In this document: in pieces, positions 1 to 64,000 of the stretch | Layout of the letters: each line of letters begins with the position of its first letter | Numbering within the stretch: position 1 is the stretch's first letter | NCBI RefSeq assembly: GCF_000217995.1 | Contig: NC_015676.1 | Location: forward strand, 186,001 to 250,000 | Direction of reading: 5' to 3' | Origin: Methanosalsum zhilinae DSM 4017 | GTDB taxonomy: Archaea > Halobacteriota > Methanosarcinia > Methanosarcinales > Methanosarcinaceae | Length of the DNA stretch: 64,000 nt | Program-made: the position numbers and the translations under genes | Notes under the pieces: model-generated | Told to the model about the DNA's origin: nothing | The model's database searches: none | What the model saw: only the letters and a program-made list of their open reading frames with translations

Positions 1-738
1 AACTGGGAAAGATTATCAAGAAAAACTAAAGCTGAAAGCCTTAAAGTCTCCCAGGTAATTGCAGATCAGCTTGCAGGGGCAGGTGTTGACGAGGAACAGG
101 TACATCAGGCAATACTGGCAGCAAAGCCGGCCCAGGATCATACAAAATGGAGTGACCAGGAACTGTTATCTCTTTGCGATCATATCCGTATCATAAGTAA
201 ACCAATGGTGATCGCTGCAAACAAGATAGATATTGCACCTGAGGATAACCTCAGTAAACTTAAAAGTACGGATTTGATGGTTATCGGTACAAGCGCTGCA
301 GCTGAACTGGCCCTGAGATCTGCTGCAGGGTGTGGAATCATTGAATATTATCCCGGTGATGCCAGCTTCACTATCATCTGTGATGACCTGACCTCTTCCC
401 AGAAAAAAGGCCTGCAAAGTCTTGAGCATTTTCTGGATAAACACCACAGGACAGGAGTACAGGAATGTATAAACCAGGCTGTCTTTGATCTGCTGGACCT
501 TATTGTTGTTTATCCTGTTGAAGATGAGAAAAAGTGGACCGATAAAAATGATAATGTGCTGCCGGATGCATTTTTGATGAAAAAGGGTTCAACCGCCCAT
601 GACCTTGCATACAGGGTGCATTCAGATATAGGTGATAGGTTCCTGTATGCGGTGGATGCAAGAACAAGAATGCGCCTGGGTGAAAAACATGAACTTGAAC
701 ATAATGATGTGATCAAGATCGTATCAACAGCAAACTGA
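1..738 (+). CDS. YchF/DRG-type GTP-binding protein with TGS domain (5' truncated)
   Basis: The reading frame is open from the first base of the window, so the N-terminal G domain lies outside it. What remains is the distal part of a P-loop GTPase: the base-specificity motif AANKID (near base 215), a helical stretch, and a C-terminal TGS-like domain of about 75 residues (AFLMKKGSTAHDLAYRVHSDIG onward, ending VIKIVST). This arrangement matches the archaeal Obg/YchF family of translation-associated GTPases or ATPases (family knowledge). The last ~70 residues are conserved enough to be confident of the TGS fold. Whether the protein prefers GTP or ATP cannot be said without the missing half. Confidence 0.85.
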   Translation, partial: NWERLSRKTKAESLKVSQVIADQLAGAGVDEEQVHQAILAAKPAQDHTKWSDQELLSLCDHIRIISKPMVIAANKIDIAPEDNLSKLKSTDLMVIGTSAAAELALRSAAGCGIIEYYPGDASFTIICDDLTSSQKKGLQSLEHFLDKHHRTGVQECINQAVFDLLDLIVVYPVEDEKKWTDKNDNVLPDAFLMKKGSTAHDLAYRVHSDIGDRFLYAVDARTRMRLGEKHELEHNDVIKIVSTAN

Positions 739-786
739 AATTAGAACCTTTCCCGAAATTCCTGAAATACAACTAAGATTGATGCT

Positions 787-1458
787 TTGGTCAATATTAT
801 GATATCCCGGCTCTATAAACTCTATCTTCATCGCAGAATAATGCGAAACCGGGATTCTATTCCCGGACACATAACATTGGTACTTTCAGAATCAGGCTTG
901 CTGACATCTGATGGATACAAATCGCTACAATCAACTGTTGATATATGCAGGGAACTTGGTATACAGATGATCAGCATCTATGTGGATATCCTTGATACCG
1001 AGAATCGTCTAAAGCAGGAGGTGGCCTGCAGGCTGATAGCAGATCTCGAACGGATGGTGTCCCGTCTATCCTACAGCCCAAAACTTAAGATATACTCACT
1101 TGATGGAGAACTGTATAAAGAAGTAGATGGTTCAGTACCTGAAATATTTTTTTCAGCAGGTTTTGGAGGAAGGGATGAGATCACAAAGGCAGTAAGATCC
1201 ATATTAGGTGATGTGGAAAAAGGCAGAGTAAAGGTCGAGGAAATTGATGAGAATATTCTGGAATCAAGGTTAATGCTTCAGAATGAACCTGATGTTGTGA
1301 TTCGTGCAGGAGGTCGGAACCTGTCTGATTTTCTGATATGGCAGTCGGTATACTCTGAACTCTTCTTTACAGATATCAACTGGTCTGACATAAGGGATAT
1401 TGATGTTTTAAGGATTATCCGGGATTACCAGATGCGCCAGCGAAGGTTTGGACGATAA
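787..1458 (+). CDS. Undecaprenyl diphosphate synthase family protein with degenerate N-terminal catalytic motif
   Basis: The C-terminal half is clearly a cis-prenyltransferase: IRAGGRNLSDFLIWQSVYSE and the following FFTDINW, then DVLRIIRDYQMRQRRFG, match the substrate- and Mg-binding end of UppS. The N-terminal signature, normally HxAxIMDGNxRW with the catalytic Asp, here reads HITLVLSESGLL, so the catalytic Asp and the Asn are gone although the following GY is kept. The product (223 residues) is slightly short for the family. It is therefore either an enzyme with altered chemistry or a non-catalytic partner, like the eukaryotic NgBR/Nus1 subunit of dehydrodolichyl diphosphate synthase. TTG at 787 or ATG at 799 could be the start; neither has a strong ribosome-binding site. 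Confidence 0.75.
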   Translation: MVNIMISRLYKLYLHRRIMRNRDSIPGHITLVLSESGLLTSDGYKSLQSTVDICRELGIQMISIYVDILDTENRLKQEVACRLIADLERMVSRLSYSPKLKIYSLDGELYKEVDGSVPEIFFSAGFGGRDEITKAVRSILGDVEKGRVKVEEIDENILESRLMLQNEPDVVIRAGGRNLSDFLIWQSVYSELFFTDINWSDIRDIDVLRIIRDYQMRQRRFGR

Positions 1459-1464
1459 TCCATT

Positions 1465-1893
1465 TCATTTATTATTTACTTTTCTCTCCATAACAAGTGC
1501 ATTATCGTCGGGATAGTAGTTCCTGATTCTACCCCTTACAGAAAAACCATACCTTCTATAAAATTCCTGTACCTGTGTGCTATTTTCTCGCACTTCCAGA
1601 AATATCGCCTTTAAACCGCGTCTTGCTGCATATTCTATGGACCATCTGATCAGCACTGATCCAATACCCTGTCTGCGGTGGTGGGGATGGACTGCAATAT
1701 TTGCAAGATGTGCATAGCTATTTACGACAAAAATAATAAGATATCCTGTAATATTTTTCTCAGTCTGATAAACAACAAACCCAGGATGACCTGTAAAAGA
1801 ATAGAATATCCCCTCAGGCCAGGGATTTGGGAATGACATCCTCTCAATTTCTAATATTTCCTTCAGGTCACTGAACTTTGCTTTCCTGATCAT
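1465..1893 (-). CDS. rimI: Ribosomal protein alanine N-acetyltransferase RimI-like GNAT
   Basis: 142 residues, the normal size for a single GNAT domain. The acetyl-CoA pyrophosphate-binding motif is visible as RRQGIGSVLIRW, preceded by the beta strand LANIAVHPHH and followed by IFLEVRENSTQVQEFYRRYGF, which is characteristic of RimI/NAA10-type enzymes. In archaea this family acetylates protein N-termini co-translationally (family knowledge). The gene converges with the prenyltransferase homologue, 6 bp apart, and is divergent from the zinc-ribbon gene at 2010, with which it shares a 116-bp promoter region. Confidence 0.9.
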   Translation of the reverse strand: MIRKAKFSDLKEILEIERMSFPNPWPEGIFYSFTGHPGFVVYQTEKNITGYLIIFVVNSYAHLANIAVHPHHRRQGIGSVLIRWSIEYAARRGLKAIFLEVRENSTQVQEFYRRYGFSVRGRIRNYYPDDNALVMERKVNNK

Positions 1894-2009
1894 CTGATTA
1901 CAGATGAATATTCCTTCACCCTTTTAGGGATATCTGCTGAAACCCTGATTTTTCAGATATTTTTAAAAATATTCACTGATTATATTGTTCCCGGATTGAG
2001 TGATTATAT

Positions 2010-2459
2010 ATGTATGCAGTTATCGTATGCCCAAAATGCAGATCCCATTCCCAGATAATCGAGCAGGCAGGTGCAAAGACTACCAGATGCCAGAGATGCG
2101 GGTCCACACTCAAGGTACGCAGGCTGAGATTGCTGTATGAGAGTGATACTCTCAGCAAAGCAGTTGAAGCAAGGACATGCATACAGATGAAACTGGATGG
2201 GGAAGATGAACCCGATAAAGCAGATAAGTCTCAGGCAACCTTATCTGCAGACCGCAGGAAACCTCCAAAGAAGAAAGGACCTGAAAAGATAGTTCTCGAT
2301 ACTGTAAGATCAGAAGGGGGCACTGTGGATATATATGAACTTGAGCGCAGGCTTGCAGATCATGGTATTGAAGGTGAACAATTCGAGAAAGTACTGGCGA
2401 TTCTGCTGGAGCGTGGTGAACTCTATTCTCCTGAAAAGGGTAGGATCAGAGCTGTATAA
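2010..2459 (+). CDS. Archaeal zinc-ribbon protein with winged-helix-like C-terminus (DUF5817-like)
   Basis: 149 residues. The N-terminus carries a zinc ribbon, CPKC at residues 8-11 and CQRC near 28-31, followed by a basic linker (RRKPPKKKGPEK near residues 87-98) and a C-terminal segment of ~55 residues (KIVLDTVRSEGGTVDIYELERRL...ILLERGELYSPEKGRIRAV) whose length and pattern resemble a winged helix as in MCM C-termini. The layout suggests a nucleic-acid-binding regulator specific to Euryarchaea. The function is unknown. The similarity to DUF5817 proteins is from memory of the N-terminal pattern (MYAVI.CPKC). Confidence 0.7.
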   Translation: MYAVIVCPKCRSHSQIIEQAGAKTTRCQRCGSTLKVRRLRLLYESDTLSKAVEARTCIQMKLDGEDEPDKADKSQATLSADRRKPPKKKGPEKIVLDTVRSEGGTVDIYELERRLADHGIEGEQFEKVLAILLERGELYSPEKGRIRAV

Positions 2460-2571
2460 TATTTTTAGTTTTCTGTTCATGGAAACGCAACATATATCTA
2501 AAAAGAGTGGATATTTATAAGATCTAAATTCATACGGCACAGATTTAAAATGTGTACTATCAGGTAAAATC

Positions 2572-3843
2572 ATGTCAAATTCAATGGTTGATATTGTGGA
2601 GCTGCTGCTTACTGCAGAAATATATAATCGGTACAGTGAACTGGATGTTAACGACCTTCCAAAAAACATACGCAAAAAGTTCTGGAGCAGGGAGCACAGA
2701 AGCGTACCCCGGCCAGTATCTGTATCTGTATCTGACATAAAGGACCTCTATCAGGTCGAGGATGTTAGTCGGGATGTGAGGTCCCTACCGTTTGTTGATA
2801 TCGACAGGGCAGGTTTTGGTATAAAGATAACTGCACTGGAGGTTGCAGCATCATGGTTTGGTAAACAGGAAAGGTCCGATGAGAGGATCGCAAACAATCC
2901 GGTGCTTGCATTCTATTTTGAGAAACTCAGGCAGAAGGGCGCAGATTATCGCAGTGCCAGAGAAAAGGTAAAGCCAAAGGAAGCTGATCGCGAGTGGATA
3001 GAGACCCTGATAAGTGAGATATCTGAGGAAGAGGGCGGAAAGGATATGTTGAAACTTGTCCGCATCATAGCACCGGAGGACATCATGCAACCCTTATCTG
3101 ATCTGATACTCACTAAGAATCAGGAAGAGGAGATTGAAAAAATTGTTCGGGCAATACAATACAGGGACTACCTTAGAAAAATAGGACTGTATGACATCGG
3201 AAAGGTTTTGATGGTTGGTCCACCGGGAACAGGAAAGACTTCAGCTGCAAGAGCACTTTCTGAAAAGCTGGGTATACCCTTTGTTGAGGTCAGGCTTTCA
3301 ATGATAACAGATCAGTATCTGGGAGAGACTGCAAAGAACATAGACCGCGTATTTGAACTGGTCAAGCAGCTATCTCCGTGTATCCTTTTCATTGATGAAT
3401 TTGATTTCATTGCAAAGACCCGGGTTTCAGATGAACATGCAGCCCTTAAAAGAGCAGTAAATACCCTGCTTAAAGCCATAGATGAGATCAGTCTTACAAG
3501 AGACGGTGTTCTGCTGATTGCTGCTACCAATCATCCCCGGATGCTGGACAGTGCAGCATGGCGAAGATTTGATGAGATTATGAATTTCCCGCTTCCGGAT
3601 GTAGATATGAGACGGAAAATACTTGATATTGTTACCCGGGATATAGATGGTACATTTGATACGAAACAGATATCTCACCTGACCGAAGGATATACCGGCT
3701 CAGATCTGCGCATGGTTATCAGGGAGGCAGTACTGAGTTCACTGGTGGAGGACAGGACATATCTGACACAACAGGATCTGCTGTATGCAGTGGACAATTT
3801 CAATGAACGTGCAGTTATAAAGTCAGATGAATATGCTGCTTGA
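2572..3843 (+). CDS. AAA-family ATPase (proteasomal/Cdc48-type module)
   Basis: 423 residues. An N-terminal region of ~180 residues with no recognised fold precedes one classical AAA module: Walker A GPPGTGKT (Lys at residue 222), a pore-like segment, Walker B CILFIDEFD, sensor-1 IAATNHPRML, an arginine pair in AAWRRFDEI, and an alpha-helical lid (GYTGSDLRMVIREAV). This is the organisation of PAN/Cdc48-like protein remodellers, but it has only one ring and no N-terminal coiled coil of the PAN kind. Substrate and partner are unknown. A TATA-like box (GATATTTATAAG at about 2509-2520) stands 50-60 bp upstream. Confidence 0.8.
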   Translation: MSNSMVDIVELLLTAEIYNRYSELDVNDLPKNIRKKFWSREHRSVPRPVSVSVSDIKDLYQVEDVSRDVRSLPFVDIDRAGFGIKITALEVAASWFGKQERSDERIANNPVLAFYFEKLRQKGADYRSAREKVKPKEADREWIETLISEISEEEGGKDMLKLVRIIAPEDIMQPLSDLILTKNQEEEIEKIVRAIQYRDYLRKIGLYDIGKVLMVGPPGTGKTSAARALSEKLGIPFVEVRLSMITDQYLGETAKNIDRVFELVKQLSPCILFIDEFDFIAKTRVSDEHAALKRAVNTLLKAIDEISLTRDGVLLIAATNHPRMLDSAAWRRFDEIMNFPLPDVDMRRKILDIVTRDIDGTFDTKQISHLTEGYTGSDLRMVIREAVLSSLVEDRTYLTQQDLLYAVDNFNERAVIKSDEYAA

Positions 3844-3863
3844 TAGTATATTTGAGGTATTTA

Positions 3864-4610
3864 ATGAAGGTCACATTGCTGGGAACAGGCGATGCAATAG
3901 GAACTCCTGTGGTGGGATGTAATTGCCCTGCATGCATAGACGGGAAAAACGGCGGAAGAAGCCGAAGGTATCGCTTTTCTGTTATGGTCGAATCACAGGG
4001 GGGCAAAAGGGTACTTATCGATACAGGCCCTGATCTGAAATGGCAGATGCTGGAAAATGATTTCAGCCATGTGGATGGCGTGATATGGACACATGGACAT
4101 TATGATCACTATGCAGGATTTGTTGAATTTCACCGGATACAGAGAAAGGTGGATGTGTATGGCCTGACCCAGACACTGGATTATATACTGGATTATCTCT
4201 ATTTTCTAAAACCTGTGCGCCATGATGTTTCAATGTATGAGTCGTTTTATATAGGTGACCTTGAATTCACTCTTTTTGAGGTTAATCATCCTCCCATGAA
4301 AAATGTTGCCGGTGTTATGATCTGTGAAGGAACCAGAAAGGTGGTCATTACAGGGGATACATGCAAAGATATTCCTCACAGGAGCATGTCTCTTATCAGA
4401 AACGCTGATCTTCTTATTGCAGATGCCATTGTTCCTTCGGGTTTTAATGTAACAAAACACATGAATTCACAGCAGGCTCTAAGATTTGCACAAGATACTG
4501 GAGCAAAGGATGTGGTATTGATCCATCTGAGCCATTATTTCAGACCCCATGATGAGGAGGCAGAGAATCTGCCCCTGGGATATGATGGGATGGAGATAGA
4601 GGTCTTATGA
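3864..4610 (+). CDS. MBL-fold metallohydrolase, PhnP-like
   Basis: I chose ATG 3864 (MKVTLLGTGDAIGTP) over the upstream TTG at 3840 because GAGGT at 3854-3858 is well spaced for it. The 248-residue protein has the metallo-beta-lactamase signature HGHYDH (residues ~77-82), a second His in NHPP, Asp in TGDTCKD, and a terminal His in LIHLSHY. The early GCNCPACI pattern resembles the zinc-binding loop of PhnP-type cyclic phosphodiesterases and of PqqB relatives. The substrate is probably a cyclic phosphodiester (inference). It follows the AAA gene closely (20 bp) and is probably co-transcribed. Confidence 0.8.
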   Translation: MKVTLLGTGDAIGTPVVGCNCPACIDGKNGGRSRRYRFSVMVESQGGKRVLIDTGPDLKWQMLENDFSHVDGVIWTHGHYDHYAGFVEFHRIQRKVDVYGLTQTLDYILDYLYFLKPVRHDVSMYESFYIGDLEFTLFEVNHPPMKNVAGVMICEGTRKVVITGDTCKDIPHRSMSLIRNADLLIADAIVPSGFNVTKHMNSQQALRFAQDTGAKDVVLIHLSHYFRPHDEEAENLPLGYDGMEIEVL

Positions 4611-4705
4611 AATTGAACAATATTGATGGTTATAGGTGCCAGGGTATCACCGATCATTTCTGATCTGACATATTAAGTCTGGTGTAAAAAAAATGATACC
4701 AATAA

Positions 4706-4717
4706 GGTTTTAAATAT
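4706..4717 (+). promoter_or_regulatory. TATA box of the mer-fpoF-nadM operon
   Basis: GGTTTTAAATATG forms a good archaeal TATA box in the 150-bp gap before mer. A start site 25-30 bp downstream would leave a leader of ~20 nt with the ribosome-binding site CAGGAG just before ATG 4762. Position and composition are seen; promoter activity is inferred. Confidence 0.6.
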
Positions 4718-4746
4718 GTATGTCTTCCTACATATCGTTAATTTAA

Positions 4747-5748
<1,002 letters not shown>

Positions 5749-5750
5749 GA

Positions 5751-7303
<1,553 letters not shown>

Positions 7304-7437
7304 CCTACAAATAACCTCTCATAATTGTAGATCTGTTTTTCTTAGTACTGTTTCTGGATCAATTCTTTGAAATTGAATTATATTTTTCTACCACACAGTT
7401 ATTTCTATTATCTTTTTCTATTATTTTTTCAGATACT

Positions 7438-7518
7438 CTATTTCAAATGCTGGCCTGACTCTGTATCAGATGGTAAGGGGAAAATGCTATATATCTATTT
7501 CAACAATATTTGAAATAG
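7438..7518 (+). promoter_or_regulatory. Promoter with perfect inverted-repeat operator for the usp-acr3 unit
   Basis: A TATA box (GCTATATAT, 7487-7494) is followed directly by CTATTTCAA (7495-7503), a 6-nt spacer and TTGAAATAG (7510-7518), a perfect 9-bp inverted repeat. A third copy of the half-site, CTATTTCAA, lies at 7438-7446. A repressor bound there would cover the TATA box/start region. Because the operon encodes an arsenite pump, an ArsR-type repressor is a reasonable candidate, but none is encoded in the window. Confidence 0.65.
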
Positions 7519-7556
7519 AAAGCAGTATTTTATTACATATATAAAGAGGGTTTGAA

Positions 7557-8408
7557 ATGATCAGAACAATACTCTTTCCTGTTGATTTTTCTACAGAGAG
7601 TTCAGATGTACTGTCCTGTGCTGGAGAATTGAAGAATGTAGGACTTGAAAAGGTCATCCTTCTGCATGTTGTGGATATCTATAAGGCGCAGGGTCTTGCT
7701 CCAATGTTTGAAAGAAATGCAAAGGAGAAGATAGAGGAGTACAGAAAGGTGCTTGAGGAAATGGATATCGATTCCAGTACTCTTGTGGTTCAGGGAGATG
7801 TGAAAAAGACGATTGCCAGTGTTGCTGAAGATGAAGGTGTGGACTGTATAATTATGGGTGCAACCACAGGAGGTTTTATCAGGGGACGTCTGATGGGAAG
7901 AACAACCGAGTATATTTCCAGAACCTCCAGCAAGATGGTCCTGATCGAAAAATACGATCATTTCAGAGAGGAAGATGAACTCTATATCAAAGCGTGTTCT
8001 GCAAAATTCAGTCGTGTACTTCTTCCGATGGACTTTTCAAGAAATTCAAAAAAAGCACTGGACGAGATCGAACATCTCAGTGATATTATTCATGAACTTA
8101 TTCTGATGCATGTTATTGAACGTGCCAGAAGTCCTGAAGAACTTGAAGAGATAAAGGAAGACGCACTGAAATCCCTTAGGGACCTGGGGCAGAGATTTGA
8201 AGATAAGCTTGACGTTGAATATCAGGTAGCTGAAGGAAATCCTTCTGAATCAATTGATCGATTTGCAGAGGAAACGGATGTTACTCTGATAGCTGTGACA
8301 ACGCACGGCAAAGGCTCATTCAAGGATATTCTGCTTGGCAGCACTGCGGAAAATCTTCTCAGAAGAACCCTGAAACCGGTATTGCTGATTCCTGCAGGTA
8401 AGAGGTGA
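7557..8408 (+). CDS. Tandem universal stress protein (two Usp domains)
   Basis: 283 residues made of two Usp domains. The first (1-140) begins MIRTILFPVDFSTES and has the loop IIMGATTGGFIRGRLMGRTTEYI in the place of the ATP-binding G-2x-G-9x-G(S/T) signature. The second (about 150-283) begins FSRVLLPMDFSRNS and has the signature in canonical form, THGKGSFKDILLGSTAENLLR. The second half is likely to bind ATP, the first less certainly. It is the first gene of a two- or three-gene unit with acr3, 5 bp apart, which links it to stress from arsenite or a similar oxyanion. Confidence 0.88.
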   Translation: MIRTILFPVDFSTESSDVLSCAGELKNVGLEKVILLHVVDIYKAQGLAPMFERNAKEKIEEYRKVLEEMDIDSSTLVVQGDVKKTIASVAEDEGVDCIIMGATTGGFIRGRLMGRTTEYISRTSSKMVLIEKYDHFREEDELYIKACSAKFSRVLLPMDFSRNSKKALDEIEHLSDIIHELILMHVIERARSPEELEEIKEDALKSLRDLGQRFEDKLDVEYQVAEGNPSESIDRFAEETDVTLIAVTTHGKGSFKDILLGSTAENLLRRTLKPVLLIPAGKR

Positions 8409-8413
8409 TTTAA

Positions 8414-9469
8414 ATGGAAGATGAAAGAGAACTTGATTTTTTCAGCAAGTACCTTTCCATATGGGTTGCAGTGTGTATTGTTCTTGGTACTGCCATTGGA
8501 TATTTGTTCCCCGTGTTTGCAGATACACTTGGTCAGTATGAGATTGCAAATGTTTCCATACCCATTGCAATTGTTCTGTTGATCATGATGTATCCCATCA
8601 TGCTAAAGATCAGTTTTGAGGAAATATTGAAGGTAAAGGAGAACAAAAAACCTCTTTATCTGACCGTACTGATCAACTGGGGAATAAAGCCGTTTACAAT
8701 GACCGCCATTGCCTGGTTATTTATCAGTGTATTCTTTGGTGGGCTTATACCTCTTGATCTCCAGGCAGAATATATAGCCGGCCTGATCATACTGGGACTT
8801 GCTCCCTGTACCGCAATGGTACTTGTATGGACACACCTGGCAAACGGAAATATCAATTATGCACTCGTTCAGGTATCTGTAAATGACCTGATAATTCTAT
8901 TGCTGTTTGCTCCCCTGGGTGCGTTTCTGGTAGGCCAGACAACGGATTTCCCGATACCTGTGATGACAATATTCTATTCTGTGCTATTTTATGTGGCACT
9001 GCCTCTTGTTCTTGCAATATTTACCCGTTATTATGTAATACACAAAAAAGGTATTGTATGGTTTGAAAGGAATCTGATGAAGAGGATTGAATGGATTACT
9101 CCTGCAGGTCTTCTTGTAACCCTGATCCTGATCTTTACTCTTCAGGGTGAAATGATTCTCAATCATCCCTTGCATATTGCACTGATCGCTGTACCGATAA
9201 TTGTGCAGACATACTTTATATTCGCTATCAGTTACCTTGGCGCAAGAAAGCTGAAGATTCCATTCTCTGAAGCTGCACCTTCCTCATTCATTGCCCCGAG
9301 CAATTTCTTTGAACTGGCAGTAGCTACCACATTGATACTGTTTGGTGCAACTTCAGGTGCAACCCTTGCAACGGTTGTGGGTGTACTGGTGGAGGTACCT
9401 GTAATGCTCTCACTTGTCAAGATCATGAAGAAAAATAGGGCAAAATTCCAGTTTGAGGCAGGGGTATGA
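8414..9469 (+). CDS. acr3: ACR3-family arsenite efflux permease
   Basis: 351 residues with ten predicted membrane spans. The fourth span carries the diagnostic LAPCTAMVLVWTHLANG, whose Cys is needed for arsenite transport in the family, followed by NYALVQVSVNDLIIL. The ninth-span sequence PSSFIAPSNFFELAVATTL is also characteristic (bile-acid/arsenite symporter fold). The protein exports As(III) across the cell membrane using the membrane potential. The ribosome-binding site GAGGTGAT at 8402-8409 overlaps the end of the preceding usp gene, indicating coupled translation. Confidence 0.93.
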   Translation: MEDERELDFFSKYLSIWVAVCIVLGTAIGYLFPVFADTLGQYEIANVSIPIAIVLLIMMYPIMLKISFEEILKVKENKKPLYLTVLINWGIKPFTMTAIAWLFISVFFGGLIPLDLQAEYIAGLIILGLAPCTAMVLVWTHLANGNINYALVQVSVNDLIILLLFAPLGAFLVGQTTDFPIPVMTIFYSVLFYVALPLVLAIFTRYYVIHKKGIVWFERNLMKRIEWITPAGLLVTLILIFTLQGEMILNHPLHIALIAVPIIVQTYFIFAISYLGARKLKIPFSEAAPSSFIAPSNFFELAVATTLILFGATSGATLATVVGVLVEVPVMLSLVKIMKKNRAKFQFEAGV

Positions 9470-9473
9470 GAAT

Positions 9474-9596
9474 ATGAATGAAAATAATTGTGAATTCAAC
9501 AGAGTCATGGAAGATGGTTGCTGTTCCAGCTGTATTGTTTCTCCTGATAAATGCACTGATTCAGTATCGAAGCAGTATTTATTGCTGAATCCCTGA
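9474..9596 (+). CDS. Possible 40-residue cysteine-rich protein after acr3
   Basis: ATG at 9474 opens a 40-codon frame 4 nt after the acr3 stop, with GGGGT (9461-9465) as a possible ribosome-binding site. The peptide has five Cys, three of them in GCCSSC, and no membrane segment. Small thiol-rich proteins sometimes bind As(III) and hand it to pumps, and the position after an arsenite exporter makes that attractive, but it is inference. An overlapping frame from ATG 9478 is also open (about 36 codons), so the assignment is uncertain. Confidence 0.35.
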   Translation: MNENNCEFNRVMEDGCCSSCIVSPDKCTDSVSKQYLLLNP

Positions 9597-9638
9597 CAAA
9601 AATAGCAGGTTCGATGTCAATAGAATTCAGGTAAGCAG

Positions 9639-9677
9639 GAAGAGAATTCACATTCTCTTCATTTAGAAAATATTTTT
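9639..9677 (+). terminator. Hairpin terminator after the acr3 unit
   Basis: GAAGAGAAT (9639-9647), loop TCAC, ATTCTCTTC (9652-9660) forms a perfect 9-bp stem, followed at 9672-9677 by six T. It stands 40 bp after the small Cys-rich frame, in the gap between the convergent acr3 and kinase genes. Confidence 0.55.
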
Positions 9678-9813
9678 TGTACCGGCATGTAGATTTTTGT
9701 TCGCCCCATACAGGGCAAAGGTGACAAAATGGGTTTACTGCATGAGAGCGAACATTTCGCTAAACGAGTTCAGCATGTTCTAAAATACTCTGAAAGAATA
9801 TAAGGTAAATTTT

Positions 9814-9843
9814 TTAGCTTTTACATATTAACTTTAAAGCTAA
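9814..9843. terminator. Second inverted repeat in the convergent gap
   Basis: TTAGCTTT (9814-9821) and AAAGCTAA (9836-9843) can pair as 8 bp with a 14-nt loop, next to a T-run on the plus strand. It lies 30 bp beyond the stop of the minus-strand kinase and could end transcripts from either side. Apart from these two hairpins the 277 bp after the small frame hold no visible gene. Confidence 0.35.
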
Positions 9844-9873
9844 CATAGTCTGACAGTTCAGATAATCAGTATC

Positions 9874-10455
9874 TCATTTAAAAAAATCTTCACTCCAGTC
9901 GATATTGCCTGGCCTGAAACCATCCAGATCATCTTCTTTTCCATTTTTGATGGCTTTTATAATGTGGTTTATATATTCTGCGATTTCTTCCGGTCTCATG
10001 TATGTGGTATTGACCTCAAAGACACTTTTGCAGTACTGTACGGATTCTGCCAGTATCACATCAAGTGCTTCTGCTTCCACATTCTCTTCGATCTTCTCAG
10101 GTGAATAGTTTCGTGTCTGCAACCTCTTTTTGAGAATATCTGGTGATGCACGAAGAACAATTACAGTATCTGTAATATAATGTGACATGTGACTTTCCAC
10201 TAAAACAGTTTCTCCACACTTTGTGTTCTCATCTATCAGCTCAATCAGGCTGTCGTGTATATGTTCGATATCTGCTATCAGGCAATCGCGTTTTGTATCA
10301 ACACCGCAGTGCAGTTCTTTTTCCTTTATCAGATCATTGAGGTTTATGATCCGATATCCAAAGGATGTACTGAGTATTCCTGAAACAGTAGTTTTGCCGG
10401 TACCAGGTGTACCTGTGATCCCAATCAGCATAATCTGATAAATGTCCTCATTCAC
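9874..10455 (-). CDS. Fap7/hCINAP-type adenylate kinase family protein
   Basis: P-loop kinase with Walker A GTPGTGKT at the very N-terminus and a short LID (LQTRNYSPEKIEENVEAE), the pattern of archaeal AK6/Fap7 proteins, which combine adenylate kinase activity with a role in small-subunit rRNA maturation. It is 193 residues from the ATG that overlaps the trpG stop (ATGA), or 185 from the inner ATG at 10431 just before LIGITGTPG. Its position as the last gene of the trp operon is translational coupling rather than an obvious functional link. Confidence 0.88.
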   Translation of the reverse strand: MNEDIYQIMLIGITGTPGTGKTTVSGILSTSFGYRIINLNDLIKEKELHCGVDTKRDCLIADIEHIHDSLIELIDENTKCGETVLVESHMSHYITDTVIVLRASPDILKKRLQTRNYSPEKIEENVEAEALDVILAESVQYCKSVFEVNTTYMRPEEIAEYINHIIKAIKNGKEDDLDGFRPGNIDWSEDFFK

Positions 10456-11044
10456 TTAATGGTTTTGACTGCCTTACAAGGTCCAAAAAATTTCTGATAA
10501 CTGTCATGCCATCAGGTGTGAGTATTGATTCAGGATGAAACTGCACTCCGTACACAGCATATTTTCTGTGGGCAATACCCATGATAATTCCATCTTCAGA
10601 ACGTGCAATTACCTCTATATCGGGAGCAAGGATTTCGATTGCAAGTGAATGATACCTGGCACTGATAAAAGGGTCCTGTATATCTTTGAACAGTGGCGAA
10701 CCATTATGATTTATTGTACATTCCTTCCCATGTACAGGACCTGCTTTAGAATGTCCGGTTCTGCCTCCAAATGCTGTATTTATTGCCTGATGACCAAGAC
10801 AGACCCCTAGAATGGGCATCCTGGCGGTAAAGTGCTCAATTATAGGGATACAGTTTCCTGTATCTTCAGGATTTTCAGGGCTTCCAGGTCCTGGTGAGAT
10901 CACTATAGCATCCGGTTGCATGGACTCTATATCTCTGATAGATACTGTATTTGAGACCACCACTGTCTCAGCATTCAATATTGAAAAATAATCCACCAGA
11001 TTCCAGACAAAAGAGTCCCTGTTGTTTATGAACAATACTTTCAT
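10448..11044 (-). CDS. trpG: Anthranilate synthase component II (glutamine amidotransferase)
   Basis: 198 residues, class I glutamine amidotransferase. The oxyanion strand VISPGPGSPENPEDTG, the nucleophile in GVCLGHQAI and the His-Glu pair in VQFHPESILTPDG are all present. It supplies ammonia to TrpE for anthranilate formation. It overlaps trpE by 4 nt (ATGA) upstream and the kinase gene downstream. Confidence 0.96.
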   Translation of the reverse strand: MKVLFINNRDSFVWNLVDYFSILNAETVVVSNTVSIRDIESMQPDAIVISPGPGSPENPEDTGNCIPIIEHFTARMPILGVCLGHQAINTAFGGRTGHSKAGPVHGKECTINHNGSPLFKDIQDPFISARYHSLAIEILAPDIEVIARSEDGIIMGIAHRKYAVYGVQFHPESILTPDGMTVIRNFLDLVRQSKPLSE

Positions 11045-12612
11045 TGTGCACCTGCCCCAATTGACCTTATCATCGCTGCCATTTTTCTTTCGGTCTCCCT
11101 GTATTCATATTCTGGATCTGAATCTGCAACAATACCTGCACCTGCCTGAATGCTTGCAGTACCATTGTTTATGACCACTGTCCTGATAACAATGGCAAAA
11201 TCAGCATCACCATTCCATGTATAATATCCAGCACCTCCTCCATATACACCCCGGGCCGATTTTTCAAGATCGTCAATTATTTCCATTGCACGTATTTTTG
11301 GTGCTCCGGAAAGGGTACCTGCAGGAAAAATTGCCCGTGTCGCATCAAACTGATTACATTCATCCCTCAAAATTCCAGTTACTGTACTTTCAATGTGCTG
11401 CACATGTGAATATTTAACAACACTCATCAGATCCTCTACCTTAACAGTTCCACCCTTTGAAACCATTCTCACGTCATTTCTTCCAAGATCCACAAGCATT
11501 ACATGCTCTGCTCTTTCCTTCTCATCATTTAACATATGGGAGGCATATTTATCATCCTCACTTTCATTCTGGCCCCGGGAACATGTTCCTGCGATTGGAT
11601 TTGTTATTACCTTTCTGTTATGTACTGTAAGCAGGGTTTCAGGACTGGCTCCTACAATGCTCAGATCCCTGAAGTTTAGCAGATACATGTATGGGCTGGG
11701 GTTGATGTTCCTGAGTGCATTGTATAGCTTAAAGGGCTTCTCATCAAAATCGAAGATATATTTTCTTGAGAGAACAACCTGAAATATATCCCCCTCGATT
11801 ATGTGTTCCTTTGCCATGGTAACTGATTGCCTGAATTCATCGCTGCCCATATTGCATGACAAAGTACTGCTGAGTGCAGGCATGCCCTGTTCAGTCTGGA
11901 CACTTTGCTCTGCTTCTTTTAGAAGCCTGTACATATCTGCGGCATCGGATAATGCCTGGTCATATACATGCTCAGGATTGGATTTTTCAGTTACAAGAGG
12001 AGTGAGGACAATGTATGTCCTGTTCTCCAGATGATCAAATAGAAATGTTTTTCCAGTGAATGCAAACTGCATGTCAGGTATTCCTGAATCATATTTCCTT
12101 TTCCGGTCCAGCCAGCAGTCATATACAATATCATAACCATTGTACCCAATTGCTCCTCCAAGAAATGTCTGCCTGTCAAACCTCTGAAAGTTGAGAAAAT
12201 TTGTATCTTCAGGACCAGGGAATATTGTACCAAGTGCATCCAGTACATCCATTCCATCCCTGATTTTACATTTTTTATCAATATCATCTGAAGGGATACA
12301 TACTGATTTCATTTTGGAGGTTATATGCATTGCCAGAGGCGAACCTGTTGAATGGCTTGCTGTAACCTGTCTTTCTTTGATGGAGATAACCAGATCCGGG
12401 TCTGAACCAACAAAGGAAAATCTTGCATGCCTTTTTTCTTTTTCAACTGATTCAAGCAGATATGAATATTCATGGTCCTGCAACTGCGAGTACAGCTGAA
12501 GAGGTGAGGACGCTGTATCCACTGCTGCCATCAGCTGGACAATTGCCGGATAATTTCCGGATTGCCTGACAATCTCTGTAAACTGGTTTTTTGTAAGATC
12601 AAATGAGATCAT
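11041..12612 (-). CDS. trpE: Anthranilate synthase component I
   Basis: 523 residues, chorismate-binding enzyme converting chorismate to anthranilate. The regulatory LLES motif (YLLESVEKEKRHARFSF near residue 50) that forms the tryptophan feedback site is intact, so the enzyme is probably inhibited by Trp. Catalytic motifs include FQVVLSRKY, PSPYMYLL, GASPETL, the GTCSRG loop, MLVDLGRNDV, AIFPAGTLSGAPK and YGGGAGYY. It overlaps trpF by 4 nt upstream and trpG by 4 nt downstream. Confidence 0.97.
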   Translation of the reverse strand: MISFDLTKNQFTEIVRQSGNYPAIVQLMAAVDTASSPLQLYSQLQDHEYSYLLESVEKEKRHARFSFVGSDPDLVISIKERQVTASHSTGSPLAMHITSKMKSVCIPSDDIDKKCKIRDGMDVLDALGTIFPGPEDTNFLNFQRFDRQTFLGGAIGYNGYDIVYDCWLDRKRKYDSGIPDMQFAFTGKTFLFDHLENRTYIVLTPLVTEKSNPEHVYDQALSDAADMYRLLKEAEQSVQTEQGMPALSSTLSCNMGSDEFRQSVTMAKEHIIEGDIFQVVLSRKYIFDFDEKPFKLYNALRNINPSPYMYLLNFRDLSIVGASPETLLTVHNRKVITNPIAGTCSRGQNESEDDKYASHMLNDEKERAEHVMLVDLGRNDVRMVSKGGTVKVEDLMSVVKYSHVQHIESTVTGILRDECNQFDATRAIFPAGTLSGAPKIRAMEIIDDLEKSARGVYGGGAGYYTWNGDADFAIVIRTVVINNGTASIQAGAGIVADSDPEYEYRETERKMAAMIRSIGAGAQ

Positions 12613-13298
12613 TCAATGCACCGTGCCCCTCTGATAAATAGTTCTATTTTTTCCCTGTCCTTTTCTCCATTGGTCTCAATACCTGATGCAGTATCAACTC
12701 CATAGGGTGCAACACAGCGAACTGCCTCTGATATATTGGAAGGGTCAAGTCCTCCTGCAAGTATTACCGGTACCTCTGATTTCTGTACGATTTTTTGGCT
12801 GATATCCCATCTATGAACTCTGCCTGTTCCCCCACTTCCTGCAGAAGAGTGTGAATCAAGCAGCACACCGTCGATCAGGCAATTTTGTGTAAAAGAGTTG
12901 ATCTTTTCTACTATCTTGTCTGTCGCCTGATCAACAGGACCTGCAATTTTTACAGGTATCTGAAATGTTTTGATGATCTGTACATCTGTATTGTCTCTTA
13001 TTTTTTCTATTTCTCTGGTATTCAGATAGGAATGTAACTGTATCACATCCGGCTGAGCAAACTCGATCATCTCAGTTGCATGCTCTGCGTTTTCAGGCAT
13101 GATTACCATTACCGACTTAACGAAAAGAGGTACTTTTGAAATAAGGGCTGCTGCAGTTTGAAGATCAACTTTACGTCGTGTTTTTACAGGAACCTCTGTA
13201 ATGATTCCTACAGCATCAGCTCCAAAACTGGCTGCGGTTTCAATCTCAGCATGAGACTTCATTCCGCATATTTTTACGCGGGGTTGTGCCTGTTTCAT
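12609..13298 (-). CDS. trpF: Phosphoribosylanthranilate isomerase
   Basis: 229 residues, TIM-barrel isomerase of the third tryptophan step. VKICGMK near the N-terminus holds the catalytic Cys, with DGVLLDS and the phosphate-binding VILAGGLDPSNI and GVDTASGIE later on. The start is fixed by the N-terminal position of VKICGM, which forces a 53-bp overlap with the end of trpD in another frame. Confidence 0.95.
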   Translation of the reverse strand: MKQAQPRVKICGMKSHAEIETAASFGADAVGIITEVPVKTRRKVDLQTAAALISKVPLFVKSVMVIMPENAEHATEMIEFAQPDVIQLHSYLNTREIEKIRDNTDVQIIKTFQIPVKIAGPVDQATDKIVEKINSFTQNCLIDGVLLDSHSSAGSGGTGRVHRWDISQKIVQKSEVPVILAGGLDPSNISEAVRCVAPYGVDTASGIETNGEKDREKIELFIRGARCIE

Positions 13299-14313
13299 TA
13301 TATTTTCCTCGACTGTGTGAAAAATCTCTAAACTCCCTGAGTTTTTCCATTGCTTTGTTACTATCGATCAGCTCCTGTGCCATTTCAACTCCTTCTCTGA
13401 CTGAACTAACAGCCCCGGCAACGTACAGTGATGCAGCTGCATTGATCACAACAATATCTCTTTTTGGCCCCTTTTCCCCATTTAATATATACAATATATC
13501 TCTGGCATTCTCTTCCGGGGTACCACCAACTATCTCAGGTGCAGTTGCCTTTTTGATCCCCAGTTGCTGTGGGGTTAGTGTATAGGTCCTGATAACGCCG
13601 TCATCAAGTTCTGCAGCATATGTATCCGAAATATTGGATATCTCATCCATGCGGTCCCCATGTACCACCATTGCCCTTTTGCATCCAAGTTTCTGGAGTA
13701 CATGAGCTATTGGCTTGCATAGATTTTTGTCGTATACTCCTATGACCTGTGCCTCTGCACCTGCAGGGTTTGTCAGTGGTCCCAGAATATTGAAAATTGT
13801 ATGTACTCCCATCTCCTTTCTCAGACCCGCGACTCTTTTCATTGAAGGATGAAACACCGGTGCCAGCATGAACCCTATACCAACCTTTTCTATTGAACAT
13901 TTCACTGCTTCAGGTGAACAGTCTATTTTGATCCCCAGACTGTTAAGGACATCTGCACTGCCTGATAGTGAGGTAACAGAATGGTTACCGTGTTTTGCAA
14001 CAGGAACTCCTGCGGCGGCTGTTACTATTGCAGCAGCTGTTGAAACATTGATGGTGTTGTGCAGGTCTCCCCCTGTACCACATGTGTCCACCATGGTACC
14101 ATTCACATCAGGGTAAATTCTTTTTCCTGCCTTTTTCATACCCATTGCAAACCCTGCGATTTCATCATATGTTGGTCCTTTCATTTTCAGAGCCATCAGG
14201 AACGCACCTATCTGAGCGTCAGTAGCACTGCTGAATATCATACTGACAGCCTTTTCAGCTTCTGCTACTGACAGGCTCTGTCCACTGGTTATTTTCTGTA
14301 TGCATGACCTCAT
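13246..14313 (-). CDS. trpD: Anthranilate phosphoribosyltransferase
   Basis: 355 residues, joining anthranilate to PRPP. The PRPP-binding loop DTCGTGGDLHNTINVST, the KHGNHSVTSLSGSADVL segment, HPSMKRVAGLRKEMG and FNILGPLTNPAGA are classical. The family usually ends at about ...FRDFSHSRGKY. Here about 16 extra residues (NETGTTPRK...) are encoded inside the start of trpF. First gene of the trpDFEG-kinase unit; trpC, trpB and trpA are not in the window. A GGTGAT ribosome-binding site precedes the ATG. Confidence 0.96.
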   Translation of the reverse strand: MRSCIQKITSGQSLSVAEAEKAVSMIFSSATDAQIGAFLMALKMKGPTYDEIAGFAMGMKKAGKRIYPDVNGTMVDTCGTGGDLHNTINVSTAAAIVTAAAGVPVAKHGNHSVTSLSGSADVLNSLGIKIDCSPEAVKCSIEKVGIGFMLAPVFHPSMKRVAGLRKEMGVHTIFNILGPLTNPAGAEAQVIGVYDKNLCKPIAHVLQKLGCKRAMVVHGDRMDEISNISDTYAAELDDGVIRTYTLTPQQLGIKKATAPEIVGGTPEENARDILYILNGEKGPKRDIVVINAAASLYVAGAVSSVREGVEMAQELIDSNKAMEKLREFRDFSHSRGKYNETGTTPRKNMRNEVSC

Positions 14314-14338
14314 ATTATCACCAAATATTATTGCTTAT

Positions 14339-14374
14339 TGTACAAAAATGTACTATACTGTATAATATTTATAG
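14339..14374 (-). promoter_or_regulatory. trp operon promoter with TGTACA operator-like palindrome
   Basis: Read on the minus strand, a TATA box CTATAAATATTATA (14374-14361) is followed by AGTACATTTTTGTACA (14354-14339), an inverted repeat of GTACA around a 4-nt spacer that sits where transcription should start. TGTACA is the TRP-box consensus bound by the TrpY repressor in Methanothermobacter (established knowledge). Its exact match here, at a trp promoter in a different order of methanogens, suggests similar control. The remaining gap up to 14493 holds no gene. Confidence 0.6.
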
Positions 14375-14493
14375 ATATTTGAATATACTTATACATTACG
14401 GTCAAAATAAAAACTTTCAGATAATCGGACCTGTAAGAAATCAGAGATAAAAAAAAAGTTGTCTCAAATGTGATAAAATCACAGGATTCTCAG

Positions 14494-15975
14494 TTACTGA
14501 CTAAGCTGCAAGCCTGCAATTTCGTACAATCTGCTCATATCCAGATTTTCGAATACCATGTCTGCCAGATCCTCATAAGGATCTATGACAGCATTTTGTT
14601 CAGGAATGTACTCAAGGCCCTTTTTCCTGTACAGGTACCTTATAAGGGCATTTCTGATATTCTCATTCTCGAACAACCCATGAAAATATGTACCAAAGAT
14701 CAGGCCTGTGCTGTCAATACATCCATCATCCTCAAATACAAAATCCTTTGATGTGGAATTACCCATATGTATCTCATAGCCTGATACTGCCTCTCCTTTT
14801 ATAGGATCAAATATTTCTCCGCCTGCAGTGATCGCTTTTGTAACCTGAACTGTCTTTTTCTTATATAGCTTGAAAGTAGTTTCAATGTCAAGAAGCCCCA
14901 GGCCTTCATATTCGCGGTTCTCTCCGCCTTCTACTCCGGAATCATATATTATTTTTCCCAGCATCTGGTATCCCCCGCAGATGCCTATGATCGGACCTTT
15001 ACCACTGAACTTTTTGATCTGGTTGTATAGCCTGCTCTTTTTCAGATCGCAAAGATCACTTATGGTGTTTTTTGTTCCAGGTAAGATGACTGCATCCGGT
15101 GTACCAAGATCCTCATCAAGGTCCACATATCTAATATGGGCCAGGTTCTCAAGGGGCTCGAAATCAGTGAAGTTGGATATTCTTGGAAAACGGATTACTG
15201 CAATTTCAATATCATGGTCAGAAGGTGTGCTGCCAGCCTTATCATCGATTGAGACCGAGTCTTCAGACGGAATCCCGAGTTTAGAATAGGGCAGAACTCC
15301 AAGTACAGGAATCCCTGTCTTTTCTTCAAGCTGCCTTAGCCCGGGTTCAAGGATAGCAATATCTCCCCTGAACTTGTTGATAATGAATCCCTTAACATTT
15401 GCGCGAACATCGTCTGGCAGAAGTTCCAGTGTTCCATAAAGGCTTGCAAACACCCCTCCCCTTTCAATATCTCCCACAAGAATAATGGGTGCATCTGTCA
15501 GCCGGGCGGTTCCGATATTAACGATATCCCTGTCATAAAGATTGATTTCAGCAGCTCCTCCTGCCCCTTCCATTACAATAATCTCATACTCTTCACCCAG
15601 ACGTCTGAGTGCACCTTCAAGTATCTCATGCATTGTGTGTATGGAATCATAATATTCACCTGCTGCCTTGTCTGCATAGGGCTCTCCAAGTATGATCACC
15701 TGAGATTGCCTGTCCCCTTTAGGTTTTAGAAGGACGGGATTCATGTCAGCAGTGGGCTCAACACCTGCAGCTTTTGCCTGAATAGCCTGAGCAATTCCTA
15801 TTTCTTTACCATCAGCTGTAATCCATGAATTGAGACTCATATTCTGGGCTTTAAAAGGCGCAACTCTGTATTCCTTTGAAAGAATCCTGCAGATAGCGGT
15901 TACTATTGCACTTTTTCCTACATGCGAAGCAGTCCCCAATATCAGCAGATACCCGGGTTTTGTTTTTGTAATCAT
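14494..15975 (-). CDS. cbiP: Cobyric acid synthase
   Basis: 493 residues, amidating the b, d, e and g side chains of adenosylcobyrinic acid a,c-diamide. The N-terminal dethiobiotin-synthetase-like ATP-binding domain starts LILGTASHVGKSAIVTAI and has KAQNMSLNSWITADG. The C-terminal class I amidotransferase domain carries VILPGTKNTISDL, the nucleophile in GICGGYQMLG and the catalytic His in YFHGLFEN. It is transcribed away from the cbiT-C cluster, sharing a 112-bp divergent promoter region. Confidence 0.96.
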   Translation of the reverse strand: MITKTKPGYLLILGTASHVGKSAIVTAICRILSKEYRVAPFKAQNMSLNSWITADGKEIGIAQAIQAKAAGVEPTADMNPVLLKPKGDRQSQVIILGEPYADKAAGEYYDSIHTMHEILEGALRRLGEEYEIIVMEGAGGAAEINLYDRDIVNIGTARLTDAPIILVGDIERGGVFASLYGTLELLPDDVRANVKGFIINKFRGDIAILEPGLRQLEEKTGIPVLGVLPYSKLGIPSEDSVSIDDKAGSTPSDHDIEIAVIRFPRISNFTDFEPLENLAHIRYVDLDEDLGTPDAVILPGTKNTISDLCDLKKSRLYNQIKKFSGKGPIIGICGGYQMLGKIIYDSGVEGGENREYEGLGLLDIETTFKLYKKKTVQVTKAITAGGEIFDPIKGEAVSGYEIHMGNSTSKDFVFEDDGCIDSTGLIFGTYFHGLFENENIRNALIRYLYRKKGLEYIPEQNAVIDPYEDLADMVFENLDMSRLYEIAGLQLSQ

Positions 15976-16087
15976 TCAGGACAACTCCAAGTAATAAGTT
16001 TTATCAGGAAACAATTCTATGTAATTAAAAACTTACTGAAACAAATTATGTTTAGTTAACTACAATTTACTTAATCTGGGTGAAAGA

Positions 16088-16636
16088 TTGTCAGATCTAC
16101 TACATATAAGCGGCGGCCCGACAAAGCCGGAGATTATCGCAATATCCCTGTCCAAGCTGGAACTTGCTGAAGGATCCACATTTGTTGATGTGGGATGCGG
16201 CACAGGTGCAGTTTCAATAGCTGCTTCAAGACAGGTACGCAACCTAAAGATATATGCCATCGATGCAAGAGATGAGGCTATCCGGGTTGCAGGTGAGAAC
16301 TTCAAAAATACTGGTACCAATGCCAGTCTGATACATGGCGAAGTATCAAAGGTTTTAAGTCAACAGAAGGATATTGATACAATCGACTGTGCATTTATTG
16401 GTGGAACCAGAAATATTCAGCAGGTACTTGAGATACTTTTGCACAAAGGTGCAAAGAACATCGTGGTAAATGCAGTAAGAATCGAGACTGTTGTAAGGAC
16501 CATGAACAGGATGCAAGAACTTGGAATATTTGATGAGGTATTGCACGTGGCGGTATCACGTGGAAAATCAATTACAGGAGAAACAATGTTTCAGCCTGAG
16601 AATCCTGTATATATTATTGTAGGCAGGTCTGGCTGA
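16088..16636 (+). CDS. cbiT: Cobalt-precorrin-6B C15-methyltransferase (decarboxylating)
   Basis: 182 residues from a TTG at 16088. It methylates C15 and decarboxylates the acetate side chain at C12 of the corrin precursor. GGPTKPEI is the CbiT signature, and the SAM-binding motif is VDVGCGTGAVS. It opens the cbiT-L-F-G-GH-C cluster. CbiE, which usually accompanies it, is not in the window. Confidence 0.94.
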   Translation: MSDLLHISGGPTKPEIIAISLSKLELAEGSTFVDVGCGTGAVSIAASRQVRNLKIYAIDARDEAIRVAGENFKNTGTNASLIHGEVSKVLSQQKDIDTIDCAFIGGTRNIQQVLEILLHKGAKNIVVNAVRIETVVRTMNRMQELGIFDEVLHVAVSRGKSITGETMFQPENPVYIIVGRSG

Positions 16637-16666
16637 AGATTATAGTTGATATAACGGAGATTAAAA

Positions 16667-17278
16667 ATGCTTATAGGAGTAGGACTTGGACCAGGAGATC
16701 CACAGCTTTTGACATTGAAAGCCATTGAAACACTGAAAAATAGTGACAAGGTATATGTACCCGGCAGAATGGCCGCGGAACTGGTTGAACCATATGCTGA
16801 TGCTGAAATTCTGGACTTTCCAATGATCAGGGACTATGATACTCTCAATGATATATGGAAAAAAAACGCAGATCAGATCGCAGATCATGCAAAAAGATCA
16901 ATGGTGTCTTTTGGACTGATCGGGGATCCGAATTTTTTCTCGACATTCACACATCTTAAAAGGGTGATGAACAGATACTATCCTGATGTTGAGGTGGAAA
17001 CTGTACCGGGAATAAGTTCTATTACCTCCTTTGCTTCAAGAACAGGCTCTGAAATCGATTCTTCCTTTGAGGTAACGGATGGGAGCCAGGTCAGCTATAA
17101 GATAGCTCTAAAGGCCCGCCATCCCCGGGAACTTATGGATAAGTTCTCTGAAGAAGGTTACAATGAGTTCGTTTTTGCAGAAAGACTGTTCTCAGAGAAG
17201 GAAACAATAATAACAAACATTGCAGACATTCCTGAAAAGGGCAATTATTTCAGTATCCTCTATGCAGGAAAAAAATGA
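16667..17278 (+). CDS. cbiL: Cobalt-factor II C20-methyltransferase
   Basis: 203 residues, tetrapyrrole methylase fold: [16 protein letters not shown] at the start, then [13 protein letters not shown] and [15 protein letters not shown] for SAM binding. It adds the C20 methyl group, later lost with that carbon. It is somewhat shorter than bacterial CbiL (~230 residues), the difference being mainly in the C-terminal half. Confidence 0.93.
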
Positions 17279-17294
17279 TAACAGGTGTAATCAT

Positions 17295-18026
17295 ATGACT
17301 GATAGGAAAGTATATTTTGTTGGTGCAGGCCCGGGTGATCCAAAACTGATAACTGTTAGGGGTAAGGAACTTCTCGAAAATGCTGATCTGGTTGTGTATG
17401 CAGGTTCCCTGATCAATCCTATAGTTCTTGACTACTCAGATGGAAAAAAGGTTGATAGTTATGGCCTGACACTGGATGAGATCACTGAAATGATGGCAGA
17501 AAGTGTCAATGAAGGCAAGATGGTTGTACGCCTTCACAGTGGAGATCCGTCTCTGTATGGTTCCATAGTGGAGCAGATGGAGGAACTGAAGAAGTATGAG
17601 ATTGAGGTTGAAAGGGTTCCAGGTGTTTCTTCCATATTTGCATCAGCTGCAGCTTTGAATACTCAGCTGACACTCAATGGTGTATCTGATTCTCTGATAA
17701 TAACCAGGCCTGCAGGAAAAACGCTTGAACAGGACCTGATTGCCGAATTTTCACGCCTGAATTCTACTATGGCAGTGTTTCTGGGTACCCAGAAAATAGA
17801 GCAGATCATGAACAAGGTTGAGTGTCCAAAAGATACACCTGTGGCTGTCATCTACCATGCATCATGGGATGATGAAAAGGTCATAAGGGGTACAGTTGAG
17901 GATATTGCTGATAGGGTTAAGGAAGCAGGTATCAAACGTTCAGCTATGATAATCATAGGTGGTGTGGTTGATCCTAAAAATTACAGGAGGTCGCACCTAT
18001 ACGGAGTTGCGCAGGATCCGCTGTAA
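17295..18026 (+). CDS. cbiF: Cobalt-precorrin-4 C11-methyltransferase
   Basis: 243 residues from ATG 17295, chosen because AGGTG stands 8 nt upstream. A longer frame reaching 17220 only shadows the end of cbiL. Motifs are [48 protein letters not shown] and the late [13 protein letters not shown]. It methylates C11 in the anaerobic pathway. Its last nine codons overlap the probable start of cbiG. Confidence 0.95.
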
Positions 18027-18529
18027 TCACTTTTGAGCGGAATCTGGAAGCTGCCAGAAAGGTGGCTGATCACCTGGGTGCTGATATCCTGGTATATAAA
18101 AAAGGCATTTTCAGGTCAGCATTTGAGAATTATCATTCAATTATAGCTCTGTTTGCCACAGGGATAGTGGTCAGGGAAATTGCTCCACTTATCACTGATA
18201 AGTGGGAGGATCCGGCAGTTATTGTCATGGATTCTAACCTGAACTTTGCCATACCTCTCCTTGGCGGTCATCATGGTGCAAATGAAATAGTGCGCAGACT
18301 CTGCGAACTTGGGTGTATTCCGGTGATCACAACAGCAACAGAGGTACATGGCAAGCAGTCGGTAGAGGGCGTTGCCCGGGCTCTTGGATGCGAGATCATT
18401 AATAGGGACTCAACACGGGCAGTAAACTGTGCTTTTCTTGACCAGGATGTCGAAGTGCTGGAGATAAGCGGTCCCAGAGTAGTCATTGTTGATGATGATG
18501 TATCTGTGCTAAAGCGCAGGAAGGAATGA
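17999..18529 (+). CDS. cbiG: CbiG N-terminal half (cobalt-precorrin-5A hydrolase), probable ATA start
   Basis: The conserved core ([41 protein letters not shown]) is the N-terminal region of CbiG, which opens the delta-lactone of cobalt-precorrin-5A. The first ordinary start codon in frame is GTG at 18062, but coding similarity continues upstream ([14 protein letters not shown]). Between the stop codon TAA at 17975 and this GTG there is no ATG, GTG or TTG. A perfect GGAGGT (17986-17991) stands 7 nt before ATA 17999, which I take as the start (176 residues). The C-terminal CbiG domain is absent here and is found fused to the next gene. Confidence 0.8.
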
Positions 18530-19680
18530 AATGGATAGTGATTAATGATATGCTGGTCGTAGGTGTAGGTGCAAGAAAAGGTATTGATTCGGCTGAAGCA
18601 GTTGATGCAATTAGCCGGGCACTTGATGAAGCAGACTGCAGTATGCAGGATGTGCGGTTTCTGGCATCTGCAAAATTGAAGGAGAATGAAAGCGGACTAC
18701 TGGAAGCAGCCCGGATACTTGATATTGAAATCAGGTTCCTTCCGCATGAGCTGCTCAACAGCTACATTACACCATCCCCCTCCCAGGCACAGCGCTTTGG
18801 TCTGACAGGTGTTGCAGAACCTGCTGCACTTGCACTTTCTGAGAATAAGAGATTGATATTTAAAAAAAAGTTTATGGAAGGATTACAGTTGCAATCGCAG
18901 AATAATGTAAGCACAAAAAAAGGAAGACTGTATATAGTAGGTATAGGCCCAGGCTCCACGGATCACATGACAGTTAAGGCGTGTGAGGTTCTCAGAAGGT
19001 CTGATTATGTGATCGGAAACGGGACCTATCTTGACCAGATAGCGGATCTGCTGGACAAACAGGAGATTATTCGCAGTTCAATGGGCAAGGAAGTGGACAG
19101 GGCCAGCCAGGCAGTTGAACTCTCACAGGAGGGTGAGGTATCCATCATCAGTGGAGGCGATGCGAATGTATATGGTATGGCAGGTCTTGTTCTGGAAGTT
19201 GCAGAGCATACAGGTCTTGATGTTGAGATTGAGGTTGTACCAGGGGTTACGGCAATAACAGCTGCTGCAAGTATCCTGGGAGCACCTATTGTAAATGACT
19301 TTGCTGTCATCAGCCTGAGCGATCTGCTCACACCCTGGGAGATGATCGAAAAAAGGCTGGAAGCAGCAGCATCCACAGACTTTGTGATTTCTCTTTACAA
19401 TCCAAAGAGCCGCCAGAGAAGATCGAATTTCAGCAGGGCAATTGATATAATTAAAAAACACCGGGCTGATTCGGTTCCTGTAGGTCTTGTAAAAAATGCA
19501 CTCAGAGGCCAGGATGAGGATTGTGTTGTCACCACCCTGGGAGAGGTGCTCAAATATAATGAATGGGTGGATATGAGCACAACCATACTTGTTACAAACA
19601 GCGAGTCCAGGATATGGGAAAATAACAGTACCAAAAGAATAATTACTCCAAGGGGGTATCATCGTAAATATGACTACTGA
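18526..19680 (+). CDS. CbiG C-terminal domain fused to CbiH (precorrin-3B C17-methyltransferase)
   Basis: 384 residues. Residues 1-115 (VVGVGARKGIDSAEAVDAI, VRFLASAKLKENESGLLEAA, FGLTGVAEPAALAL) form the CbiG C-terminal domain. After a linker, residues ~132-384 are a complete tetrapyrrole methylase of the CbiH/CobJ type (LYIVGIGPGSTDHMTVKA, SGGDANVYGMAGL, VPGVTAITAAASILGAP, VISLYNPKSRQRRSNF). CbiH ring-contracts and methylates C17; the CbiG part acts on the next intermediate. The ATG overlaps the cbiG stop (ATGA), and GGAAGGA precedes it. Confidence 0.92.
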   Translation: MKWIVINDMLVVGVGARKGIDSAEAVDAISRALDEADCSMQDVRFLASAKLKENESGLLEAARILDIEIRFLPHELLNSYITPSPSQAQRFGLTGVAEPAALALSENKRLIFKKKFMEGLQLQSQNNVSTKKGRLYIVGIGPGSTDHMTVKACEVLRRSDYVIGNGTYLDQIADLLDKQEIIRSSMGKEVDRASQAVELSQEGEVSIISGGDANVYGMAGLVLEVAEHTGLDVEIEVVPGVTAITAAASILGAPIVNDFAVISLSDLLTPWEMIEKRLEAAASTDFVISLYNPKSRQRRSNFSRAIDIIKKHRADSVPVGLVKNALRGQDEDCVVTTLGEVLKYNEWVDMSTTILVTNSESRIWENNSTKRIITPRGYHRKYDY

Positions 19681-20389
19681 AAAAAGCAATAAAATTCCGG
19701 TTGATGAACTTGGCGATCTTGTCCAGTTCACCACAGATATTGATCAGGAACTGGTTGAAAAATGCAGGGACCTTGGTGCACATACACAGGAAGCAAAGGC
19801 CATTTCCATGACCAGCAGAAACATTGCCCGCCTCATTGTAGGTGACAGGACCCAGGAAGACCGTATACGTCAGAGGTGTATGATCGCAACCGGTGATCCA
19901 GGTGTAGCTTATCTGATGCAGTTTAAGGATAATCCGATCCAGGCAGGTATCGAAGCTATCAGGAATGGGGCACCCATATTTGTTGATATCAATATGGTAA
20001 AGACCGGAATAAGCAAGAGAGGCCATACAAGTGAAGTAATCTGTGTTCTGGATAAGGACCCTGATGCTGAACTTGCCCATAAGTACGGAATAACCCGCAC
20101 CTCTGCAGGTTTTCTTGCATGCAGGGACCAGCTGAACGGATCAATAATTGCCATAGGGAATGCACCATCAGCTGCCCTTACAGTCTGCAGACTCATAGAA
20201 CACGGTGTCAGGCCTGCTCTTGTTGTAGGTACTCCGGTAGGGTTTGTGAATGCAGCCGAATCCAAGGAAATGGTCCGGAAGATGGATGTGCCGTCAATAA
20301 CCTGTGTGGGAACCCGGGGAGGAACTCCAATAGCTGTTGCCTGTGTCAATGAACTGATCGCAATGTCCAATGAAGAGGATTCTGTATAA
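19670..20389 (+). CDS. cbiC: Cobalt-precorrin-8 methylmutase
   Basis: 239 residues, overlapping cbiGH by 11 nt. It moves the C11 methyl to C12, giving cobyrinic acid. Recognisable segments are MTSRNIARLIVGD near residue 42, PIFVDINMVKTGI and the closing GTRGGTPIAVACVNEL with GNAPSAAL before it. Last gene of the cluster; convergent with ccdA, 32 bp away. Confidence 0.95.
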   Translation: MTTEKSNKIPVDELGDLVQFTTDIDQELVEKCRDLGAHTQEAKAISMTSRNIARLIVGDRTQEDRIRQRCMIATGDPGVAYLMQFKDNPIQAGIEAIRNGAPIFVDINMVKTGISKRGHTSEVICVLDKDPDAELAHKYGITRTSAGFLACRDQLNGSIIAIGNAPSAALTVCRLIEHGVRPALVVGTPVGFVNAAESKEMVRKMDVPSITCVGTRGGTPIAVACVNELIAMSNEEDSV

Positions 20390-20421
20390 TCTAAGATAAT
20401 TCAGTAGAATCCCTACTTTTT

Positions 20422-21063
20422 TTAAAAAAGATATGCACTCATCATCCAGAGACCTACCGCGATGAGAACGATTCCTGCAGCCATTTTAAGATGACGGGTA
20501 AGATGTGTTATTTTTCCAAGTTTTGCAGATGTGATATTTGCTGAATATGCTATTACAAGCACTGGAATCGAAAATCCCAGAGAGTATATGGAAAGAATAG
20601 CTATACCATTAAAGATATTGCCCTCAACAGCAACCATTGTAAGAATCGCACCCAGGATAGGACCTGTACATGGAATCCATAATATTCCCAGAGAAATTCC
20701 AAGTATCAAAGCTCCTGAGACCCCTCCTTTTCCGGTAACCTGAAAGGGGAGTCTGGAAAAGATGTTGAAGAGATGAAAATTTTCTACCAGAAGTGATATG
20801 CCCAGTACCAGAATGATGAGTGAGGCAGCTATTCTTAGATAATCTATGTATCCTGCAAGGAGACTGCCAAAAGCAGAACTCAGGATACCCATTGCTATAA
20901 ATGATATTGACAGTCCAATAACAATAGCAACAGGCCGGTACTTACCGCTGTCTGCCGAATAGGCAAGAATGGGCGGAATGAGTGGAAGGATGCATGGTGA
21001 AATAACACTCAATATCCCTGCCAGAAATACGGCAAACGGGCCAAAAGATAGCTGTTCGAACAT
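20422..21063 (-). CDS. ccdA: CcdA-type thiol-disulfide membrane transporter
   Basis: 213 residues, six membrane spans. The two redox Cys of the family are seen in GILSVISPCILPLIPP (first span) and LWIPCTGPILGAIL (fourth span). It carries reducing equivalents from cytoplasmic thioredoxin to thiol proteins outside the membrane. The adjacent thioredoxin-like lipoprotein (55 bp upstream) is its likely client. Confidence 0.92.
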   Translation of the reverse strand: MFEQLSFGPFAVFLAGILSVISPCILPLIPPILAYSADSGKYRPVAIVIGLSISFIAMGILSSAFGSLLAGYIDYLRIAASLIILVLGISLLVENFHLFNIFSRLPFQVTGKGGVSGALILGISLGILWIPCTGPILGAILTMVAVEGNIFNGIAILSIYSLGFSIPVLVIAYSANITSAKLGKITHLTRHLKMAAGIVLIAVGLWMMSAYLF

Positions 21064-21118
21064 AATATACCCGGGTGCTTATGGACTGGATCAGATACTA
21101 TAAGATTGTGGTAATATG

Positions 21119-21598
21119 TTAGTTATCTGCATATTCATTTTTTCTGATTGATATAGCAGACTGGATTCTCGTGTCAATAGCCTGGTAAGGTGCATATCCT
21201 CTCAGTTTTGCTTCTTCGGGATCACTGGTAGGTCCCGCATCCCCCATATAAACATATTCTCCATTCCCACCTTCAATGATTACAAGTGTTTCAGGTACTC
21301 TGAATACGTCAAAGGCCCTGGCAATTTCACGATTCTGATCAATATCGATATATATTACAGATGCACTGTCCCGATATTCCTCTGAAAGCGTTTCAATAAC
21401 AGGCTTCTGTTCCTGGCATGCAGGACACCACTCTGCTCCGAATGTGATTGAAAGGGTCCCCTGCTCCAGCATGGAATCAATTTCAGAGTATACGCTCTGA
21501 TCAGCCTGTTCCTCAACACATCCCCCGGTTGATACAGAAATTATTGTGGTCAGTAATACCACAATACATATCTTGAGCACCCTTTTAATTCGGTTCAC
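21119..21598 (-). CDS. Thioredoxin-like lipoprotein
   Basis: 159 residues. A signal peptide ends in the lipobox STGGC (Cys at residue 27), so the protein should be lipid-anchored outside the membrane. A thioredoxin fold follows with the active site EWCPACQEQ and the cis-proline region FRVPETLVI. Paired with CcdA it would reduce disulfides or haem-handling proteins at the cell surface, in line with a cytochrome-containing methanogen. It starts 23 bp after the reductase gene upstream. Confidence 0.9.
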   Translation of the reverse strand: MNRIKRVLKICIVVLLTTIISVSTGGCVEEQADQSVYSEIDSMLEQGTLSITFGAEWCPACQEQKPVIETLSEEYRDSASVIYIDIDQNREIARAFDVFRVPETLVIIEGGNGEYVYMGDAGPTSDPEEAKLRGYAPYQAIDTRIQSAISIRKNEYADN

Positions 21599-21621
21599 AG
21601 ATCATTGCTCCTATAGCAGGA

Positions 21622-22302
21622 TTATTTTCGTTCTGCACTCCATCTGAGAACAATTCCTGCATCCATTATTTCAGCAGATTCCAGCCTGAAACTTTTCAGT
21701 TCATCCTGATTAAACCCGGCACCATCAACAGGTGTGGGAGCACCCGTGCCACCAATGACCATGTTGCCAATAAATGTATATATTTCGTCAACAAGATCCT
21801 TTGATATCAGACCCCAGTTCAGGGTAGCACCCCCTTCTACCATCAGGCGCTTTATTCCCATATCATGAAGCTTTAATGCAAGCTTTTGAAGATCCACCTT
21901 TTTTTCACCTGCAGTAATTATGGTTGCCTTTTCCTGCAATGCCTGAACCCTGAAGGAAGGAGCAGACCGGGAAGTTGCTATTATAATCTGTCCCTGGCCC
22001 TTTTTGAATATATCAGAGGTTAGAGGTGTTCTGGCAAGACTGTCCACAATGATCCTGACAGGGGTTTCTTCAAAACCCTTTTCCACTCTCTCATCCCTTA
22101 GTATCTTTGATTTGACGGTCAGACTTGGATCATCAGCCAGGACAGTTCCTATGCCCACCATTATCGCATCACTTCCTGAGCGAAGGCTATCCATTCGCAT
22201 GAAATCATCGTGTCCGGATATCTTTACCTGGTGCCTTTGTTTTGTTGAGATCTTACCATCAAGTGACATTGCACAGTTGATGAATGTGAATGGTCTTTGC
22301 AT
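21622..22302 (-). CDS. arfC: 2,5-diamino-6-ribosylamino-pyrimidinone 5'-phosphate reductase
   Basis: RibD C-terminal-type reductase without a deaminase domain, the archaeal form that acts in riboflavin and F420 precursor synthesis. I start it at ATG 22302 (MQRPFTFINCAMSLDGK) since AAGGTG lies 5 nt upstream; the frame is open nine codons further. Motifs are NCAMSLDGKIST, SDAIMVGIGTVLADDPSLTVK and the NAD(P)H-binding LMVEGGATLNWGLI. 226 residues, a usual length. Confidence 0.92.
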   Translation of the reverse strand: MQRPFTFINCAMSLDGKISTKQRHQVKISGHDDFMRMDSLRSGSDAIMVGIGTVLADDPSLTVKSKILRDERVEKGFEETPVRIIVDSLARTPLTSDIFKKGQGQIIIATSRSAPSFRVQALQEKATIITAGEKKVDLQKLALKLHDMGIKRLMVEGGATLNWGLISKDLVDEIYTFIGNMVIGGTGAPTPVDGAGFNQDELKSFRLESAEIMDAGIVLRWSAERK

Positions 22303-22392
22303 GTTTACACCTTCTGCACTGGGCATCATCTGTTTTGCAGAGGATCTGTCTGAAACTGTATCCGCAGGAGGATTTTTAGCAAGCTTATCTTA

Positions 22393-23271
22393 TCAGTGTT
22401 TAACAAGAACCTTCAGCAGATCCCTGTCCTTCAGGATACCCAGGAGCTTCTGGTTTGCATTGACCACAGGCATCTGATCAATCCTGGCACGTTTCATTTT
22501 AAGTGCGCAGTCACTGACCTCTGAGATATAGGATGCTGTAATGGGCTCCTTGATCATAATATCCTTGACAACGATGTCCGGTACCTTTATTCTGGAAACA
22601 CTGTAGTAAATGCTCATTGTATCTCTCATCGATTCCCAGGTCCATTCATCGTCATCAGAACCTGCTGACATATCTGACATTTCCACACTGTCCTCTATTA
22701 TACTGGCATTGATCACATCCAGTTCAGAGATTATGCCTACAAGCTCCAGATCGGAATCCAGTATGGGTACAGCCTTTTTATGTGAGAGTTCCATGATCCT
22801 TGCAACAAGTGGAAGCGGAGTTTCACTCCAGACTGCAACAACACCATCATCAAGATATGGTCCGATCTGTTCTGTAATATCCAGATCTGCAATACTGGCA
22901 ATTATATCTGCAATGGTCACCATACCTGCCAGGTTTCCATCAGTTACGACTGGAAGTCTTCGAATATTGTTCTCAAGAAGCAGCTTGGCTGCATCAACAA
23001 TGTTTGCATCCGGGCTGACAGTAACCGGATCCCTTGTCATCAGCATTGCAATCTGCTCTTCTTCGGGGTTTTTCAGAAGATCGGTACGACTGACCACTCC
23101 TGTGACCTTACCCCCTTTAAGTATCGGGACACCTGATATTTTCTTGTCCTTGAGTATATTGAGAACTTCATCCCGTGATCCGGGAAGAGTTGCATATGCC
23201 ACGTCCTTTACCATTATATCCTGAATAATTGTACTCTTTGGCACGTTTTTCAGCCCCTGTATAATTTTCAT
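22393..23271 (-). CDS. Four-CBS-domain protein
   Basis: 292 residues. Four CBS motifs follow one another: residues ~15-68 (IMVKDVAYATLPGSRDEVL...GVVSRTDLL), 75-128 (LMTRDPVTVSPDANIVDAA...GMVTIADII), 135-190 (a diverged copy, VWSETPLPLVARIMEL...GIISELDVI) and 235-290 (IMIKEPITASYISEVSD...GILKDRDLL). Such modules bind adenine nucleotides or SAM and sense energy state; no effector domain is attached. The gene overlaps the upstream usp stop by 4 nt, so the two are co-translated. Confidence 0.88.
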   Translation of the reverse strand: MKIIQGLKNVPKSTIIQDIMVKDVAYATLPGSRDEVLNILKDKKISGVPILKGGKVTGVVSRTDLLKNPEEEQIAMLMTRDPVTVSPDANIVDAAKLLLENNIRRLPVVTDGNLAGMVTIADIIASIADLDITEQIGPYLDDGVVAVWSETPLPLVARIMELSHKKAVPILDSDLELVGIISELDVINASIIEDSVEMSDMSAGSDDDEWTWESMRDTMSIYYSVSRIKVPDIVVKDIMIKEPITASYISEVSDCALKMKRARIDQMPVVNANQKLLGILKDRDLLKVLVKH

Positions 23272-23723
23272 TCCTCTTTTTTGCCAGGTGTGCGTACCAC
23301 AAATACCGGTATATTGGAACTGCGTATCACCTTTTCTGTTACACTTCCCAGCAGGAACCTGTCCAGTCCGCTCTTGCCATGGGTTCCCATGATGATAACA
23401 TCAATATCGTTCTTATTGGCAAAATCTATAATCTCATGAGCAGGATGACCGTCCAGCATTACCTGCTCGACCTCGACTCCATTTTCTCCTGCAATATCCT
23501 CTATACTCTGAGTTGCTTTCCTGCCTTCTTCCTGCAGAAGTGAATACATCATTTCCCAGCCTGCGTCCATTGGAATGGATGCAAATGCTGCAGTGTCGAT
23601 TACATATACAGCATACAGTCTGGCACCGCTCAGCCGTGCAAGTTCCACACCATACTCTACCGTGTGCTCGCTATGCTCAGACCCATCGGTGGCAATCAAT
23701 ATCTTTCTGTAAATTTCACTCAT
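23268..23723 (-). CDS. Universal stress protein A family
   Basis: 151 residues, single Usp domain. The ATP-binding signature GTHGKSGLDRFLLGSVTEKVIR is complete, with the acidic IATDGSEHSEH at the start. It is a tandem duplicate of the gene at 24034 (most residues identical over the whole length) and the first gene of a unit with the CBS protein, which may read the same nucleotide signal. Confidence 0.93.
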   Translation of the reverse strand: MSEIYRKILIATDGSEHSEHTVEYGVELARLSGARLYAVYVIDTAAFASIPMDAGWEMMYSLLQEEGRKATQSIEDIAGENGVEVEQVMLDGHPAHEIIDFANKNDIDVIIMGTHGKSGLDRFLLGSVTEKVIRSSNIPVFVVRTPGKKEE

Positions 23724-24033
23724 TAATCCCTCTCCTACTTATTATTTTGCATGAATTAAGATCATCAATATTAACTGTCTGATTCTTCCTTCCTTGCTCT
23801 GATATTTGTGTTACTGACAGATTACTGGAATCTATGTTCAGTATCATAAAGTTTACCCTAATACTAATATTTTCATCAGTGCCAGCCCGGACAAACAAAA
23901 ATATTGCAGGAAATAGGCTCACACCTCATAAATATCTGTCTGTTGAAGGGTACTGAATAAGGTATTCAGCACAGATTATCAAATAACCGGATTGTTTGTC
24001 CTTTTGTGTTCTTTGGTCTTCACCTTTCTACTT
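23724..24033. other. 310-bp gap between the two usp copies
   Basis: No gene is visible. On the minus strand it must hold the promoter of the usp-CBS unit. A perfect hairpin CTGAATA-AGG-TATTCAG lies at 23953-23969, about 65 bp after the stop of the upstream usp, and may end its transcript. Confidence 0.5.
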
Positions 24034-24501
24034 TCATTCATTTTCCTGACCTGCCGGTGCAGGTACCACAAATACCGGAATTGTAGAACTGCGTATGACC
24101 TTTTCTGCCACACTGCCAAGAATGAATCGATTGAGTCCGCTTTTTCCATGGGTTCCCATGACGATGATATCAATGTCATTCTTACTGCTAAATTCTATTA
24201 TCTCATGGGCCGGATGTCCCTCAAGCAGTACCTGCTCAACATCTACTCCTGCCCTGTCTGCAATATTTTCTACATTCCGGGTTGCCTGCTTGCCTTCCTC
24301 CTTGAGAAGCGAATACATGGTCTCCCATCCGGCATCGCTTTCCATCGGGATGGATGCAAAATCAGCAGTATCTACAACATATGCTGCATACAGCTTTGAA
24401 CCACCAAGCCTTGCAAGTTCCACGCCGTATTTTATTGCATGTTCACTTAACTTTGAACCGTCTGTGGCAATCATTATTTTTCTGTAAATATCGCTTTCCA
24501 T
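24034..24501 (-). CDS. Universal stress protein A family (tandem copy)
   Basis: 155 residues, nearly the same sequence as the Usp at 23268, with signature GTHGKSGLNRFILGSVAEKVIR. Differences cluster at the N-terminus, in a short insertion (MESDAGW against MDAGW) and at the C-terminal tail (VPAPAGQENE). The pair can form homo- or heterodimers, as is usual in the family (inference). It follows the amidohydrolase gene by 14 bp. Confidence 0.93.
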   Translation of the reverse strand: MESDIYRKIMIATDGSKLSEHAIKYGVELARLGGSKLYAAYVVDTADFASIPMESDAGWETMYSLLKEEGKQATRNVENIADRAGVDVEQVLLEGHPAHEIIEFSSKNDIDIIVMGTHGKSGLNRFILGSVAEKVIRSSTIPVFVVPAPAGQENE

Positions 24502-24515
24502 AGTGTATCTACCTG

Positions 24516-25637
24516 TTAATTTTTACATGAATTGGAATCAATGACTGCAAGAATATCATCAGGTCTTGCTCTTCTGACCACGCTGTTTAGAACATCGGCT
24601 GTACCTGATAAATTATTGGAATAACCGTTAAGTATCATAATATCTGCTCTGCAGTTTTCCTGTATCATACCTGTCCTCCCCTGCCCAAGTATTGATGCAC
24701 CATTAATGGTGCACATCTTAAATACCTGCCTATCCTCAAGACCAAATACCTTTGAAAGTATTTCCATTTCTGCAAACATATTGACCGAATTAAGCATTAC
24801 ATTATCGGTTCCTATACCCACTTTTATTCCCATCTCAAGCATCTGCGCTACAGGTGCCATACCGGCTCCGGTTGTAAAATTTGATCTGGGACAGACAATT
24901 ACTGGAATGTCAAGATCAGCTACAGTTTCAAGATCTTCTTTTAGTGCCCTTGTCATGTGTATCAGGAAATTCGGCTGAAGACCAAGTGTTGTGTCAATGC
25001 CCTTTCTTTCCTTTTCTGCACAGTGTATTGCAAAGATCTTTTTATGTTCTTTTGTACATTCTGCAATGGCTTCGATCAGTTCATGGTTCATATCATTTAT
25101 ACCACTGATTCCCATGCCATCTGCATGTTCCAGTATCCTTTCAACTTCCATAATAGTTTTATCCGTACCTCCCACATATCCTGAAGGCCTTCCAAGTATT
25201 GTATGATCTATATCTGTACTCTTAAGGGCATCCTTTAATGCAAGAACTCCTGGTAGTCCATTTTCTCTAAAATCTGCAAATGAACTGGTGCCTGTTGCCA
25301 GCATATCCTTCAATGAATATCGCATACCTTCAATCAGTTCCTGGGTGGATGTTTTCTGCAGTACTCTGTGTTTTAGTCCGTCAGGTGGTTTTACCAGAGA
25401 ATCAAGGTCATGCTGGAGTATGAACCTGTCGTATTCTCCAAGAGGCGGGTCCTTGTATACTGAATCTGCTATATGCGTATGACAGTTTACAAAACAGGGA
25501 GTTATGATGTTTTGTGAATCCACCTTTTCTTCAGTTACCTTACTGATGATCCCATCCTTGATTGTTATGTACCCTTCGATCACTTCAAAATCCGGGCCAT
25601 ATAGGATCCTGCCTGGAACAATTTTCTCAGAAGACAT
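24516..25637 (-). CDS. Amidohydrolase-family deaminase (ATZ/TRZ-like)
   Basis: 373 residues. Metal ligands are visible in CHTHIADS (residues ~51-58), FAIHCAEKE and GIGTDNVMLN; the QPNFLIHMTRA segment is also typical. This is the subtype-III amidohydrolase layout of SAH/5'-deoxyadenosine deaminases and cytosine-type deaminases, but it is shorter than DadD (~430 residues). The substrate is probably a deaminated nucleoside or a cofactor fragment (inference). Divergent from the giant gene, 139 bp apart. Confidence 0.8.
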   Translation of the reverse strand: MSSEKIVPGRILYGPDFEVIEGYITIKDGIISKVTEEKVDSQNIITPCFVNCHTHIADSVYKDPPLGEYDRFILQHDLDSLVKPPDGLKHRVLQKTSTQELIEGMRYSLKDMLATGTSSFADFRENGLPGVLALKDALKSTDIDHTILGRPSGYVGGTDKTIMEVERILEHADGMGISGINDMNHELIEAIAECTKEHKKIFAIHCAEKERKGIDTTLGLQPNFLIHMTRALKEDLETVADLDIPVIVCPRSNFTTGAGMAPVAQMLEMGIKVGIGTDNVMLNSVNMFAEMEILSKVFGLEDRQVFKMCTINGASILGQGRTGMIQENCRADIMILNGYSNNLSGTADVLNSVVRRARPDDILAVIDSNSCKN

Positions 25638-25776
25638 AAATAGATAAAGTAATAGTGGTTGCTGTAGATATAATTAATGAATCATAATGTCGTTATATGT
25701 TAATGCTGATCTGTTAGGTAATGAATTTATCTATACAGACCGGCTTGATATGATTAAATTATCAAGATGGTAAATA

Positions 25777-28700
25777 ATGGATTTGTCAGGTTCATCGCAC
25801 ATTCCATGTGAAAATGAGATTATCAAGCATCTGTCCAGTATTTCAGACGGACGAATTCCAGATACCTTTTTTTGTTCCCTTCTGGATAGTGACAGCTTTC
25901 ATTCAGTGACACATAGTAACAGATTTCAAAACCTTCTGTTTGAAATATTCGGATCACTCTCAGCTGGTCCTCCGGTAAATTTTGACAGAATAAGAGCAGA
26001 GATCCCGGAGAATGATATGGTGGCTTCTGTCCAGAATGTAGATTCAGGGGTCGCAGTTGAACATACAGGTCACTGGAATGTACTCAGAAATAATGATGGA
26101 TGGGAACTGATCCGAATTTATACTGGAAGCAGTGATATAGTAGTTAGGTTTGAGGAGCTGGCATGTGATGTTCTGGAAGAATTCTGTGAAGAGTGCCGTG
26201 AGTTCAGGCTTATCATACTCAGAGGTATGGGGCCCAGGGTATTCATGGATCATGATAGGGCAATACTTTATGCTGATCTCTTGGCAATGGCTGATGAGAT
26301 ATATCTAAAATACTGTCTCAGGAGGGAACTCCATCTCTGGAAATATCCTTCCAGTAACCTGAAAGATGCAATAATGGATTCATTGAAATGGGTGAGGTCA
26401 ATAGGCAGGTCACTGGATATTTTCTTTGAAACACTGTCCATTGTATATGGAGTGGAGTGCAGTACCGGAAGCGATGATGATACAATAGCAGATTCCATCA
26501 TCTCCAGGTTTTACAGCCAGGGTACTGACAGAAAAATTGCAGGCAGAATCCACTATTGCCCGGATGAGACTGGCCAGCCATGGATTATAATGGATTCACA
26601 GGTCAGATATCCATTAAGCACCAAGATCCCTGATATAGATTGCCTGAACTCTGTCAGGAAATGGACCTCCCGGGGTCTTGATATTATCCATGAGATGATC
26701 CGGGCCAGATCACTTGGAGAAAATGTTTTGCTTATAGGTGATGCAGGTACAGGTAAGGACTGGCTTGCAATGATGTATGGCAGAATCATGGGAGAAGATC
26801 CCATTGTTGTGTCTCTGTCAGAGGATATGGAGGGCCAGGAGCTGATAGCCTCCAGAGGTCTGGAAGCAGGGCTGACGGTCTGGGAATACAGTCAGATCGT
26901 GAATGCCTATGTGAACGGCAGGATCATTATCCTGGATGAGGTAAACAAGACCAGGCCAGGTGTATGTGCAATCCTGAATGAAATAATGGAAGCTCCTGAG
27001 CTTGAGATGCCTGACGGCAGCTGGGTCAGCCGGTGTGAGGGTTTCCAGATCATTGCCACCATGAATGAGGCTGGAGAGGAATACGGGGGATATGATATTG
27101 ACCCGGATTTCCGGGACCGATTCGCAACCCTTATCCAGGTTGATGAACTGGATAAAAATCAGAGAATAGAATTTCTCAGGAAGGTATCCCATAGCATTGT
27201 ACCCCGCAAATTCATAGAGGATCTGATTTCCCTCCAGGACACTATCAATAACAGTGGCCAGGTATGGAGAAAGATGTCACTCAGGGTTCTGGAACGGATC
27301 ATAGAGGCCAGAAGAAGATATCCTGCAGAATCCCTTGCCTCACTCATAAGTTCTGAATATATGATCGGCAACTGGGAAAAAGGTCACGGTTTTGTTAACA
27401 GTGAGGTCCAGGGATTTGCTACAGATATGGAACGCAATTTCAGGTCATCAATTCTGTTTTCCTTCAGAAGGGGTCAGAATGTCAGGGACCCTTCGGGACA
27501 GAGGGAGTTGAGGGTGGTGCTTGTCGAGGGCAGGGTATGGCTCTGCTGTAAATGTCCAGACGGAATACAGGCTGAACCTCTTTCAGGTCCCATTCATCCT
27601 GTCAGTACAGTTAATGTCTCCACAGACCAGAATATGATACTTGCCATAGCAGGCAGTCAGATATGGGTCTGGTACACTGTGGACGGAGTTATATGGATCG
27701 CAGAGGGAATTGATCTCTCAGATCCTGCATCACCGCAATGTTCTGGTTCAACTACAGATCTCAGTAATCCAATAAATATCGGCTCTCAAACAGCATCAAC
27801 CCTGCCTGCTCCCATCCTGAAGAACAGTTCTCTGGTAAGTGGCAGTATCAGAATTCCTGCAGGCAATGAATCCGATGATTGTCCAGGTCCGGTATATGGA
27901 TATTATGAAAAGGAAACTCCTACTGGTAACAGAATTCTTCATCAGGTACTGCTGGGTCTGTCCATGGACCGCAATGTGCTGCTGGTGGGACCTGTGGGTA
28001 CAGGAAAGAGCTGGCTGAGCAAGGCTGTTTTCCGGATGCTTGAGAAGAAAGTGGAGCATATGTCACTGCATGAGGGTACCACTGTACAGGATCTTATGGT
28101 CTGGCAGAAGACGGTACGGGTGAAGGATGAACTCTCCCTTGAACTTGAACTCTCGCCTCTGGTACGGGCTGCTGTTGAGGGCAGGCCATGTATTGTGGAT
28201 GAGGTGAACAGGGCATCTGCGGGTGTGCTGGCAGTACTGAATCATATTCTGCAATTCAGGGAGGTCATTCTACCAAAAAGGATCCAGATAGATGGAAAGT
28301 TAACTGACAGGCTCCGGGTCAGGCAAGGGTTCAACCTGATAATGACAATGAACCCGCCCCAGCAGCACCTTGAGGTGAACCGGATGCTTGCTGATTTTAT
28401 GGACCGCATGTATTGTGTCCGGGTTGATCATCTGCCACCGGATGAGGAGCTTGGAATGCTTAAGATGATATGGGAACATGCAGGCGGCCTGGTGGATGGT
28501 TCTGTTGAAAGGGATCTGGAAATCCTTGTACGCATTGCTTCTGAGACCCGCAAGGAGGCTGAGGAGTATATAAGGCCCATCAGCACCAGGGCGCTTGAGA
28601 GAATGGTACACTTTAGACAGAAATACCCTGATCATCAATGGGCTGACATTCTGTGTATGATGACAGGTATTGAAGGTGCTGTGGATCAAAAAAGAAGACA

Positions 28701-31700
28701 GAGATTTTATGGATACTGGAATGATGGTAGTGGCTGCAGTCTGCCTCAATCCGGATCCTGTTCCATCAGTATCAGTGATGATTCAGAGGAAGCTGAAATA
28801 GGTGGCATAAGATGGGGCAGGAAGAATGCGGATATCTGTAGCAGGTACTTTGGTGGAATTGATCAGAATGATCGTATCATTGAGCTGATGACAAAAATGC
28901 GTGACATGGAGTCCCATGTGCTTCTTGTTGGAGAAGCGGGTACTGGCAAGGACTGGCTTGCCCTTGCCTATGGCGAGCTTATGGGTGAGGAACCTGTGGT
29001 GGTCTCACTGTCAGAGGAGGTGGAGGGCCAGGAACTGATCGCATCCAGAGGACTTGAGGAAGGGATCACGGTCTGGGAATACAGTCATATTGTAGAAGCC
29101 TATGAAAGGGGCGAGATTATAATTATTGATGAGGTGACCCGTACCAGACCGGGTGTTCGTGCAATTCTCAATGAGATCATGGAATCTCCTGAACTTGAAA
29201 TGCCTGATGGCAGGTGGGTCCAGAGGGGTGAGGGTTTCCAGATAATTGCTACCATGAATGAGGTTAAGGAAGGATATGAGGGCTATGAGCTTGGCGAGGA
29301 CTTTGAGGACAGGTTTGGTGCTATTATTGAGGTACAGGAACTGGCAAAGACTGAAAAGATGAATTTTTTAAGAAGAGTGGCCCAGGGAAGGCTGCCGGAT
29401 ACAACCCTGTCCCAGCTCATCGATTTTCAGGAAGAGGTGAATTCCAGCAGTGATGTATGGAGAAAACTGTCCCTCAGGGTCCTTGAGAGAATTGTTGAAA
29501 TGAAGACAGAGTATCCGGATGAGAGAATTGGTGATATTATACTCTCAGAGTTTATGATAGGGGAGTGGGAAAGTGGAAGAGGTACTGTTGAAAAGATGAT
29601 AGCAGCACTGCCTGAAGAGCTGGCAGGAAGAAGTGACTGGACAATTGGCAACAGTATTGAATATCCAGGATCACAGGCATTGGAAATGTCATTTTCTGAT
29701 GATGGCCATATTCTTGCTGTTCTGGACCGCTCGGGATCTGTATATGTATCCAGGATCCATCCTGGAAAACAGATGCAATGGCAGAAACTTGAAAGAGATT
29801 CTGATTATAAGGACTCTCTGATACTTTCTGGTAACGGGGACTTTATCGCAGTAAAAGGAGAGTACAGGGCTGCTGATATCTGGCAGAAATGTGGTGAATC
29901 CTGGAAGAGAGTAGATGTATCCATGGAACACGCAGGAAGAATTTCAGGGATATATCCTGCCTATGATGGACGCTGTTTTTTTGTAGTTACTTACAGGGGA
30001 GCGGTACTTGTATGGACCAGGGATGAACACGCAAACTTTGAAGGAGAGGGTGTACTGCTAAAGGAAGAGGGTACCAGGATCAGATTTGGTTCTCTTGCGG
30101 GAGACAGTGAGGTGTTTGCTGCAGGAGATGATGAGGGTACTGTCAGAGTCTGGTACAGGTCCAGAGAAGGTGACTTTTCAGCAGATTATATGGAATCAGC
30201 CAGACCAGGGGATGTCATGACAGCAGGCAGCTGGTCACCGGATTTACAGGTTCTTGCATGTGCAGGACTTTCAGGCAATGTATATGTGATGTATAGAAAA
30301 AAAGATTGCAGCCATGGTGAATGGAAGCGACTGGAGGGGCCAGGACAGGATATGGTGTTCTGCTCATGGTCTGGAAATGGTGATTATCTTATTGCAGGTG
30401 GTGGCAGGGGAGAGATTTTCCTCTGGTGCAGGTATGATCTGGTCAATATCCCTGGAAAGAGACTTGAAGGGCCTTCAGGGGATCTCACACAGTGTACCCG
30501 GTCTGCAGATTCATCAACCATTGCAGCCACCGGCCATGATTATAAGGTCTATTTATGGGGTGTAAAATCAGGATCCTGTGAAGTTGTTGCCAGTGAACTT
30601 AAAGTATCTGATAACCTGCAGAGAATGCAGAGGATATGGCTGTCTGAAAACGGGCAGTATCTTATAGGACACTCCATGAATGGGGGCATCTATATGTGGT
30701 CCAGGTCGGTTCACAGTGGCTGGAGACCTGAGTACAGCAGATTGTCCTGTGCAGGTGAATGCAGTGAATTCCTGAGCTGTGAATACTTGAAAGAGCATGT
30801 TTTTGCAGCAGATGAGAGTGGTGGTCTGTACCAGTGGACACTTCCTTCCCGGGGTCTAGATGTTCTGGAATCTGCTCTGGAAAACGCTGAACAGGAGAGT
30901 CTTGCTCCGGAGATTGGTAATGACCTGCTGGTTAGTGGCAGTGTGAGCCTTGAGAGAGAATCCAGAGAACAGGATGATAAAGCTACATTTGATTATTTAT
31001 CAAAACAAACTCCTTCAAATGACCGGACCCTGCACAGGATCATGATGGGACTTGCACTGAATCGCAATATTCTTCTGGTGGGTCCTGTGGGATCAGGTAA
31101 GAGCTGGATTGCCAAGTCAGTTTTCGGTTTGCTCAACAAGAGGATTGAGCACATGTCCCTGCACGAGGGTTCTACAGAGCTTGATCTTACTGCCTGGCAG
31201 AAAACTGAGAGACGGGGTCGGGATATATCCCTGGAGATGGAAATCTCACCTCTTGTAAGAGCTGCTATAGATGGCAGACCCTGTGTAATTGAGGGGGTTA
31301 ATCGAATCTCCTCAGGTGTTCTGGCAGTGCTCAACCATGCCCTGCAGTTTAAGGAGATAATTCTTCCAAAGCGTATCAGGATAGGTTCTGAAATGACTGA
31401 TACCATAAAGGCAGAAGAGGGATTCCAGCTGGTTATGACCGCCATTCCTCCTGGAGGCCTTGTGGATGTAAATCCTTTCATGGCGGATTTTATGGACCGA
31501 ATGTTCACAGTTGAGGTTGATTACCTGCCACCATCAGAGGAGGCAGGGCTGCTGGAAGGTATCTGGCACAATGAAAGTAATGAACAGGTTGATCCCGGGA
31601 CAGGCAGAATGATCAGGGAGCTTGTGGAAATGGCTGATCGCAGACGCAGGCTTGCCCGCCAGAACTTCAGGCGTACCATTACCACAAGGACACTTGAGAG

Positions 31701-34700
31701 GGTTATCAGGTTCAGACAGAAATATCCTGGAATCCACTGGATGGACATACTTGGCATGATGTGCGGTGTTGAGGGTGCTGTGGACCAGGAGCAGATAAGG
31801 GTGTGGAAGATCGGATGGGAGGCAAAGTTTGGAGAGCAGGATCAGCTGCTCCCTGCACCGTTGATCGTCCTGCACAGTGACAGAAACAGGGTGACCATAG
31901 GTGATCTTACCTGGCAGCGAATGGATACTGATGTAGAGTGCAGATATATTGAGGGAATTGATCAGAATGACCGTATCATTGAGCTGATGGCAAAGATGCG
32001 TGACATGCAGTCCCATGTGCTTCTTGTTGGAGAAGCGGGTACAGGCAAGGACTGGCTTGCCCTTGCCTATGGCGAGCTCATGGGTGAGGAACCTGTGGTG
32101 GTTTCACTGTCAGAGGAGGTGGAGGGGCAGGACCTGATAGCAATGAGAGGCTTAAGAGCAGGCATTACTGTCTGGGAATACAGTCATATTGTGGATGCTT
32201 ATGAGAATGGCAGGATCGTTATTCTGGATGAGGTGACCCGTGCAAGACCAGGAGTTCGTGCAATTCTCAATGAGATCATGGAAGCTGAAAGGCTTGAGAT
32301 GCCTGACGGCAGGTGGATCCAGAGGGCGGAGGGTTTCCAGATCATTGCCACCATGAATGAGGTCAAGGAAGGATATGAGGGCTATGAGCTTGGCGAGGAT
32401 TTTGAGGACAGGTTCGGTGCTATTGTTGAGGTACAGGAACTTCCGGAATCTGAGAAGAGAAAGTTTCTTGAACGGGTTTCCAGGGACAGGGTTAACAGTG
32501 GAATACTGGACTCTCTTTTAAAGCTTCAGGAAACTGTGAATTCAGAGGAGACTGTATGGCGGAGAATGTCCCAGAGAGTACTGGAGCGGATTGTGGAAGA
32601 TATTGCCAGATATCCTGATGAACCGCCTGAAGACATTATTCATTCTGAATTCATGCTGGGTGAATGGGAGGAGGGGTACGGATATGTTGTGGATGCAGTA
32701 GAATCAATGGTTTGCAGTCTCGGGAATGTACGGGTTAATGGTAATAAATCTAAAAAACCGTCTCCTGTATACATAGATGACCTGCTGGTCAGCGGAGATG
32801 TCCGGCTGAAGGTGGGCAGTGAGCCTGATACCTGCCCTGACCCTGAATATGAATATCATGATAAACAGACCCCTTCCAATGATCGTGTTCTGCACAGGAT
32901 ACTGCTGGGCATTTCAATGAACCGCAATGTGCTCCTGATAGGGCCTTCAGGATGCGGAAAGAGCTGGATGACCCGGGCTGTGTTCAGGCTTTTGAGAACC
33001 AAGATTGAACATATGTCTCTGCATGAGGCAACAACAGTACAGGATCTGACTGTCTGGCAGAAGACTGTGAGAAGAAAGGGTGAGATGTTTATAGAACTTG
33101 AACTATCGCCTCTGGTACGGGCTGCTGTTGAGGGCAGGCCGTGTGTTGTGGATGATGTGAACAGGGCATCTCCCGGCGTGCTGGCAGTTCTCAACCATGC
33201 CCTGCAGTTTAAGGAGATTGTGCTTCCCAGAGGGATTGAGGTATCAGATGCTGGTATTCCTTCAGGAAGGGATGTGCGCAAAATCAGGGCAAAGGAAGGA
33301 TTCCAGCTGATAATGACTGCAAATGTACCGGAGGATGGCAGTGGTGTGAACCAGATGATGGCTGATTTTATGGATCGGATGTATTCTGTTGACATGCATT
33401 ATCTGCCACAGTGTGAGGAAACGGATCTCATGATGGCAATCCTGGGTTTTGAGGACAGAAATATGCGCAATGAACTTGAGCTTCTGGTTGATTTTGTGAA
33501 TTATCTTAGAGAAAGTGGTGAAGGTCCCACTTTCAGGAGCATGGAGAGAATTGTAGAAAACCTGAGGACCTATCCATACCAGGATATCAGGTTGCTTCTT
33601 GAACGTGAACTGAGAATCGGGTTCAGGTCTGAGGAGGAACAGGAGATGTTTACAGAGTTTATGGAATCATGTAATCTGGATAGGGCTCTCAGGTCTGTGT
33701 ATGAAAATCCAGTATCTGGCTGTACATGGAATGAGCTTATCTATCACGCTTTTGATATTTCACTACCAGTGTCCATGGATGACCTGAATTCATATGATCC
33801 TGCAAGATGGTGGGAAGCAGGAGATCCTGATGATTATCAGCAGGCAAGGGCAAGGAAGAGGTACAGGATACTTGTGAAACTGCTGCACATGGTCACAGGA
33901 CTTGATATTTCCCTGAATCCCTGGTCAAAGGCCAGGGTTTTAGATAAAGATAAGCCTTCATGGGGTTGTGTTTTTGATCGACGGTCCAGGATGGTGAAGG
34001 AGGTATTTTTCTCACCATGGGATATTATTTACAGGGAAGATGAGCAGAGTCTGTACGGACTGCTGTTCCATGAGATATTTGAGATACTCTACCGCAGGCC
34101 GGCTGCATTTGATGAAGAGTTTCTATCAAAACCTGGTGCCAATGCTCTTATCAATGGTATAGGTGATATCTGGATAAATCGCAGGGGTATGAGTGAGTTT
34201 CCTGGAACCAGAAAATGGATAATGGCACTCTACAGGCAGAGTATGGATTCAGGAGAATATCCTGCTCTGGCCTATCTCCAGTTCATTTCTGCAGTTGTGT
34301 ATGAATGGATATTCCAGGAGAGGGATCCCAGGGTAGCTGACAGGGATGTTATCAATGCACTTGATTCTCTGAGGGAGACTTTTGAGAGAATATACAGTAC
34401 AGACAGTGAAGATGAATATATCAGCCTGATTCACCGGCTTTACAGTTGCAGGGATTTCCAGTACCTTGTAGAGAAATCGGTTGAGGAGAAGGTCAGAATG
34501 CAGGGAATTGATCTCTGGGCCGGTGACTGGAAGATGGCTGGAGGTGTCAGAGAGGATCTTTTAAGGAGTGCAGCTGCCGGAATGGTTGAGCAGGAGAGGA
34601 CAGGTGGTAAAGCTGTGGATGAGAATGGAAGACAGCTCAACCAGAAGGAACTTGAGGAGCTTCGCAGGGCTTTGCTGGAATCTGTGAGGGCAGCCAGGGA

Positions 34701-35562
34701 AGAGCTTGAGCGCCTTGACGAGGAGAGGGAACAGGAACGTGTGGAGGCTGAACTTAAGAGGGCTGAGATTGCAAGGGAGGAGAGGGAACTTGAAGGAATC
34801 TCTGAGAAGGAGCAGCAGGAGTATTCTCTAAGATATGAGAAGGTTTCGGAACATATCAAGCAGATGAGGGAGAGATTCAGGGAGATATACAGGCATGAGA
34901 GGGGTGTTTGGAAGCGCCGACTGTCCAGGGGCAGACTTGACAGTACACAGCTTGCGTCCCTTGTTGCAGGAGATGACCGGGTGTTCATGAAACGGGAACA
35001 GCCTGAGAGGTATATGGTCCGGATTTCTCTGCTGGTGGATCAGAGTGCCAGCATGCAGGGTGAGAAGATCGATCATGTGGCTGATGCTGTCCTGATGCTG
35101 CTGGCTGCTATACAGAGGGATCAGAGAAAGGGAGTTCAGGTGGAGGTTGTGGGATTTCATGATGACAGTCCAATGGAGATATATCTTAAGTATGGTGAGA
35201 AGATCACCAAGAAAAAGATTATCAGGGTTGTCAATCAGGTGGCAGGGACAATGGGTCGAAACAATGACCTGCAGGCAATATACTATGCCTTTGAGAGGAT
35301 CCCTTCTGCAAGTAAAAGGGCCCTGAACCTTATCATCCACTTCTCTGATGGTGATCCCAACCAGCAGTTCGATCGTGACCAGTTCAGGGATCTTATTAAC
35401 AGAAATCCCCATATCAACGTCGTTGGGTTTGGGATTGGAGGTGAGGGTGCTGATTTTGTACTGGACCTGTATCCTGAGGGCCAGGCAGCAACTGCTGATA
35501 ATGCTTCTGAGATACCTGAGAAGCTCAGCTCACTCATACAGGGATATGTGAGAAGACGCTGA
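25777..35562 (+). CDS. Giant midasin-like protein: six AAA+ modules, WD40-type insert, metallopeptidase-like segment, VWA
   Basis: 3261 residues in one uninterrupted frame. Order: unique N-terminus (1-290); AAA1 (Walker A Lys327, Walker B D387-E388); short beta insert (~560-650); AAA2 (K744, D808-E809); AAA3 (K1058, D1118-E1119); about nine WD40-type repeats (1288-1691); AAA4 (K1775, Walker B changed to E1839-G1840); AAA5 (K2091, D2151-E2152); AAA6 (K2395, D2459-D2460); a region with HEIFE (H2765) and GDIWIN (D2797); charged coiled coil (~2950-3045); VWA domain with MIDAS D3088-x-S-x-S and FSDGD. AAA1, 3 and 5 are one family (GTGKDW, EGQ[ED]LIA, NEIME); AAA2, 4 and 6 another (GKSW, SLHE, SPLVRAA, VLNH). 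Six AAA+ units plus a C-terminal VWA is the midasin plan, and MoxR-VWA pairs do similar remodelling in prokaryotes. No signal peptide, so it should be cytoplasmic. Function and client unknown. Confidence 0.9.
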   Translation: MDLSGSSHIPCENEIIKHLSSISDGRIPDTFFCSLLDSDSFHSVTHSNRFQNLLFEIFGSLSAGPPVNFDRIRAEIPENDMVASVQNVDSGVAVEHTGHWNVLRNNDGWELIRIYTGSSDIVVRFEELACDVLEEFCEECREFRLIILRGMGPRVFMDHDRAILYADLLAMADEIYLKYCLRRELHLWKYPSSNLKDAIMDSLKWVRSIGRSLDIFFETLSIVYGVECSTGSDDDTIADSIISRFYSQGTDRKIAGRIHYCPDETGQPWIIMDSQVRYPLSTKIPDIDCLNSVRKWTSRGLDIIHEMIRARSLGENVLLIGDAGTGKDWLAMMYGRIMGEDPIVVSLSEDMEGQELIASRGLEAGLTVWEYSQIVNAYVNGRIIILDEVNKTRPGVCAILNEIMEAPELEMPDGSWVSRCEGFQIIATMNEAGEEYGGYDIDPDFRDRFATLIQVDELDKNQRIEFLRKVSHSIVPRKFIEDLISLQDTINNSGQVWRKMSLRVLERIIEARRRYPAESLASLISSEYMIGNWEKGHGFVNSEVQGFATDMERNFRSSILFSFRRGQNVRDPSGQRELRVVLVEGRVWLCCKCPDGIQAEPLSGPIHPVSTVNVSTDQNMILAIAGSQIWVWYTVDGVIWIAEGIDLSDPASPQCSGSTTDLSNPINIGSQTASTLPAPILKNSSLVSGSIRIPAGNESDDCPGPVYGYYEKETPTGNRILHQVLLGLSMDRNVLLVGPVGTGKSWLSKAVFRMLEKKVEHMSLHEGTTVQDLMVWQKTVRVKDELSLELELSPLVRAAVEGRPCIVDEVNRASAGVLAVLNHILQFREVILPKRIQIDGKLTDRLRVRQGFNLIMTMNPPQQHLEVNRMLADFMDRMYCVRVDHLPPDEELGMLKMIWEHAGGLVDGSVERDLEILVRIASETRKEAEEYIRPISTRALERMVHFRQKYPDHQWADILCMMTGIEGAVDQKRRQRFYGYWNDGSGCSLPQSGSCSISISDDSEEAEIGGIRWGRKNADICSRYFGGIDQNDRIIELMTKMRDMESHVLLVGEAGTGKDWLALAYGELMGEEPVVVSLSEEVEGQELIASRGLEEGITVWEYSHIVEAYERGEIIIIDEVTRTRPGVRAILNEIMESPELEMPDGRWVQRGEGFQIIATMNEVKEGYEGYELGEDFEDRFGAIIEVQELAKTEKMNFLRRVAQGRLPDTTLSQLIDFQEEVNSSSDVWRKLSLRVLERIVEMKTEYPDERIGDIILSEFMIGEWESGRGTVEKMIAALPEELAGRSDWTIGNSIEYPGSQALEMSFSDDGHILAVLDRSGSVYVSRIHPGKQMQWQKLERDSDYKDSLILSGNGDFIAVKGEYRAADIWQKCGESWKRVDVSMEHAGRISGIYPAYDGRCFFVVTYRGAVLVWTRDEHANFEGEGVLLKEEGTRIRFGSLAGDSEVFAAGDDEGTVRVWYRSREGDFSADYMESARPGDVMTAGSWSPDLQVLACAGLSGNVYVMYRKKDCSHGEWKRLEGPGQDMVFCSWSGNGDYLIAGGGRGEIFLWCRYDLVNIPGKRLEGPSGDLTQCTRSADSSTIAATGHDYKVYLWGVKSGSCEVVASELKVSDNLQRMQRIWLSENGQYLIGHSMNGGIYMWSRSVHSGWRPEYSRLSCAGECSEFLSCEYLKEHVFAADESGGLYQWTLPSRGLDVLESALENAEQESLAPEIGNDLLVSGSVSLERESREQDDKATFDYLSKQTPSNDRTLHRIMMGLALNRNILLVGPVGSGKSWIAKSVFGLLNKRIEHMSLHEGSTELDLTAWQKTERRGRDISLEMEISPLVRAAIDGRPCVIEGVNRISSGVLAVLNHALQFKEIILPKRIRIGSEMTDTIKAEEGFQLVMTAIPPGGLVDVNPFMADFMDRMFTVEVDYLPPSEEAGLLEGIWHNESNEQVDPGTGRMIRELVEMADRRRRLARQNFRRTITTRTLERVIRFRQKYPGIHWMDILGMMCGVEGAVDQEQIRVWKIGWEAKFGEQDQLLPAPLIVLHSDRNRVTIGDLTWQRMDTDVECRYIEGIDQNDRIIELMAKMRDMQSHVLLVGEAGTGKDWLALAYGELMGEEPVVVSLSEEVEGQDLIAMRGLRAGITVWEYSHIVDAYENGRIVILDEVTRARPGVRAILNEIMEAERLEMPDGRWIQRAEGFQIIATMNEVKEGYEGYELGEDFEDRFGAIVEVQELPESEKRKFLERVSRDRVNSGILDSLLKLQETVNSEETVWRRMSQRVLERIVEDIARYPDEPPEDIIHSEFMLGEWEEGYGYVVDAVESMVCSLGNVRVNGNKSKKPSPVYIDDLLVSGDVRLKVGSEPDTCPDPEYEYHDKQTPSNDRVLHRILLGISMNRNVLLIGPSGCGKSWMTRAVFRLLRTKIEHMSLHEATTVQDLTVWQKTVRRKGEMFIELELSPLVRAAVEGRPCVVDDVNRASPGVLAVLNHALQFKEIVLPRGIEVSDAGIPSGRDVRKIRAKEGFQLIMTANVPEDGSGVNQMMADFMDRMYSVDMHYLPQCEETDLMMAILGFEDRNMRNELELLVDFVNYLRESGEGPTFRSMERIVENLRTYPYQDIRLLLERELRIGFRSEEEQEMFTEFMESCNLDRALRSVYENPVSGCTWNELIYHAFDISLPVSMDDLNSYDPARWWEAGDPDDYQQARARKRYRILVKLLHMVTGLDISLNPWSKARVLDKDKPSWGCVFDRRSRMVKEVFFSPWDIIYREDEQSLYGLLFHEIFEILYRRPAAFDEEFLSKPGANALINGIGDIWINRRGMSEFPGTRKWIMALYRQSMDSGEYPALAYLQFISAVVYEWIFQERDPRVADRDVINALDSLRETFERIYSTDSEDEYISLIHRLYSCRDFQYLVEKSVEEKVRMQGIDLWAGDWKMAGGVREDLLRSAAAGMVEQERTGGKAVDENGRQLNQKELEELRRALLESVRAAREELERLDEEREQERVEAELKRAEIAREERELEGISEKEQQEYSLRYEKVSEHIKQMRERFREIYRHERGVWKRRLSRGRLDSTQLASLVAGDDRVFMKREQPERYMVRISLLVDQSASMQGEKIDHVADAVLMLLAAIQRDQRKGVQVEVVGFHDDSPMEIYLKYGEKITKKKIIRVVNQVAGTMGRNNDLQAIYYAFERIPSASKRALNLIIHFSDGDPNQQFDRDQFRDLINRNPHINVVGFGIGGEGADFVLDLYPEGQAATADNASEIPEKLSSLIQGYVRRR

Positions 35563-35588
35563 TTTGTACACAGTGAAGATGCATCACG

Positions 35589-35601
35589 CCATATTTATAT
35601 C
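35589..35601 (+). promoter_or_regulatory. TATA box before the candidate structured RNA
   Basis: CCATATTTATATC just after the giant gene is a good archaeal TATA box. A transcript starting ~25 bp later (about 35625) would cover the structured region and could continue into the zinc-ribbon gene at 35883. Confidence 0.45.
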
Positions 35602-35624
35602 TGATAACGTCCATTTGTCAGGTC

Positions 35625-35865
35625 AATCGTATTTTTAGGTCCTTGCAGGAGACTATGGCACACAGCCTTTCTGTGACTGTACAGACAACCTCAATACGGT
35701 ACACAAAAAATGCGATAATGCCCGGCACGAGGGTAACTGGGAGTGACTGCGGATAGTCCAGTGGATGATCTCCCGGAGTTAGTGCGTCGGGCTACAGCAT
35801 CAACTCTCTGGTTCTACGTGACATGAGTGACCTTTAGCAGTGCTTTTCCTGCTGTATTAAAATTT
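35625..35865 (+). ncRNA. Candidate structured non-coding RNA
   Basis: The 260 bp between the giant gene and the small zinc-ribbon frame have no convincing ORF but strong pairing potential. The main stem is CCCG+GCAC (35721-35728) with GTGC (35782-35785) + CGGG (35788-35791), continued by TAACTGGGAG (35734-35743) with CTCCC (35770-35774) + AGTTA (35777-35781), 18 pairs in all, capped by GACT/AGTC (35745-35748/35755-35758). A CACAG/CTGTG hairpin precedes it, and an AGCAG/CTGCT hairpin near 35836-35853 could end the transcript. It matches no RNase P, SRP or tRNA pattern that I can recognise. Expression is not shown. Confidence 0.4.
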
Positions 35866-35882
35866 AAGATTAAGTGATATGA

Positions 35883-36023
35883 ATGGTGCATATATGTCCA
35901 AGGTGTGGTGGCAGGATGAATCGCTGGAGACTTCCTCTGGTGAGAAGAACAGATATGATGCAGAAGAAGAATATTATCTACAAATGCCTGTCATGCGGTT
36001 ATGAGCAGGAATTTTTTGAGTGA
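35883..36023 (+). CDS. 46-residue zinc-ribbon protein
   Basis: ATG 35883 to TGA 36021-36023. CPRCG (residues 5-9) and CLSCG (residues 35-39) are 25 residues apart, the geometry of a single zinc ribbon; between them lies a basic stretch (RWRLPLVRRTD). AAGTGAT precedes the start as a weak ribosome-binding site. Likely a small nucleic-acid- or protein-binding adaptor. An overlapping frame from ATG 35879 is open but shows no motif. Its neighbours are the candidate RNA upstream and a convergent KaiC-like gene 18 bp downstream. Confidence 0.65.
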   Translation: MVHICPRCGGRMNRWRLPLVRRTDMMQKKNIIYKCLSCGYEQEFFE

Positions 36024-36041
36024 CTTCTGATCAATGACGGA

Positions 36042-36830
36042 TCAGAGCATATAGACCTCTTCGTTTGGATGGATGACTATTCCCTCTGAGGTTATGTCAT
36101 AGGGGTGAAGTTTTTTGCTGTGATCTGAACCACGCATCTTGTAGACCTCGATGCTTCTGGAGCGTACATTGTCCTGCCTGTGGTAATTGAGCATTATTGT
36201 ACCTTCGGTCACGAAATTCTCCACTCCAAACCTTGAGACCTCGTTCTCATAGAGGGTTTCACAGGTCATCATTGACGTCAGGCCAAGTATCTCCAGGGTT
36301 GCACTAAGTTTTAGAAGCTCCACCCTGATCTTTGGCGGGTCCTGTATCTGGAATCCAAGGGCTGTACTGGAGTCTATGAGTGCACGTTTTGCATTGGTCT
36401 CTTCCTGGGCTGTAATGATCTGATCGATCATTGAACGCATGTCGAAGGGTCGCACATCCACAAATTTTTCCTGGGACGGAATTCCAATCTTTGTGGAGCT
36501 GGCATCAATAATGGCCAGCTTGCCTTCATCTTCCAGTGCTTCCAGATCCCAGCCGAAGGTGGCAACGTTTTCCCTGATATGCTCGGGTTTTTCCTCGGTG
36601 GCCACTATGAGTCCGTTTTCATTATATTTTACAATACCATTGTAGATGAACTGGATTGCAAAGTTTGTCTTTCCGGCACCGGAATTCCCGGAGACCAGGT
36701 AAGTGCGGTCACGCAGCATTCCGCCTCCGCATATATCATCAAAACCCTCTATTCCGGTCTTGACCCGGTTTGCCTCATCACCCATTGAAATGTTTTCGCC
36801 GAAACTGTTGCCAGGGATATTATCAATCAA
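36042..36830 (-). CDS. KaiC/RadA-like single-domain ATPase
   Basis: 262 residues. KaiC-type RecA fold: RVKTGIEGFDDICGGGMLRD, Walker A SGNSGAGKTNFA, then GLIVATEEKPEHIRENVATFGWD and a Walker B region ALIDSSTAL. Archaeal genomes carry many such single-domain KaiC homologues with signalling roles that are mostly unknown. TTG at 36830 is preferred as start because AGGAGAG stands 6 nt upstream; ATG 36785 is the alternative. Confidence 0.85.
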   Translation of the reverse strand: MIDNIPGNSFGENISMGDEANRVKTGIEGFDDICGGGMLRDRTYLVSGNSGAGKTNFAIQFIYNGIVKYNENGLIVATEEKPEHIRENVATFGWDLEALEDEGKLAIIDASSTKIGIPSQEKFVDVRPFDMRSMIDQIITAQEETNAKRALIDSSTALGFQIQDPPKIRVELLKLSATLEILGLTSMMTCETLYENEVSRFGVENFVTEGTIMLNYHRQDNVRSRSIEVYKMRGSDHSKKLHPYDITSEGIVIHPNEEVYML

Positions 36831-37090
36831 ATGAATCTCTCCTATCGCTGAAATCCTATGTGCGCAGCATGGATCAGATAATGGTTATTTCCAATCAGGT
36901 ATTCTATGCAGATTATGGGAATTGCAGATATAAACCTATTGCTGATCTGAACCGCTTCTGATCTGCAAATCCTGAAAAATCAAATACTTCTGACAATGCA
37001 ATTGTGTACATATATTTAGGATCTGTGTTCAGAAACATTGATTAGAAACAAAATTACTGTTAAAATAACATTGTATATATTGTCGTCATT

Positions 37091-37204
37091 TGTCGATAAA
37101 ATCAACGGTATTTGCATTCAAAAACTTTAAAAACAATTAAAATGACCACAAAAGATTTAAAACTAAAGGCAATATCTGTATCTGTTACTCAATATGACGG
37201 GATT
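37091..37204 (+). promoter_or_regulatory. S-layer gene 1 promoter with conserved leader element
   Basis: Three elements recur before all three S-layer genes. TGTCGATAAAATCAACG starts at 37091; BRE/TATA GACCACAAAAGATTTAA is at 37144-37160; CAATATGACGGGATT is at 37190-37204. Transcription would begin close to the third element, giving a leader of about 200 nt before ATG 37387. Unlike the other two copies, the AGGAGGGTGA and mini-ORF that follow the third element are missing here. Confidence 0.7.
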
Positions 37205-37386
37205 TTAACGGGGGAATATCATATTTCGACAATACATGTCAGTAAGCCTGTTTTTTTACTGCGTGAATTGTCCGGACATATGATCTTCACGTGTACACAG
37301 GATGTACACACTCACACCTCCAGTAAATCCGGGGTACATAACTGAATAAACTAATAGAATAAACCAATCCAAATGGGGGAAACTAA

Positions 37387-39867
37387 ATGAAAAAAATAGC
37401 AATTACGCTGGTTGCCCTGATGCTCATGTCACTGTTTGTGGCTGGCTTTGCCAACGCAGACAATGACTATCTTGAAGAACTTGAGATCAGGGGACCCGCC
37501 TGGAATTTAACAGGCGCAGATGCAAATGAAATATTCGTCGCGAATGCAACTAATTTTGCTGGCTTCTGGTATGATATCGATGATGATGAATCCAGTGAAG
37601 AACTCTGGATATATAAGAACAGAACTACAGCCAGAACTCTGGGTGATGACCCAAGTGCTGTAGAATATATATCCACTGTAGTCCCAGGAATAAAACCTGA
37701 ATTTGATTTCAGGGATCCTGACAACGCATCTGAATTATTTACATATGAAAAAATCGGATTCCTTGCAGAGGAATATGTTCCAATTGCACAGGGACAGACC
37801 GACAAGCTATCAAAACTTTTGATGGACTCTGATACAAGGTACACTCTGCGTACAGGTCAGACACTGGAACTTGCAGATGGCTATGCAATCACACCACTGC
37901 AGATCGATGTAGATGGTAACAAGGTCTGGCTTGAATTGACAAAAGACGGTGAATTCCTTGATGATAAGATCATTGATGTAAGGTCAGCTACAGGTGCTCA
38001 GGCAAGTCAGGCCAAACAGGACCGTACCTGGTACTATGAACAGGACATAATGGATGAGGATGATATTCTCACACTGATGGTTCATGTAGAACAGGTCTTC
38101 CAGGGTACTGTTGACAGTCTTGTTGTAATTGAGGGTATCTGGCAGATCGAAGATGATGGTCTTGAACTTGAAACAGGTGACAGATTCGGTAGAATGGAAA
38201 TTGATGATGTTGGTGACAATGTAATAAGAATGGCACTTGATACAACCATCACACTCAGACGTGACAGTACCCAGCACCTTATGCAGGATCTGTACTTTAG
38301 AGTCGCAGACGATGCTGCCAACATTAGATTCTACCTGATGCAGCGTATCACAGAGCCTGGTACCTATGAGGTCAGAGGAACAGTTGCAAATGTAACTGCA
38401 ACAGAATGGTTCAACTGGACTGCAACTGGATTTGATGTTGCGGGTCTGGAAGGTATGGTGACTGAAGGTTATTCATTTGCTGGTTTCTGGTATGATCTGG
38501 ATGAAGATCTGCATTCAGAACTTCTGGCAGTTCATGTCGATGACAGAACCCTCCGTGCAGATGATGATGAAGTGGTCTACTATTCCAGAATACAGGAAGG
38601 TCTGGACCCTGAATTTGATTTCAGAGACCCTGACAACGCAACTGAACCGTTCAAATATGAGAAAATCGGATTCCTTGCAGATGAATATGTTCCAATTATT
38701 CCAGGACAGACCGACAAGCTATCAAAACTTTTGATGGATTCTGATACAAGGTACACTCTGCGTACAGGTCAGACACTGGAACTTGCAGATGGCTATGCAA
38801 TTACACCACTTCAGATTGATGTAGATGGTAACAAGGTCTGGCTTGAACTTACCAAAGACGGTGATTTCCTTGATGATAAGATCATTGATGTAAGGTCAGC
38901 TACAGGTGCTCAGGCAAGTCAGGCCAAACAGGACCGTACATGGTACTATGAACAGGACATAATGGATGAAGATGATGTTCTCACACTGATAGTTCATGTA
39001 GAACAGGTCTTCCAGGGTACTATTGACAGCCTTGTTGTGATCGAAGGTATCTGGCAGATTGAGGACGATGGTCTTGAACTTGAAACAGGTGATAGATTCG
39101 GTAGAATGGAAGTTGATGCTGTTGGTGACGATGAAATCAGAATGACACTGGATTCCAACATCAACCTGAGAAGAGACAGCACCCAGCATGTAATGGGCAA
39201 CATCTACTTCAAGGTTGCAGATTCTCCTGACATCAGATTCTACCCATTCGTGGAGAGAACTGTAGGCGAACCGGTAGTACCTGTTGACGAAGAACCAGTT
39301 GCAGCATTTACTGCAAATCCAACAAGAGGTGTTGCACCACTGACTGTAACCTTCACTGACCAGTCAGAGTATGCAGTGAACTATCTCTGGGACTTTGGAG
39401 ATGGTACAACCTCAACTGATCCAAGCCCAACCCATACCTATGAGGAAATTGGTACATACACTGTCACACTGACAGTTACCAATGATGTAGGCGAGGACAG
39501 TGCAGAGAGGACAATCACAGTTACTGAGGAAGAGATCCTTGAACCTGTAGCTGCCTTTACAGCACAGCCACAGGAAGGAGAAGCTCCACTTACTGTGACC
39601 TTCACTGACCAGTCTGAGCATGCAGTAAGCTACCAGTGGGACTTTGGTGATGGTACAACCTCAACCGATGCAAGCCCAACCCATACCTATGAAGAGGCAG
39701 GCGAGTACACTGTCACACTGACCGTTGAGAACGAGATCGGTGAAACAGATTCTGCACAGAGGACAATCACAGTCCAGGAGCCAGAACCAACACCCGGCTT
39801 TGAGATCGTGTTTGCCATTGCAGGAATTCTGGCAGTTGCCTTCCTTGTGAAAAGGTACAGAAAATAA
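37387..39867 (+). CDS. S-layer protein 1: tandem S-layer domains, two PKD domains, PGF-CTERM
   Basis: 826 residues. Signal peptide ([20 protein letters not shown]...A, cleavage near residue 24); two copies of the Methanosarcinales S-layer domain (about 30-330 and 335-635), each with [10 protein letters not shown]- or [10 protein letters not shown]-like, [12 protein letters not shown] or KIGFLADEYVPI, and VEQVFQGT motifs; two PKD domains (~640-720 and 722-800, WDFGDGTTSTD); and a tail TPGFEIVFAIAGILAVAFL followed by KRYRK, a PGF-CTERM sorting signal for archaeosortase and lipid attachment (family knowledge). It forms or decorates the surface lattice. AT-rich leader and strong terminators frame it as a monocistronic unit. 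Confidence 0.94.
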   Translation: MKKIAITLVALMLMSLFVAGFANADNDYLEELEIRGPAWNLTGADANEIFVANATNFAGFWYDIDDDESSEELWIYKNRTTARTLGDDPSAVEYISTVVPGIKPEFDFRDPDNASELFTYEKIGFLAEEYVPIAQGQTDKLSKLLMDSDTRYTLRTGQTLELADGYAITPLQIDVDGNKVWLELTKDGEFLDDKIIDVRSATGAQASQAKQDRTWYYEQDIMDEDDILTLMVHVEQVFQGTVDSLVVIEGIWQIEDDGLELETGDRFGRMEIDDVGDNVIRMALDTTITLRRDSTQHLMQDLYFRVADDAANIRFYLMQRITEPGTYEVRGTVANVTATEWFNWTATGFDVAGLEGMVTEGYSFAGFWYDLDEDLHSELLAVHVDDRTLRADDDEVVYYSRIQEGLDPEFDFRDPDNATEPFKYEKIGFLADEYVPIIPGQTDKLSKLLMDSDTRYTLRTGQTLELADGYAITPLQIDVDGNKVWLELTKDGDFLDDKIIDVRSATGAQASQAKQDRTWYYEQDIMDEDDVLTLIVHVEQVFQGTIDSLVVIEGIWQIEDDGLELETGDRFGRMEVDAVGDDEIRMTLDSNINLRRDSTQHVMGNIYFKVADSPDIRFYPFVERTVGEPVVPVDEEPVAAFTANPTRGVAPLTVTFTDQSEYAVNYLWDFGDGTTSTDPSPTHTYEEIGTYTVTLTVTNDVGEDSAERTITVTEEEILEPVAAFTAQPQEGEAPLTVTFTDQSEHAVSYQWDFGDGTTSTDASPTHTYEEAGEYTVTLTVENEIGETDSAQRTITVQEPEPTPGFEIVFAIAGILAVAFLVKRYRK

Positions 39868-39876
39868 ACTAAATTC

Positions 39877-39925
39877 GGATGAATGATTCATCCTGAAGGG
39901 ATAATAAATCCCTTCAATTTTTTTT
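39877..39925 (+). terminator. Double hairpin terminator after S-layer gene 1
   Basis: GGATGAAT-G-ATTCATCC (39877-39893) is followed by GAAGGGAT (39895-39902), loop, ATCCCTTC (39908-39915) and eight T. The second is a perfect intrinsic-type terminator. Confidence 0.75.
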
Positions 39926-40423
39926 AATAAACTTTTCTTATTATATTCCAATCAGATTCTAATCTACATCTTCAGGTTTAATATCCTGAAAGATCAATAG
40001 TTTGAATAAAATATCCATTGGTTCTGATATCTCCGAATTTGCATATTCCTGCTGAAATATGGTAGATCGGTTTTTGAGATATTATTGCATTCTCATTTTA
40101 AGCTGTAATCTACATGATAAATCTATTATTGGTTCATATTTAATTCTAAGTTCCTTTTTATGTTCAATAAATGCTTATTTTTTGAAAATAAGATTAATTT
40201 TGGGCGTAAAATACTTTTAATACGAATCAGTTATTCCGATATTTGTGTGGTTCAAGTTCAGGGAAGGTGGTATCAATAAGTGAAATCTGCGATACGGGAG
40301 AGATATCTTAGCAACATCAACTGCGACAGAAAACTGTTGCAGGCTGATCGAGAAAAAGGCAAGACTGAGATGTAGCCATGTACATAACATGGGTAATGAG
40401 AGTAATGCCGGAGGTGTTTGTAT
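39926..40423 (+). other. Gene-free leader region of the small PGF-CTERM gene
   Basis: AT-rich and without ORFs at first. A TATA-like ACTTTTAATA lies near 40212-40222, so the following gene has a leader of ~180 nt, as the S-layer genes do, but without their conserved element. The hairpin CCATGT-ACATA-ACATGG (40376-40392) stands just before the ribosome-binding site GGAGGTG (40410-40416) and could influence translation. Confidence 0.4.
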
Positions 40424-40663
40424 ATGAAGAAAATGTTTAAAATGACACTTGCAGTACTGCTGGTCCTTATTGCAGCAGCCGGTACTGCTGCAGCAATAGA
40501 TGGCGAGGTTCCCCAGGCCCAGGACGATTTCGAGGATGACCTGATGGATCCTGAAGATATGCTGGGGGATGAAGAAATCCCTGAACAGCCTGGCTTTGGT
40601 GTAATAGTTGCCATCATGGGATTGTTTGCAGCAGCAGTACCGGCTGCACTCAGGCGCCGTTAA
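40424..40663 (+). CDS. Small secreted acidic protein with PGF-CTERM tail
   Basis: 79 residues. Signal peptide MKKMFKMTLAVLLVLIAAAGTAAA, then only ~32 residues, strongly acidic (DDFEDDLMDPEDMLGDEE), then PGFGVIVAIMGLFAAAVPAA and RRR, a PGF-CTERM sorting tail. After signal and sorting processing hardly more than an anionic peptide linked to the membrane lipid would remain. GGAGGTG at 40410-40416 fixes ATG 40424. Function unknown; its position between two S-layer genes suggests an envelope role. Confidence 0.8.
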   Translation: MKKMFKMTLAVLLVLIAAAGTAAAIDGEVPQAQDDFEDDLMDPEDMLGDEEIPEQPGFGVIVAIMGLFAAAVPAALRRR

Positions 40664-40745
40664 GGTCAGCCTGGACAGAACTGCCAGATGAAAAGTCAAA
40701 TATAAATCCTACCCCCGTCCCTCCTTTTTTTGTGGGCTGAACAGA

Positions 40746-40787
40746 CCGGTCAGTTTTTCCAAAGTTTACTGACTGGCTCTTTTTTTA
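40746..40787 (+). terminator. Terminator after the small PGF-CTERM gene
   Basis: CCGGTCAGT (40746-40754) pairs with ACTGACTGG (40768-40776), nine pairs with one G-U, followed by seven T at 40781-40787. Confidence 0.65.
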
Positions 40788-41196
40788 ATACCATTCAGTA
40801 ACCATCAATTAGCATTTTCACCTGCGCATCAAATTCACTGCGATTTTGCCAGAACTATTTTGTTGAACTAAGAATGCTGCTCATTTTGTACCTATCGTCG
40901 AACAGGCCTGAAAATATGCTGCAGAAAGAAACTCTGCGGTTTATGCTTATTTGCAGATCCTTATTGATGTATATCCCACCTCAAAAAATCACAGATCATA
41001 ATCCAATTTGCAACTTTACTGTTAGTCCTATTTTTTTGCTTCCTGTACCCATTTTGAATAAGTTAAAATAAAGCTGAAAAGATGAATATAGGTTAATTTA
41101 TGACTCTTATTCAATTTATACAAAATAATCTGCATGATAACGTTATTATGGGTAATATTTCAATCAATAAACCTTCTATAAGTATATTTAGGCACA
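40788..41196. other. AT-rich gap before S-layer gene 2
   Basis: About 400 bp with no convincing ORF, repeat or RNA. It may hold upstream activator sites for the promoter that begins at 41197. Confidence 0.4.
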
Positions 41197-41342
41197 TGTC
41201 GATAAAAATAACGTTTTTTAACGCTAAAAATGACAAAATAAGCTCAAATAGACCACAAAAGATTTAAAAATCGACCTAATAAATGGATACATTGCAAATC
41301 CAATATGACGGGATTAGGAGGGTGAAGATGTCCTTTCGGTAG
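41197..41342 (+). promoter_or_regulatory. S-layer gene 2 promoter, leader element and mini-ORF
   Basis: TGTCGATAAAAATAACG at 41197, GACCACAAAAGATTTAA (BRE/TATA) at 41251-41267 and CAATATGACGGGATT at 41301-41315 repeat the set before S-layer gene 1. Directly after it AGGAGGGTGA (41316-41325) leads to ATG 41328 and a four-codon frame, Met-Ser-Phe-Arg-stop (41328-41342). The rest of the ~187-nt leader carries no longer ORF. Confidence 0.7.
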
Positions 41343-41487
41343 CAGACATCTGTGACCGGAAGATCAGATTGCGCCTCCAGGCGCTTTAAAATCATATTTT
41401 AATCTCACCAAAACTCCGAAACGCAACCACATAAAAACGAAAATAAAACAAAACTATTCCCAAAAAATAACGGAGGAAAAATTAAAA

Positions 41488-44160
41488 ATGAGAAAATTAG
41501 CAATCACACTGGTTGCCCTGATGCTCATGTCACTGTTTGCAGTCGGCGCCGCCACAGCAAACAACGACGATTACGTCGACGAACTTGAGATCAGAGGACC
41601 GGTATGGGACTTTACATTAACTATAGAAGAAGTTGATGCTCCAAACAACAATACAACTTTGAAAACATTTGGTGATTGGAGAGATCTTAAAATAGATTCG
41701 GACACATTCAATACTAGTGCAAATTTTAATGTCTCCGGTGAACTGTTTTCAGGAACTGAGTTAGATGCAGCGCAAGTGGAAAATAATGTGACAAACATGA
41801 CACTTGTCGCAGATGCACAGAACTTCGCTGGCTTTTGGTATGATATAGATGATGGTCTTTCCAGTGAGACTCTGACACTTTATGTCAACAAAACTAGCGG
41901 TGACAGGACACTTGATGATGACGACTCAGATGTTCTTGTCTATGAATCAAATGTACAGGGTGTAAATGCTACATTTGAATTTAATGGGAATGTATACCAA
42001 TATCCAAAAATTGGATTCCTTGCAGAAGAATATGTACCTGTTGAGTCAGATGGACCCCTTGTAGAATATGATGGACAAGGTGTCTTCGGTGATGTAGACA
42101 AACTGAGCAGACTTCTCATGGACACTGATGACAGCTGGACTCTCAGAGTTGGTGAGACTCTGGATCTTGAAGATGGCTACGCCATTGAACCACAGCAGAT
42201 TGATGTTGAAGGTGATAAGGTATGGCTTGAACTCACAAAAGATGGAGAGTACGTTGATGATGAAATCATTGATGTAAGTGATAGCAACGACACTACCTGG
42301 TTCTATGATCAGACAGTACTTGACGAAGATGATGTCGTTACACTTGCAATAAGTGTAGATCAGGTCTTCCAGGGAACTGTTGACAGTCTTGTTGTCATTG
42401 AGGGTGTATGGCAGATTGCTGATGATGGTCTAGAAATTGAAACTGATGACACATTTGGAAACATGGCAATTGAATCTACATCTGATGCCCAAATAATAAT
42501 GGAACTTGACTCTTCCATAACACTTAGACATGATACTACAAGAAATGTCATGGAAGATCTCAAGTTCAGAATGGCTGATGACAGTGATGTCCTCAGATTT
42601 TATCTGATGCAGGAAGTCACAGAACCTGGAATTCATGAGGTAAGAGGTACTGTAGTTGACTTAGAGAAAGATGGTGGCTACTATCAAGATGCTGTAAGCT
42701 GGACTGCAACTGGATTTGATGTTCCAGACCTTGAGGAAGGTGTAGCTCCTGAAGGATTCTCATTTGCAGGATTCTATTACGACCTTGATGACAACCTGCA
42801 CTCAGAAATGCTTACAATAGTTGAAGTTGAACGGTCACTGAGTGACACAAGCGCAAGCGATAATCCTGGCATTGAATATTACAGCCAGCCACAGATAGTA
42901 GAATCAACTTTTGACTTTGATGGTGAAGAGCGCTACTATCCAAAGATCGGATTCCTTGCAGAGGAATACGTGCCTGTTTCAGATGAACTGCTGACAACTG
43001 AAGAAGCTGAACTGGAAGGAACATCTGTAGACAAACTGAGCAAACTGCTCATGGACACAGATGACAGCTGGACTCTCAGAGTCGGTCAGACACTGGACCT
43101 TGAAGATGGCTATGCCATAACACCACAGCAGATTGATGTTGACGGTGACAAGGTCTGGCTTGAACTGACCAAGGACGGTGAATATGTTGATGATCAGATA
43201 ATTGAGGTTGGAGATGAATCCACCTGGTTCTATGATCAGACAGTCCTTGATGAGGAAGATGTTACAACACTTGCAATAGATGTTGATCAGGTCTTCCAGG
43301 GAACTGTTGACAGCCTTGTAGTAATTGAAGGTGCCTGGCAGATTGCAGACGATGGTATGGAACTTGAAACAGACGACGCATTCGGCAAGATGGTAGTAGA
43401 GAGTGCAGATGACAATATTGTAATGACACTTGACACATCACTCACACTCAGAGCCGACAGCACACAGCATCTGATGGGCGACATCTACTTTAGAGTCTCT
43501 GATTATTCAGACTTTGAAACAGATGCAAGATTCTACCCATTCGTTGAGAGAACAGTCGGCGAACCTGTGGAGCCTGTTGAGGAAGAGCCTGTAGCATCCT
43601 TTACAGCAAACCCAACAAGTGGTGCTGCACCACTGGAAGTGGCATTCACTGATCAGTCAGAATATGCAGTTGACTACAGCTGGGACTTTGGAGACGGTGA
43701 GACCTCAACCGAGGCAAGTCCAACCCATACCTATGAAGAAATTGGTACCTACACTGTCACACTGACAGTTTCCAATGAAATAGGTGAGGATACTGCAGAG
43801 ACCACAATCTCAGTCACAGAGGAAGAGATCCTTCCACCGGTAGCTGCCTTTGATGCACAGCCACTGGAAGGAGAAGTTCCACTGACTGTGACATTCACTG
43901 ATCAGTCAGAGAATGCAGTAGCCTATGAATGGGACTTTGGAGATGGCACAACCTCAACCGATGCAACTCCAACCCATACCTATGAAGAGGCAGGCGAGTA
44001 CACTGTTACACTGACCGTTGAAAACGAACTCGGTGAGACAGATACTGCCCAGACCACCATCACTGCAACTGAACCAGAGCCAACACCAGGCTTTGAAGCA
44101 ATCTTTGCAATTGCAGGAATTCTGGCAGTCGCCTTCCTTGCAAGAAGGTACAGAAAATAA
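41488..44160 (+). CDS. S-layer protein 2: tandem S-layer domains, two PKD domains, PGF-CTERM
   Basis: 890 residues. Same plan as protein 1: signal peptide ending near residue 25, two S-layer domains (~30-385 and ~390-695, each with [12 protein letters not shown] and the VDQVFQGT strand), two PKD domains (WDFGDGETSTE and WDFGDGTTSTD), and the tail [20 protein letters not shown] plus RRYRK. It is larger mainly by an insertion of ~40 residues early in domain 1 (TIEEVDAPNNNTTLKTFGDW). Strongly acidic. CGGAGGAAAA precedes the ATG. Confidence 0.94.
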   Translation: MRKLAITLVALMLMSLFAVGAATANNDDYVDELEIRGPVWDFTLTIEEVDAPNNNTTLKTFGDWRDLKIDSDTFNTSANFNVSGELFSGTELDAAQVENNVTNMTLVADAQNFAGFWYDIDDGLSSETLTLYVNKTSGDRTLDDDDSDVLVYESNVQGVNATFEFNGNVYQYPKIGFLAEEYVPVESDGPLVEYDGQGVFGDVDKLSRLLMDTDDSWTLRVGETLDLEDGYAIEPQQIDVEGDKVWLELTKDGEYVDDEIIDVSDSNDTTWFYDQTVLDEDDVVTLAISVDQVFQGTVDSLVVIEGVWQIADDGLEIETDDTFGNMAIESTSDAQIIMELDSSITLRHDTTRNVMEDLKFRMADDSDVLRFYLMQEVTEPGIHEVRGTVVDLEKDGGYYQDAVSWTATGFDVPDLEEGVAPEGFSFAGFYYDLDDNLHSEMLTIVEVERSLSDTSASDNPGIEYYSQPQIVESTFDFDGEERYYPKIGFLAEEYVPVSDELLTTEEAELEGTSVDKLSKLLMDTDDSWTLRVGQTLDLEDGYAITPQQIDVDGDKVWLELTKDGEYVDDQIIEVGDESTWFYDQTVLDEEDVTTLAIDVDQVFQGTVDSLVVIEGAWQIADDGMELETDDAFGKMVVESADDNIVMTLDTSLTLRADSTQHLMGDIYFRVSDYSDFETDARFYPFVERTVGEPVEPVEEEPVASFTANPTSGAAPLEVAFTDQSEYAVDYSWDFGDGETSTEASPTHTYEEIGTYTVTLTVSNEIGEDTAETTISVTEEEILPPVAAFDAQPLEGEVPLTVTFTDQSENAVAYEWDFGDGTTSTDATPTHTYEEAGEYTVTLTVENELGETDTAQTTITATEPEPTPGFEAIFAIAGILAVAFLARRYRK

Positions 44161-44195
44161 GTTAAAAATGTCAGGATTGGATAATGATCCTGTAA

Positions 44196-44241
44196 AGAGA
44201 AGGGTATAACATTATAAACCCTTCTCTAATGCTATTTTTTT
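44196..44241 (+). terminator. Terminator after S-layer gene 2
   Basis: AGAGAAGGGT (44196-44205) and ACCCTTCTCT (44218-44227) form a perfect 10-bp stem followed by seven T. Confidence 0.75.
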
Positions 44242-44598
44242 AAAATAATCTGTTTTTAAATTCTAAAATCATGCGCATTTTAGTTTCTGACTTAAATTTC
44301 TAATTAAACATCTTTTATCCAGTATTCCAGTACATCTACCAAAAACACAACATTATATATAATGCATTAAAGTACTGATATCAGTTCAAATATTGCCAAA
44401 TCTGTACATGGAATCTTTTATCCAGATGATAGTTTCAGAACATAATCACTATCTATCGAACTCATCAAATTCAATTTTATCTGCAACACAAACTCCAAAA
44501 TTTGAAACTTTCTGCAATTTTGTAAGATTCGACAATTTCCAAACAGAATTCTGATCATCATCTTGAGTATAAATACAAAACCCCAAAAATACGTCTTT
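44242..44598. other. Gene-free stretch before S-layer gene 3
   Basis: Some 360 bp of AT-rich DNA without ORFs or clear repeats, ending in the conserved promoter of the next gene. Confidence 0.4.
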
Positions 44599-44744
44599 TG
44601 CCGTAAAAATAATCGTTATTTGTCTCCAAAATCCGGGAAAAATCTCCAAAGAGACCACAAAAGATTTAATAACCAAATGTGAATCTTTGAAAGATAATCC
44701 AATATGACGGGATTAGGAGGGTGATGATGTCATCCAGGCAATAA
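44599..44744 (+). promoter_or_regulatory. S-layer gene 3 promoter, leader element and mini-ORF
   Basis: TGCCGTAAAAATAATCG at 44599, GACCACAAAAGATTTAA at 44653-44669 and CAATATGACGGGATT at 44700-44714 repeat the set of genes 1 and 2, the first two elements being 54 bp apart as in gene 2. AGGAGGGTGATG follows, then a short frame Met-Met-Ser-Ser-Arg-Gln-stop (44724-44744). Its second Met lies at the same distance (27 nt) from the leader element as the mini-ORF of gene 2. Confidence 0.7.
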
Positions 44745-44879
44745 CCCGAAAAATATTGCCAGGATTTATGATTGCACCACAGTGTGCAACAGATCATATT
44801 TTTCATCTCACCAAAACCACACACACAACAACAAAACAAAAAACGAAACTATTCCCACAAAAAAAGGAGGATAAAAAAT

Positions 44880-46958
44880 ATGAGAAAATTAGCAATCACA
44901 CTGGTTGCCCTGATGCTCATGTCAGTGTTTGCAGTTGGCGCTGCCACAGCAAACGACGACAAACTAGAGATCAGAGGACCGGTATTAGATTTTGAAACTG
45001 ATATTATGGACAATTTTGCTGATTGGAGAGGTAATGACTCTTTATGGCAGAATGGAGTTAATTATGAAAATGCATCTTTTGTCATGAATGCAAGTAACTT
45101 TGCAGGATTCTGGTATGACTTGAGTGAAGATGATTCAAGTGAAACAATTACTCTGAATGTAAATGCCACCACTGGTGAAAGACAGTTAAAAGATGAAACT
45201 GATTCACTGGTATATGTTTCAGAACCTGTAGAAAATATTGAACCGTCTTTCACCTTTAAAAAAGATGGATATAATTTCAACTATTCCAAGATCGGATTCC
45301 TTGCAGAGGAATACGTACTCATTGACGCTGATGATGTAAGCAAACTGTCCAAGCTTCTAATGGACACTGATTCAAGCTACACTCTCAGAACAGGACAGAC
45401 ATTCGAACTTGATGAGGGCTATGCTATCACACCACTGCAGATCGATGTAGATGGTAACAAGGTTTGGCTTGAGTTGACTAAAGACGGTGAGTTTGTTGAT
45501 GACAAAATCATTGATGTTGGCAGCAATGCAGGCACAGAAGACAAAACCTGGTTTTATGATCAGACAGTCCTGGATGAGGAAGATGTAATCACTCTTGCAA
45601 TCCATGTTGAACAGGTCTTCCAGGGAACTGTTGACAGCCTTGTTGTAATCGAGGGTATCTGGCAGATTGCAGACGATGGTCTGGAATTGGAAACAGATGA
45701 TTCATTTGGAAAGATGGAAATAACAAGTCTTGAAGATGCAATTGAAATGAAACTTGCTTCATCCATCACACTGAGAAAAGACAGCACACAGCACCTTATG
45801 GAAGATCTCTACTTCAGAGTTGCAGATTCTGATGCACTCAGATTCTATCTCATGAAAGAGATAACAGAACCTGGCACCTATGAGGTTAGAGGTACTGTTG
45901 TTAATGAATCTGGTACATTTAACTGGACTGCAACAGGTACAAACGTGCCTGGTATGGGTCTCAGTGTAACACCTGGATATTCATTTGCTGGATTTTTCTA
46001 CGATCTGAATGAAAACCTTCACTCAGAGATGCTTTCAGTAGCTGCAACCGATGGTAGAAACTTAGCTGAAGCTGTTGATGCTGTTAAGTATTACAGTACA
46101 ATTCAGTATCCAATAGATCCAGCTTTTGAATTTAAAGAAGAAGATGGCAGTGATTTTGTTTACTCCAAGATCGGATTCATGGCAGAGGAGTATGTACCTA
46201 TAGTCAATGAATCTGCTGACAAGCTATCCAAGCTTCTAATGGACTCTGACACAAGATACACCCTACGTACAGGTCAGACACTTGAGTTTGATGAAGGCTA
46301 TGCAATCACACCACAGCAGATCGATGTTGATGGTAACAAGGTCTGGCTTGAGCTCACAAAAGACGGCGAGTATGTTGATGACAAGATCATTGATGTAAGC
46401 AAACCTGGAGCATACAACAAAACCTGGTTCTATGATCAGACAGTCCTTGATGAAGATGATGTAATCACACTTGCAATTCATGTCGAACAGGTCTTCCAGG
46501 GAACTGTTGATAGTCTTGTTGTTATCGAAGGTATCTGGCAGATTTCAGACGATGGTATTGAACTTGAAGCTGGGGATACCTATGGCAAGATGGAAATCGA
46601 CAATGTTTCAGGCGACACCATAGAAATGGCTCTTGATTCATCCATAACACTTAGAAGAGACAGCACACAGCATCTGATGGGTGAAATTTACTTCCGTGTT
46701 GCAGATTCAACCGATGTCAGATTCTACCCATTCGTGGAGAGAACTGTTGGTGAACCAGTAGCTCCAGAGCCTGAGCCAGAGCCTGAGCCAGAACCTGAGC
46801 CAGAGCCTGAGCCAGAGCCTGAACCAGAGCCTGAACCAGAGCCTGAACCAGAGCCTGAGCCAGAGCCTGAGCCAGAGCCTGAGCCAACACCTGGATTTGA
46901 AGCAATCTTTGCCATTGCCGGACTTCTGGCAGTTGCATACTTTGCAAGAAAACTTTAA
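44880..46958 (+). CDS. S-layer protein 3: tandem S-layer domains, Pro-Glu repeat stalk, PGF-CTERM
   Basis: 692 residues from ATG 44880, fixed by AAGGAGGAT 7 nt upstream and by the signal peptide [20 protein letters not shown]; a longer open frame upstream is leader. Two S-layer domains (~30-340 and ~345-625) as in proteins 1 and 2, but both PKD domains are replaced by about 40 residues of alternating Pro-Glu before the PGF-CTERM tail ([20 protein letters not shown], then RKL). The stiff, anionic PE stalk would hold the lattice domain away from the membrane. Confidence 0.94.
46762..46881 (+). repeat. Pro-Glu coding microsatellite (6/12-bp unit)
   Basis: Near-perfect tandem copies of a CC(T)GAGCCAGAG-type 12-mer, itself two PE codon pairs, with only silent GAG/GAA variation. 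The tract encodes the stalk of S-layer protein 3. All three length-changes that keep the frame are easy by slippage because the unit is a multiple of 6 bp. Confidence 0.9.
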
Positions 46959-46974
46959 ACTGAATAAGTAAGTT

Positions 46975-47015
46975 CTGAAGGGATTGATTCAAATCCCTTT
47001 CAGTTTTCTTTTTTT
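46975..47015 (+). terminator. Terminator after S-layer gene 3
   Basis: CTGAAGGGATT (46975-46985) pairs with AATCCCTTTCAG (46992-47003), followed by a T-rich run. Confidence 0.7.
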
Positions 47016-47175
47016 TGTGACTTTTCTGCGGATCACATTTTTACTGTTATATTGTTATTCTGGCAGTTTTTGAACAATTTTTAGTATCATCAGCCTGTTT
47101 TTCGATAGTTTCAAATACATTGATTGATATTCTATCTCAGAAACTAATATCCTCAAAAATGGAGGGATGAATTTA

Positions 47176-47715
47176 ATGAAAATGAAACTTTTACTGATAT
47201 CACTTGCAGTTGCTGCGGTTTTGATTGGAAGTGGATGTCTTGATGCAGATAATGGGTCAGAGCTTGAAGGAATGAGTCCTGCTGACCTGGTGGTGGTTGA
47301 GAATCCGCCACATGAACTGGTATACCTGGGAAGTCCTGATGTCTCTGCTGAGAGCATAGCAGATAGCTATGTGGATGTAAATGGAATAGTGGAGGCTGCC
47401 AGAGGGATTTATCAGAACGGTAACAATCTGGATGTTCAGCTGACAGTTGTGGAGATGGAGGATCGCCGGTCTGCAGAGAACTTTGTTGAAGAGTACAAGG
47501 CAACCTATCCTGAACTCAGGAACATAGACAGATTCACTGAGGAGACCATCAACGACCAGACAGTCACCAGGATCAACAAATCCACACTAACAGGTGGAGA
47601 ACGTGTTGAACGGTTTGTCTATGTCTGGAACAATCACAATTTTGTGATCCTTGTTGAAGGAAACACAGATGATCATACTGTACTCAGAGATTTTAGTAAA
47701 TCCACAGGATACTGA
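47176..47715 (+). CDS. Secreted lipoprotein of unknown function
   Basis: 179 residues from ATG 47176. GGAGGG lies ten nt upstream; the ATG at 47167 is too close to it. Signal peptide with lipobox LIGSGC. The mature part has a region reminiscent of small Methanosarcina surface proteins with an ESAENFVEEYKA-type helix between beta strands, but I recognise no named domain. Likely membrane-anchored at the outer face. Confidence 0.75.
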   Translation: MKMKLLLISLAVAAVLIGSGCLDADNGSELEGMSPADLVVVENPPHELVYLGSPDVSAESIADSYVDVNGIVEAARGIYQNGNNLDVQLTVVEMEDRRSAENFVEEYKATYPELRNIDRFTEETINDQTVTRINKSTLTGGERVERFVYVWNNHNFVILVEGNTDDHTVLRDFSKSTGY

Positions 47716-47749
47716 TAATGTATCCTGAATCCTATTTTTTCCCACGCAG

Positions 47750-48349
47750 ATGAAACGTTTTCTGGGACACCAGCACCTGTTAGTGCGGTTCATCAGCTTA
47801 TACGCGCTGGGTCTGATACTCTTTTTCACAAGCTGGACTACAAGTTACTACCTTTTACCGGAAGGACTGCTCAGCGGCATGGGGATACTTCCCACTCTTG
47901 CAGGAGATAGTGCAGCAGATACACTGGCTAGCGAATTTGCCACAATATTTCTCCTGAACATGGCAGGTTTTTCCCTGATCCTTATTGGCAACTATGTTCT
48001 GCGGGTTGGATACTTTGGATTCGGAGGACTGGTGCCACTGGCCTGGATGGTTCTGTACGGGGTAACCCTTGGCACCAATTCATTTGGTATTCCAATGGCA
48101 GAGCCCATGGCACCGTCAATTGCAGTATTTGGCAGAAGCGGTCTGTATGAGATGATGGCAGCGGTACTGCTGGCAGTATCCACCAGCACCATCTCTGCAA
48201 ATTACTCTGAGAACTTCAGGTCATCATCGGTACCTGTACCGAAATCAGAACGCAAGATGGATCGTGAGCACTGGATTGGTGCTGTGATTGCAATCCTGCT
48301 GCTGGCACTGGCTGCAATGCGGGAAGCCTACATGATTGTAAATCTCTAA
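47750..48349 (+). CDS. Integral membrane protein, possibly SpoIIM-like
   Basis: 199 residues with about five hydrophobic segments. LILFFTSWTTSYY, FATIFLLNMAGFSLILIGNYVLRVGYFG and GLYEMMAAVLLAVSTSTI resemble the SpoIIM/DUF95 pattern of archaeal membrane proteins (FxxN...GxxE), but the match is partial. It follows the lipoprotein by 34 bp and may be co-transcribed. Confidence 0.6.
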   Translation: MKRFLGHQHLLVRFISLYALGLILFFTSWTTSYYLLPEGLLSGMGILPTLAGDSAADTLASEFATIFLLNMAGFSLILIGNYVLRVGYFGFGGLVPLAWMVLYGVTLGTNSFGIPMAEPMAPSIAVFGRSGLYEMMAAVLLAVSTSTISANYSENFRSSSVPVPKSERKMDREHWIGAVIAILLLALAAMREAYMIVNL

Positions 48350-48359
48350 GGACAGAGGA

Positions 48360-48635
48360 TCACAGATTGATCAGTATCTCAAGGATGACCAGTACCTGAA
48401 GTCCCATTATCATCGGGATGCCCAGGCTGAACCTTTTATGCAGGGTCTTGTGGCGAAATGTACGCATCCCTGCATATATGCCAGGGCCTGCACCTGCAAT
48501 GGCAAGGCTGAAAAAGGTCTTTTCAGAAATGCGTCTCTCTTTCATAACAGCCTTCTTTTTATCCAGTCCCATCAGATACAGTCCAGCTGCGTTGATGAAC
48601 ACCAGATAGGTCAGAACAATTAGAAGTAATTCCAT
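48360..48635 (-). CDS. DUF1294 membrane protein
   Basis: 91 residues from ATG 48635. The family motif YLMGLDKKKAVMKERRISEK and GMRTFRHKTLHKRFSLGIP are plain. Three hydrophobic segments. Role unknown in any organism. Convergent with the gene before, 10 bp apart. The ~300 bp up to 48933 contain no other gene. Confidence 0.85.
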   Translation of the reverse strand: MELLLIVLTYLVFINAAGLYLMGLDKKKAVMKERRISEKTFFSLAIAGAGPGIYAGMRTFRHKTLHKRFSLGIPMIMGLQVLVILEILINL

Positions 48636-48933
48636 GACCATTTATTATACATGTACCTATTTGAATGTTACAGAAAAACAGACACTCTGGACCATAAACC
48701 TTTTATAGAATTCGATACAATCATTTAATATCACCTCCCCCTTTCCCACTTTTTTTAAGATTCCTGAACAGATAGCTTAAAGTATGCCCAAGCATTACGA
48801 TTATTGATAATTAGTCAATTTATCCTACATTCTATGAAATGCGGCATGCTCATACAGGGTAGTCTGTTTTTTTTAGCTATGCTATTGAAAAAAGTTTATT
48901 AGAAGCTTTGAAATTGACTCCCTGACTGATTAA

Positions 48934-49311
48934 TTATGCTAAAGCCAGAGTGGCAGAACCGGGAGGTAAATTCATGTCATTTAGGCCAGATTCAGATATT
49001 GTCTTTGAAACTTTCTGATTTCGCTTTGAAACAGTTATTTCCAGCCCAATTATTATTACATCTTTTTTAATCTGCAAATGCACTTTCAACTTCACCGGGG
49101 AGCGCAGATCACTCTTACTTATTCCAAATTTCTTAGACGCATCCAATATTTCAATGCCTGCAAACTCGTTTTTTTCATTTACATCAAGTATGATATCATC
49201 CATTATAAATGAAGATTTATAACTCCTGTTCTTTGGGAAAGCATAGAAGCTATCATTCACAAAATCATAATCATACTGATCTTTTTCATGCAAAGTTTCC
49301 TCTTTAATCAT
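48934..49311 (-). CDS. DUF2283-like protein
   Basis: 125 residues from ATG 49311, chosen for the GGGGAGGG 6-8 nt before it. The first 55 residues hold a YDYDFVNDSFYAFP... strand and DDIILDVNEKNEFAGIEILDASKKF, the characteristic DUF2283 ending (a small beta-rich domain of unknown function). The rest, up to the Ala-rich end, is not recognised. An isolated monocistronic gene. Confidence 0.7.
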   Translation of the reverse strand: MIKEETLHEKDQYDYDFVNDSFYAFPKNRSYKSSFIMDDIILDVNEKNEFAGIEILDASKKFGISKSDLRSPVKLKVHLQIKKDVIIIGLEITVSKRNQKVSKTISESGLNDMNLPPGSATLALA

Positions 49312-49454
49312 TATTTTTCCCTCCCCGAGGATTCTTATGGAAAATATGTAATTAATGATATCACATGATGCCAATAAGATTTTGGTATAATTAATATGTT
49401 AACGATCAAAACATTAAAGAACAGAAAAAAAAGATGAAGAGACCTGAGATCTCT

Positions 49455-50213
49455 TCATTTCACAAGCAGAGTGCCCTTGCCTTTAATATTCACATCGCCT
49501 GTGAACTTGCGGTAGGTTTCACCCTCAAATTCCTCGGTTCCGTCTTCACGATATACCGGCAGCATCTCTTCAAGATTGCCCTTGATCACTATCATGCCTT
49601 TTTTCATCTCGCCGGCAGCCATGGTGGTATTGCCTCCGATGACAATTGTTCCGCCACTGTTGGAAAGGCCTGGTAGAAGACCTGCATTACCGGTAATGAT
49701 GATCTCACCACCGGACATGTGCTCTCCTACATAGTCCAGAGCATTCCCGTTGACCACAATTTTGCCGCCACTCATGCCTTTTTCTTCGCCGCGGTATCCA
49801 CTGCCAACATAGTACTTTGCATTGCCATTGACAGTAATTTCACCGCCCTTCATCTCGCATCCAACCCAGCTGTCAGCATGGCCGTTGATGGTAATCTTAC
49901 CGCCTGTCATAGAACAGCCACAGTGCATATCCACATTACCGTTGATCACGATCTCTCCAGCACTCATGTGCTGACCGATTCTCTTAATTCTTGACAGATC
50001 ACCGTTAATCTCGATTCTCACATTCTCTGCACTGTCACTGCCGTCAGCCACAACTTCGAAGATATCTCCAAGAAATACCTGGGTATTTCCATACCAGAGT
50101 GGAATCTGTTCAATATCCCGCTCAGAGCGTCCTGCAAAGTTATCAGGGCTGATGGTATCAGCCTCTATTGGAACCCTGTTTTTTTCCCGAAGGGTAAGTG
50201 TAACTGTCTGCAT
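49455..50213 (-). CDS. fwdC: Formylmethanofuran dehydrogenase subunit C
   Basis: 252 residues. A right-handed beta-helix built of GG-x-I-x-V-x-G repeats (GGKITINGHADSWVG, GGEITVNGNAKYYVG, GGKIVVNGNALDYVG), as in the glutamate-synthase gamma domain; FwdC serves as a structural scaffold. Last gene of fwdDBAC, 2 bp after fwdA. Confidence 0.95.
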   Translation of the reverse strand: MQTVTLTLREKNRVPIEADTISPDNFAGRSERDIEQIPLWYGNTQVFLGDIFEVVADGSDSAENVRIEINGDLSRIKRIGQHMSAGEIVINGNVDMHCGCSMTGGKITINGHADSWVGCEMKGGEITVNGNAKYYVGSGYRGEEKGMSGGKIVVNGNALDYVGEHMSGGEIIITGNAGLLPGLSNSGGTIVIGGNTTMAAGEMKKGMIVIKGNLEEMLPVYREDGTEEFEGETYRKFTGDVNIKGKGTLLVK

Positions 50214-50215
50214 AA

Positions 50216-51937
50216 TCAGTTCACCTCCGTTGTAATCTCAACTGGATGGGGCAGGTAATCGTCCTCCACCATGTAATTGGCAATGCCCACAGTATAGTAC
50301 CTGCGGAAATTGTTCTTTATATCCTTCATGGCAGCTTCCTGTACTTCACCTTTCACACAACCTGCTGCATTGACCCAGTAGGTCCTGCCGGCAGGTGTTG
50401 CAACGATCTCTCCGTCCTGCACAACAACGTTACCTCTCTTGATGGTGCATGAAGTTGCAGAGAATGCCTTCTTGAGTTTCTCGTGTTCTGTACCAGGATC
50501 AACCTGGCCTGGAATCATGTCATATATTGCAATATCTGCATCAGCACCGACTCCCAGGTGTCCGATGTTATCCATGGAGAACATCTTTGACTGGATACCT
50601 CTGGTCAGGATTGCCAGCTCATAGAAATCAAGTTCCCTGTCAATACCAGGCAGTACCATTCGATCAACTGCAAGATCCGGCAGGCTCTCGATTATCTGCT
50701 GCCTCTTCTTTGCACTCATGAGAAGTGCATAGGCTTCAGGATAGTTAACAAAGGAACCACCGTTTGGACTGTCGGTTGTGAACATGACCTTCCATGGATC
50801 CTCAACCATGAGTGCCAGTTCAAGTCCAATTGCCCACTGGACTGCATTGACAAAGCTCTTTGGAGAATACTCAATTGGTACAACACCTGCACCATCTTCA
50901 AGTTCCACATCCTTGTTACTCCATTTTGCATGCAGCATGCGTGCATTGGAATATTCCAGTGGTCCATCGGCTGTCATTGTCATTGCAGGACCGAATATAA
51001 CCTGGCCCATGTCAAATGTCAGGTGATCTGCACTATTGATATAATCAGTTATCTGGGGAGTTGCACTCTCAAATTCCCTCCATGAATTTCCTCCGTATGA
51101 ATGGAACTGAAGGTGTGCCAGGTGCAGTGCCTGTCTGTCCCTTGTGGTCTTTACACTCTCCATTAGTTTCATGGTTTCAATGGTTGTTTCATAGTTGCCA
51201 GGCTTACCAAGGTTGTTACAGTGTACATGCACGGAGTGGGGCAGTCTTAGTGCTTCGTTTGCTTCTGCCAGCCCAAGCAGTATCTGGCGTGGAGTTACAT
51301 CAAAGTCAGGGACCACATCGTCTACTGAGTTAACGTTCTTACCCCAGCCCCATGCTTCTCCTCCTCCCGGATTTACTATTTTGATTCCAAAACCACGGCT
51401 TGCCTTCAGACCCCATGCAATGTAGGCTGCAAGCTTCTCTGGCTCCTGATCACGTACATAGTTCATGACATGCCAGTTGTTTCCAAAAAGTGTCAGACCC
51501 CATTTGTCCAGGATCGGTATGGATTCAAATTCTTCATGGGTATGCCTGGCAGACAGCATTGAAATTGCAGCTTCTGAAAGAGTGGTATATCCAAGCTTGG
51601 AGTACCTGTATCCCAGAGCAAAGGTGTTTGGTGTATTGTACCCGGACTGTGCCCTTGTATAGAGTGTTGGCTCCTGCAATCCCGATAGTCCAGGCACAGG
51701 GTTCATTCTCATATCATGGGGGCTCATCAATCGACCTACATTGATCTTGCCTGCACAGTGGGTGTGCCCGTCAATTGCACCTGCCATTGTGAGCCTGCCA
51801 CCTGCATCAATCACCTTTGCATCGGATGATACACTTTCTACAATCTTTCCATCCTTTACAGCCAGATCCATATTTTCACAGTTAATTCCGTTAACAGGAT
51901 CACATACAGCTGCATTTTTGATAATAAGTTCAGACAT
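50216..51937 (-). CDS. fwdA: Formylmethanofuran dehydrogenase subunit A
   Basis: 573 residues from ATG 51937, with GGGAGGTG 6 nt upstream. Amidohydrolase-like subunit with a binuclear zinc site (DGHTHCAGKINVGR near residue 54, HVHCNNLGKPGN, HLAHLQFHSYGG, TDSPNGGSFVNYP) that transfers the formyl group between free formate and methanofuran. The upstream codons of the longer frame lie inside fwdB and are rejected. Confidence 0.96.
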   Translation of the reverse strand: MSELIIKNAAVCDPVNGINCENMDLAVKDGKIVESVSSDAKVIDAGGRLTMAGAIDGHTHCAGKINVGRLMSPHDMRMNPVPGLSGLQEPTLYTRAQSGYNTPNTFALGYRYSKLGYTTLSEAAISMLSARHTHEEFESIPILDKWGLTLFGNNWHVMNYVRDQEPEKLAAYIAWGLKASRGFGIKIVNPGGGEAWGWGKNVNSVDDVVPDFDVTPRQILLGLAEANEALRLPHSVHVHCNNLGKPGNYETTIETMKLMESVKTTRDRQALHLAHLQFHSYGGNSWREFESATPQITDYINSADHLTFDMGQVIFGPAMTMTADGPLEYSNARMLHAKWSNKDVELEDGAGVVPIEYSPKSFVNAVQWAIGLELALMVEDPWKVMFTTDSPNGGSFVNYPEAYALLMSAKKRQQIIESLPDLAVDRMVLPGIDRELDFYELAILTRGIQSKMFSMDNIGHLGVGADADIAIYDMIPGQVDPGTEHEKLKKAFSATSCTIKRGNVVVQDGEIVATPAGRTYWVNAAGCVKGEVQEAAMKDIKNNFRRYYTVGIANYMVEDDYLPHPVEITTEVN

Positions 51938-51938
51938 T

Positions 51939-53243
51939 TCAAGCACCTCCCTTGATCTCCCGCACCTTCTCAATGAGATCTGTTACAATCTCCTCATCAG
52001 ATTTGAAAGTGGTATCAATCAGTTTCTTCATTCTAAGCGGGATACTGTCCATTCTGTAGGCAGTACCCTCTACTTCAACACCTACAACAGCAGCAGGGAT
52101 TACTACATCTGCCAGCTCAGTGGTTGCATTATGATATGGGTCAATCTGTATCAGCGGGATTTGTGCAAGGCACCTGACAGCTTCCTGGGCAAAGTGTGCG
52201 CCAGGATCTCCAGCTGCAATAAGAGCAGAGTCCACATCACCCCTTAGCAGCACATCACTGGCACCAGTCTCTCCTGGATTATAGTATGCCAGCTTGCGAT
52301 TGAAGTCAATTGCATTGGGATAACCGGTCTCCCAGTTTGCAACCTGTCCAAAACCGGTAACATTGTAATGACCTCTCATTGGTATCATTACTGATTTTGA
52401 GTACTGGTTCAGGTCATAGAGCAGTGCTGAAACTGCAGCTCCGTTCTTGTACTTGGATCTTGACTGGGTAGTACCCATTCCATAGAAGATACAGCTAAAC
52501 TTTGCTTCCTTGAGCATGGTGGCAAGTTCAATGATCTCCTCCTTTGGAATACCAGCAACTTCCGCAGGAATCACATCTTCATTTTCATTGATGACTGAAC
52601 GGATGGCACAAAGAAGCATATAATCTCCTCCAGGCTCAACCTGCACATATTTATCTGCAAGCTTTGCAGTATCAGTTTCCCTTACATCAACCACTGCAAT
52701 ATTTCTGGCCTTTCTTCCCTTCTTTGTGAAGAATCCCCTTGCATATGTGGAATATCTGCTCATATGCCTTGGATGGGCATGAACCGGATTGCACCCCCAG
52801 AATACAACAAGATCTGCACGGTTTTTTACCTGGCCAAGGGATGCAGCAGGGGATCCTTTCTCATGTACTGCAAGTACAGTTGGACCATGGCATACATTTG
52901 CAGTGGAATCTATTAGTGCACCAGTCTCCTCAGCAAGCTGAATTGCCTTGCTGACAGCTTCACAGGAAGTTGAAGCCCAGCCGTACGAGAGGTTTCTTTT
53001 TGAATTTGCAAGAATTTCAGCAGCTTTTTCAATGGCTTCCTCATAGCTAACTTCCACAAGTTCTCCATCCTTGCGAATCATAGGTGATTCAATTCTATCA
53101 TGCAGGCATACTCCTGCGATCTTGTTGTGCCCCAGAATGCATGCTCTCTGGATATCTGTGATCACATTGTCCTCGACCTTTACAGTAAGATCGTCACACA
53201 GTGATCCGCAGAAGGGACATACAACATCTGTAATTACTTTCAT
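51939..53243 (-). CDS. fwdB: Formylmethanofuran dehydrogenase subunit B (catalytic)
   Basis: 434 residues. Molybdopterin/tungstopterin subunit that reduces CO2 to formate in the first step of methanogenesis from CO2 and oxidises formyl groups in the methylotrophic direction. CPFCGSLCDD at the N-terminus binds a [4Fe-4S] cluster. The metal ligand is the Cys in YGWASTSCEA (not selenocysteine). One nucleotide separates it from fwdA. Confidence 0.96.
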   Translation of the reverse strand: MKVITDVVCPFCGSLCDDLTVKVEDNVITDIQRACILGHNKIAGVCLHDRIESPMIRKDGELVEVSYEEAIEKAAEILANSKRNLSYGWASTSCEAVSKAIQLAEETGALIDSTANVCHGPTVLAVHEKGSPAASLGQVKNRADLVVFWGCNPVHAHPRHMSRYSTYARGFFTKKGRKARNIAVVDVRETDTAKLADKYVQVEPGGDYMLLCAIRSVINENEDVIPAEVAGIPKEEIIELATMLKEAKFSCIFYGMGTTQSRSKYKNGAAVSALLYDLNQYSKSVMIPMRGHYNVTGFGQVANWETGYPNAIDFNRKLAYYNPGETGASDVLLRGDVDSALIAAGDPGAHFAQEAVRCLAQIPLIQIDPYHNATTELADVVIPAAVVGVEVEGTAYRMDSIPLRMKKLIDTTFKSDEEIVTDLIEKVREIKGGA

Positions 53244-53257
53244 TATACTCTATCTCC

Positions 53258-53638
53258 TTACTGACAGTATGTTCTCATGAGTGATTTCATATCAAGTGGT
53301 TCCTTATCACTTTTCTCGATCTGTGATGGTATTCCCTTAAATCCTGGCATACCGCATCCATGGGTATCAGGATCGACCACAGCATTTGCCCACGGGCCCA
53401 TAGGGATAAATGCAATTCCCCTGGGATTTCCGCTGTTTGCTTTTGCTTTTACAATAACTTCTCCGTGTTCATTACTGACCTTCAGGCACTCACCCTCAGA
53501 TACTCCCAGCTGGCTGAGGTCTTCGGGATTGAGTTCGCAGTATGCACATTCCTCAAAATACCTTGGACTGGTCTTATATTCAAGATAAGACCCCTGGTAA
53601 GCAGTTCTTCCAGTTATAAGGTTTGCTTCCAATTTCAT
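53258..53638 (-). CDS. fwdD: Formylmethanofuran dehydrogenase subunit D
   Basis: 126 residues from ATG 53638, which has AGAGGT 7 nt before it; the open frame reaches further upstream but without a site. Molybdopterin-dinucleotide-binding beta barrel: YCELNPEDLSQLGVSEG, VIVKAKANSGNPRGIAFIPMGPWANAVV, DTHGCGMPGFKG. First gene of the fwdDBAC operon. Confidence 0.95.
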   Translation of the reverse strand: MKLEANLITGRTAYQGSYLEYKTSPRYFEECAYCELNPEDLSQLGVSEGECLKVSNEHGEVIVKAKANSGNPRGIAFIPMGPWANAVVDPDTHGCGMPGFKGIPSQIEKSDKEPLDMKSLMRTYCQ

Positions 53639-53957
53639 TGATATACCTCTGTAGATAATTTCAGAATAAAGTGAAATATTCAAGGCAACTTCCACGTACC
53701 TGTCATCTGGTATATGGAATTGTTTCCAATACATAAAAATCCGTCTGTTGCAGACCCGGATCATTTCCTGCAGGCATAAGCTTAGTATCGGCACCTGCTT
53801 GCATGTATTGGATATAGGCTATCCTCTAAATTAGATTGCAGTTTATTTGATAACATTTGTAATATATAGTTATCCATTGACAGGGATGGAATATATGAAG
53901 ACAGACAGTACCATAGACTGGATATCTAATCATATACTGAAAATCAATCGATATACT
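53639..53957. other. Divergent promoter region of fwdDBAC and tRNA-Met
   Basis: About 320 bp without a credible ORF. It must contain the fwd promoter (minus strand); no single TATA box stands out there. The tRNA promoter, CTTTAATATATC at about 53957-53968, is clear. Confidence 0.4.
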
Positions 53958-53993
53958 TTAATATATCTATGTACCTTTAAGACTCCTGCTATA

Positions 53994-54103
53994 GCCCGGA
54001 TAGCCTAGTCGGTTGGGGCGCCAGACTCATAGGGAAATAAGATATGAGCGTCCAAATCTCCTGAGATATCTGGAGGTCGCGTGTTCGAGTCACGCTCCGG
54101 GCA
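53994..54103 (+). tRNA. tRNA-Met (CAT), elongator type, with 36-nt BHB intron
   Basis: Acceptor GCCCGGA (53994-54000)/TCCGGGC (54096-54102), D arm, anticodon stem CCAGA (54021-54025)/TCTGG (54069-54073) and T arm GCGTG-TTCGAGT-CACGC. The intron runs from 54032 to 54067. In the precursor CTCA pairs with TGAG, giving a 3-4-3 bulge-helix-bulge with bulges TAG and ATA. Splicing yields the loop CTCATAA with anticodon CAT. The canonical 37/38 site and G1-C72 pair indicate the elongator rather than the A1-U72 initiator. CCA is not encoded. Confidence 0.93.
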
Positions 54104-54190
54104 TACTATTTTCTATAAACATTTATAATCAATTAAAATATTTGTTCTGAAGTTGCATACTATAATATCTACAGTTCATATGGCCGGAAT

Positions 54191-54892
54191 ATGGGAACTA
54201 ACAAAACTAAAGTTCATGTAAACAGTATTGGAATGGAACTGGTTAAGATCTCTCCTGGAAGGTTCCTGATGGGGTCTGAATTCGAGGTGGATGAAAGTCC
54301 TGTTCATGAGAAGACCATCCCCCACCCCTTTTATCTTGGAAGATATCCAGTAACACAGATCCAGTGGAGTGAACTGATGCATGATAATCCTGCATACTTT
54401 AAAGGTGCCACCAATCCTGTAGATCAAGTATCATGGTATGATGTTCAGGAGTTTGTTGAGAGACTCAATTCTGCCGAGGGTACTGATAAATACAGTTTAC
54501 CATCAGAAGCTGAATGGGAATATGCGTGCAGGGCAGGTAGTAATACCAGGTTTTCATTTGGTGATGATGAAAAGCTTCTTGGAGAGTATTGCTGGTATGA
54601 CTCAAATTCATACTCTAAATCGCAACCTGTAGGCAGAAAGAGGAGCAATGACTGGGGATTGTATGACATGCATGGTAACCTCTGGGAATGGTGTCAGGAC
54701 AGGTGGCATGATACTTATAATGGTGCTCCAATGTATAATGAGCCATGGAGTGAGGGCCATTCAGAAGGACGTGTGATACGAGGAGGGTGCTGGCACAGTT
54801 TTCCAGATTATTGCAGGTCATCCAAGAGATACTGTATAGAGCCTGGAGAACGACATTATAGTCTGGGGTTTCGCATATTGAGGCGAGTATGA
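54191..54892 (+). CDS. Formylglycine-generating-enzyme-like (SUMF1/FGE) protein
   Basis: 233 residues covering one FGE-sulfatase domain: GMELVKISPGRFLMGS, NPVDQVSWYDVQEFVERLN, YSLPSEAEWEYACRAG, GLYDMHGNLWEWCQD and the end RVIRGGCWHSF...GFRILRRV. True FGEs oxidise a Cys of sulfatases and need a Cys pair near the C-terminus; no sulfatase is encoded nearby, and many family members only bind or act on other substrates. No signal peptide, so cytoplasmic. Its G+C and codon use look like the neighbours'. Confidence 0.85.
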   Translation: MGTNKTKVHVNSIGMELVKISPGRFLMGSEFEVDESPVHEKTIPHPFYLGRYPVTQIQWSELMHDNPAYFKGATNPVDQVSWYDVQEFVERLNSAEGTDKYSLPSEAEWEYACRAGSNTRFSFGDDEKLLGEYCWYDSNSYSKSQPVGRKRSNDWGLYDMHGNLWEWCQDRWHDTYNGAPMYNEPWSEGHSEGRVIRGGCWHSFPDYCRSSKRYCIEPGERHYSLGFRILRRV

Positions 54893-54904
54893 CCTATTTT
54901 TGTG

Positions 54905-55000
54905 AACTACCCCGAAGCTAAATACTTCTTGGCTTCCTGTTTCATCCCTTGAACCATTGTTCACAAGTCCACAGGCTCTTCCCCTTGTTCCGAGGGTGCT
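54905..55000 (-). mobile_element. Right-end remnant of an IS200/IS605-type element
   Basis: CCCCGAAGC...GGCTTCCTGTTTCAT just after the tnpB stop resembles the right-end sequence and hairpin of archaeal IS605-group elements, where the omega/guide RNA of TnpB also lies. The left end and a tnpA gene are absent. Confidence 0.45.
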
Positions 55001-55700
55001 TATATTCCTATTAAGTTCTGCTCTTGAAGAGCGAATTTCTTAATATTGATAGAGGCATTTATGTCCCTATCATTATTAGTATTACATTCCGGGCATTTCC
55101 ATTTTCTGTCTGCTAATGTCATGGAACTGTTATAGTAGCCATAAACGTTGCAGATTTTTGTACTTGGCTCGAATCTTGCGATGCGCAGAACTGTTTTTGC
55201 GTACCATTCTGCCTTATATTCGAGTTTTGTTATGAAGGAACTCCATGATGCATCAGCTATGTGTTGAGCCAGATAATGATTTTTCAACATACCGGAGACA
55301 TTGAGGGTATCTACTGCTACGGCTTGGTTCTCGCTAACGAGCTTTGTTGAAACCTTATGCTGGAAGTCGTGTCTCTGATTGCTTATTTTTTCATGGAGCC
55401 TGGCTACTTGTTGACGAGATTTATTTCTGTTATTTGAGCCTTTCTGTTTTCGAGATAGGCGTTTTGAAAGAACTTTAAGCCTCTTCATGGAGTTTTTAAG
55501 GTGTCCTGGATTGTCGATTTTATCACCATTAGAAGTGATAGCAAACTCCTTGATACCTACATCTACTCCTACGGTATCGTTTACGGAGAAATCCGATTTT
55601 TCTGGAAATTCCTGATTGTCGTCTACAAGGATACTAATGTAATATTTTTACCTGCCGGTACACACGAGTTCTTAATTTTAATGGCATTTGATGGGTACAC
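55000..55700 (-). pseudogene. tnpB: Truncated and frameshifted TnpB (IS605 OrfB)
   Basis: On the minus strand an uninterrupted frame from about 55634 encodes KYYISILVDD, the RuvC-I block VGVDVGIKEFAITSNGD, the central basic helix RLSRKQKGSNNR and the RuvC-III end CPECNTNNDRDINASINI. Upstream, ACCGGCAGGTAAAAATATTAC changes frame at a run of five A (VPAGK, then KYY), and the first ~100 residues are missing. The first zinc knuckle has lost its second Cys (CNVYG). The gene cannot make a working TnpB. It lies directly upstream of the ABC-transporter operon. Confidence 0.85.
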
Positions 55701-55779
55701 ACATCGGCATGATTTTAGCACGATTCAAAATTTTCGTAACATTTATTATGATTGTTTGTGTTAAGATGTTGTGATCAAC

Positions 55780-57360
55780 ATGAAATATAGTTATAGACCT
55801 ATTATATGTTCTGTTTTTGCTGTCCTTTTAGTGGTTCTCTGTATATCCGGCTGTCTAGGGGACAATGGTGATACAGAGCAAAATGGTATTGAAGGTTCTC
55901 ATGAAAGTGTGTTGCGTATAGCTCAAACGTTTGGTCCATCACATTCCCTGGATCCTGCGTCTGATTGGGTCGGATGGTATGTAAGACAGGCTGGTATCTA
56001 TGAGACGCTGTTCAGTTATGATGAGAATATGGAACTTGTACCCGAGCTGGCTACAGGGTATGAAGCAATAGATGAGGTAACATGGGAGGTTCGATTAAGG
56101 GATGATGTAAAATTCCATGACGGTACTCCAATGGATGCGGATGCCGTAGTATATTCCATTGAAAGGGTAATGAATCCTGATAATAGGCGTAGTAGCCAAT
56201 ATCGCTTTATCGAGGATGTGTATGCTGTGGATAATTATACTGTACATATAGTTACACAAAAAGCTTATGCACCGACTATTGCAAGTTTAACTGACCCTAT
56301 AGTTTCCATAGTAAATCCCAATGTAGATAATCTTGCAGGCAATCCTTCAGGAACGGGTCCATTCATCTACTCTTCGTTTAATCCTGATATCAGACTTGAA
56401 GTGAAGAAGAACGAGAATTACTGGGGTGATCTGGCACGTGTGGATAGGGTAGTGATAGAGTATGTGAGCGACCCGTTGACCCGGGCATTGAAAATCGAAG
56501 GCAGGGATGTGCATATTGCTGACAGTATACCCCCATCTGAGGTTGCAAGGCTGGACGCTCGTCCACACTTAAAAATGGTCAATGAGGAAACTATGAGGAC
56601 TGCGTTCATGTACGTCAACACAAATAAGGAGCCACTTGATGATGTGCGTGTAAGACAGGCTATAAGCCATGCTATCAACAGAGAACAGGTGGTCAATGCG
56701 GCACTTGAAGGATTTGGAGGCAGTCCTGCAATAGGTATGTTCCCATCCAATTTCATGTGGTCAGCTAATGATGAAATTGAACCTTACCACCATGATACTG
56801 ATAAGGCACTGGAGTTGCTCAGTGAGGCAGGTATTGAGGATACTACAGGAGATGGTAGGTTAGAATATAATGGGGAACCGTTCACCATTGATATCAAGAC
56901 ATATTCGGCACGTCCTGAACTTCGACCTGCAGCGGAAGTGATGGCCATTCAGCTCAAATCGATAGGTATTGAGAGTAAGGCAGTGACACTTGAAAGTGGC
57001 GCACTTAGCGCTGATATGAATAATGGTAACTATGACCTTGCACTCTATGCCTGGGGTATAGCTCCAACAGGTGACCCTGACTATTTCCTGACACAACATT
57101 TCGAATCAGGCAATACTTATGCTGAATGGACGGGGTACTCTAACCCGGATGTGGACGAGTGGTTAAGTATTGCAAGGACCGATCCTGATGAGAACGTGAG
57201 GATGGAGTATTATAATAAGGTTCAGAAACAGGTTCATGAGGACTGTCCCCAACTGTTCGTATTCTATTACAAAAAGACAGTAGGACTTGCAGATGAAGTT
57301 GATGGATTCGTGTTATATCCAAACGAGATAACGGTCCTAACGAACAATATTGGTATCTGA
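55780..57360 (+). CDS. Peptide/nickel-type ABC transporter substrate-binding lipoprotein
   Basis: 526 residues. Signal peptide with lipobox CISGC (lipid-anchored outside), then a cluster-C solute-binding protein: YETLFSYDENMELVPELATGYE, WEVRLRDDVKFHDGTPMDADAVVYSIER, VRQAISHAINREQVV. Family members (NikA, OppA, DppA) bind peptides, nickel-chelates, or haem-like ligands; the ligand here is unknown. GTG at 55771 is an alternative start. First gene of a seven-gene operon. Confidence 0.9.
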   Translation: MKYSYRPIICSVFAVLLVVLCISGCLGDNGDTEQNGIEGSHESVLRIAQTFGPSHSLDPASDWVGWYVRQAGIYETLFSYDENMELVPELATGYEAIDEVTWEVRLRDDVKFHDGTPMDADAVVYSIERVMNPDNRRSSQYRFIEDVYAVDNYTVHIVTQKAYAPTIASLTDPIVSIVNPNVDNLAGNPSGTGPFIYSSFNPDIRLEVKKNENYWGDLARVDRVVIEYVSDPLTRALKIEGRDVHIADSIPPSEVARLDARPHLKMVNEETMRTAFMYVNTNKEPLDDVRVRQAISHAINREQVVNAALEGFGGSPAIGMFPSNFMWSANDEIEPYHHDTDKALELLSEAGIEDTTGDGRLEYNGEPFTIDIKTYSARPELRPAAEVMAIQLKSIGIESKAVTLESGALSADMNNGNYDLALYAWGIAPTGDPDYFLTQHFESGNTYAEWTGYSNPDVDEWLSIARTDPDENVRMEYYNKVQKQVHEDCPQLFVFYYKKTVGLADEVDGFVLYPNEITVLTNNIGI

Positions 57361-57385
57361 CAAGTTTAGAGGAGTTTTGATCTTA

Positions 57386-58165
57386 ATGGATGTTAAGAAA
57401 CAGATACAGGATTATTGGGACTGGAGAAGCACGAGTTATATCAATGGTGTGACCGGTCTTGAAGGAGAAGAAAGGGAACTCTGGAAACAGGCCCTTTCTC
57501 TCCATTTAGGTGAAGGCAGGCTAAAGATCCTGGATGTGGGTACAGGCCGGGGTTTCCTTGCATTGTTATTGGCTGAGATGGGACATGAGGTCACAGCAGT
57601 TGATATTTCACAATCAATGGTAGACAGGGCAGAGAAGGAAGCAGAAAGTAGAGGGCTGGATGTAACTTTTTCAAAATGTGATGCTGAGGATCTGCCATTT
57701 GATGACGGGATGTTTGATGTTGTAGTGAACAAATATCTTCTATGGACTCTGCCCAACCCTGATAAGGCTTTAAGTGAATGGAACCGGGTACTATCGCCTG
57801 AAAATGGTAAGGTGATTGCAATTGATGGCAACTGGTTCGACCCTGCTCCCACTAAAAGAGTAAAGAGATGGTTAAGCAAGCTTGTGAAAAATATTGGTGT
57901 CAGGGACAGGAAGACCAGTTATACCAGTTCTAACAGGTTTGATCAGCATTATTCAGGGTTCAATGATTCCTTACCTCTATACCTTGATGTAAGACCTGAA
58001 AGCGTTACTCCGTTATTCCTGCAGGCAGGATTTGATGATGTAAAATTCAGTGAATTGAAAGAGATACATGAATATAACTTAAGACAATTACATCCCGTTT
58101 TACGCATACTGAATACTGACTCTGTATTTCTGGTTGCTGCTAATAAAATATCTATAAGGAAATAG
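57386..58165 (+). CDS. Class I SAM-dependent methyltransferase
   Basis: 259 residues from ATG 57386. SAM motif I is ILDVGTGRGFLALLLAEMGHEVTAVDIS, motif II FDDGMFDVVVNKYLLWTLPNPDKAL. It belongs to the UbiE/small-molecule group; the substrate is unknown. Lying between the binding protein and permeases of an importer, it may modify the imported compound or make a chelator for it (inference). The gene overlaps the binding-protein frame only through upstream codons that I reject. Confidence 0.85.
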   Translation: MDVKKQIQDYWDWRSTSYINGVTGLEGEERELWKQALSLHLGEGRLKILDVGTGRGFLALLLAEMGHEVTAVDISQSMVDRAEKEAESRGLDVTFSKCDAEDLPFDDGMFDVVVNKYLLWTLPNPDKALSEWNRVLSPENGKVIAIDGNWFDPAPTKRVKRWLSKLVKNIGVRDRKTSYTSSNRFDQHYSGFNDSLPLYLDVRPESVTPLFLQAGFDDVKFSELKEIHEYNLRQLHPVLRILNTDSVFLVAANKISIRK

Positions 58166-58170
58166 ACAGC

Positions 58171-59121
58171 ATGCTAAATTACGTACTGCGAAGGATATTG
58201 TTCTTGATACCGACCCTTCTTCTAGTTTCGGTGTTGAGCTTTTCTATCATCCATTTCGCGCCTGGGGATCCTGCAGAACTCTTAATGACAGGTCCTGATG
58301 GCATTGCTGATCCTGTGGCAGTCAAGGAGTTCAGTGAGAAGATGGGCTTTGATAGGCCTTTTCATGTGCAGTACGGTATCTGGTTGAAACAGGTGATATC
58401 AGGAGACCTTGGATATTCTTACATGACAGGTCAGCCGGTTGCAGAAGCCATTACACATAAATTTGCAGCAACTTTCAAGCTAGCTGTACTGAGCATGTTC
58501 TTTGCATTGCTCATCGCTGTTCCTGGTGGAATTATTGCTGCACTTGGCAGAGATACATGGAAAGATGATATCAGCAGATTCATTTCATTGATAGGTGTCT
58601 CTGTACCCAATTTCTGGCAGAGCTATATCATGATACTGGTATTTGCCCTGATTCTGGACATGTTTCCAGTTGGAGGTTATGGGGAAAGTGGTGAGCTGAA
58701 ATTCATGATATTACCGGCGATAACTCTGGGAACTGCTTCTGCAGCTGTCCTGATGAGATTGGTAAGGTCAAGTTTGCTGGATGTTCTTGATCAGGACTAT
58801 ATCAGGGCAGCAAGGGCACGTGGTATACCTGAACACATCATAATTGGAAAATATGGATTAAAGAATGCGTTCATTCCGGTAATTACCATGCTGGGCTTAA
58901 GTTTTGGATACCTGCTAAATGGCTCTGTGGTTGTGGAAACGGTTTTCGCATGGCCGGGTATAGGTAACCTGATGGTGAATTCCATATATGATAGAGATTA
59001 TCCGATGATACAGGGTACACTTCTTTTCGTGGCAACTATTTTTGTGGTAGTTAATCTGCTAGTTGATATTTCGTATGCGTATCTTGATCCCAGGTGGAGG
59101 TATGATGAGAATAATAGCTAA
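58171..59121 (+). CDS. ABC transporter permease (DppB/NikB family)
   Basis: 316 residues, six membrane spans, ending with the EAA loop DQDYIRAARARGIPEHIIIGKYGLKNA that touches the ATPase. FAPGDPAELL in the first third is typical of the DppB group. Five bases after the methyltransferase gene. Confidence 0.93.
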   Translation: MLNYVLRRILFLIPTLLLVSVLSFSIIHFAPGDPAELLMTGPDGIADPVAVKEFSEKMGFDRPFHVQYGIWLKQVISGDLGYSYMTGQPVAEAITHKFAATFKLAVLSMFFALLIAVPGGIIAALGRDTWKDDISRFISLIGVSVPNFWQSYIMILVFALILDMFPVGGYGESGELKFMILPAITLGTASAAVLMRLVRSSLLDVLDQDYIRAARARGIPEHIIIGKYGLKNAFIPVITMLGLSFGYLLNGSVVVETVFAWPGIGNLMVNSIYDRDYPMIQGTLLFVATIFVVVNLLVDISYAYLDPRWRYDENNS

Positions 59122-59947
59122 TAGGAGCATGGTAATAGGCATGGTACTGGCAGGTGTCATGGTAATGGTTGCACTGTTTGCACCATGGCTTGCTCCAAAT
59201 GATCCTCAGGAGTCTAATCTTGATGAGAGATTAGTTGCACCTGAATATTCATTATCCTCGCAATATCCTTTTGGAACAGATCACCTGGGAAGGTGTATAT
59301 TGAGCCGTGCATTGTTTGCTACAAGGATTAGTCTGTTGATAGGTATATCCGTTATATCCCTGTCACTGGTTACAGGAACTGTTATTGGTGCAGTATCAGG
59401 ATATTCTGGTGGTGTGGTGGATGAGATCATTATGAGAGTTGTGGATGCATTTCTGTCCTTTCCCGGAATGTTTGTGGCACTTGCTGTGGCTGGTATTTTC
59501 GGTGGGTCAATTGTAGGGCTGGTGGTCGCACTTACACTGGTCGAATGGACGGTATTTGCACGGATCAGTCGGGGATCTGTTATATCTGTTAAGAATATGG
59601 ATTATGTATTAGCTTCCAAGGCTATGGGTGCAGGAAGTGGGCATATATTGAAGTATCATATATTACCAAACATTACTTCACCCCTGCTGGTCATTGCTAC
59701 CTTAGGTATGGGTTATGTTATACTTGCAGCAGCCAGCCTCAGTTTCCTGGGACTGGGAGTATCCTCATATCCTGAACTTGGAATGATGGTGAGCGATGGC
59801 AGATTCTTCTTACAATCAGCACCACATGTAATGTTTTTCCCAGGAATGTTCATTGTAAGCATTGTTCTGGGCTTTAATTTTATTGGTGACGGATTGAGGG
59901 ACATATTTGATCCCAGGGATACTAAACAAAGATGGAGAGTGTTCTAA
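59105..59947 (+). CDS. ABC transporter permease (DppC/NikC family)
   Basis: 280 residues from ATG 59105; the twin ATG at 59102 would also fit GGTGGAGGT. It overlaps the first permease by 17 nt. DppC signatures FGTDHLGRCILSRALFATRISLLIG and the EAA loop MDYVLASKAMGAGSGHILKYHILPN. Five or six membrane spans. Confidence 0.93.
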   Translation: MRIIANRSMVIGMVLAGVMVMVALFAPWLAPNDPQESNLDERLVAPEYSLSSQYPFGTDHLGRCILSRALFATRISLLIGISVISLSLVTGTVIGAVSGYSGGVVDEIIMRVVDAFLSFPGMFVALAVAGIFGGSIVGLVVALTLVEWTVFARISRGSVISVKNMDYVLASKAMGAGSGHILKYHILPNITSPLLVIATLGMGYVILAAASLSFLGLGVSSYPELGMMVSDGRFFLQSAPHVMFFPGMFIVSIVLGFNFIGDGLRDIFDPRDTKQRWRVF

Positions 59948-60868
59948 TTGTTAAAGTTGCGTGACGTGAAGATAAGCTTTCTTTCATCTGAAGGTTTACT
60001 GGCACCTGTAGATTCAGTAGATATCGATCTAAAAGAGAAAGAAACATTTACTATTATTGGTGAATCAGGGTGCGGGAAATCTCTTATTGCAAACTCTATA
60101 CTGGGTCTGCTGCCAAAGGATGCTGAAATATCAGGCCGAATTTATCTTGAGGAAGAGGATCTTCTGTCCCTTCCTGAAAAATCACTAAAGAAGATCAGAG
60201 GCAGACGTGTGGGAATGGTATTCCAGAACCCCTCCAGCTCATTGAATCCTGTTTTCACTATGAGGTCACAGCTGGCTGAGATCATGAAATACTCTGGTAT
60301 GTCGCCAGCACTTCAAAACATGGTAGATCTCATGCAAAAGGTTGGGATAAATGATCCCTTACACAGGCTGGCCCAATATCCTCATCAGCTGAGTGGTGGC
60401 TTGAAACAAAGATTTGCTGTGGCCTTTGGTACTGCCAGCGATCCGGATATTTTAATCGCTGATGAGCCTACCACTGGTCTTGATATTACCCTTAAGATGC
60501 AGCTGATCGATATGCTAGCACAGTTACATTCCCAGCGCTCGATACTCCTGATAACCCATGATCTTGATGTAGCCTATACCCTGTCGGATAAAATCGGTGT
60601 CATGTATGCAGGTGAAATCGTGGAAGTGGCACCAGTATCATCATTTTTTTCAAAACCTCTGCATCCGTATTCCAGGAAATTGATAGAGTCGCATCCGTTA
60701 CGTGAAATGAAACCCATTCCAGGTAATTCTCCACATATCGCAGAACGGCCACAGGGCTGCAGATTCAGTTCAAGGTGTGAACATGGGGATCTCTGCTGTT
60801 GTAGTACACATCCTGAAATGGTGCAGGTGGATGAGGACCGGTTCGTGAGGTGTCTTGCTTATGCTTGA
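59948..60868 (+). CDS. ABC transporter ATP-binding protein (DppD/NikD family)
   Basis: 306 residues from TTG 59948, directly after the permease stop, with GGAGAGTG upstream. Walker A GESGCGKS, signature LSGGLKQRF (Leu instead of the usual Gln, tolerated in the family), Walker B ILIADEPTTGLD. The C-terminal Cys-rich oligopeptide-transporter tail (PQGCRFSSRCEHGDLCCCSTHPEM) may carry a [4Fe-4S] cluster, as in other DppD proteins. Confidence 0.93.
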   Translation: MLKLRDVKISFLSSEGLLAPVDSVDIDLKEKETFTIIGESGCGKSLIANSILGLLPKDAEISGRIYLEEEDLLSLPEKSLKKIRGRRVGMVFQNPSSSLNPVFTMRSQLAEIMKYSGMSPALQNMVDLMQKVGINDPLHRLAQYPHQLSGGLKQRFAVAFGTASDPDILIADEPTTGLDITLKMQLIDMLAQLHSQRSILLITHDLDVAYTLSDKIGVMYAGEIVEVAPVSSFFSKPLHPYSRKLIESHPLREMKPIPGNSPHIAERPQGCRFSSRCEHGDLCCCSTHPEMVQVDEDRFVRCLAYA

Positions 60869-61673
60869 GGTAAAAAATGTCAATAAATCGTACCCTTCTG
60901 GAAATTTGTTCAAAAAGAGAAATATAGATGTATTGCAGGACATCTCTTTCAGGATGAGAGGCCAGGAGACTTTATGTATCGTTGGGGAGAGTGGCTGTGG
61001 AAAGACTACGCTGGGTAAATGCCTGGTTGGACTTGAAAAGATCGATTCAGGTGTCATCAAGGCAGGTAATGATATTTTGAACAGCAGCATCAGCGGCACC
61101 AAGCTCTCTGCTGCAATATCGCGAATACAGATAATTTTCCAGAATCCGGATATGTCACTCAATCCTAAAAAATCAATTTATCAGATATTGGCCGAACCTC
61201 TTATACTCCAGAAAAGTCCAAAACAGGAGTTCAAAAAAATCATTGTGGATGCAATAGAATCCGTAGGAATGTATGAAAAACATTTATCCTATTATCCTCA
61301 TCAGTTAAGCGGAGGTCAGAACCAGAGGATAGCTATAGCTCGTTCGATACTGATGGCTCCTGATATCCTGATAGCTGATGAGGTAACTTCAGCACTCGAT
61401 GTTTCTGTTCAGGCACATATAGTTCAACTTTTAATGAAGGTCAAAAAAGAAATGAGTATGACACTGATTTTCATATCACATGATCTTGCACTTGTTAAAA
61501 GGATTGCTGATAGGGTCATGGTCATGAAAGACGGACGTATAGTTGAACTTGACCACACCTCTGATATTTTCCTGAATCCCAAACACGAGTATACCAGGAC
61601 ACTGGTGGATAACATGAAGAAAGTGTCTTTGATCAGTAACTTTAAACAACTGGAAAAACCTGTTTTAGCTTAA
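60861..61673 (+). CDS. ABC transporter ATP-binding protein (DppF/NikE family)
   Basis: 270 residues from ATG 60861, 8 nt inside the previous gene with GAGGTG at 60847-60852. Walker A GESGCGKTT, signature LSGGQNQRIAIARS, Walker B ILIADEVTSALD. Partner of the NikD-type ATPase in an asymmetric motor dimer. Confidence 0.94.
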   Translation: MLEVKNVNKSYPSGNLFKKRNIDVLQDISFRMRGQETLCIVGESGCGKTTLGKCLVGLEKIDSGVIKAGNDILNSSISGTKLSAAISRIQIIFQNPDMSLNPKKSIYQILAEPLILQKSPKQEFKKIIVDAIESVGMYEKHLSYYPHQLSGGQNQRIAIARSILMAPDILIADEVTSALDVSVQAHIVQLLMKVKKEMSMTLIFISHDLALVKRIADRVMVMKDGRIVELDHTSDIFLNPKHEYTRTLVDNMKKVSLISNFKQLEKPVLA

Positions 61674-61693
61674 TTCAAAAAGGACCTATTCAC

Positions 61694-62404
61694 ATGAATT
61701 CAAAAATAACCATTCTCTGCCAGCAAGTACATGAGATACTTGCATGTAAAGATAGAATAATTTATGGATTTGCAGATATTGGTGATACAGAGGTGTCTCT
61801 GCCATTCTCTGGATTGAAAAAGGGGATAGTTATGGGTACATCTTTAGGCAAAAGTTCGATACAGGAACTACCCCAGGGTATATCCCGGGAATATATTGAT
61901 GAATGCTATCGAGCTAATGCTGAACTCGACTTGTTAGGAGTGCAGCTAAAAGATATTTTGATAAATGAAGGATATAATGCAATATCACTGACCTCAAGTA
62001 CTTCTGATTATGATCCTGAAACTTTCAAAACGACATTCTCTCATAAAAGGGCAGCCACAGGAGCAGGTATTGGGTGGATTGGCAAATCCGGGCTGCTAGT
62101 TACAAAGGAGCTGGGGTCAGCTTTACGACTGAATACGGTATTGACAGATGCACCACTACCCACAGATCGTGCTCCTGTAACCAGATCTGAATGTGGTGAA
62201 TGTACTGAATGTATGACAAACTGTCCAGCCGGTGCCATCAAAGGTGTCCAGTGGAACACATCGCTTAACCGTGATGATCTGATTGATGTAAATGATTGCT
62301 ACAAAGAATGTGTAGATGCAGCTGAAAAGGTCGGGTTCGAGTATCCTCTGTGTGGTAAATGTATTGCAGCATGTCCCTGGACCATTAGGTATACTCAAAG
62401 CTAA
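61694..62404 (+). CDS. Double [4Fe-4S] protein related to epoxyqueuosine reductase (QueG)
   Basis: 236 residues. SHKRAATGAGIGWIGKSGLLVTKELGSALRLNTVLTD aligns with the cobalamin-binding/central part of QueG, and CGECTECMTNCPAGAI and CGKCIAACPW are the two ferredoxin-type cluster motifs. It lacks the first ~100 residues and the C-terminal HEAT repeats of true QueG. In methanogens such short homologues are found near corrinoid-protein genes. Here it closes the importer operon, suggesting reductive activation of a metal complex or corrinoid (inference). Confidence 0.82.
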   Translation: MNSKITILCQQVHEILACKDRIIYGFADIGDTEVSLPFSGLKKGIVMGTSLGKSSIQELPQGISREYIDECYRANAELDLLGVQLKDILINEGYNAISLTSSTSDYDPETFKTTFSHKRAATGAGIGWIGKSGLLVTKELGSALRLNTVLTDAPLPTDRAPVTRSECGECTECMTNCPAGAIKGVQWNTSLNRDDLIDVNDCYKECVDAAEKVGFEYPLCGKCIAACPWTIRYTQS

Positions 62405-62525
62405 TTTTTAATAAATCAGGCCTGGTAGTCAACCACTCCTCCCATATGAAAGGAGACTCCTGCTCTAAAACTTGAACAGATTGATTACAGTTCCCCTAAC
62501 TAAAATTTGAGTCTGTATGATTAAA

Positions 62526-62591
62526 GATAATAGCACTAGCATGTGGGTTGTTGGGGGTGGGGGGAAAAAATGTCAGGCTAGCGCTATTATC
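62526..62591 (+). repeat. 15-bp inverted repeat around a G-rich loop
   Basis: GATAATAGCACTAGC (62526-62540) pairs with GCTAGCGCTATTATC (62577-62591) with a single mismatch. The 36-nt loop contains GGGTTGTTGGGGGTGGGGGG (62545-62564), able to form a G-quadruplex. It lies alone in a 350-bp gap that otherwise holds no gene; it could be a terminator of the importer operon, a MITE-like remnant or a regulatory structure. Confidence 0.7.
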
Positions 62592-62754
62592 ACTATATAT
62601 TATATTTGTGACTGCATATAAGATTATTTCAGGCTGCATGATGTGGATATGAAATGAACTGCTTTTCCTGATAATGTAAATTTGGTAAATATAACTTCAG
62701 ACCTTTTAGAGGTTACCACAAAATTTATTGCAACTCTCCACATTAAGTGCGACC

Positions 62755-63360
62755 ATGAATAGTAAAGTAGTGATAGTGCTGGTTGCACTGATAGGTGCTG
62801 TACTCCTGAGTGGATGTGCAGATGTGGGAATTGATCCCGGAGAAGCGACAGTTGAAAGAGGTGATACCGTATCTTTTGATTATATAGGTATGTATGAAAA
62901 TGGTACTGTTTTTGATACATCCATTGAGGATGTAGCCATTGAGAATGAGATACATAATCCTCAAAGGCAGTATGAACCAATGACATTTGAGGTCGGGTCT
63001 CCTAATATAATTGAAGGTATAAGCACAGGTCTAATCGGCATGACCGAGGGTGAGGAAAAAACCATTACACTCGAGCCGGAAGAGGCCTATGGTCCATATC
63101 GAGAAGATATGATAGTACCCATTACAATTGAAGAATATCAGGAAATGACTGGCTCTGATGAACTACCCCAGCCTGGAGATGTTCTCATGACTCAGATGGG
63201 CCAATTGCCTGTAAATGATGTGAATGAAACTCATGTGAAACTGGATACCAATCATCCAATGGCTGGAAAGACACTGGTATTTGATGTCACAGTTGTTTCA
63301 ATTGAGAAAGGTGACGGAAGTGCTGAAGATGTGGATGTAACTCCTGATCTGAATCTTTAA
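62755..63360 (+). CDS. FKBP-type peptidyl-prolyl isomerase lipoprotein
   Basis: 201 residues from ATG 62755. Lipobox LLSGC gives outer-face anchoring. FKBP domain of the SlyD type: VERGDTVSFDYIGMYENGTVFDTSIED, EVGSPNIIEGISTGLIGMTEGEEKTITLEPEEAYGPY, and after the flap insert NHPMAGKTLVFDVTV. It assists folding of secreted proteins, plausibly the abundant S-layer proteins (inference). Confidence 0.92.
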   Translation: MNSKVVIVLVALIGAVLLSGCADVGIDPGEATVERGDTVSFDYIGMYENGTVFDTSIEDVAIENEIHNPQRQYEPMTFEVGSPNIIEGISTGLIGMTEGEEKTITLEPEEAYGPYREDMIVPITIEEYQEMTGSDELPQPGDVLMTQMGQLPVNDVNETHVKLDTNHPMAGKTLVFDVTVVSIEKGDGSAEDVDVTPDLNL

Positions 63361-63373
63361 TGAAATATAAGCA

Positions 63374-63407
63374 GTGAGGCTTCTAAATTACCTCACAATC
63401 CTTTTTT
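63374..63407. terminator. Terminator between convergent genes
   Basis: GTGAGG (63374-63379) and CCTCAC (63391-63396) form a 6-bp stem with T-run at 63402-63407 on the plus strand, ending the FKBP gene. Confidence 0.5.
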
Positions 63408-63438
63408 AATATTTATTGACAAGCTGAATTATTAAGAG

Positions 63439-63762
63439 TCAGCCCCAGCCAGTTCCAGTTGCTTGATCTTCTTTATTGGTGTTCAGGATACTGTCATAAA
63501 CATCTGTCCATCCGATCTGGGATCCTGCTGCTACCAGCATTGCCACAGATATGGCTTCTGCGATCTGTTCACTGGTTGCTCCGTATGAAAGTGCTTTTTT
63601 TGAATGGAGTTCAGTACAGTGTTCACACCGCATAAGAACAGATGAAGCTACTGCTATGAGTTCTTTTGTTCTGCTGTCAAGTGCACCGTCCTTGAGAATC
63701 GAATCACGCATTTCATTGAAAGCTTCAGCGGTTTCAGGTATATTTTTTTCAAGAAAAGACAT
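63439..63762 (-). CDS. Carboxymuconolactone decarboxylase/AhpD-family protein
   Basis: 107 residues from ATG 63762, with GGAGGAA before it; upstream open codons are leader. The AhpD core TKELIAVASSVLMRCEHCTELHSKKAL contains the redox CxxC and downstream His. Such small proteins act as thiol-dependent reductases of peroxides. Divergent from a flavodoxin gene, with which it may share an oxygen-stress promoter. Confidence 0.9.
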   Translation of the reverse strand: MSFLEKNIPETAEAFNEMRDSILKDGALDSRTKELIAVASSVLMRCEHCTELHSKKALSYGATSEQIAEAISVAMLVAAGSQIGWTDVYDSILNTNKEDQATGTGWG

Positions 63763-63915
63763 GCTATTCCTCCGTAAATACCAATGCTTTCCTGTCTGAA
63801 ATAATCCCCGGTGGATACTGCATCCAAAAATCCAAAAAAGAGTTATATTACCAGGACCATATAATGTCTGTAGGGTAAAAACGTTTTTTGTAAGCATAAA
63901 TGGGAGGAATAAATA

Positions 63916-64000
63916 ATGAAAGTTTTAGTTACCTATGTTTCTCAGACCGGGAATACCAAAAAGGTTGCAGAGGCAATCTACGATGGGATAGACGAAGATA
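63916..64000 (+). CDS. Flavodoxin (3' truncated by window end)
   Basis: The first 28 codons begin MKVLVTYVSQTGNTKKVAEA, where SQTGNT is the FMN-phosphate loop of flavodoxins. GGGAGGAAT lies upstream. The rest is outside the window. Confidence 0.85.
   Translation, partial: MKVLVTYVSQTGNTKKVAEAIYDGIDED

Follow-up and report, generated by a model that had tools for sequence, protein, structure and literature searches.

A giant single-chain archaeal protein with six AAA+ modules and a VWA domain that appears to have reached the midasin layout independently

We analyzed a window of 64,000 nucleotides from Methanosalsum zhilinae DSM 4017 (contig NC_015676.1, positions 186,001–250,000), a genome that consists of one contig of 2,138,444 bp (2.14 Mb). 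Methanosalsum is a genus of salt- and alkali-loving methanogens. The window holds an open reading frame of 3,261 codons (25777–35562, forward strand) with an ATG start, a TGA stop and no internal stops. The giant gene stands alone: the flanking genes, which encode an amidohydrolase and a KaiC-like protein, lie on the opposite strand, and its GC content is 47.6%, compared with 40–45% for most of the neighbors sampled (two of nine are at 47%). Directly after it lies a 46-residue open reading frame (35883–36023, forward strand) with two CxxC knuckles (MVHICPRCGGRM...YKCLSCGYEQEFFE), which resembles a zinc ribbon and was not seen in the compared stretches of two relatives. Further downstream are three similar tandem S-layer-type genes (37387–46958; 826, 890 and 728 amino acids), and S-layer-type genes likewise lie beside the KaiC-like gene in sister genera. 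The features of the giant gene are as follows, with positions given in the window, the AAA+ modules numbered M1 to M6 and G217 denoting a second Methanosalsum species.

25777–35562, forward: giant gene, 3,261 amino acids (open reading frame, orthologs, dN/dS)
25777–26628, forward: N-terminal region, residues 1–284; ~27% identity in G217
26629–27456, forward: M1, type A; K327; Walker B, sensor 1, arginine finger and sensor 2 intact; AAA_5 E 1e-26
27457–27888, forward: M1–M2 linker, ~144 residues; fast evolving (dN/dS 0.34); no Pfam match
27889–28731, forward: M2, type B; K744; motifs intact; AAA_5 E 3e-25
28834–29646, forward: M3, type A; K1058; motifs intact; 88% DNA identity to M5 over 506 bp
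29647–30978, forward: WD40-like beta-propeller between M3 and M4, residues ~1291–1735
30979–31866, forward: M4, type B; K1775; AAA_5 E 8e-18
31285–31302, forward: M4 Walker B, VIEGVN, with sensor 1 (TAI) extending to 31446; both degenerate in both species
31933–32676, forward: M5, type A; K2091; motifs intact; AAA_5 E 1.5e-26
32833–33546, forward: M6, type B; K2395; AAA_5 E 4e-22
33145–33162, forward: M6 Walker B, VVDDVN; catalytic Glu replaced by Asp in both species
33547–34476, forward: zincin-like region, from alignment with the VWA partners of relatives
34069–34083, forward: HEIFE in place of HExxH, residues 2765–2769; second His lost
34642–34926, forward: putative coiled coil before the VWA domain, residues ~2956–3050; heptad-rich; an AF2 model of low confidence shows long helices
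34927–35013, forward: NorD/CobT-like finger segment (GRLDSTQL...RVFMKRE), also conserved in the VWA partners of haloarchaea
35014–35559, forward: VWA domain; VWA E 1.2e-11 when searched as its own piece
35038–35052, 35254–35268 and 35341–35358, forward: MIDAS motifs DQSAS, GRNND and (within the last interval) SDG

Two further Methanosalsum genomes carry the gene. G217 encodes an ortholog of 3,312 amino acids that is 53% identical over the full length and has all six Walker A sites, and a MAG (G401) carries the gene at ~90% identity, split over two abutting contigs (loci L009 and L010). Comparison of the window with the MAG gives a dN/dS of 0.149 for the whole gene, 0.05–0.13 for the AAA modules and 0.024 for the finger plus VWA domain; the gene is under purifying selection.

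A first-pass annotation, made from the letters alone, had proposed six AAA+ modules and a VWA domain in one chain and had suggested a Pfam search as a check. That search bears the proposal out, with scores well beyond chance: the AAA_5 profile, which covers the MoxR/dynein/midasin clade of AAA+ proteins, matched each of six stretches (E 6e-146 for the whole protein and 8e-18 to 1e-26 for single modules), the VWA domain was matched as well, and the Walker A lysines named at residues 327, 744, 1058, 1775, 2091 and 2395 are exact at all six positions. Pairwise comparison shows a strict A-B-A-B-A-B alternation, with M1, M3 and M5 forming type A and M2, M4 and M6 type B; identity is 58–77% among A modules, 54–60% among B modules and 27–39% between the types. 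In a medium-confidence model the B modules have a beta-hairpin where the helix-2 insert is expected, and the A modules are shorter. The fold of a single module matches CbbQ/NorQ at Z 19–20.

The Walker A motif and an arginine of the arginine-finger type (DR[FM]) are kept in six of six modules, as is the sensor-2 arginine in the window protein; these are residues that a ring requires. M4 has lost both the catalytic Walker B glutamate (IEGVN) and the sensor-1 asparagine (TAI), and in M6 aspartate takes the place of the Walker B glutamate (DDVN); in G217, M6 is also without the sensor-1 asparagine. The Walker B changes of M4 and M6 are common to both species. Since the glutamate is lost at these two sites, hydrolysis is predicted at M1, M2, M3 and M5, and four of the six ATP sites are thus likely to be competent. 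In Rea1, AAA6 has no Walker B motif, and only AAA2–AAA5 are needed in Schizosaccharomyces pombe (PMC6920918). The repeats also seem to exchange sequence: M3 and M5 are 88% identical at the DNA level within the window genome, whereas the M3 core is only 68% identical between species, and this greater identity within than between genomes suggests gene conversion between these intragenic repeats.

Outside the AAA modules, the N-terminal region belongs to no known family (no match in Pfam, NCBIfam or PADLOC) and has no similarity to the zincin-like region. The propeller matches Beta-prop_THOC3 (E 6e-16) and WD40 (E 4e-10) and has a period of 46 residues; the M1–M2 linker may be what is left of one or two propeller blades. 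The zincin-like domain appears to be dead: HEIFE stands in all three Methanosalsum sequences where relatives have HEIGH or HELGH. M6 and the VWA domain are separated by only ~490 residues, which comprise the zincin-like region and the coiled coil. The MIDAS, initially described as intact, is so in part, with DxSxS (residues 3088–3092) and SDG (3190–3192) present and asparagine at the position aligned with the MIDAS threonine in both species (GRNND, 3160–3164); because of this replacement, client binding through the MIDAS metal is not assured. The C-terminal part has no direct match in the PDB and, among all 238 genomes of the class, matched only the three Methanosalsum genomes.

The long A-B chain was likewise restricted to Methanosalsum among 393 genomes sampled over the phylum, and a scan of public genomes with peptides of the giant protein gave matches in this genus only; one-chain forms may exist in other phyla. 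Viral contigs contained no relative, and the phage and plasmid matches are to single proteins of the CobS, CobT or MoxR type. Sister genera have the adjoining KaiC-like and S-layer genes and lack the giant gene, so the gene was either gained in Methanosalsum or kept there alone.

Relatives elsewhere in the archaea have these parts distributed over two or three genes, in line with the initial reading of the protein as a fusion of a complete MoxR-VWA machine. In haloarchaea, adjacent genes encode a MoxR protein, a VWA protein with HExxH and a HEAT-repeat protein (L024, L027, L044 and L046), the last with a PQQ-type propeller in L024; the finger segment of the giant protein aligns with these relatives whose AAA module is a separate gene. 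This MoxR, vWA and HEAT triplet seems to be a ternary system that has been described little or not at all. On Halomicrobium plasmids, such triplets (with HELGH in the vWA protein) lie beside Ser/Thr kinase genes. A two-AAA protein of ~1,400 amino acids occurs in eight of 100 genomes of family f15, including G341, and at the loci inspected (L078:4578-12511, L079-L082 and L069:1-7362) it adjoins a VWA protein of ~1,270 amino acids. In G341 (L069), the two AAA modules are encoded by different open reading frames that overlap.

Another genus of the phylum (g21, family f6) encodes a HEAT-AAA-AAA protein of ~1,272 amino acids (L021:3551-9884, reverse strand; also L022 and L083-L088). It matches S. 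pombe midasin at E 9e-112 and has the midasin lid PF17867, which was found in seven g21 genomes but neither in the 386 other sampled genomes nor in 14 control genomes. Its gene adjoins that of a VWA protein with an intact HEIGH motif. We regard this protein as a candidate for a prokaryotic relative of the lineage to which midasin itself belongs.

MoxR, vWA and beta-propeller domains also occur together in subsystem 4 of Kaur et al. 2020 (PMC7159879), and the giant protein has the same ingredients. It could accordingly be a fused ternary conflict system directed against invaders, in which the propeller or N-terminus senses and the ring sets an NTP-dependent threshold, rather than a housekeeping chaperone. 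This role is the likeliest of the alternatives, and we still consider it unlikely. The bpMoxR profile (PF20030) is matched weakly, with 46.4 bits summed over the whole chain against a cut-off of 27 bits and only 16–17 bits for single modules; relatives sit on plasmids beside kinases, and the presence of the gene is patchy and genus-specific. However, no effector domain or defense neighbor was seen, the locus has neither a variable third component nor an effector beside it, and PADLOC defense-system models gave nothing specific, the one match being to a generic AAA. In addition, the propeller is placed within the AAA array and not C-terminal to the vWA domain, and the gene is kept in three genomes under strong purifying selection and has no hypervariable part.

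We return to the reading of the giant protein as a single-chain MoxR-VWA remodeling machine, built by A-B duplication and VWA fusion independently of midasin, which is probably correct. The six modules would close into one asymmetric pseudo-hexameric ring, in effect a covalent trimer of A-B pairs, and the finger before the VWA domain would enter its pore in the manner of NorD and midasin. Turnover of ATP at M1, M2, M3 and M5 would then move or twist the VWA domain, whereas M4 and M6 would only bind ATP or have a structural role. The client may be held, or the ring gated, by the propeller and the N-terminal and zincin-like domains. Mechanical unfolding and cofactor insertion, the jobs suggested in the first-pass annotation, are speculative. 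In the NorQD structures, the finger of the VWA partner sits in the AAA pore and twisting is driven by ATP; their authors presume that AAA-VWA pairs in general, among them midasin, work in this way (PMC13036017). By analogy, this finger-in-pore mode is likely here, given the conserved finger, the strongest constraint on finger plus VWA and the order of the fusion.

Specialization by ring position is typical of one-chain rings, and because the Walker B glutamate is missing from M4 and M6 alone, in both species, we count position-specific site loss in favor of such a ring. The 444-residue propeller between M3 and M4 counts against it, as it must loop out of any ring. The locus also offers no operon partner or client that points to a function. 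Structural models give little guidance on geometry: AF2 alignments were shallow (window and L009/L010 sequences), the model of M4–M6 reached a pLDDT of 60 and a pTM of 0.34 and that of the C-terminal 692 residues a pLDDT of 38, and these low scores make the predicted ring geometry unusable. On midasin, the three modules of M4–M6 superpose at 15 Å rmsd; the top Foldseek matches, dynein and midasin at TM 0.2–0.3, reflect collinear modules without superposition.

Strict alternation of diverged A and B modules is also what tandem D1-D2 AAA proteins display, and two chains could instead form a p97-like double ring, one tier composed of six A modules and the other of six B modules, so that the alternation would mark tiers and not neighbors within one ring. 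The propeller and linkers would give this arrangement the space it needs, and the models do not decide between the two. We nevertheless consider it improbable: the MoxR-clade multi-AAA chains of known structure (dynein and midasin) are single rings, the closest PDB profile match is midasin, the degenerate sites fall at two specific B positions and the VWA finger needs one pore.

The branching of the modules points to how a single-chain ring may have arisen. A and B modules are each monophyletic (support 100/100 and 100/99), and their trees are concordant, A as (M1,(M3,M5)) and B as (M2,(M4,M6)), from which we infer that A-B units were duplicated twice. The ancestor would have been a two-gene system, an A-B chain plus a VWA partner, that underwent two rounds of A-B duplication, with AB1 branching off first, followed by fusion to the VWA gene. 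Modules of the f15 proteins fall in one clade with A and B (98/93), apart from midasin, and AU tests of an f15 module with A or B gave p 0.09–0.15 for all pairings.

The first-pass annotation had left two origins side by side, an independent invention of the midasin layout or kinship with midasin's ancestor; the former is now favored and the latter disfavored by the monophyly of A and B and by AU tests. Descent of the one-chain layout, with the giant protein in or sister to the lineage of eukaryotic midasin, draws on the best PDB match of the full protein (midasin, E 4e-26) and on the shared order of six AAA modules and then VWA. Set against this, AU tests rejected a grouping of A or of B with the whole of midasin (p 0.016 and 0.011, respectively) as well as pairing M1 with AAA1 or M3 with AAA3 (p 1e-5 and 3e-48), values to be read with the long branches, the small sample, the partial midasin sequences taken from PDB alignments and the choice of some tested groups after a first tree. 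The midasin lid AAA_lid_7 (PF17867) has no match in any of the six modules, nor in G000 or G217, the A and B clades record an internal triplication, and the two-AAA protein of g21 is far closer to midasin (E 9e-112). Descent from the midasin lineage is thus very improbable, and the layout looks like an independent invention in which an A-B pair was triplicated and a VWA partner fused. Lastly, an assembly artifact, a chimera or a pseudogene in decay, which the length and repetitiveness of the gene and the near-identity of M3 and M5 might bring to mind and the first of which the initial reading had named as its possible undoing, is refuted by orthologs of the same architecture in the other Methanosalsum genomes and by a dN/dS of ~0.15.

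One-chain AAA+ rings such as dynein and midasin are usually treated as eukaryotic inventions without visible intermediates. On balance, we favor the broader view that an archaeal one-chain AAA+ ring has reinvented the midasin/dynein layout, with hydrolysis lost independently at chosen positions and with stages visible within the phylum: a single-AAA hexamer plus VWA, a two-AAA chain plus VWA, and one chain that combines six AAA modules with VWA. An independent archaeal case whose phylum also contains one- and two-module relatives opens the route from homohexamer to one-chain ring to direct tests, and a smaller model (~3,260 versus ~4,900 residues) may show how a one-chain AAA ring drives an internal VWA domain. 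The literature searched contained no report of a prokaryotic one-chain protein with six AAA modules and VWA, and earlier reports of prokaryotic midasin-like proteins may exist.

Overall, the giant protein is probably a MoxR-VWA machine that converged on the midasin layout. With midasin (Rea1/Mdn1) it shares six AAA_5-type modules followed by VWA/MIDAS in one chain, some modules with a dead Walker B and a likely count of four active sites. It differs from midasin in having no long Rea1-type linker, D/E-rich tail or midasin lid, in adding a WD40-like propeller, a zincin-like domain and strict A-B alternation, and in modules that, by AU tests, are not orthologous to AAA1–AAA6. The NorQ-NorD, CbbQ-CbbO and CobS-CobT systems have the same MoxR-clade AAA fold and a finger before a C-terminal VWA, but they use six copies of one subunit and a separate VWA protein, whereas the giant protein fuses everything and has two module types. 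The ternary systems of Kaur et al. 2020 also bring MoxR, vWA and propeller together; there, these are separate genes, the propeller follows vWA on the C-terminal side and a variable third component is present, in contrast to one chain with the propeller inside the AAA array (M3/M4). Haloarchaeal triplets have one AAA per chain, an intact HELGH motif and HEAT repeats, unlike the giant protein, yet their VWA partner is homologous, with zincin-like domain, coiled coil and finger, and their MoxR AAA is among the nearest sequences. The f15 operon differs in having only two AAA modules, a TPR-like tail and a separate VWA protein in which no HExxH motif was seen, and resembles the giant protein in its two tandem AAA_5 modules of the A/B clade and its VWA partner.

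Follow-up and report, generated by a model that had tools for sequence, protein, structure and literature searches.

Methanosalsum zhilinae DSM 4017 encodes, in one uninterrupted open reading frame of 3,261 aa (25777–35562, + strand), six AAA modules of two alternating kinds together with a β-propeller and a C-terminal VWA domain. We consider this giant protein to be probably a MoxR-class AAA+ remodelling machine with a one-chain (A-B)×3 ring. Its C-terminus carries in fused form the VWA/MIDAS partner, ordinarily a separate protein that MoxR rings recruit, and one ring position has an inserted WD40 propeller. Positions are those of the window, i.e. the whole 64,000 nucleotide stretch of contig NC_015676.1 that was analysed, and all features lie on the + strand. 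PMC4047620 and PMC6286127, in excerpt, describe one-chain rings of six AAA modules as an unusual layout, peculiar to dynein and midasin. A prokaryotic one-chain ring with its own VWA, its own alternation and active sites lost by degrees would add a second instance of the midasin layout, and one that seems independent; about 1,500 residues shorter than yeast midasins, it would allow experiments on why rings become single-chain, alternate and switch off sites.

Pfam AAA_5 matched six separate stretches of the protein, starting at approximately 26722, 27973, 28915, 31066, 32014 and 32926 (scan of the organism's own genome, converted from genome coordinates), and the same ORF gave VWA and propeller matches; an intact homologue of 3,311 aa is encoded by a second species. 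The N-terminal region (aa 1–285; 25777–26631), with no Pfam match at E ≤ 1, is followed by module A1 (26632–27456; P-loop GDAGTGKD at 26737–26760, Walker B DEV from 26935), a connector judged β-rich by eye (27457–27882; no Pfam match, LVSG lead-in at its end, 27832), module B1 (27883–28749; Walker A GKS at 27988–28011, Walker B DEV from 28198, sensor 1 Asn) and module A2 (28825–29649; P-loop GEAGTGKD at 28930–28953). Between A2 and B2 lies a WD40-type β-propeller (29659–30921, approximate limits with blades uncounted), which was matched by Pfam propeller/WD40 models (best 1.4e-16), as was the corresponding stretch of the second-species homologue. The remaining modules are the degenerate B2 (30976–31842), A3 (31924–32748; P-loop GEAGTGKD at 32029–32052) and the altered B3 (32836–33600), the shorter lid of which continues into the C-terminal part. 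The middle region of the latter (33601–35013) aligns with the pre-VWA parts of stand-alone VWA partner proteins, and reads HEIFE (34069–34083) where those partners have HExxH (HEIGH, HELGH). A segment preceding the VWA fold, GRLDSTQLASLVAGDDRVFMKREQP (34930–35004), was aligned with the matching stretch of the stand-alone partners and presumably resembles CobT. The chain ends with the VWA domain itself (35014–35559; PF00092 over aa 3084–3223, E 5.5e-12 and 2.8e-10 in two scans), carrying the MIDAS motif DQSAS at 35038–35052.

Identity was 58–76% among A1–A3 and 53–56% among B1–B3, versus 27–35% between A and B. Local alignment scores within the window protein exceeded those of shuffled sequence (30 shuffles per comparison) by 98–143 SD for A-A and B-B comparisons and by 27–43 SD for A-B comparisons, a likeness of modules that is far beyond chance. 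The alternation of two kinds of module, which the initial annotation had read from the sequence, is thus confirmed by the single ORF, the six AAA_5 stretches, the identities and the module tree. Each of the motifs it had assigned to the odd modules (GTGKDW, SLSE..EGQ, NEIME...LEMPDG and QIIATMNE) was found in all three. For the even modules GKSW, EHMSLHE, VLAVLNH and the LVSG lead-in likewise occur in all three, but LSPLVRAA and (K)xTPSNDR in just two, B2 reading ISPLVRAA and B1 KETPTGNR. The tree that had been suggested as a check split A1–A3 from B1–B3 with support of 100/100, and the opposing topology named beforehand, in which neighbouring modules pair, was rejected (delta lnL 410, AU p 2e-5). 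The same pattern is present in the second species, the giant of which is 54% identical, and is fitted by two contigs of a third species, about 90% identical. As to the description of A and B as two different families, the two kinds appeared as sisters with support of 78–91 in five sets, an arrangement that was not rejected (AU 0.56).

The two kinds differ in their nucleotide sites. All nine A modules of the three species have GKD in Walker A and keep Walker B, sensor 1 and the DRF arginine. Canonical Walker A, Walker B and sensor 1 motifs occur together in B1 only. Walker B is altered in B2 and B3 of all three species: in B2 it reads IEG (E-G at 31291–31296) and the sensor 1 Asn is also replaced (TAI) in 3/3 species, and in B3 it reads DD (33151–33156), with a sensor 1 of TAN in the window and the third species and TAT in the second. 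Comparison of the window with the third species gave dN/dS values of 0.135 (2,517 codons) and 0.21 (772 codons), indicating purifying selection. By region, the VWA was lowest of 11 (0.034), followed by A2 (0.050) and A3 (0.076) as the most constrained; B2 gave 0.117, and by this measure of sequence divergence even the dead-looking B2 is preserved.

Assignment to the MoxR class draws on the AAA_5 matches, shared with MoxR relatives, and on a VWA partner linked to the AAA, here by fusion. By sequence the best solved relatives are midasin (4e-26) and then NorQ (6e-8). A weak predicted model of B1-A2 (mean pLDDT 51) had dynein and NorQ as top Foldseek matches, with Rea1 at rank 23, and at this low confidence places a hairpin where the MoxR helix-2 insert is expected; the model of the C-terminal part was useless (mean pLDDT 39). 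NorQ-NorD and CbbQ-CbbO likewise combine a MoxR-type AAA with a VWA partner. Rings such as RuvBL1/2, Pex1/Pex6, Yta10/12 and F1-ATPase also alternate as (A-B)3 with unlike sites, but are built of separate subunits. NorQD, in the excerpted text of PMC13036017, is a hexamer of one protein with a separate partner, whereas the giant unites two module types in a single chain, to which its partner is fused.

In the proposed machine the six modules would close into one ring, which we infer to be pseudo-threefold from the (A-B)×3 order, and each site would be completed by an arginine finger from the module that follows. ATP hydrolysis is predicted to be uneven and centred on B1, the one site whose Walker A, Walker B and sensor 1 are all intact. 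At the A sites, where Walker A reads GKD and Walker B and sensor 1 are intact, nucleotide would be bound and its hydrolysis altered or absent, B2 would be a structural pseudo-site and B3 a slow site; a strict reading of hydrolysis at B1 only may be wrong, as ATP might still be hydrolysed with Asp in Walker A. The C-terminal VWA would dock on the ring pore, its MIDAS gripping an acidic residue of the target, which would be pulled or twisted by ATP-driven ring movement in the manner proposed for NorQD and for midasin, with the propeller perhaps contributing to target choice. The giant probably works like NorQD or midasin. Against a ring closed by one chain, two chains could also pair into a 12-module assembly.

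The initial annotation had also proposed that an ancestral A-B pair was amplified twice. The pair is indeed present three times and its connectors are repeated along the chain, the A-to-B connector as SEFMIGEWE or SEYMIGNWE ... LVSG and the B-to-A connector as EGAVDQ ... RYxxGIDQNDRII at both B1-A2 and B2-A3; the number and order of amplifications are nevertheless unreadable, since homogenisation of A2 with A3 has taken place within each species. A topology that groups A2 and A3 according to species was not rejected (AU 0.19). Reading the duplication order from the tree was abandoned: for the B modules, two branching orders fitted equally well (AU 0.58 and 0.62) and a third was rejected (AU 0.0087). 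A propeller remnant suspected by eye between A1 and B1 was likewise abandoned: BLAST against the propeller segment returned a chance-level piece and a 16-residue LVSG lead-in stretch common to both (E 0.25–0.73).

The alternation had further been taken to set the giant apart from midasin and dynein. For dynein, which shares six concatenated AAA+ modules and unequal sites with the giant but has no VWA, the premise stands as far as seen: in the excerpted text of PMC4047620 the small subdomains of AAA1, 3, 4 and 5 cluster and those of AAA2 and 6 have diverged, with no hint of alternation. For midasin it fails, as the H2-alpha bundle of Rea1 is carried by AAA2, AAA4 and AAA6 only (PMC6286127, in excerpt) and a neighbour-pair tree of midasin modules was rejected by AU (0.0026), although not by SH (0.086). 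Alternation unique to the giant is therefore ruled out, and with it the argument for a separate origin that was built on this contrast; the separate origin itself is supported by the tree tests. Matching A and B to the odd and even midasin modules was rejected in both directions (AU 0.0013, 0.0021; SH 0.021, 0.033), so that, on these module phylogenies, the alternations of giant and midasin look independent.

The same tests led us to reject orthology with midasin, and an archaeal copy of the same ancient six-module protein, with a role in ribosome or RNP assembly, is very unlikely even though midasin is the best solved match and has in common with the giant six AAA modules on one chain, then a C-terminal MIDAS VWA, alternating module types and some inactive sites (AAA1 and AAA6 of Rea1 are without Walker B in the excerpted text of PMC6286127). 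The scores hold no match of A to odd and B to even: on yeast midasin A2 alone scored best on AAA1, B1 alone on AAA3, AAA5 and AAA1, and a six-module profile of the P-loop half on the even modules AAA2 and AAA4. Midasin, which acts in ribosome biogenesis with the UBL clients Rsa4 and Ytm1, has a linker of about 1,700 aa and a D/E-rich stretch before its MIDAS, whereas the giant has no such linker: B3 and the VWA are separated by just some 470 aa, part of which is Glu/Arg-rich and helical-looking. Its even modules are just 4 aa longer than the odd ones, by alignment, where midasin even modules bear the large H2-alpha; its propeller lies inside the ring chain, its module phylogeny differs, and it is archaeal and genus-restricted in our sample (3/79 relatives, all of one genus).

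Three other functions were weighed against a remodelling machine. A cofactor or metal-insertion chaperone of the NorQD, CobST or GvpN kind, serving one Methanosalsum enzyme or structure, is possible but doubtful: five of the six modules match the NCBIfam GvpN model, the VWA matches the CobT_C and CoxE models and the partner-type middle region retains its degenerate HExxH, yet the VWA matches are weak, the GvpN scores reach at most 40.7 bits against a cut-off of 266.8 and no client gene was recognised among 10 neighbouring ORFs. It is improbable that the giant is a conflict or defence machine, as a fused version of the MoxR-vWA-β-propeller ternary systems. MoxR, VWA and propeller are all there, and the PF20030 bpMoxR model matched, with its best stretch in B1 and a whole-protein E of 3.3e-12; in those systems, as excerpted from PMC7159879, the propeller comes after the VWA and there is in addition a variable third component, whereas the giant's propeller lies between A2 and B2 and a scan of 10 neighbouring ORFs revealed no recognisable third component. 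The 11 PADLOC matches were short P-loop or partial ones, no effector was seen, and the second species has the same neighbours. The three GKD Walker A and two altered Walker B motifs would also suit a largely inert scaffold, its A sites without nucleotide binding and the protein mainly a VWA/propeller platform; the motifs kept in all nine A modules and the constraint on A2 and A3 speak against this, making it an unlikely account. Remodelling by an uneven ring is the reading that we retain.

Besides two giants, VWA proteins matching the C-terminal 661 aa were found in 7/294 genomes of the phylum. An AAA gene adjoins the VWA gene in three of four fetched neighbourhoods, the fourth contig ending inside the next gene. 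These archaeal pairs (L022; L019–L021) resemble the giant in that their VWA proteins align with its C-terminal 661 aa, and differ in being two genes with one or two AAA modules and in reading HEIGH or HELGH rather than HEIFE. At two loci (L019, L020) a HEAT-AAA-AAA protein is encoded beside the VWA gene. Module 2 of the archaeal proteins grouped with the midasin even modules in three of the four sets holding it (support 59–79; absent in one), and trees with the archaeal modules outside the six-module midasin clade, or together, were not rejected (AU 0.20, 0.28). We tentatively suggest that tripling of an unlike pair may have turned MoxR/VWA systems into alternating concatenated AAA rings on at least two occasions, in Methanosalsum and towards midasin, and that the HEAT-AAA-AAA/VWA pair, as a lead on midasin's origin, might preserve the two-module, three-copy source of the midasin odd-even pairs.

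The giant is present in three genomes of the genus Methanosalsum and in none of 234 others searched in the class. The order amidohydrolase, giant gene, KaiC-like gene and S-layer genes, in which the neighbours differ in strand, recurs in the second species; the third has the gene on two contigs, each with one outer neighbour that fits this order. The genomic context gave no clue to the target, the two flanking genes not being adjacent in other genera. Nor could an empty site be shown: of 26 other-genus genomes possessing both flanking genes, 12 have the two on one contig, at distances of at least about 0.5 Mb. A viral home was dismissed, as one of four viral-contig scans gave three loci, each an ORF of 368–486 aa in which just one AAA matched, and the other three none; so was a plasmid or phage home, none of 8 plasmid and 13 phage records covering 80% of the query. 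The C-terminal query against plasmids found 27 Acinetobacter records, the 15 listed sharing 26.6% identity with the query along 26% of its length.

The giant gene, an uninterrupted 3,261-codon reading frame at 25777-35562 on the plus strand of a genome of 2,138,444 bases, holds the stretch of six AAA modules described in the initial annotation, and Pfam matched its single protein to AAA_5 at six places, to a WD40-type propeller and to a VWA domain. The intact homologue of a second Methanosalsum species is 3,311 aa long and 54% identical overall to the window protein. The gene is clearly under purifying selection, dN/dS against a third species of the genus, in which it lies on two contigs, being 0.135 on one (2,517 codons) and 0.21 on the other (772 codons). 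In this comparison constraint was strongest in the VWA domain (0.034), A2 (0.050) and A3 (0.076), and weakest in the A1-B1 connector (0.34), the N-terminus (0.23) and the propeller (0.23), the B1 value being based on 50 codons only.

The proposal that the six modules alternate between two types, A (odd) and B (even), was strongly borne out. Pairwise identity in the window protein was 57.6-75.7% for A-A, 53.0-56.2% for B-B and 27.4-35.0% for A-B pairs (54-69%, 51-54% and 27-33% in the second species), and the A/B split had support of 100/100 in a tree of the 12 modules of both proteins, whilst each clade was recovered at 100 in all five of the sets of 27 to 33 tips. With the same 12 modules, pairing neighbouring modules, the tree named in the initial annotation as contradicting the alternation, cost 410 log units (AU 2e-5), and arranging each class by species rather than by position cost 280. 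The connectors repeat along with the modules, since each A module is followed by SEFMIGEWE or SEYMIGNWE (or a near variant), LVSG precedes each B module, and the B1-A2 and B2-A3 connectors both contain EGAVDQ...RYxxGIDQNDRII; the unit copied was therefore most likely the A-B pair, as had been suggested.

At fourfold-degenerate sites A2 and A3 agreed at 53/76 positions in the window and 49/67 in the second species, whilst orthologues agreed across species at 0.30 (A2, n = 71) and 0.29 (A3, n = 69), within the 0.28-0.34 predicted from codon usage alone. A2 and A3 have thus been homogenised inside each of the two species since these diverged, for which gene conversion is the simplest explanation. 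The excess was weaker over all A-A pairs (109/194 and 91/180) and all B-B pairs (97/194 and 65/149), and the A-against-B control (114/311 and 97/254) was slightly over the codon-usage prediction. The trees gave mixed groupings, as expected under partial conversion: the core tree united the window's A2 and A3 (98.8/97), the full-module tree united the A3 orthologues (92/77), and grouping A2 and A3 by species was not rejected (AU 0.19). Two orders of the B modules tied in tree tests, and the homogenisation prevents the tree from showing how many amplifications there were or in what order they came. A2 (28825-29649) and A3 (31924-32748) offer a natural example of modules within a single protein evolving in concert.

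All nine A modules of the three species have GTGKD as Walker A, with Asp replacing Ser/Thr, and their Walker B reads DE and their sensor 1 Asn. The motifs of B1 are canonical in the window and in the second species (B1 of the third is cut by a contig end and absent from the site table), whilst in all three species B2 has Walker B IEG and sensor 1 TAI, and B3 has Walker B DD; sensor 1 of B3 is TAT in the second species and TAN in the other two. These motifs are naturally read as those of a ring whose sites are unequal, and Rea1 likewise has inactive sites, AAA1 and AAA6 being described without Walker B in PMC6286127.

Midasin (Rea1/Mdn1) was the best PDB sequence match of the giant (4e-26). Under a single model (LG+G4) we built trees that combined the 12 Methanosalsum modules and further AAA proteins with the midasin module pieces that HMMER printed for two yeasts, using 152-159 columns of partial pieces with inserts excluded; constrained trees for AU and SH tests came from a fast search. 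The even midasin modules grouped at 92.6/85 with 28 tips, at 97 without the modules of archaeal HEAT-AAA-AAA proteins and at 61-72 with them, and formed no clade in the set with S. cerevisiae as the only yeast. Forcing midasin neighbours to pair was rejected by AU (0.0026) though not by SH (0.086), and matching A/B to midasin odd/even, or the reverse, was rejected by both (AU 0.0013 and 0.0021; SH 0.021 and 0.033). Both proteins therefore alternate, apparently without shared descent of the alternation, so that the initial claim of an origin independent of midasin is supported whilst its premise that midasin lacks alternation is not. The giant probably acquired its midasin-like layout separately, and offers a second, apparently independent example of a concatenated ring with alternating modules and sites lost to differing degrees.

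The archaeal HEAT-AAA-AAA gene forms a two-gene system with a VWA gene (L019:4554-8369 and 8359-10884, minus strand; also L020, L021 and L068-L074), the AAA part of this system occurring in 7/294 genomes of the phylum, all of one genus. The L019 AAA protein has HEAT repeats, two AAA_5 modules, the second stopping shortly past the arginine finger, and a midasin-type lid (PF17867, 2.9e-13); the adjoining VWA protein has HExxH. Both modules tended to place among midasin modules, module 2 closest to the even ones, with weak support, and alternative placements were not rejected. A Thiomicrorhabdus plasmid (L041:7854-10023) encodes an AAA protein with one module, related to the A modules, and has a DUF3150 gene next after it.

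The C-terminal part of the giant had no NCBIfam match at E <= 0.01 and no notable PDB match (best of the six listed, E 0.69); within the phylum it matched VWA proteins in 7/294 genomes, plus two giants. Alignment with four of these proteins showed a shared VWA domain and an upstream HExxH motif (HEIGH, HELGH), at whose position the Methanosalsum giants have HEIFE (34069-34083 in the window), probably a dead metallopeptidase-like site retained in the fusion. An AAA gene adjoins the VWA gene in three of the four fetched neighbourhoods, the fourth contig ending within the next gene, and the end of the giant therefore looks like a fused MoxR-partner protein. The giant is best filed under the MoxR/VWA kind, as a variant with a midasin-like layout. 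For NorQD, PMC13036017 describes a VWA protein that inserts a finger into the AAA pore and touches the ring with its C-terminus, and this arrangement is taken as the working model for the giant.

The six-module query matched 3/79 relatives, all of one genus, and the A-module profile matched the same three among 237 genomes of the class; the A1-B1-A2 query matched 3/294 in the phylum, the third match being a 405-aa single MoxR. Bacterial coverage consisted of one contig scan with short peptide patterns, plus plasmids and phages. Among the papers listed by literature searches, none described a prokaryotic six-AAA single chain. The second species keeps the gene order amidohydrolase, giant, KaiC-like, S-layer, with which the single outer neighbour on each of the two contigs of the third species agrees. 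In the family sample, own genus included, the amidohydrolase gene occurs in 50/50 genomes and the KaiC-like gene in 29/50; the two were not adjacent in the 12 genomes of other genera with both on one contig. Downstream of the giant lie three genes for S-layer proteins (PF07752) that carry PGF-CTERM anchors (37387-39867, 41488-44160 and 44772-46958), with two counterparts in the second-species stretch. Two neighbouring universal stress protein genes (23268-23723 and 24034-24501, minus strand) lie beside a four-CBS-domain protein.

Follow-up and report, generated by a model that had tools for sequence, protein, structure and literature searches.

The closest described counterparts of the locus studied here are the slmA1 S-layer genes of Methanosarcina, namely MA0829, Mbar_A1758 and MM1976 (PMC3361143). 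In that work the 5' end of the S-layer mRNA was placed 159 nt before the ATG for MA0829 of M. acetivorans and mapped 154 nt before the ATG for Mbar_A1758 of M. barkeri (Rohlin et al. 2012, PMC3361143). The same authors described an S-layer promoter and leader conserved in three Methanosarcina species, reported the role as unknown, and noted 'several potential RNA secondary structures' in the leader (Rohlin et al. 2012, PMC3361143). MA0829 was found to be the single highly expressed paralogue, the next ones reaching 3.5% and 1.8%, and S-layer expression in Methanosarcina was high on the substrates tried (Rohlin et al. 2012, PMC3361143). The S-layer protein family was at that point known in few organisms (PMC3361143). 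Outside Methanosarcina, the S-layer homologue Mbur_1690 has been detected in the culture supernatant of M. burtonii.

Bacterial S-layer mRNAs, including those of slpA in Lactobacillus and in Thermus, have long, structured leaders that are linked to stability or autoregulation. What they share with the archaeal case is an abundant mRNA for a surface protein that begins with a long, structured leader; the hosts are bacterial, and homology is not expected. Long mRNA 5' UTRs have also been described in the methanogen Methanolobus psychrophilus (PMC5378194), and the mtaA and mtaC leaders are cited there as stabilising transcripts in the cold. These leaders resemble the one considered here in being long, in sitting on abundant methanogen mRNAs and in their reported stabilising effect. 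No common sequence or structural family was shown for them; the leader of the S-layer mRNAs has a single specific fold that is conserved.

Here we describe three tandem S-layer genes of Methanosalsum zhilinae DSM 4017 within the window, the whole stretch of 64,000 nucleotides that was analysed (Table 1). Their promoter and leader are homologous to those of Methanosarcina slmA1, a dominant S-layer gene whose mRNA 5' ends fall on the shared element. Beyond the slmA1 work, we find an order-wide spread, a covarying three-way junction in the leader, a conserved upstream box, a triplication in Methanosalsum and an occurrence before a different surface-protein family. As in the slmA1 type, an exact 17-mer promoter core precedes each window gene encoding PF07752 (DUF1608) domains and a PGF-CTERM anchor. 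A single dominant paralogue is found in M. acetivorans, according to published expression, while the window has three cassette-bearing paralogues.

Table 1. Control elements, structured leaders and S-layer genes in the window (positions are those of the window; R2 and R3 are covariance models)
Feature	Positions	Strand	Remarks
Upstream box, copy 1 (TGTCGATAAAATCAACGGTATTTGC)	37091..37115	+	family-wide box, fixed distance from 17-mer
17-bp promoter core (BRE/TATA-like) GACCACAAAAGATTTAA, copy 1	37144..37160	+	exact
Structured leader RNA, copy 1	37184..37294	+	weakest copy; 21.7 bits R2, 34.2 bits R3; P1 diverged; z -2.9
15-nt element CAATATGACGGGATT, copy 1	37190..37204	+	exact; first base is the counterpart of the mapped Methanosarcina 5' end
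S-layer gene 1	37387..39867	+	826 aa; signal peptide, two PF07752, two PKD domains, PGF-CTERM
Upstream box, copy 2	41197..41221	+	family-wide box, fixed distance from 17-mer
17-bp promoter core, copy 2	41251..41267	+	exact
Structured leader RNA, copy 2	41295..41407	+	three-way junction; 52.2 bits R2; z -3.7
15-nt element, copy 2	41301..41315	+	exact
S-layer gene 2	41488..44160	+	890 aa; two PF07752, two PKD domains, PGF-CTERM
Upstream box, copy 3 (TGCCGTAAAAATAATCGTTATTTGT)	44599..44623	+	family-wide box, fixed distance from 17-mer
17-bp promoter core, copy 3	44653..44669	+	exact
Structured leader RNA, copy 3	44694..44810	+	three-way junction; 54.8 bits R2; z -2.5
15-nt element, copy 3	44700..44714	+	exact
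S-layer gene 3	44880..46958	+	692 aa; two PF07752, Glu-Pro linker, PGF-CTERM

A preliminary description of this DNA had reported that three elements recur before each S-layer gene, and the 17-mer and 15-mer are indeed exact in all three copies. The spacings it quoted, 53, 54 and 54 bp from the upstream site to the 17-mer and 46, 50 and 47 bp from there to the 15-mer, proved correct on recount. Its upstream site, TGTCGATAAAA, is exact in copies 1 and 2 only; copy 3 reads TGCCGTAAAAA. A conserved box, TTCGACATTTnCCGTnAAATnCATCGATATTT, lies at the same distance across the family and, judged by that distance, TGTCGATAAAA is apparently the Methanosalsum version of part of it. Not one of 100 shuffles contained three or more matches to the 17-mer, even when 3 mismatches were permitted. 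Throughout the Methanosalsum genome the 17-mer pattern has no fourth match, in agreement with the proposal of a dedicated S-layer promoter. The genome-wide check of the 15-mer that had been called for found no match beyond the three S-layer copies at up to 1 mismatch in the 2,138,444 bp. A close complement of the element, through which a trans-acting sRNA might pair, was not found elsewhere on either genome strand.

The three tandem reading frames are intact. Gene 3 starts at the ATG listed in Table 1, not with the longer TTG reading frame at 44772. Gene 3 shares 63-65% identity with genes 1 and 2, while the control elements are identical. The Methanosalsum genome holds 17 PF07752 domain matches, and the cassette stands before the three tandem genes only. 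In a tree of S-layer proteins the Methanosalsum paralogues group together with 100/100 support. M. natronophilum, the nearest named match, likewise has three tandem S-layer genes, two with full cassettes and the third with a diverged one, adjoining the same formylmethanofuran-dehydrogenase-type neighbours. The triplication therefore belongs to the genus Methanosalsum. A regulon specific to three genes, as first proposed, was not borne out; since most relatives carry a single copy before one S-layer gene, the three copies are best read from these comparisons as an S-layer gene triplicated together with its cassette within Methanosalsum.

Among relatives the cassette consists of an upstream box (TTCGACATTT..ATCGATATTT), the 17-mer, the 15-mer and a leader of 115-200 nt (115-197 nt among the relatives), and occurs about once per Methanosarcinaceae genome, nearly always before one S-layer gene. 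Of 185 genomes of the order Methanosarcinales, 50 have the exact 15-mer, against zero matches for the reversed control, with one copy per genome except in G000 (3) and G077 (2). The second G077 copy (L010) was set aside as chance, having neither the 17-mer promoter nor an S-layer-like reading frame nearby. At the 15-mer loci inspected, the same cassette precedes an S-layer reading frame with a signal peptide. The 17-mer pattern is present in 87 of 111 genomes of the family and 12 of its 14 genera, nearly always once. Four extra matches were rejected as cassettes, as they precede a methyltransferase-like gene and have no leader. A weighted profile of about 17 effective sequences gave TTCGaCATTT.cCGt.AAAtacATCGaTaTTT upstream of the 17-mer at a fixed distance, and the 17-mer lies 46-50 bp from the element (59 bp in one locus with an insertion).

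The published 5' ends fall on this element. In M. acetivorans the mapped position coincides exactly with the initial base of CAATTTAGAGGGAT, the sequence homologous to the 15-mer, and the same holds in two Methanosarcina genomes with 154-nt leaders. The earlier placement of the element at or just after the transcription start thus agrees with the ends published for two Methanosarcina species, and the predicted leader of about 180-200 nt with the 197, 187 and 180 nt that separate element and ATG in copies 1, 2 and 3. The usual distance from TATA box to start is about 26 bp. Here about 34 bp separate the centre of the TATA-like box from the mapped 5' end, so that transcription may truly begin about 8 nt further upstream; with either start, the transcript has the element at its 5' end.

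The leader can also be linked to dominant expression. Against 20 PF07752 domain matches in M. acetivorans, the cassette stands there at one locus only, with the same 17-mer as before each window gene; its 159-nt leader fits MA0829. In M. burtonii the cassette precedes an S-layer protein of 677 aa, the length listed for Mbur_1690. Both the 5' end and the dominant expression, which ranks the orthologous gene with the most highly expressed ones of the cell, come from published data on orthologues, not on Methanosalsum.

Single-sequence folds of leaders from different genera gave the same three-way junction, in which a closing stem P1 (GAGGGUGA with UCACUCUU) encloses a conserved hairpin P2 around CUUCGGCAA and a variable hairpin P3. 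An A-rich linker follows on the 3' side, and then the Shine-Dalgarno sequence GGAGGA and the ATG. A covariance model (R1) built from six Methanococcoides-type leaders recovered leaders of other genera. Standard pairs make up 87.4% of the pair cells in 60 aligned leaders. Two-sided changes there numbered 241 against 82.5 in shuffled controls, and the covariation score was 0.338 against 0.174 (at most 0.078 with the structure slid); in 58 leaders of wider spread the figures were 312 against 112 (slid, at most 66) and 0.390 against 0.182 (slid, at most 0.090), all of them biased towards the structure to which the alignment was fitted. The single-sequence folds and z-scores are independent of that alignment, and the mean fold z was -2.46 for leaders (n=65), -0.33 for upstream DNA and -1.11 for coding sequence. 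The suggestion of post-transcriptional control is upheld insofar as the leader forms a conserved, structured RNA with compensatory changes above control.

The fold is not uniform. The most diverged leader in the window is copy 1. P3 is missing entirely in one genus (L055, L100), and in Methanosarcina P2 is retained while P1 appears to be paired differently; in M. acetivorans the junction is not the single-sequence optimum (z -0.65). A 5' hairpin, P0 (AAUCC/GGAUU), looked good in single folds and had zero two-sided changes in 58 sequences, not above shuffles. Part of P0 falls upstream of the published 5' end, and the hairpin was omitted from the model. When 31 leaders were aligned by sequence alone with MAFFT, P2 and P3 came out misaligned and RNAalifold gave no junction; the covariance-model alignment was used instead.

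The leader reaches beyond the family. Model R2 gave single matches in 14 genomes of three other families. The loci inspected lie upstream of S-layer-type reading frames, mostly with the same promoter, barring those at a contig end or without a long reading frame, and the three proteins tested behind other-family leaders matched PF07752. With R3 the leader was found in 128 of the 185 genomes and 19 of the 27 genera of the order, in four families including Candidatus Methanoperedens, mostly as one copy each. Many of the matches within the family are not independent, since the model had been built with these same leaders. A second, weaker leader copy stands before a second S-layer gene in some Methanosarcina (L132-L137). 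In a sample of 391 genomes of the phylum, matches outside the order came from two genomes of one genus only (G245 and G267), which were absent from model building and so form an independent test of R3. In these, the leader stands before a secreted protein (in G267, of 720 aa) that has an end like PGF-CTERM and no match to PF07752, so leader and promoter seem to be tied to a surface-layer role rather than to one protein family.

We consider the leader to be a cis-acting element that gives a very stable, efficiently translated S-layer mRNA and is carried in an ancient cassette of the dominant S-layer gene, a reading to which we assign a probability of roughly 55%. The cassette itself, its conservation and its covarying structure are, as judged by comparing genomes, its firm part. 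Each window gene would have a copy of the ancient cassette of the dominant Methanosarcinales S-layer gene, with its activator-like upstream box and near-invariant BRE/TATA core. The transcript would begin with the 15-nt element or no more than about 10 nt ahead of it, and this 5'-terminal element and the junction would shield the mRNA 5' end, possibly through a bound protein. The junction would also lock up an internal SD-like sequence (GGAGGGUGAU), predicted to be 0.21 unpaired within P1. The main SD lies outside P1-P3 and is predicted to be only mildly accessible (0.54 unpaired against 0.46 overall). Pairing of the start-site SD, by which an SD-sequestering riboswitch or thermometer would be recognised, was not found in the consensus structure. 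Because the leader starts at the 5' end, P1 hides an SD-like site while the true SD stays outside the junction, and the transcript is abundant, stabilisation, enhanced translation or both are the most likely functions.

A regulatory switch is a possible, if doubtful, alternative, in which the 5' element and junction are bound by a protein (perhaps an RNA-binding protein, or S-layer precursor not yet exported) or by a small ligand, and synthesis is tuned to the state of secretion or the envelope. An invariant unpaired element beside a conserved junction has the typical look of a binding site, the sequestered GGAGGGUGAU would suit such control, a competing hairpin (GAGGG with CUUC) is retained in 29 of 31 sequences, and the leader has been kept before a different surface-protein family in another lineage. 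The main SD is nevertheless unlocked in the consensus fold, S-layer expression in Methanosarcina is high on the substrates tried, and the competing hairpin lacks two-sided changes. Bolder, and held with somewhat less confidence, is the idea of an undescribed archaea-specific regulatory RNA class, shared by an order and one further lineage, that senses the envelope or secretion state, sets S-layer synthesis and was kept while the S-layer protein family was exchanged. The 15-mer might instead act as DNA only, serving a very strong promoter as its initiator or as a downstream promoter element; it starts exactly at the published 5' end, conservation extends to the four preceding bases (AATC), and AATCC follows the TATA-like core at a nearly constant 46-50 bp. 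We think this unlikely, since the distance from AATCC to ATGACGGG varies by 0-5 nt among families and covariation extends 100 nt downstream.

Control of S-layer translation by a near-leaderless uORF, through reinitiation or ribosome shielding of the 5' end, appears quite improbable. An ATG at +5 of the element opens a 6-codon reading frame (MTG[LFS][GR]G-stop) with a UGAUG overlap in most genera, yet Methanosarcina and its sister genera lack this start codon, and codons 1-3 never vary at their synonymous sites although residues 4-5 do, so that conservation acts on the nucleotides and not on a peptide. The second reading frame, moreover, lies in different frames in close relatives and is disrupted by indels. 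A conserved leader peptide was accordingly rejected, its frame not being conserved with synonymous change and its start being lost in Methanosarcina. The uORF stop UGA often overlaps the second AUG, and slp1 (MTGF*) and one of the M. natronophilum copies have a shorter uORF. The mutually exclusive use of the three genes that had been suggested found no support. Paralogues with differing C-terminal architectures (PKD against Glu-Pro linker) do share identical control elements, as a switching set using one S-layer gene at a time might, but promoter and leader are intact at every gene and all point the same way, a tandem trio with one cassette diverged is found in M. natronophilum too, and nothing in the sequence hints at exclusivity, which makes such a set very improbable.

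Compared with what has been catalogued, the order-wide RNA, its fold and its tie to a second surface-protein family appear to be new. Rfam 15 had zero matches at the gathering threshold in six loci with leaders and only subthreshold chance matches in the window region, and a literature search within the library available found no description of this RNA family. Few structured cis-acting RNAs native to archaea are known. The S-layer leader belongs to an mRNA that is among the most abundant in methanogens and their methane-oxidising relatives; it is conserved in several families, with close to one copy per genome. For archaeal genetics it is a strong expression leader ready to be used, and it turns the 'role unknown' of the UTR in 2012 into a testable structure. 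Among the many S-layer-like genes of these archaea, including those of uncultured Methanoperedens-type lineages, the cassette marks the probable main coat protein.

At one locus (L074, genome G103; one genus), the 17-mer promoter core is kept before an S-layer gene and is followed by a different leader that does not match the structured S-layer leader. A second, weaker leader precedes another S-layer paralogue in several Methanosarcina-type genomes (L132-L137), and the 17-mer is missing at two of these loci (L132 and L133). Elsewhere in the phylum, the leader was found in two genomes of about 1 Mb (G267 and G245; loci L138, L139 and L147) upstream of a surface protein that is unrelated to the S-layer domain family PF07752.

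Two further window genes lie close to the S-layer cluster.

Genes near the S-layer cluster of the window
Feature	Position (window)	Strand	Placement
Giant ORF, 3261 aa	25777-35562		Upstream of S-layer cluster
KaiC/RecA-like ATPase gene	36042-36830	minus	Divergent from S-layer gene 1

The giant ORF carries repeated MoxR/GvpN-like AAA ATPase modules, along with beta-propeller-like stretches and a VWA-like region at its C-terminal end.

A Methanosalsum-like S-layer protein is also encoded on a contig labelled as the bacterium Candidatus Sumerlaeota (PWGE01000152.1, L041), a label that probably reflects binning contamination.

Away from S-layer genes, a few genomes of the family have an exact or near-exact 17-mer upstream of a methyltransferase-like gene that is orthologous among them (L081, L093, L094 and L096), and the S-layer leader is absent at these loci. 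The same factor could have its second target there, or this 17-mer could be an ordinary TATA region.
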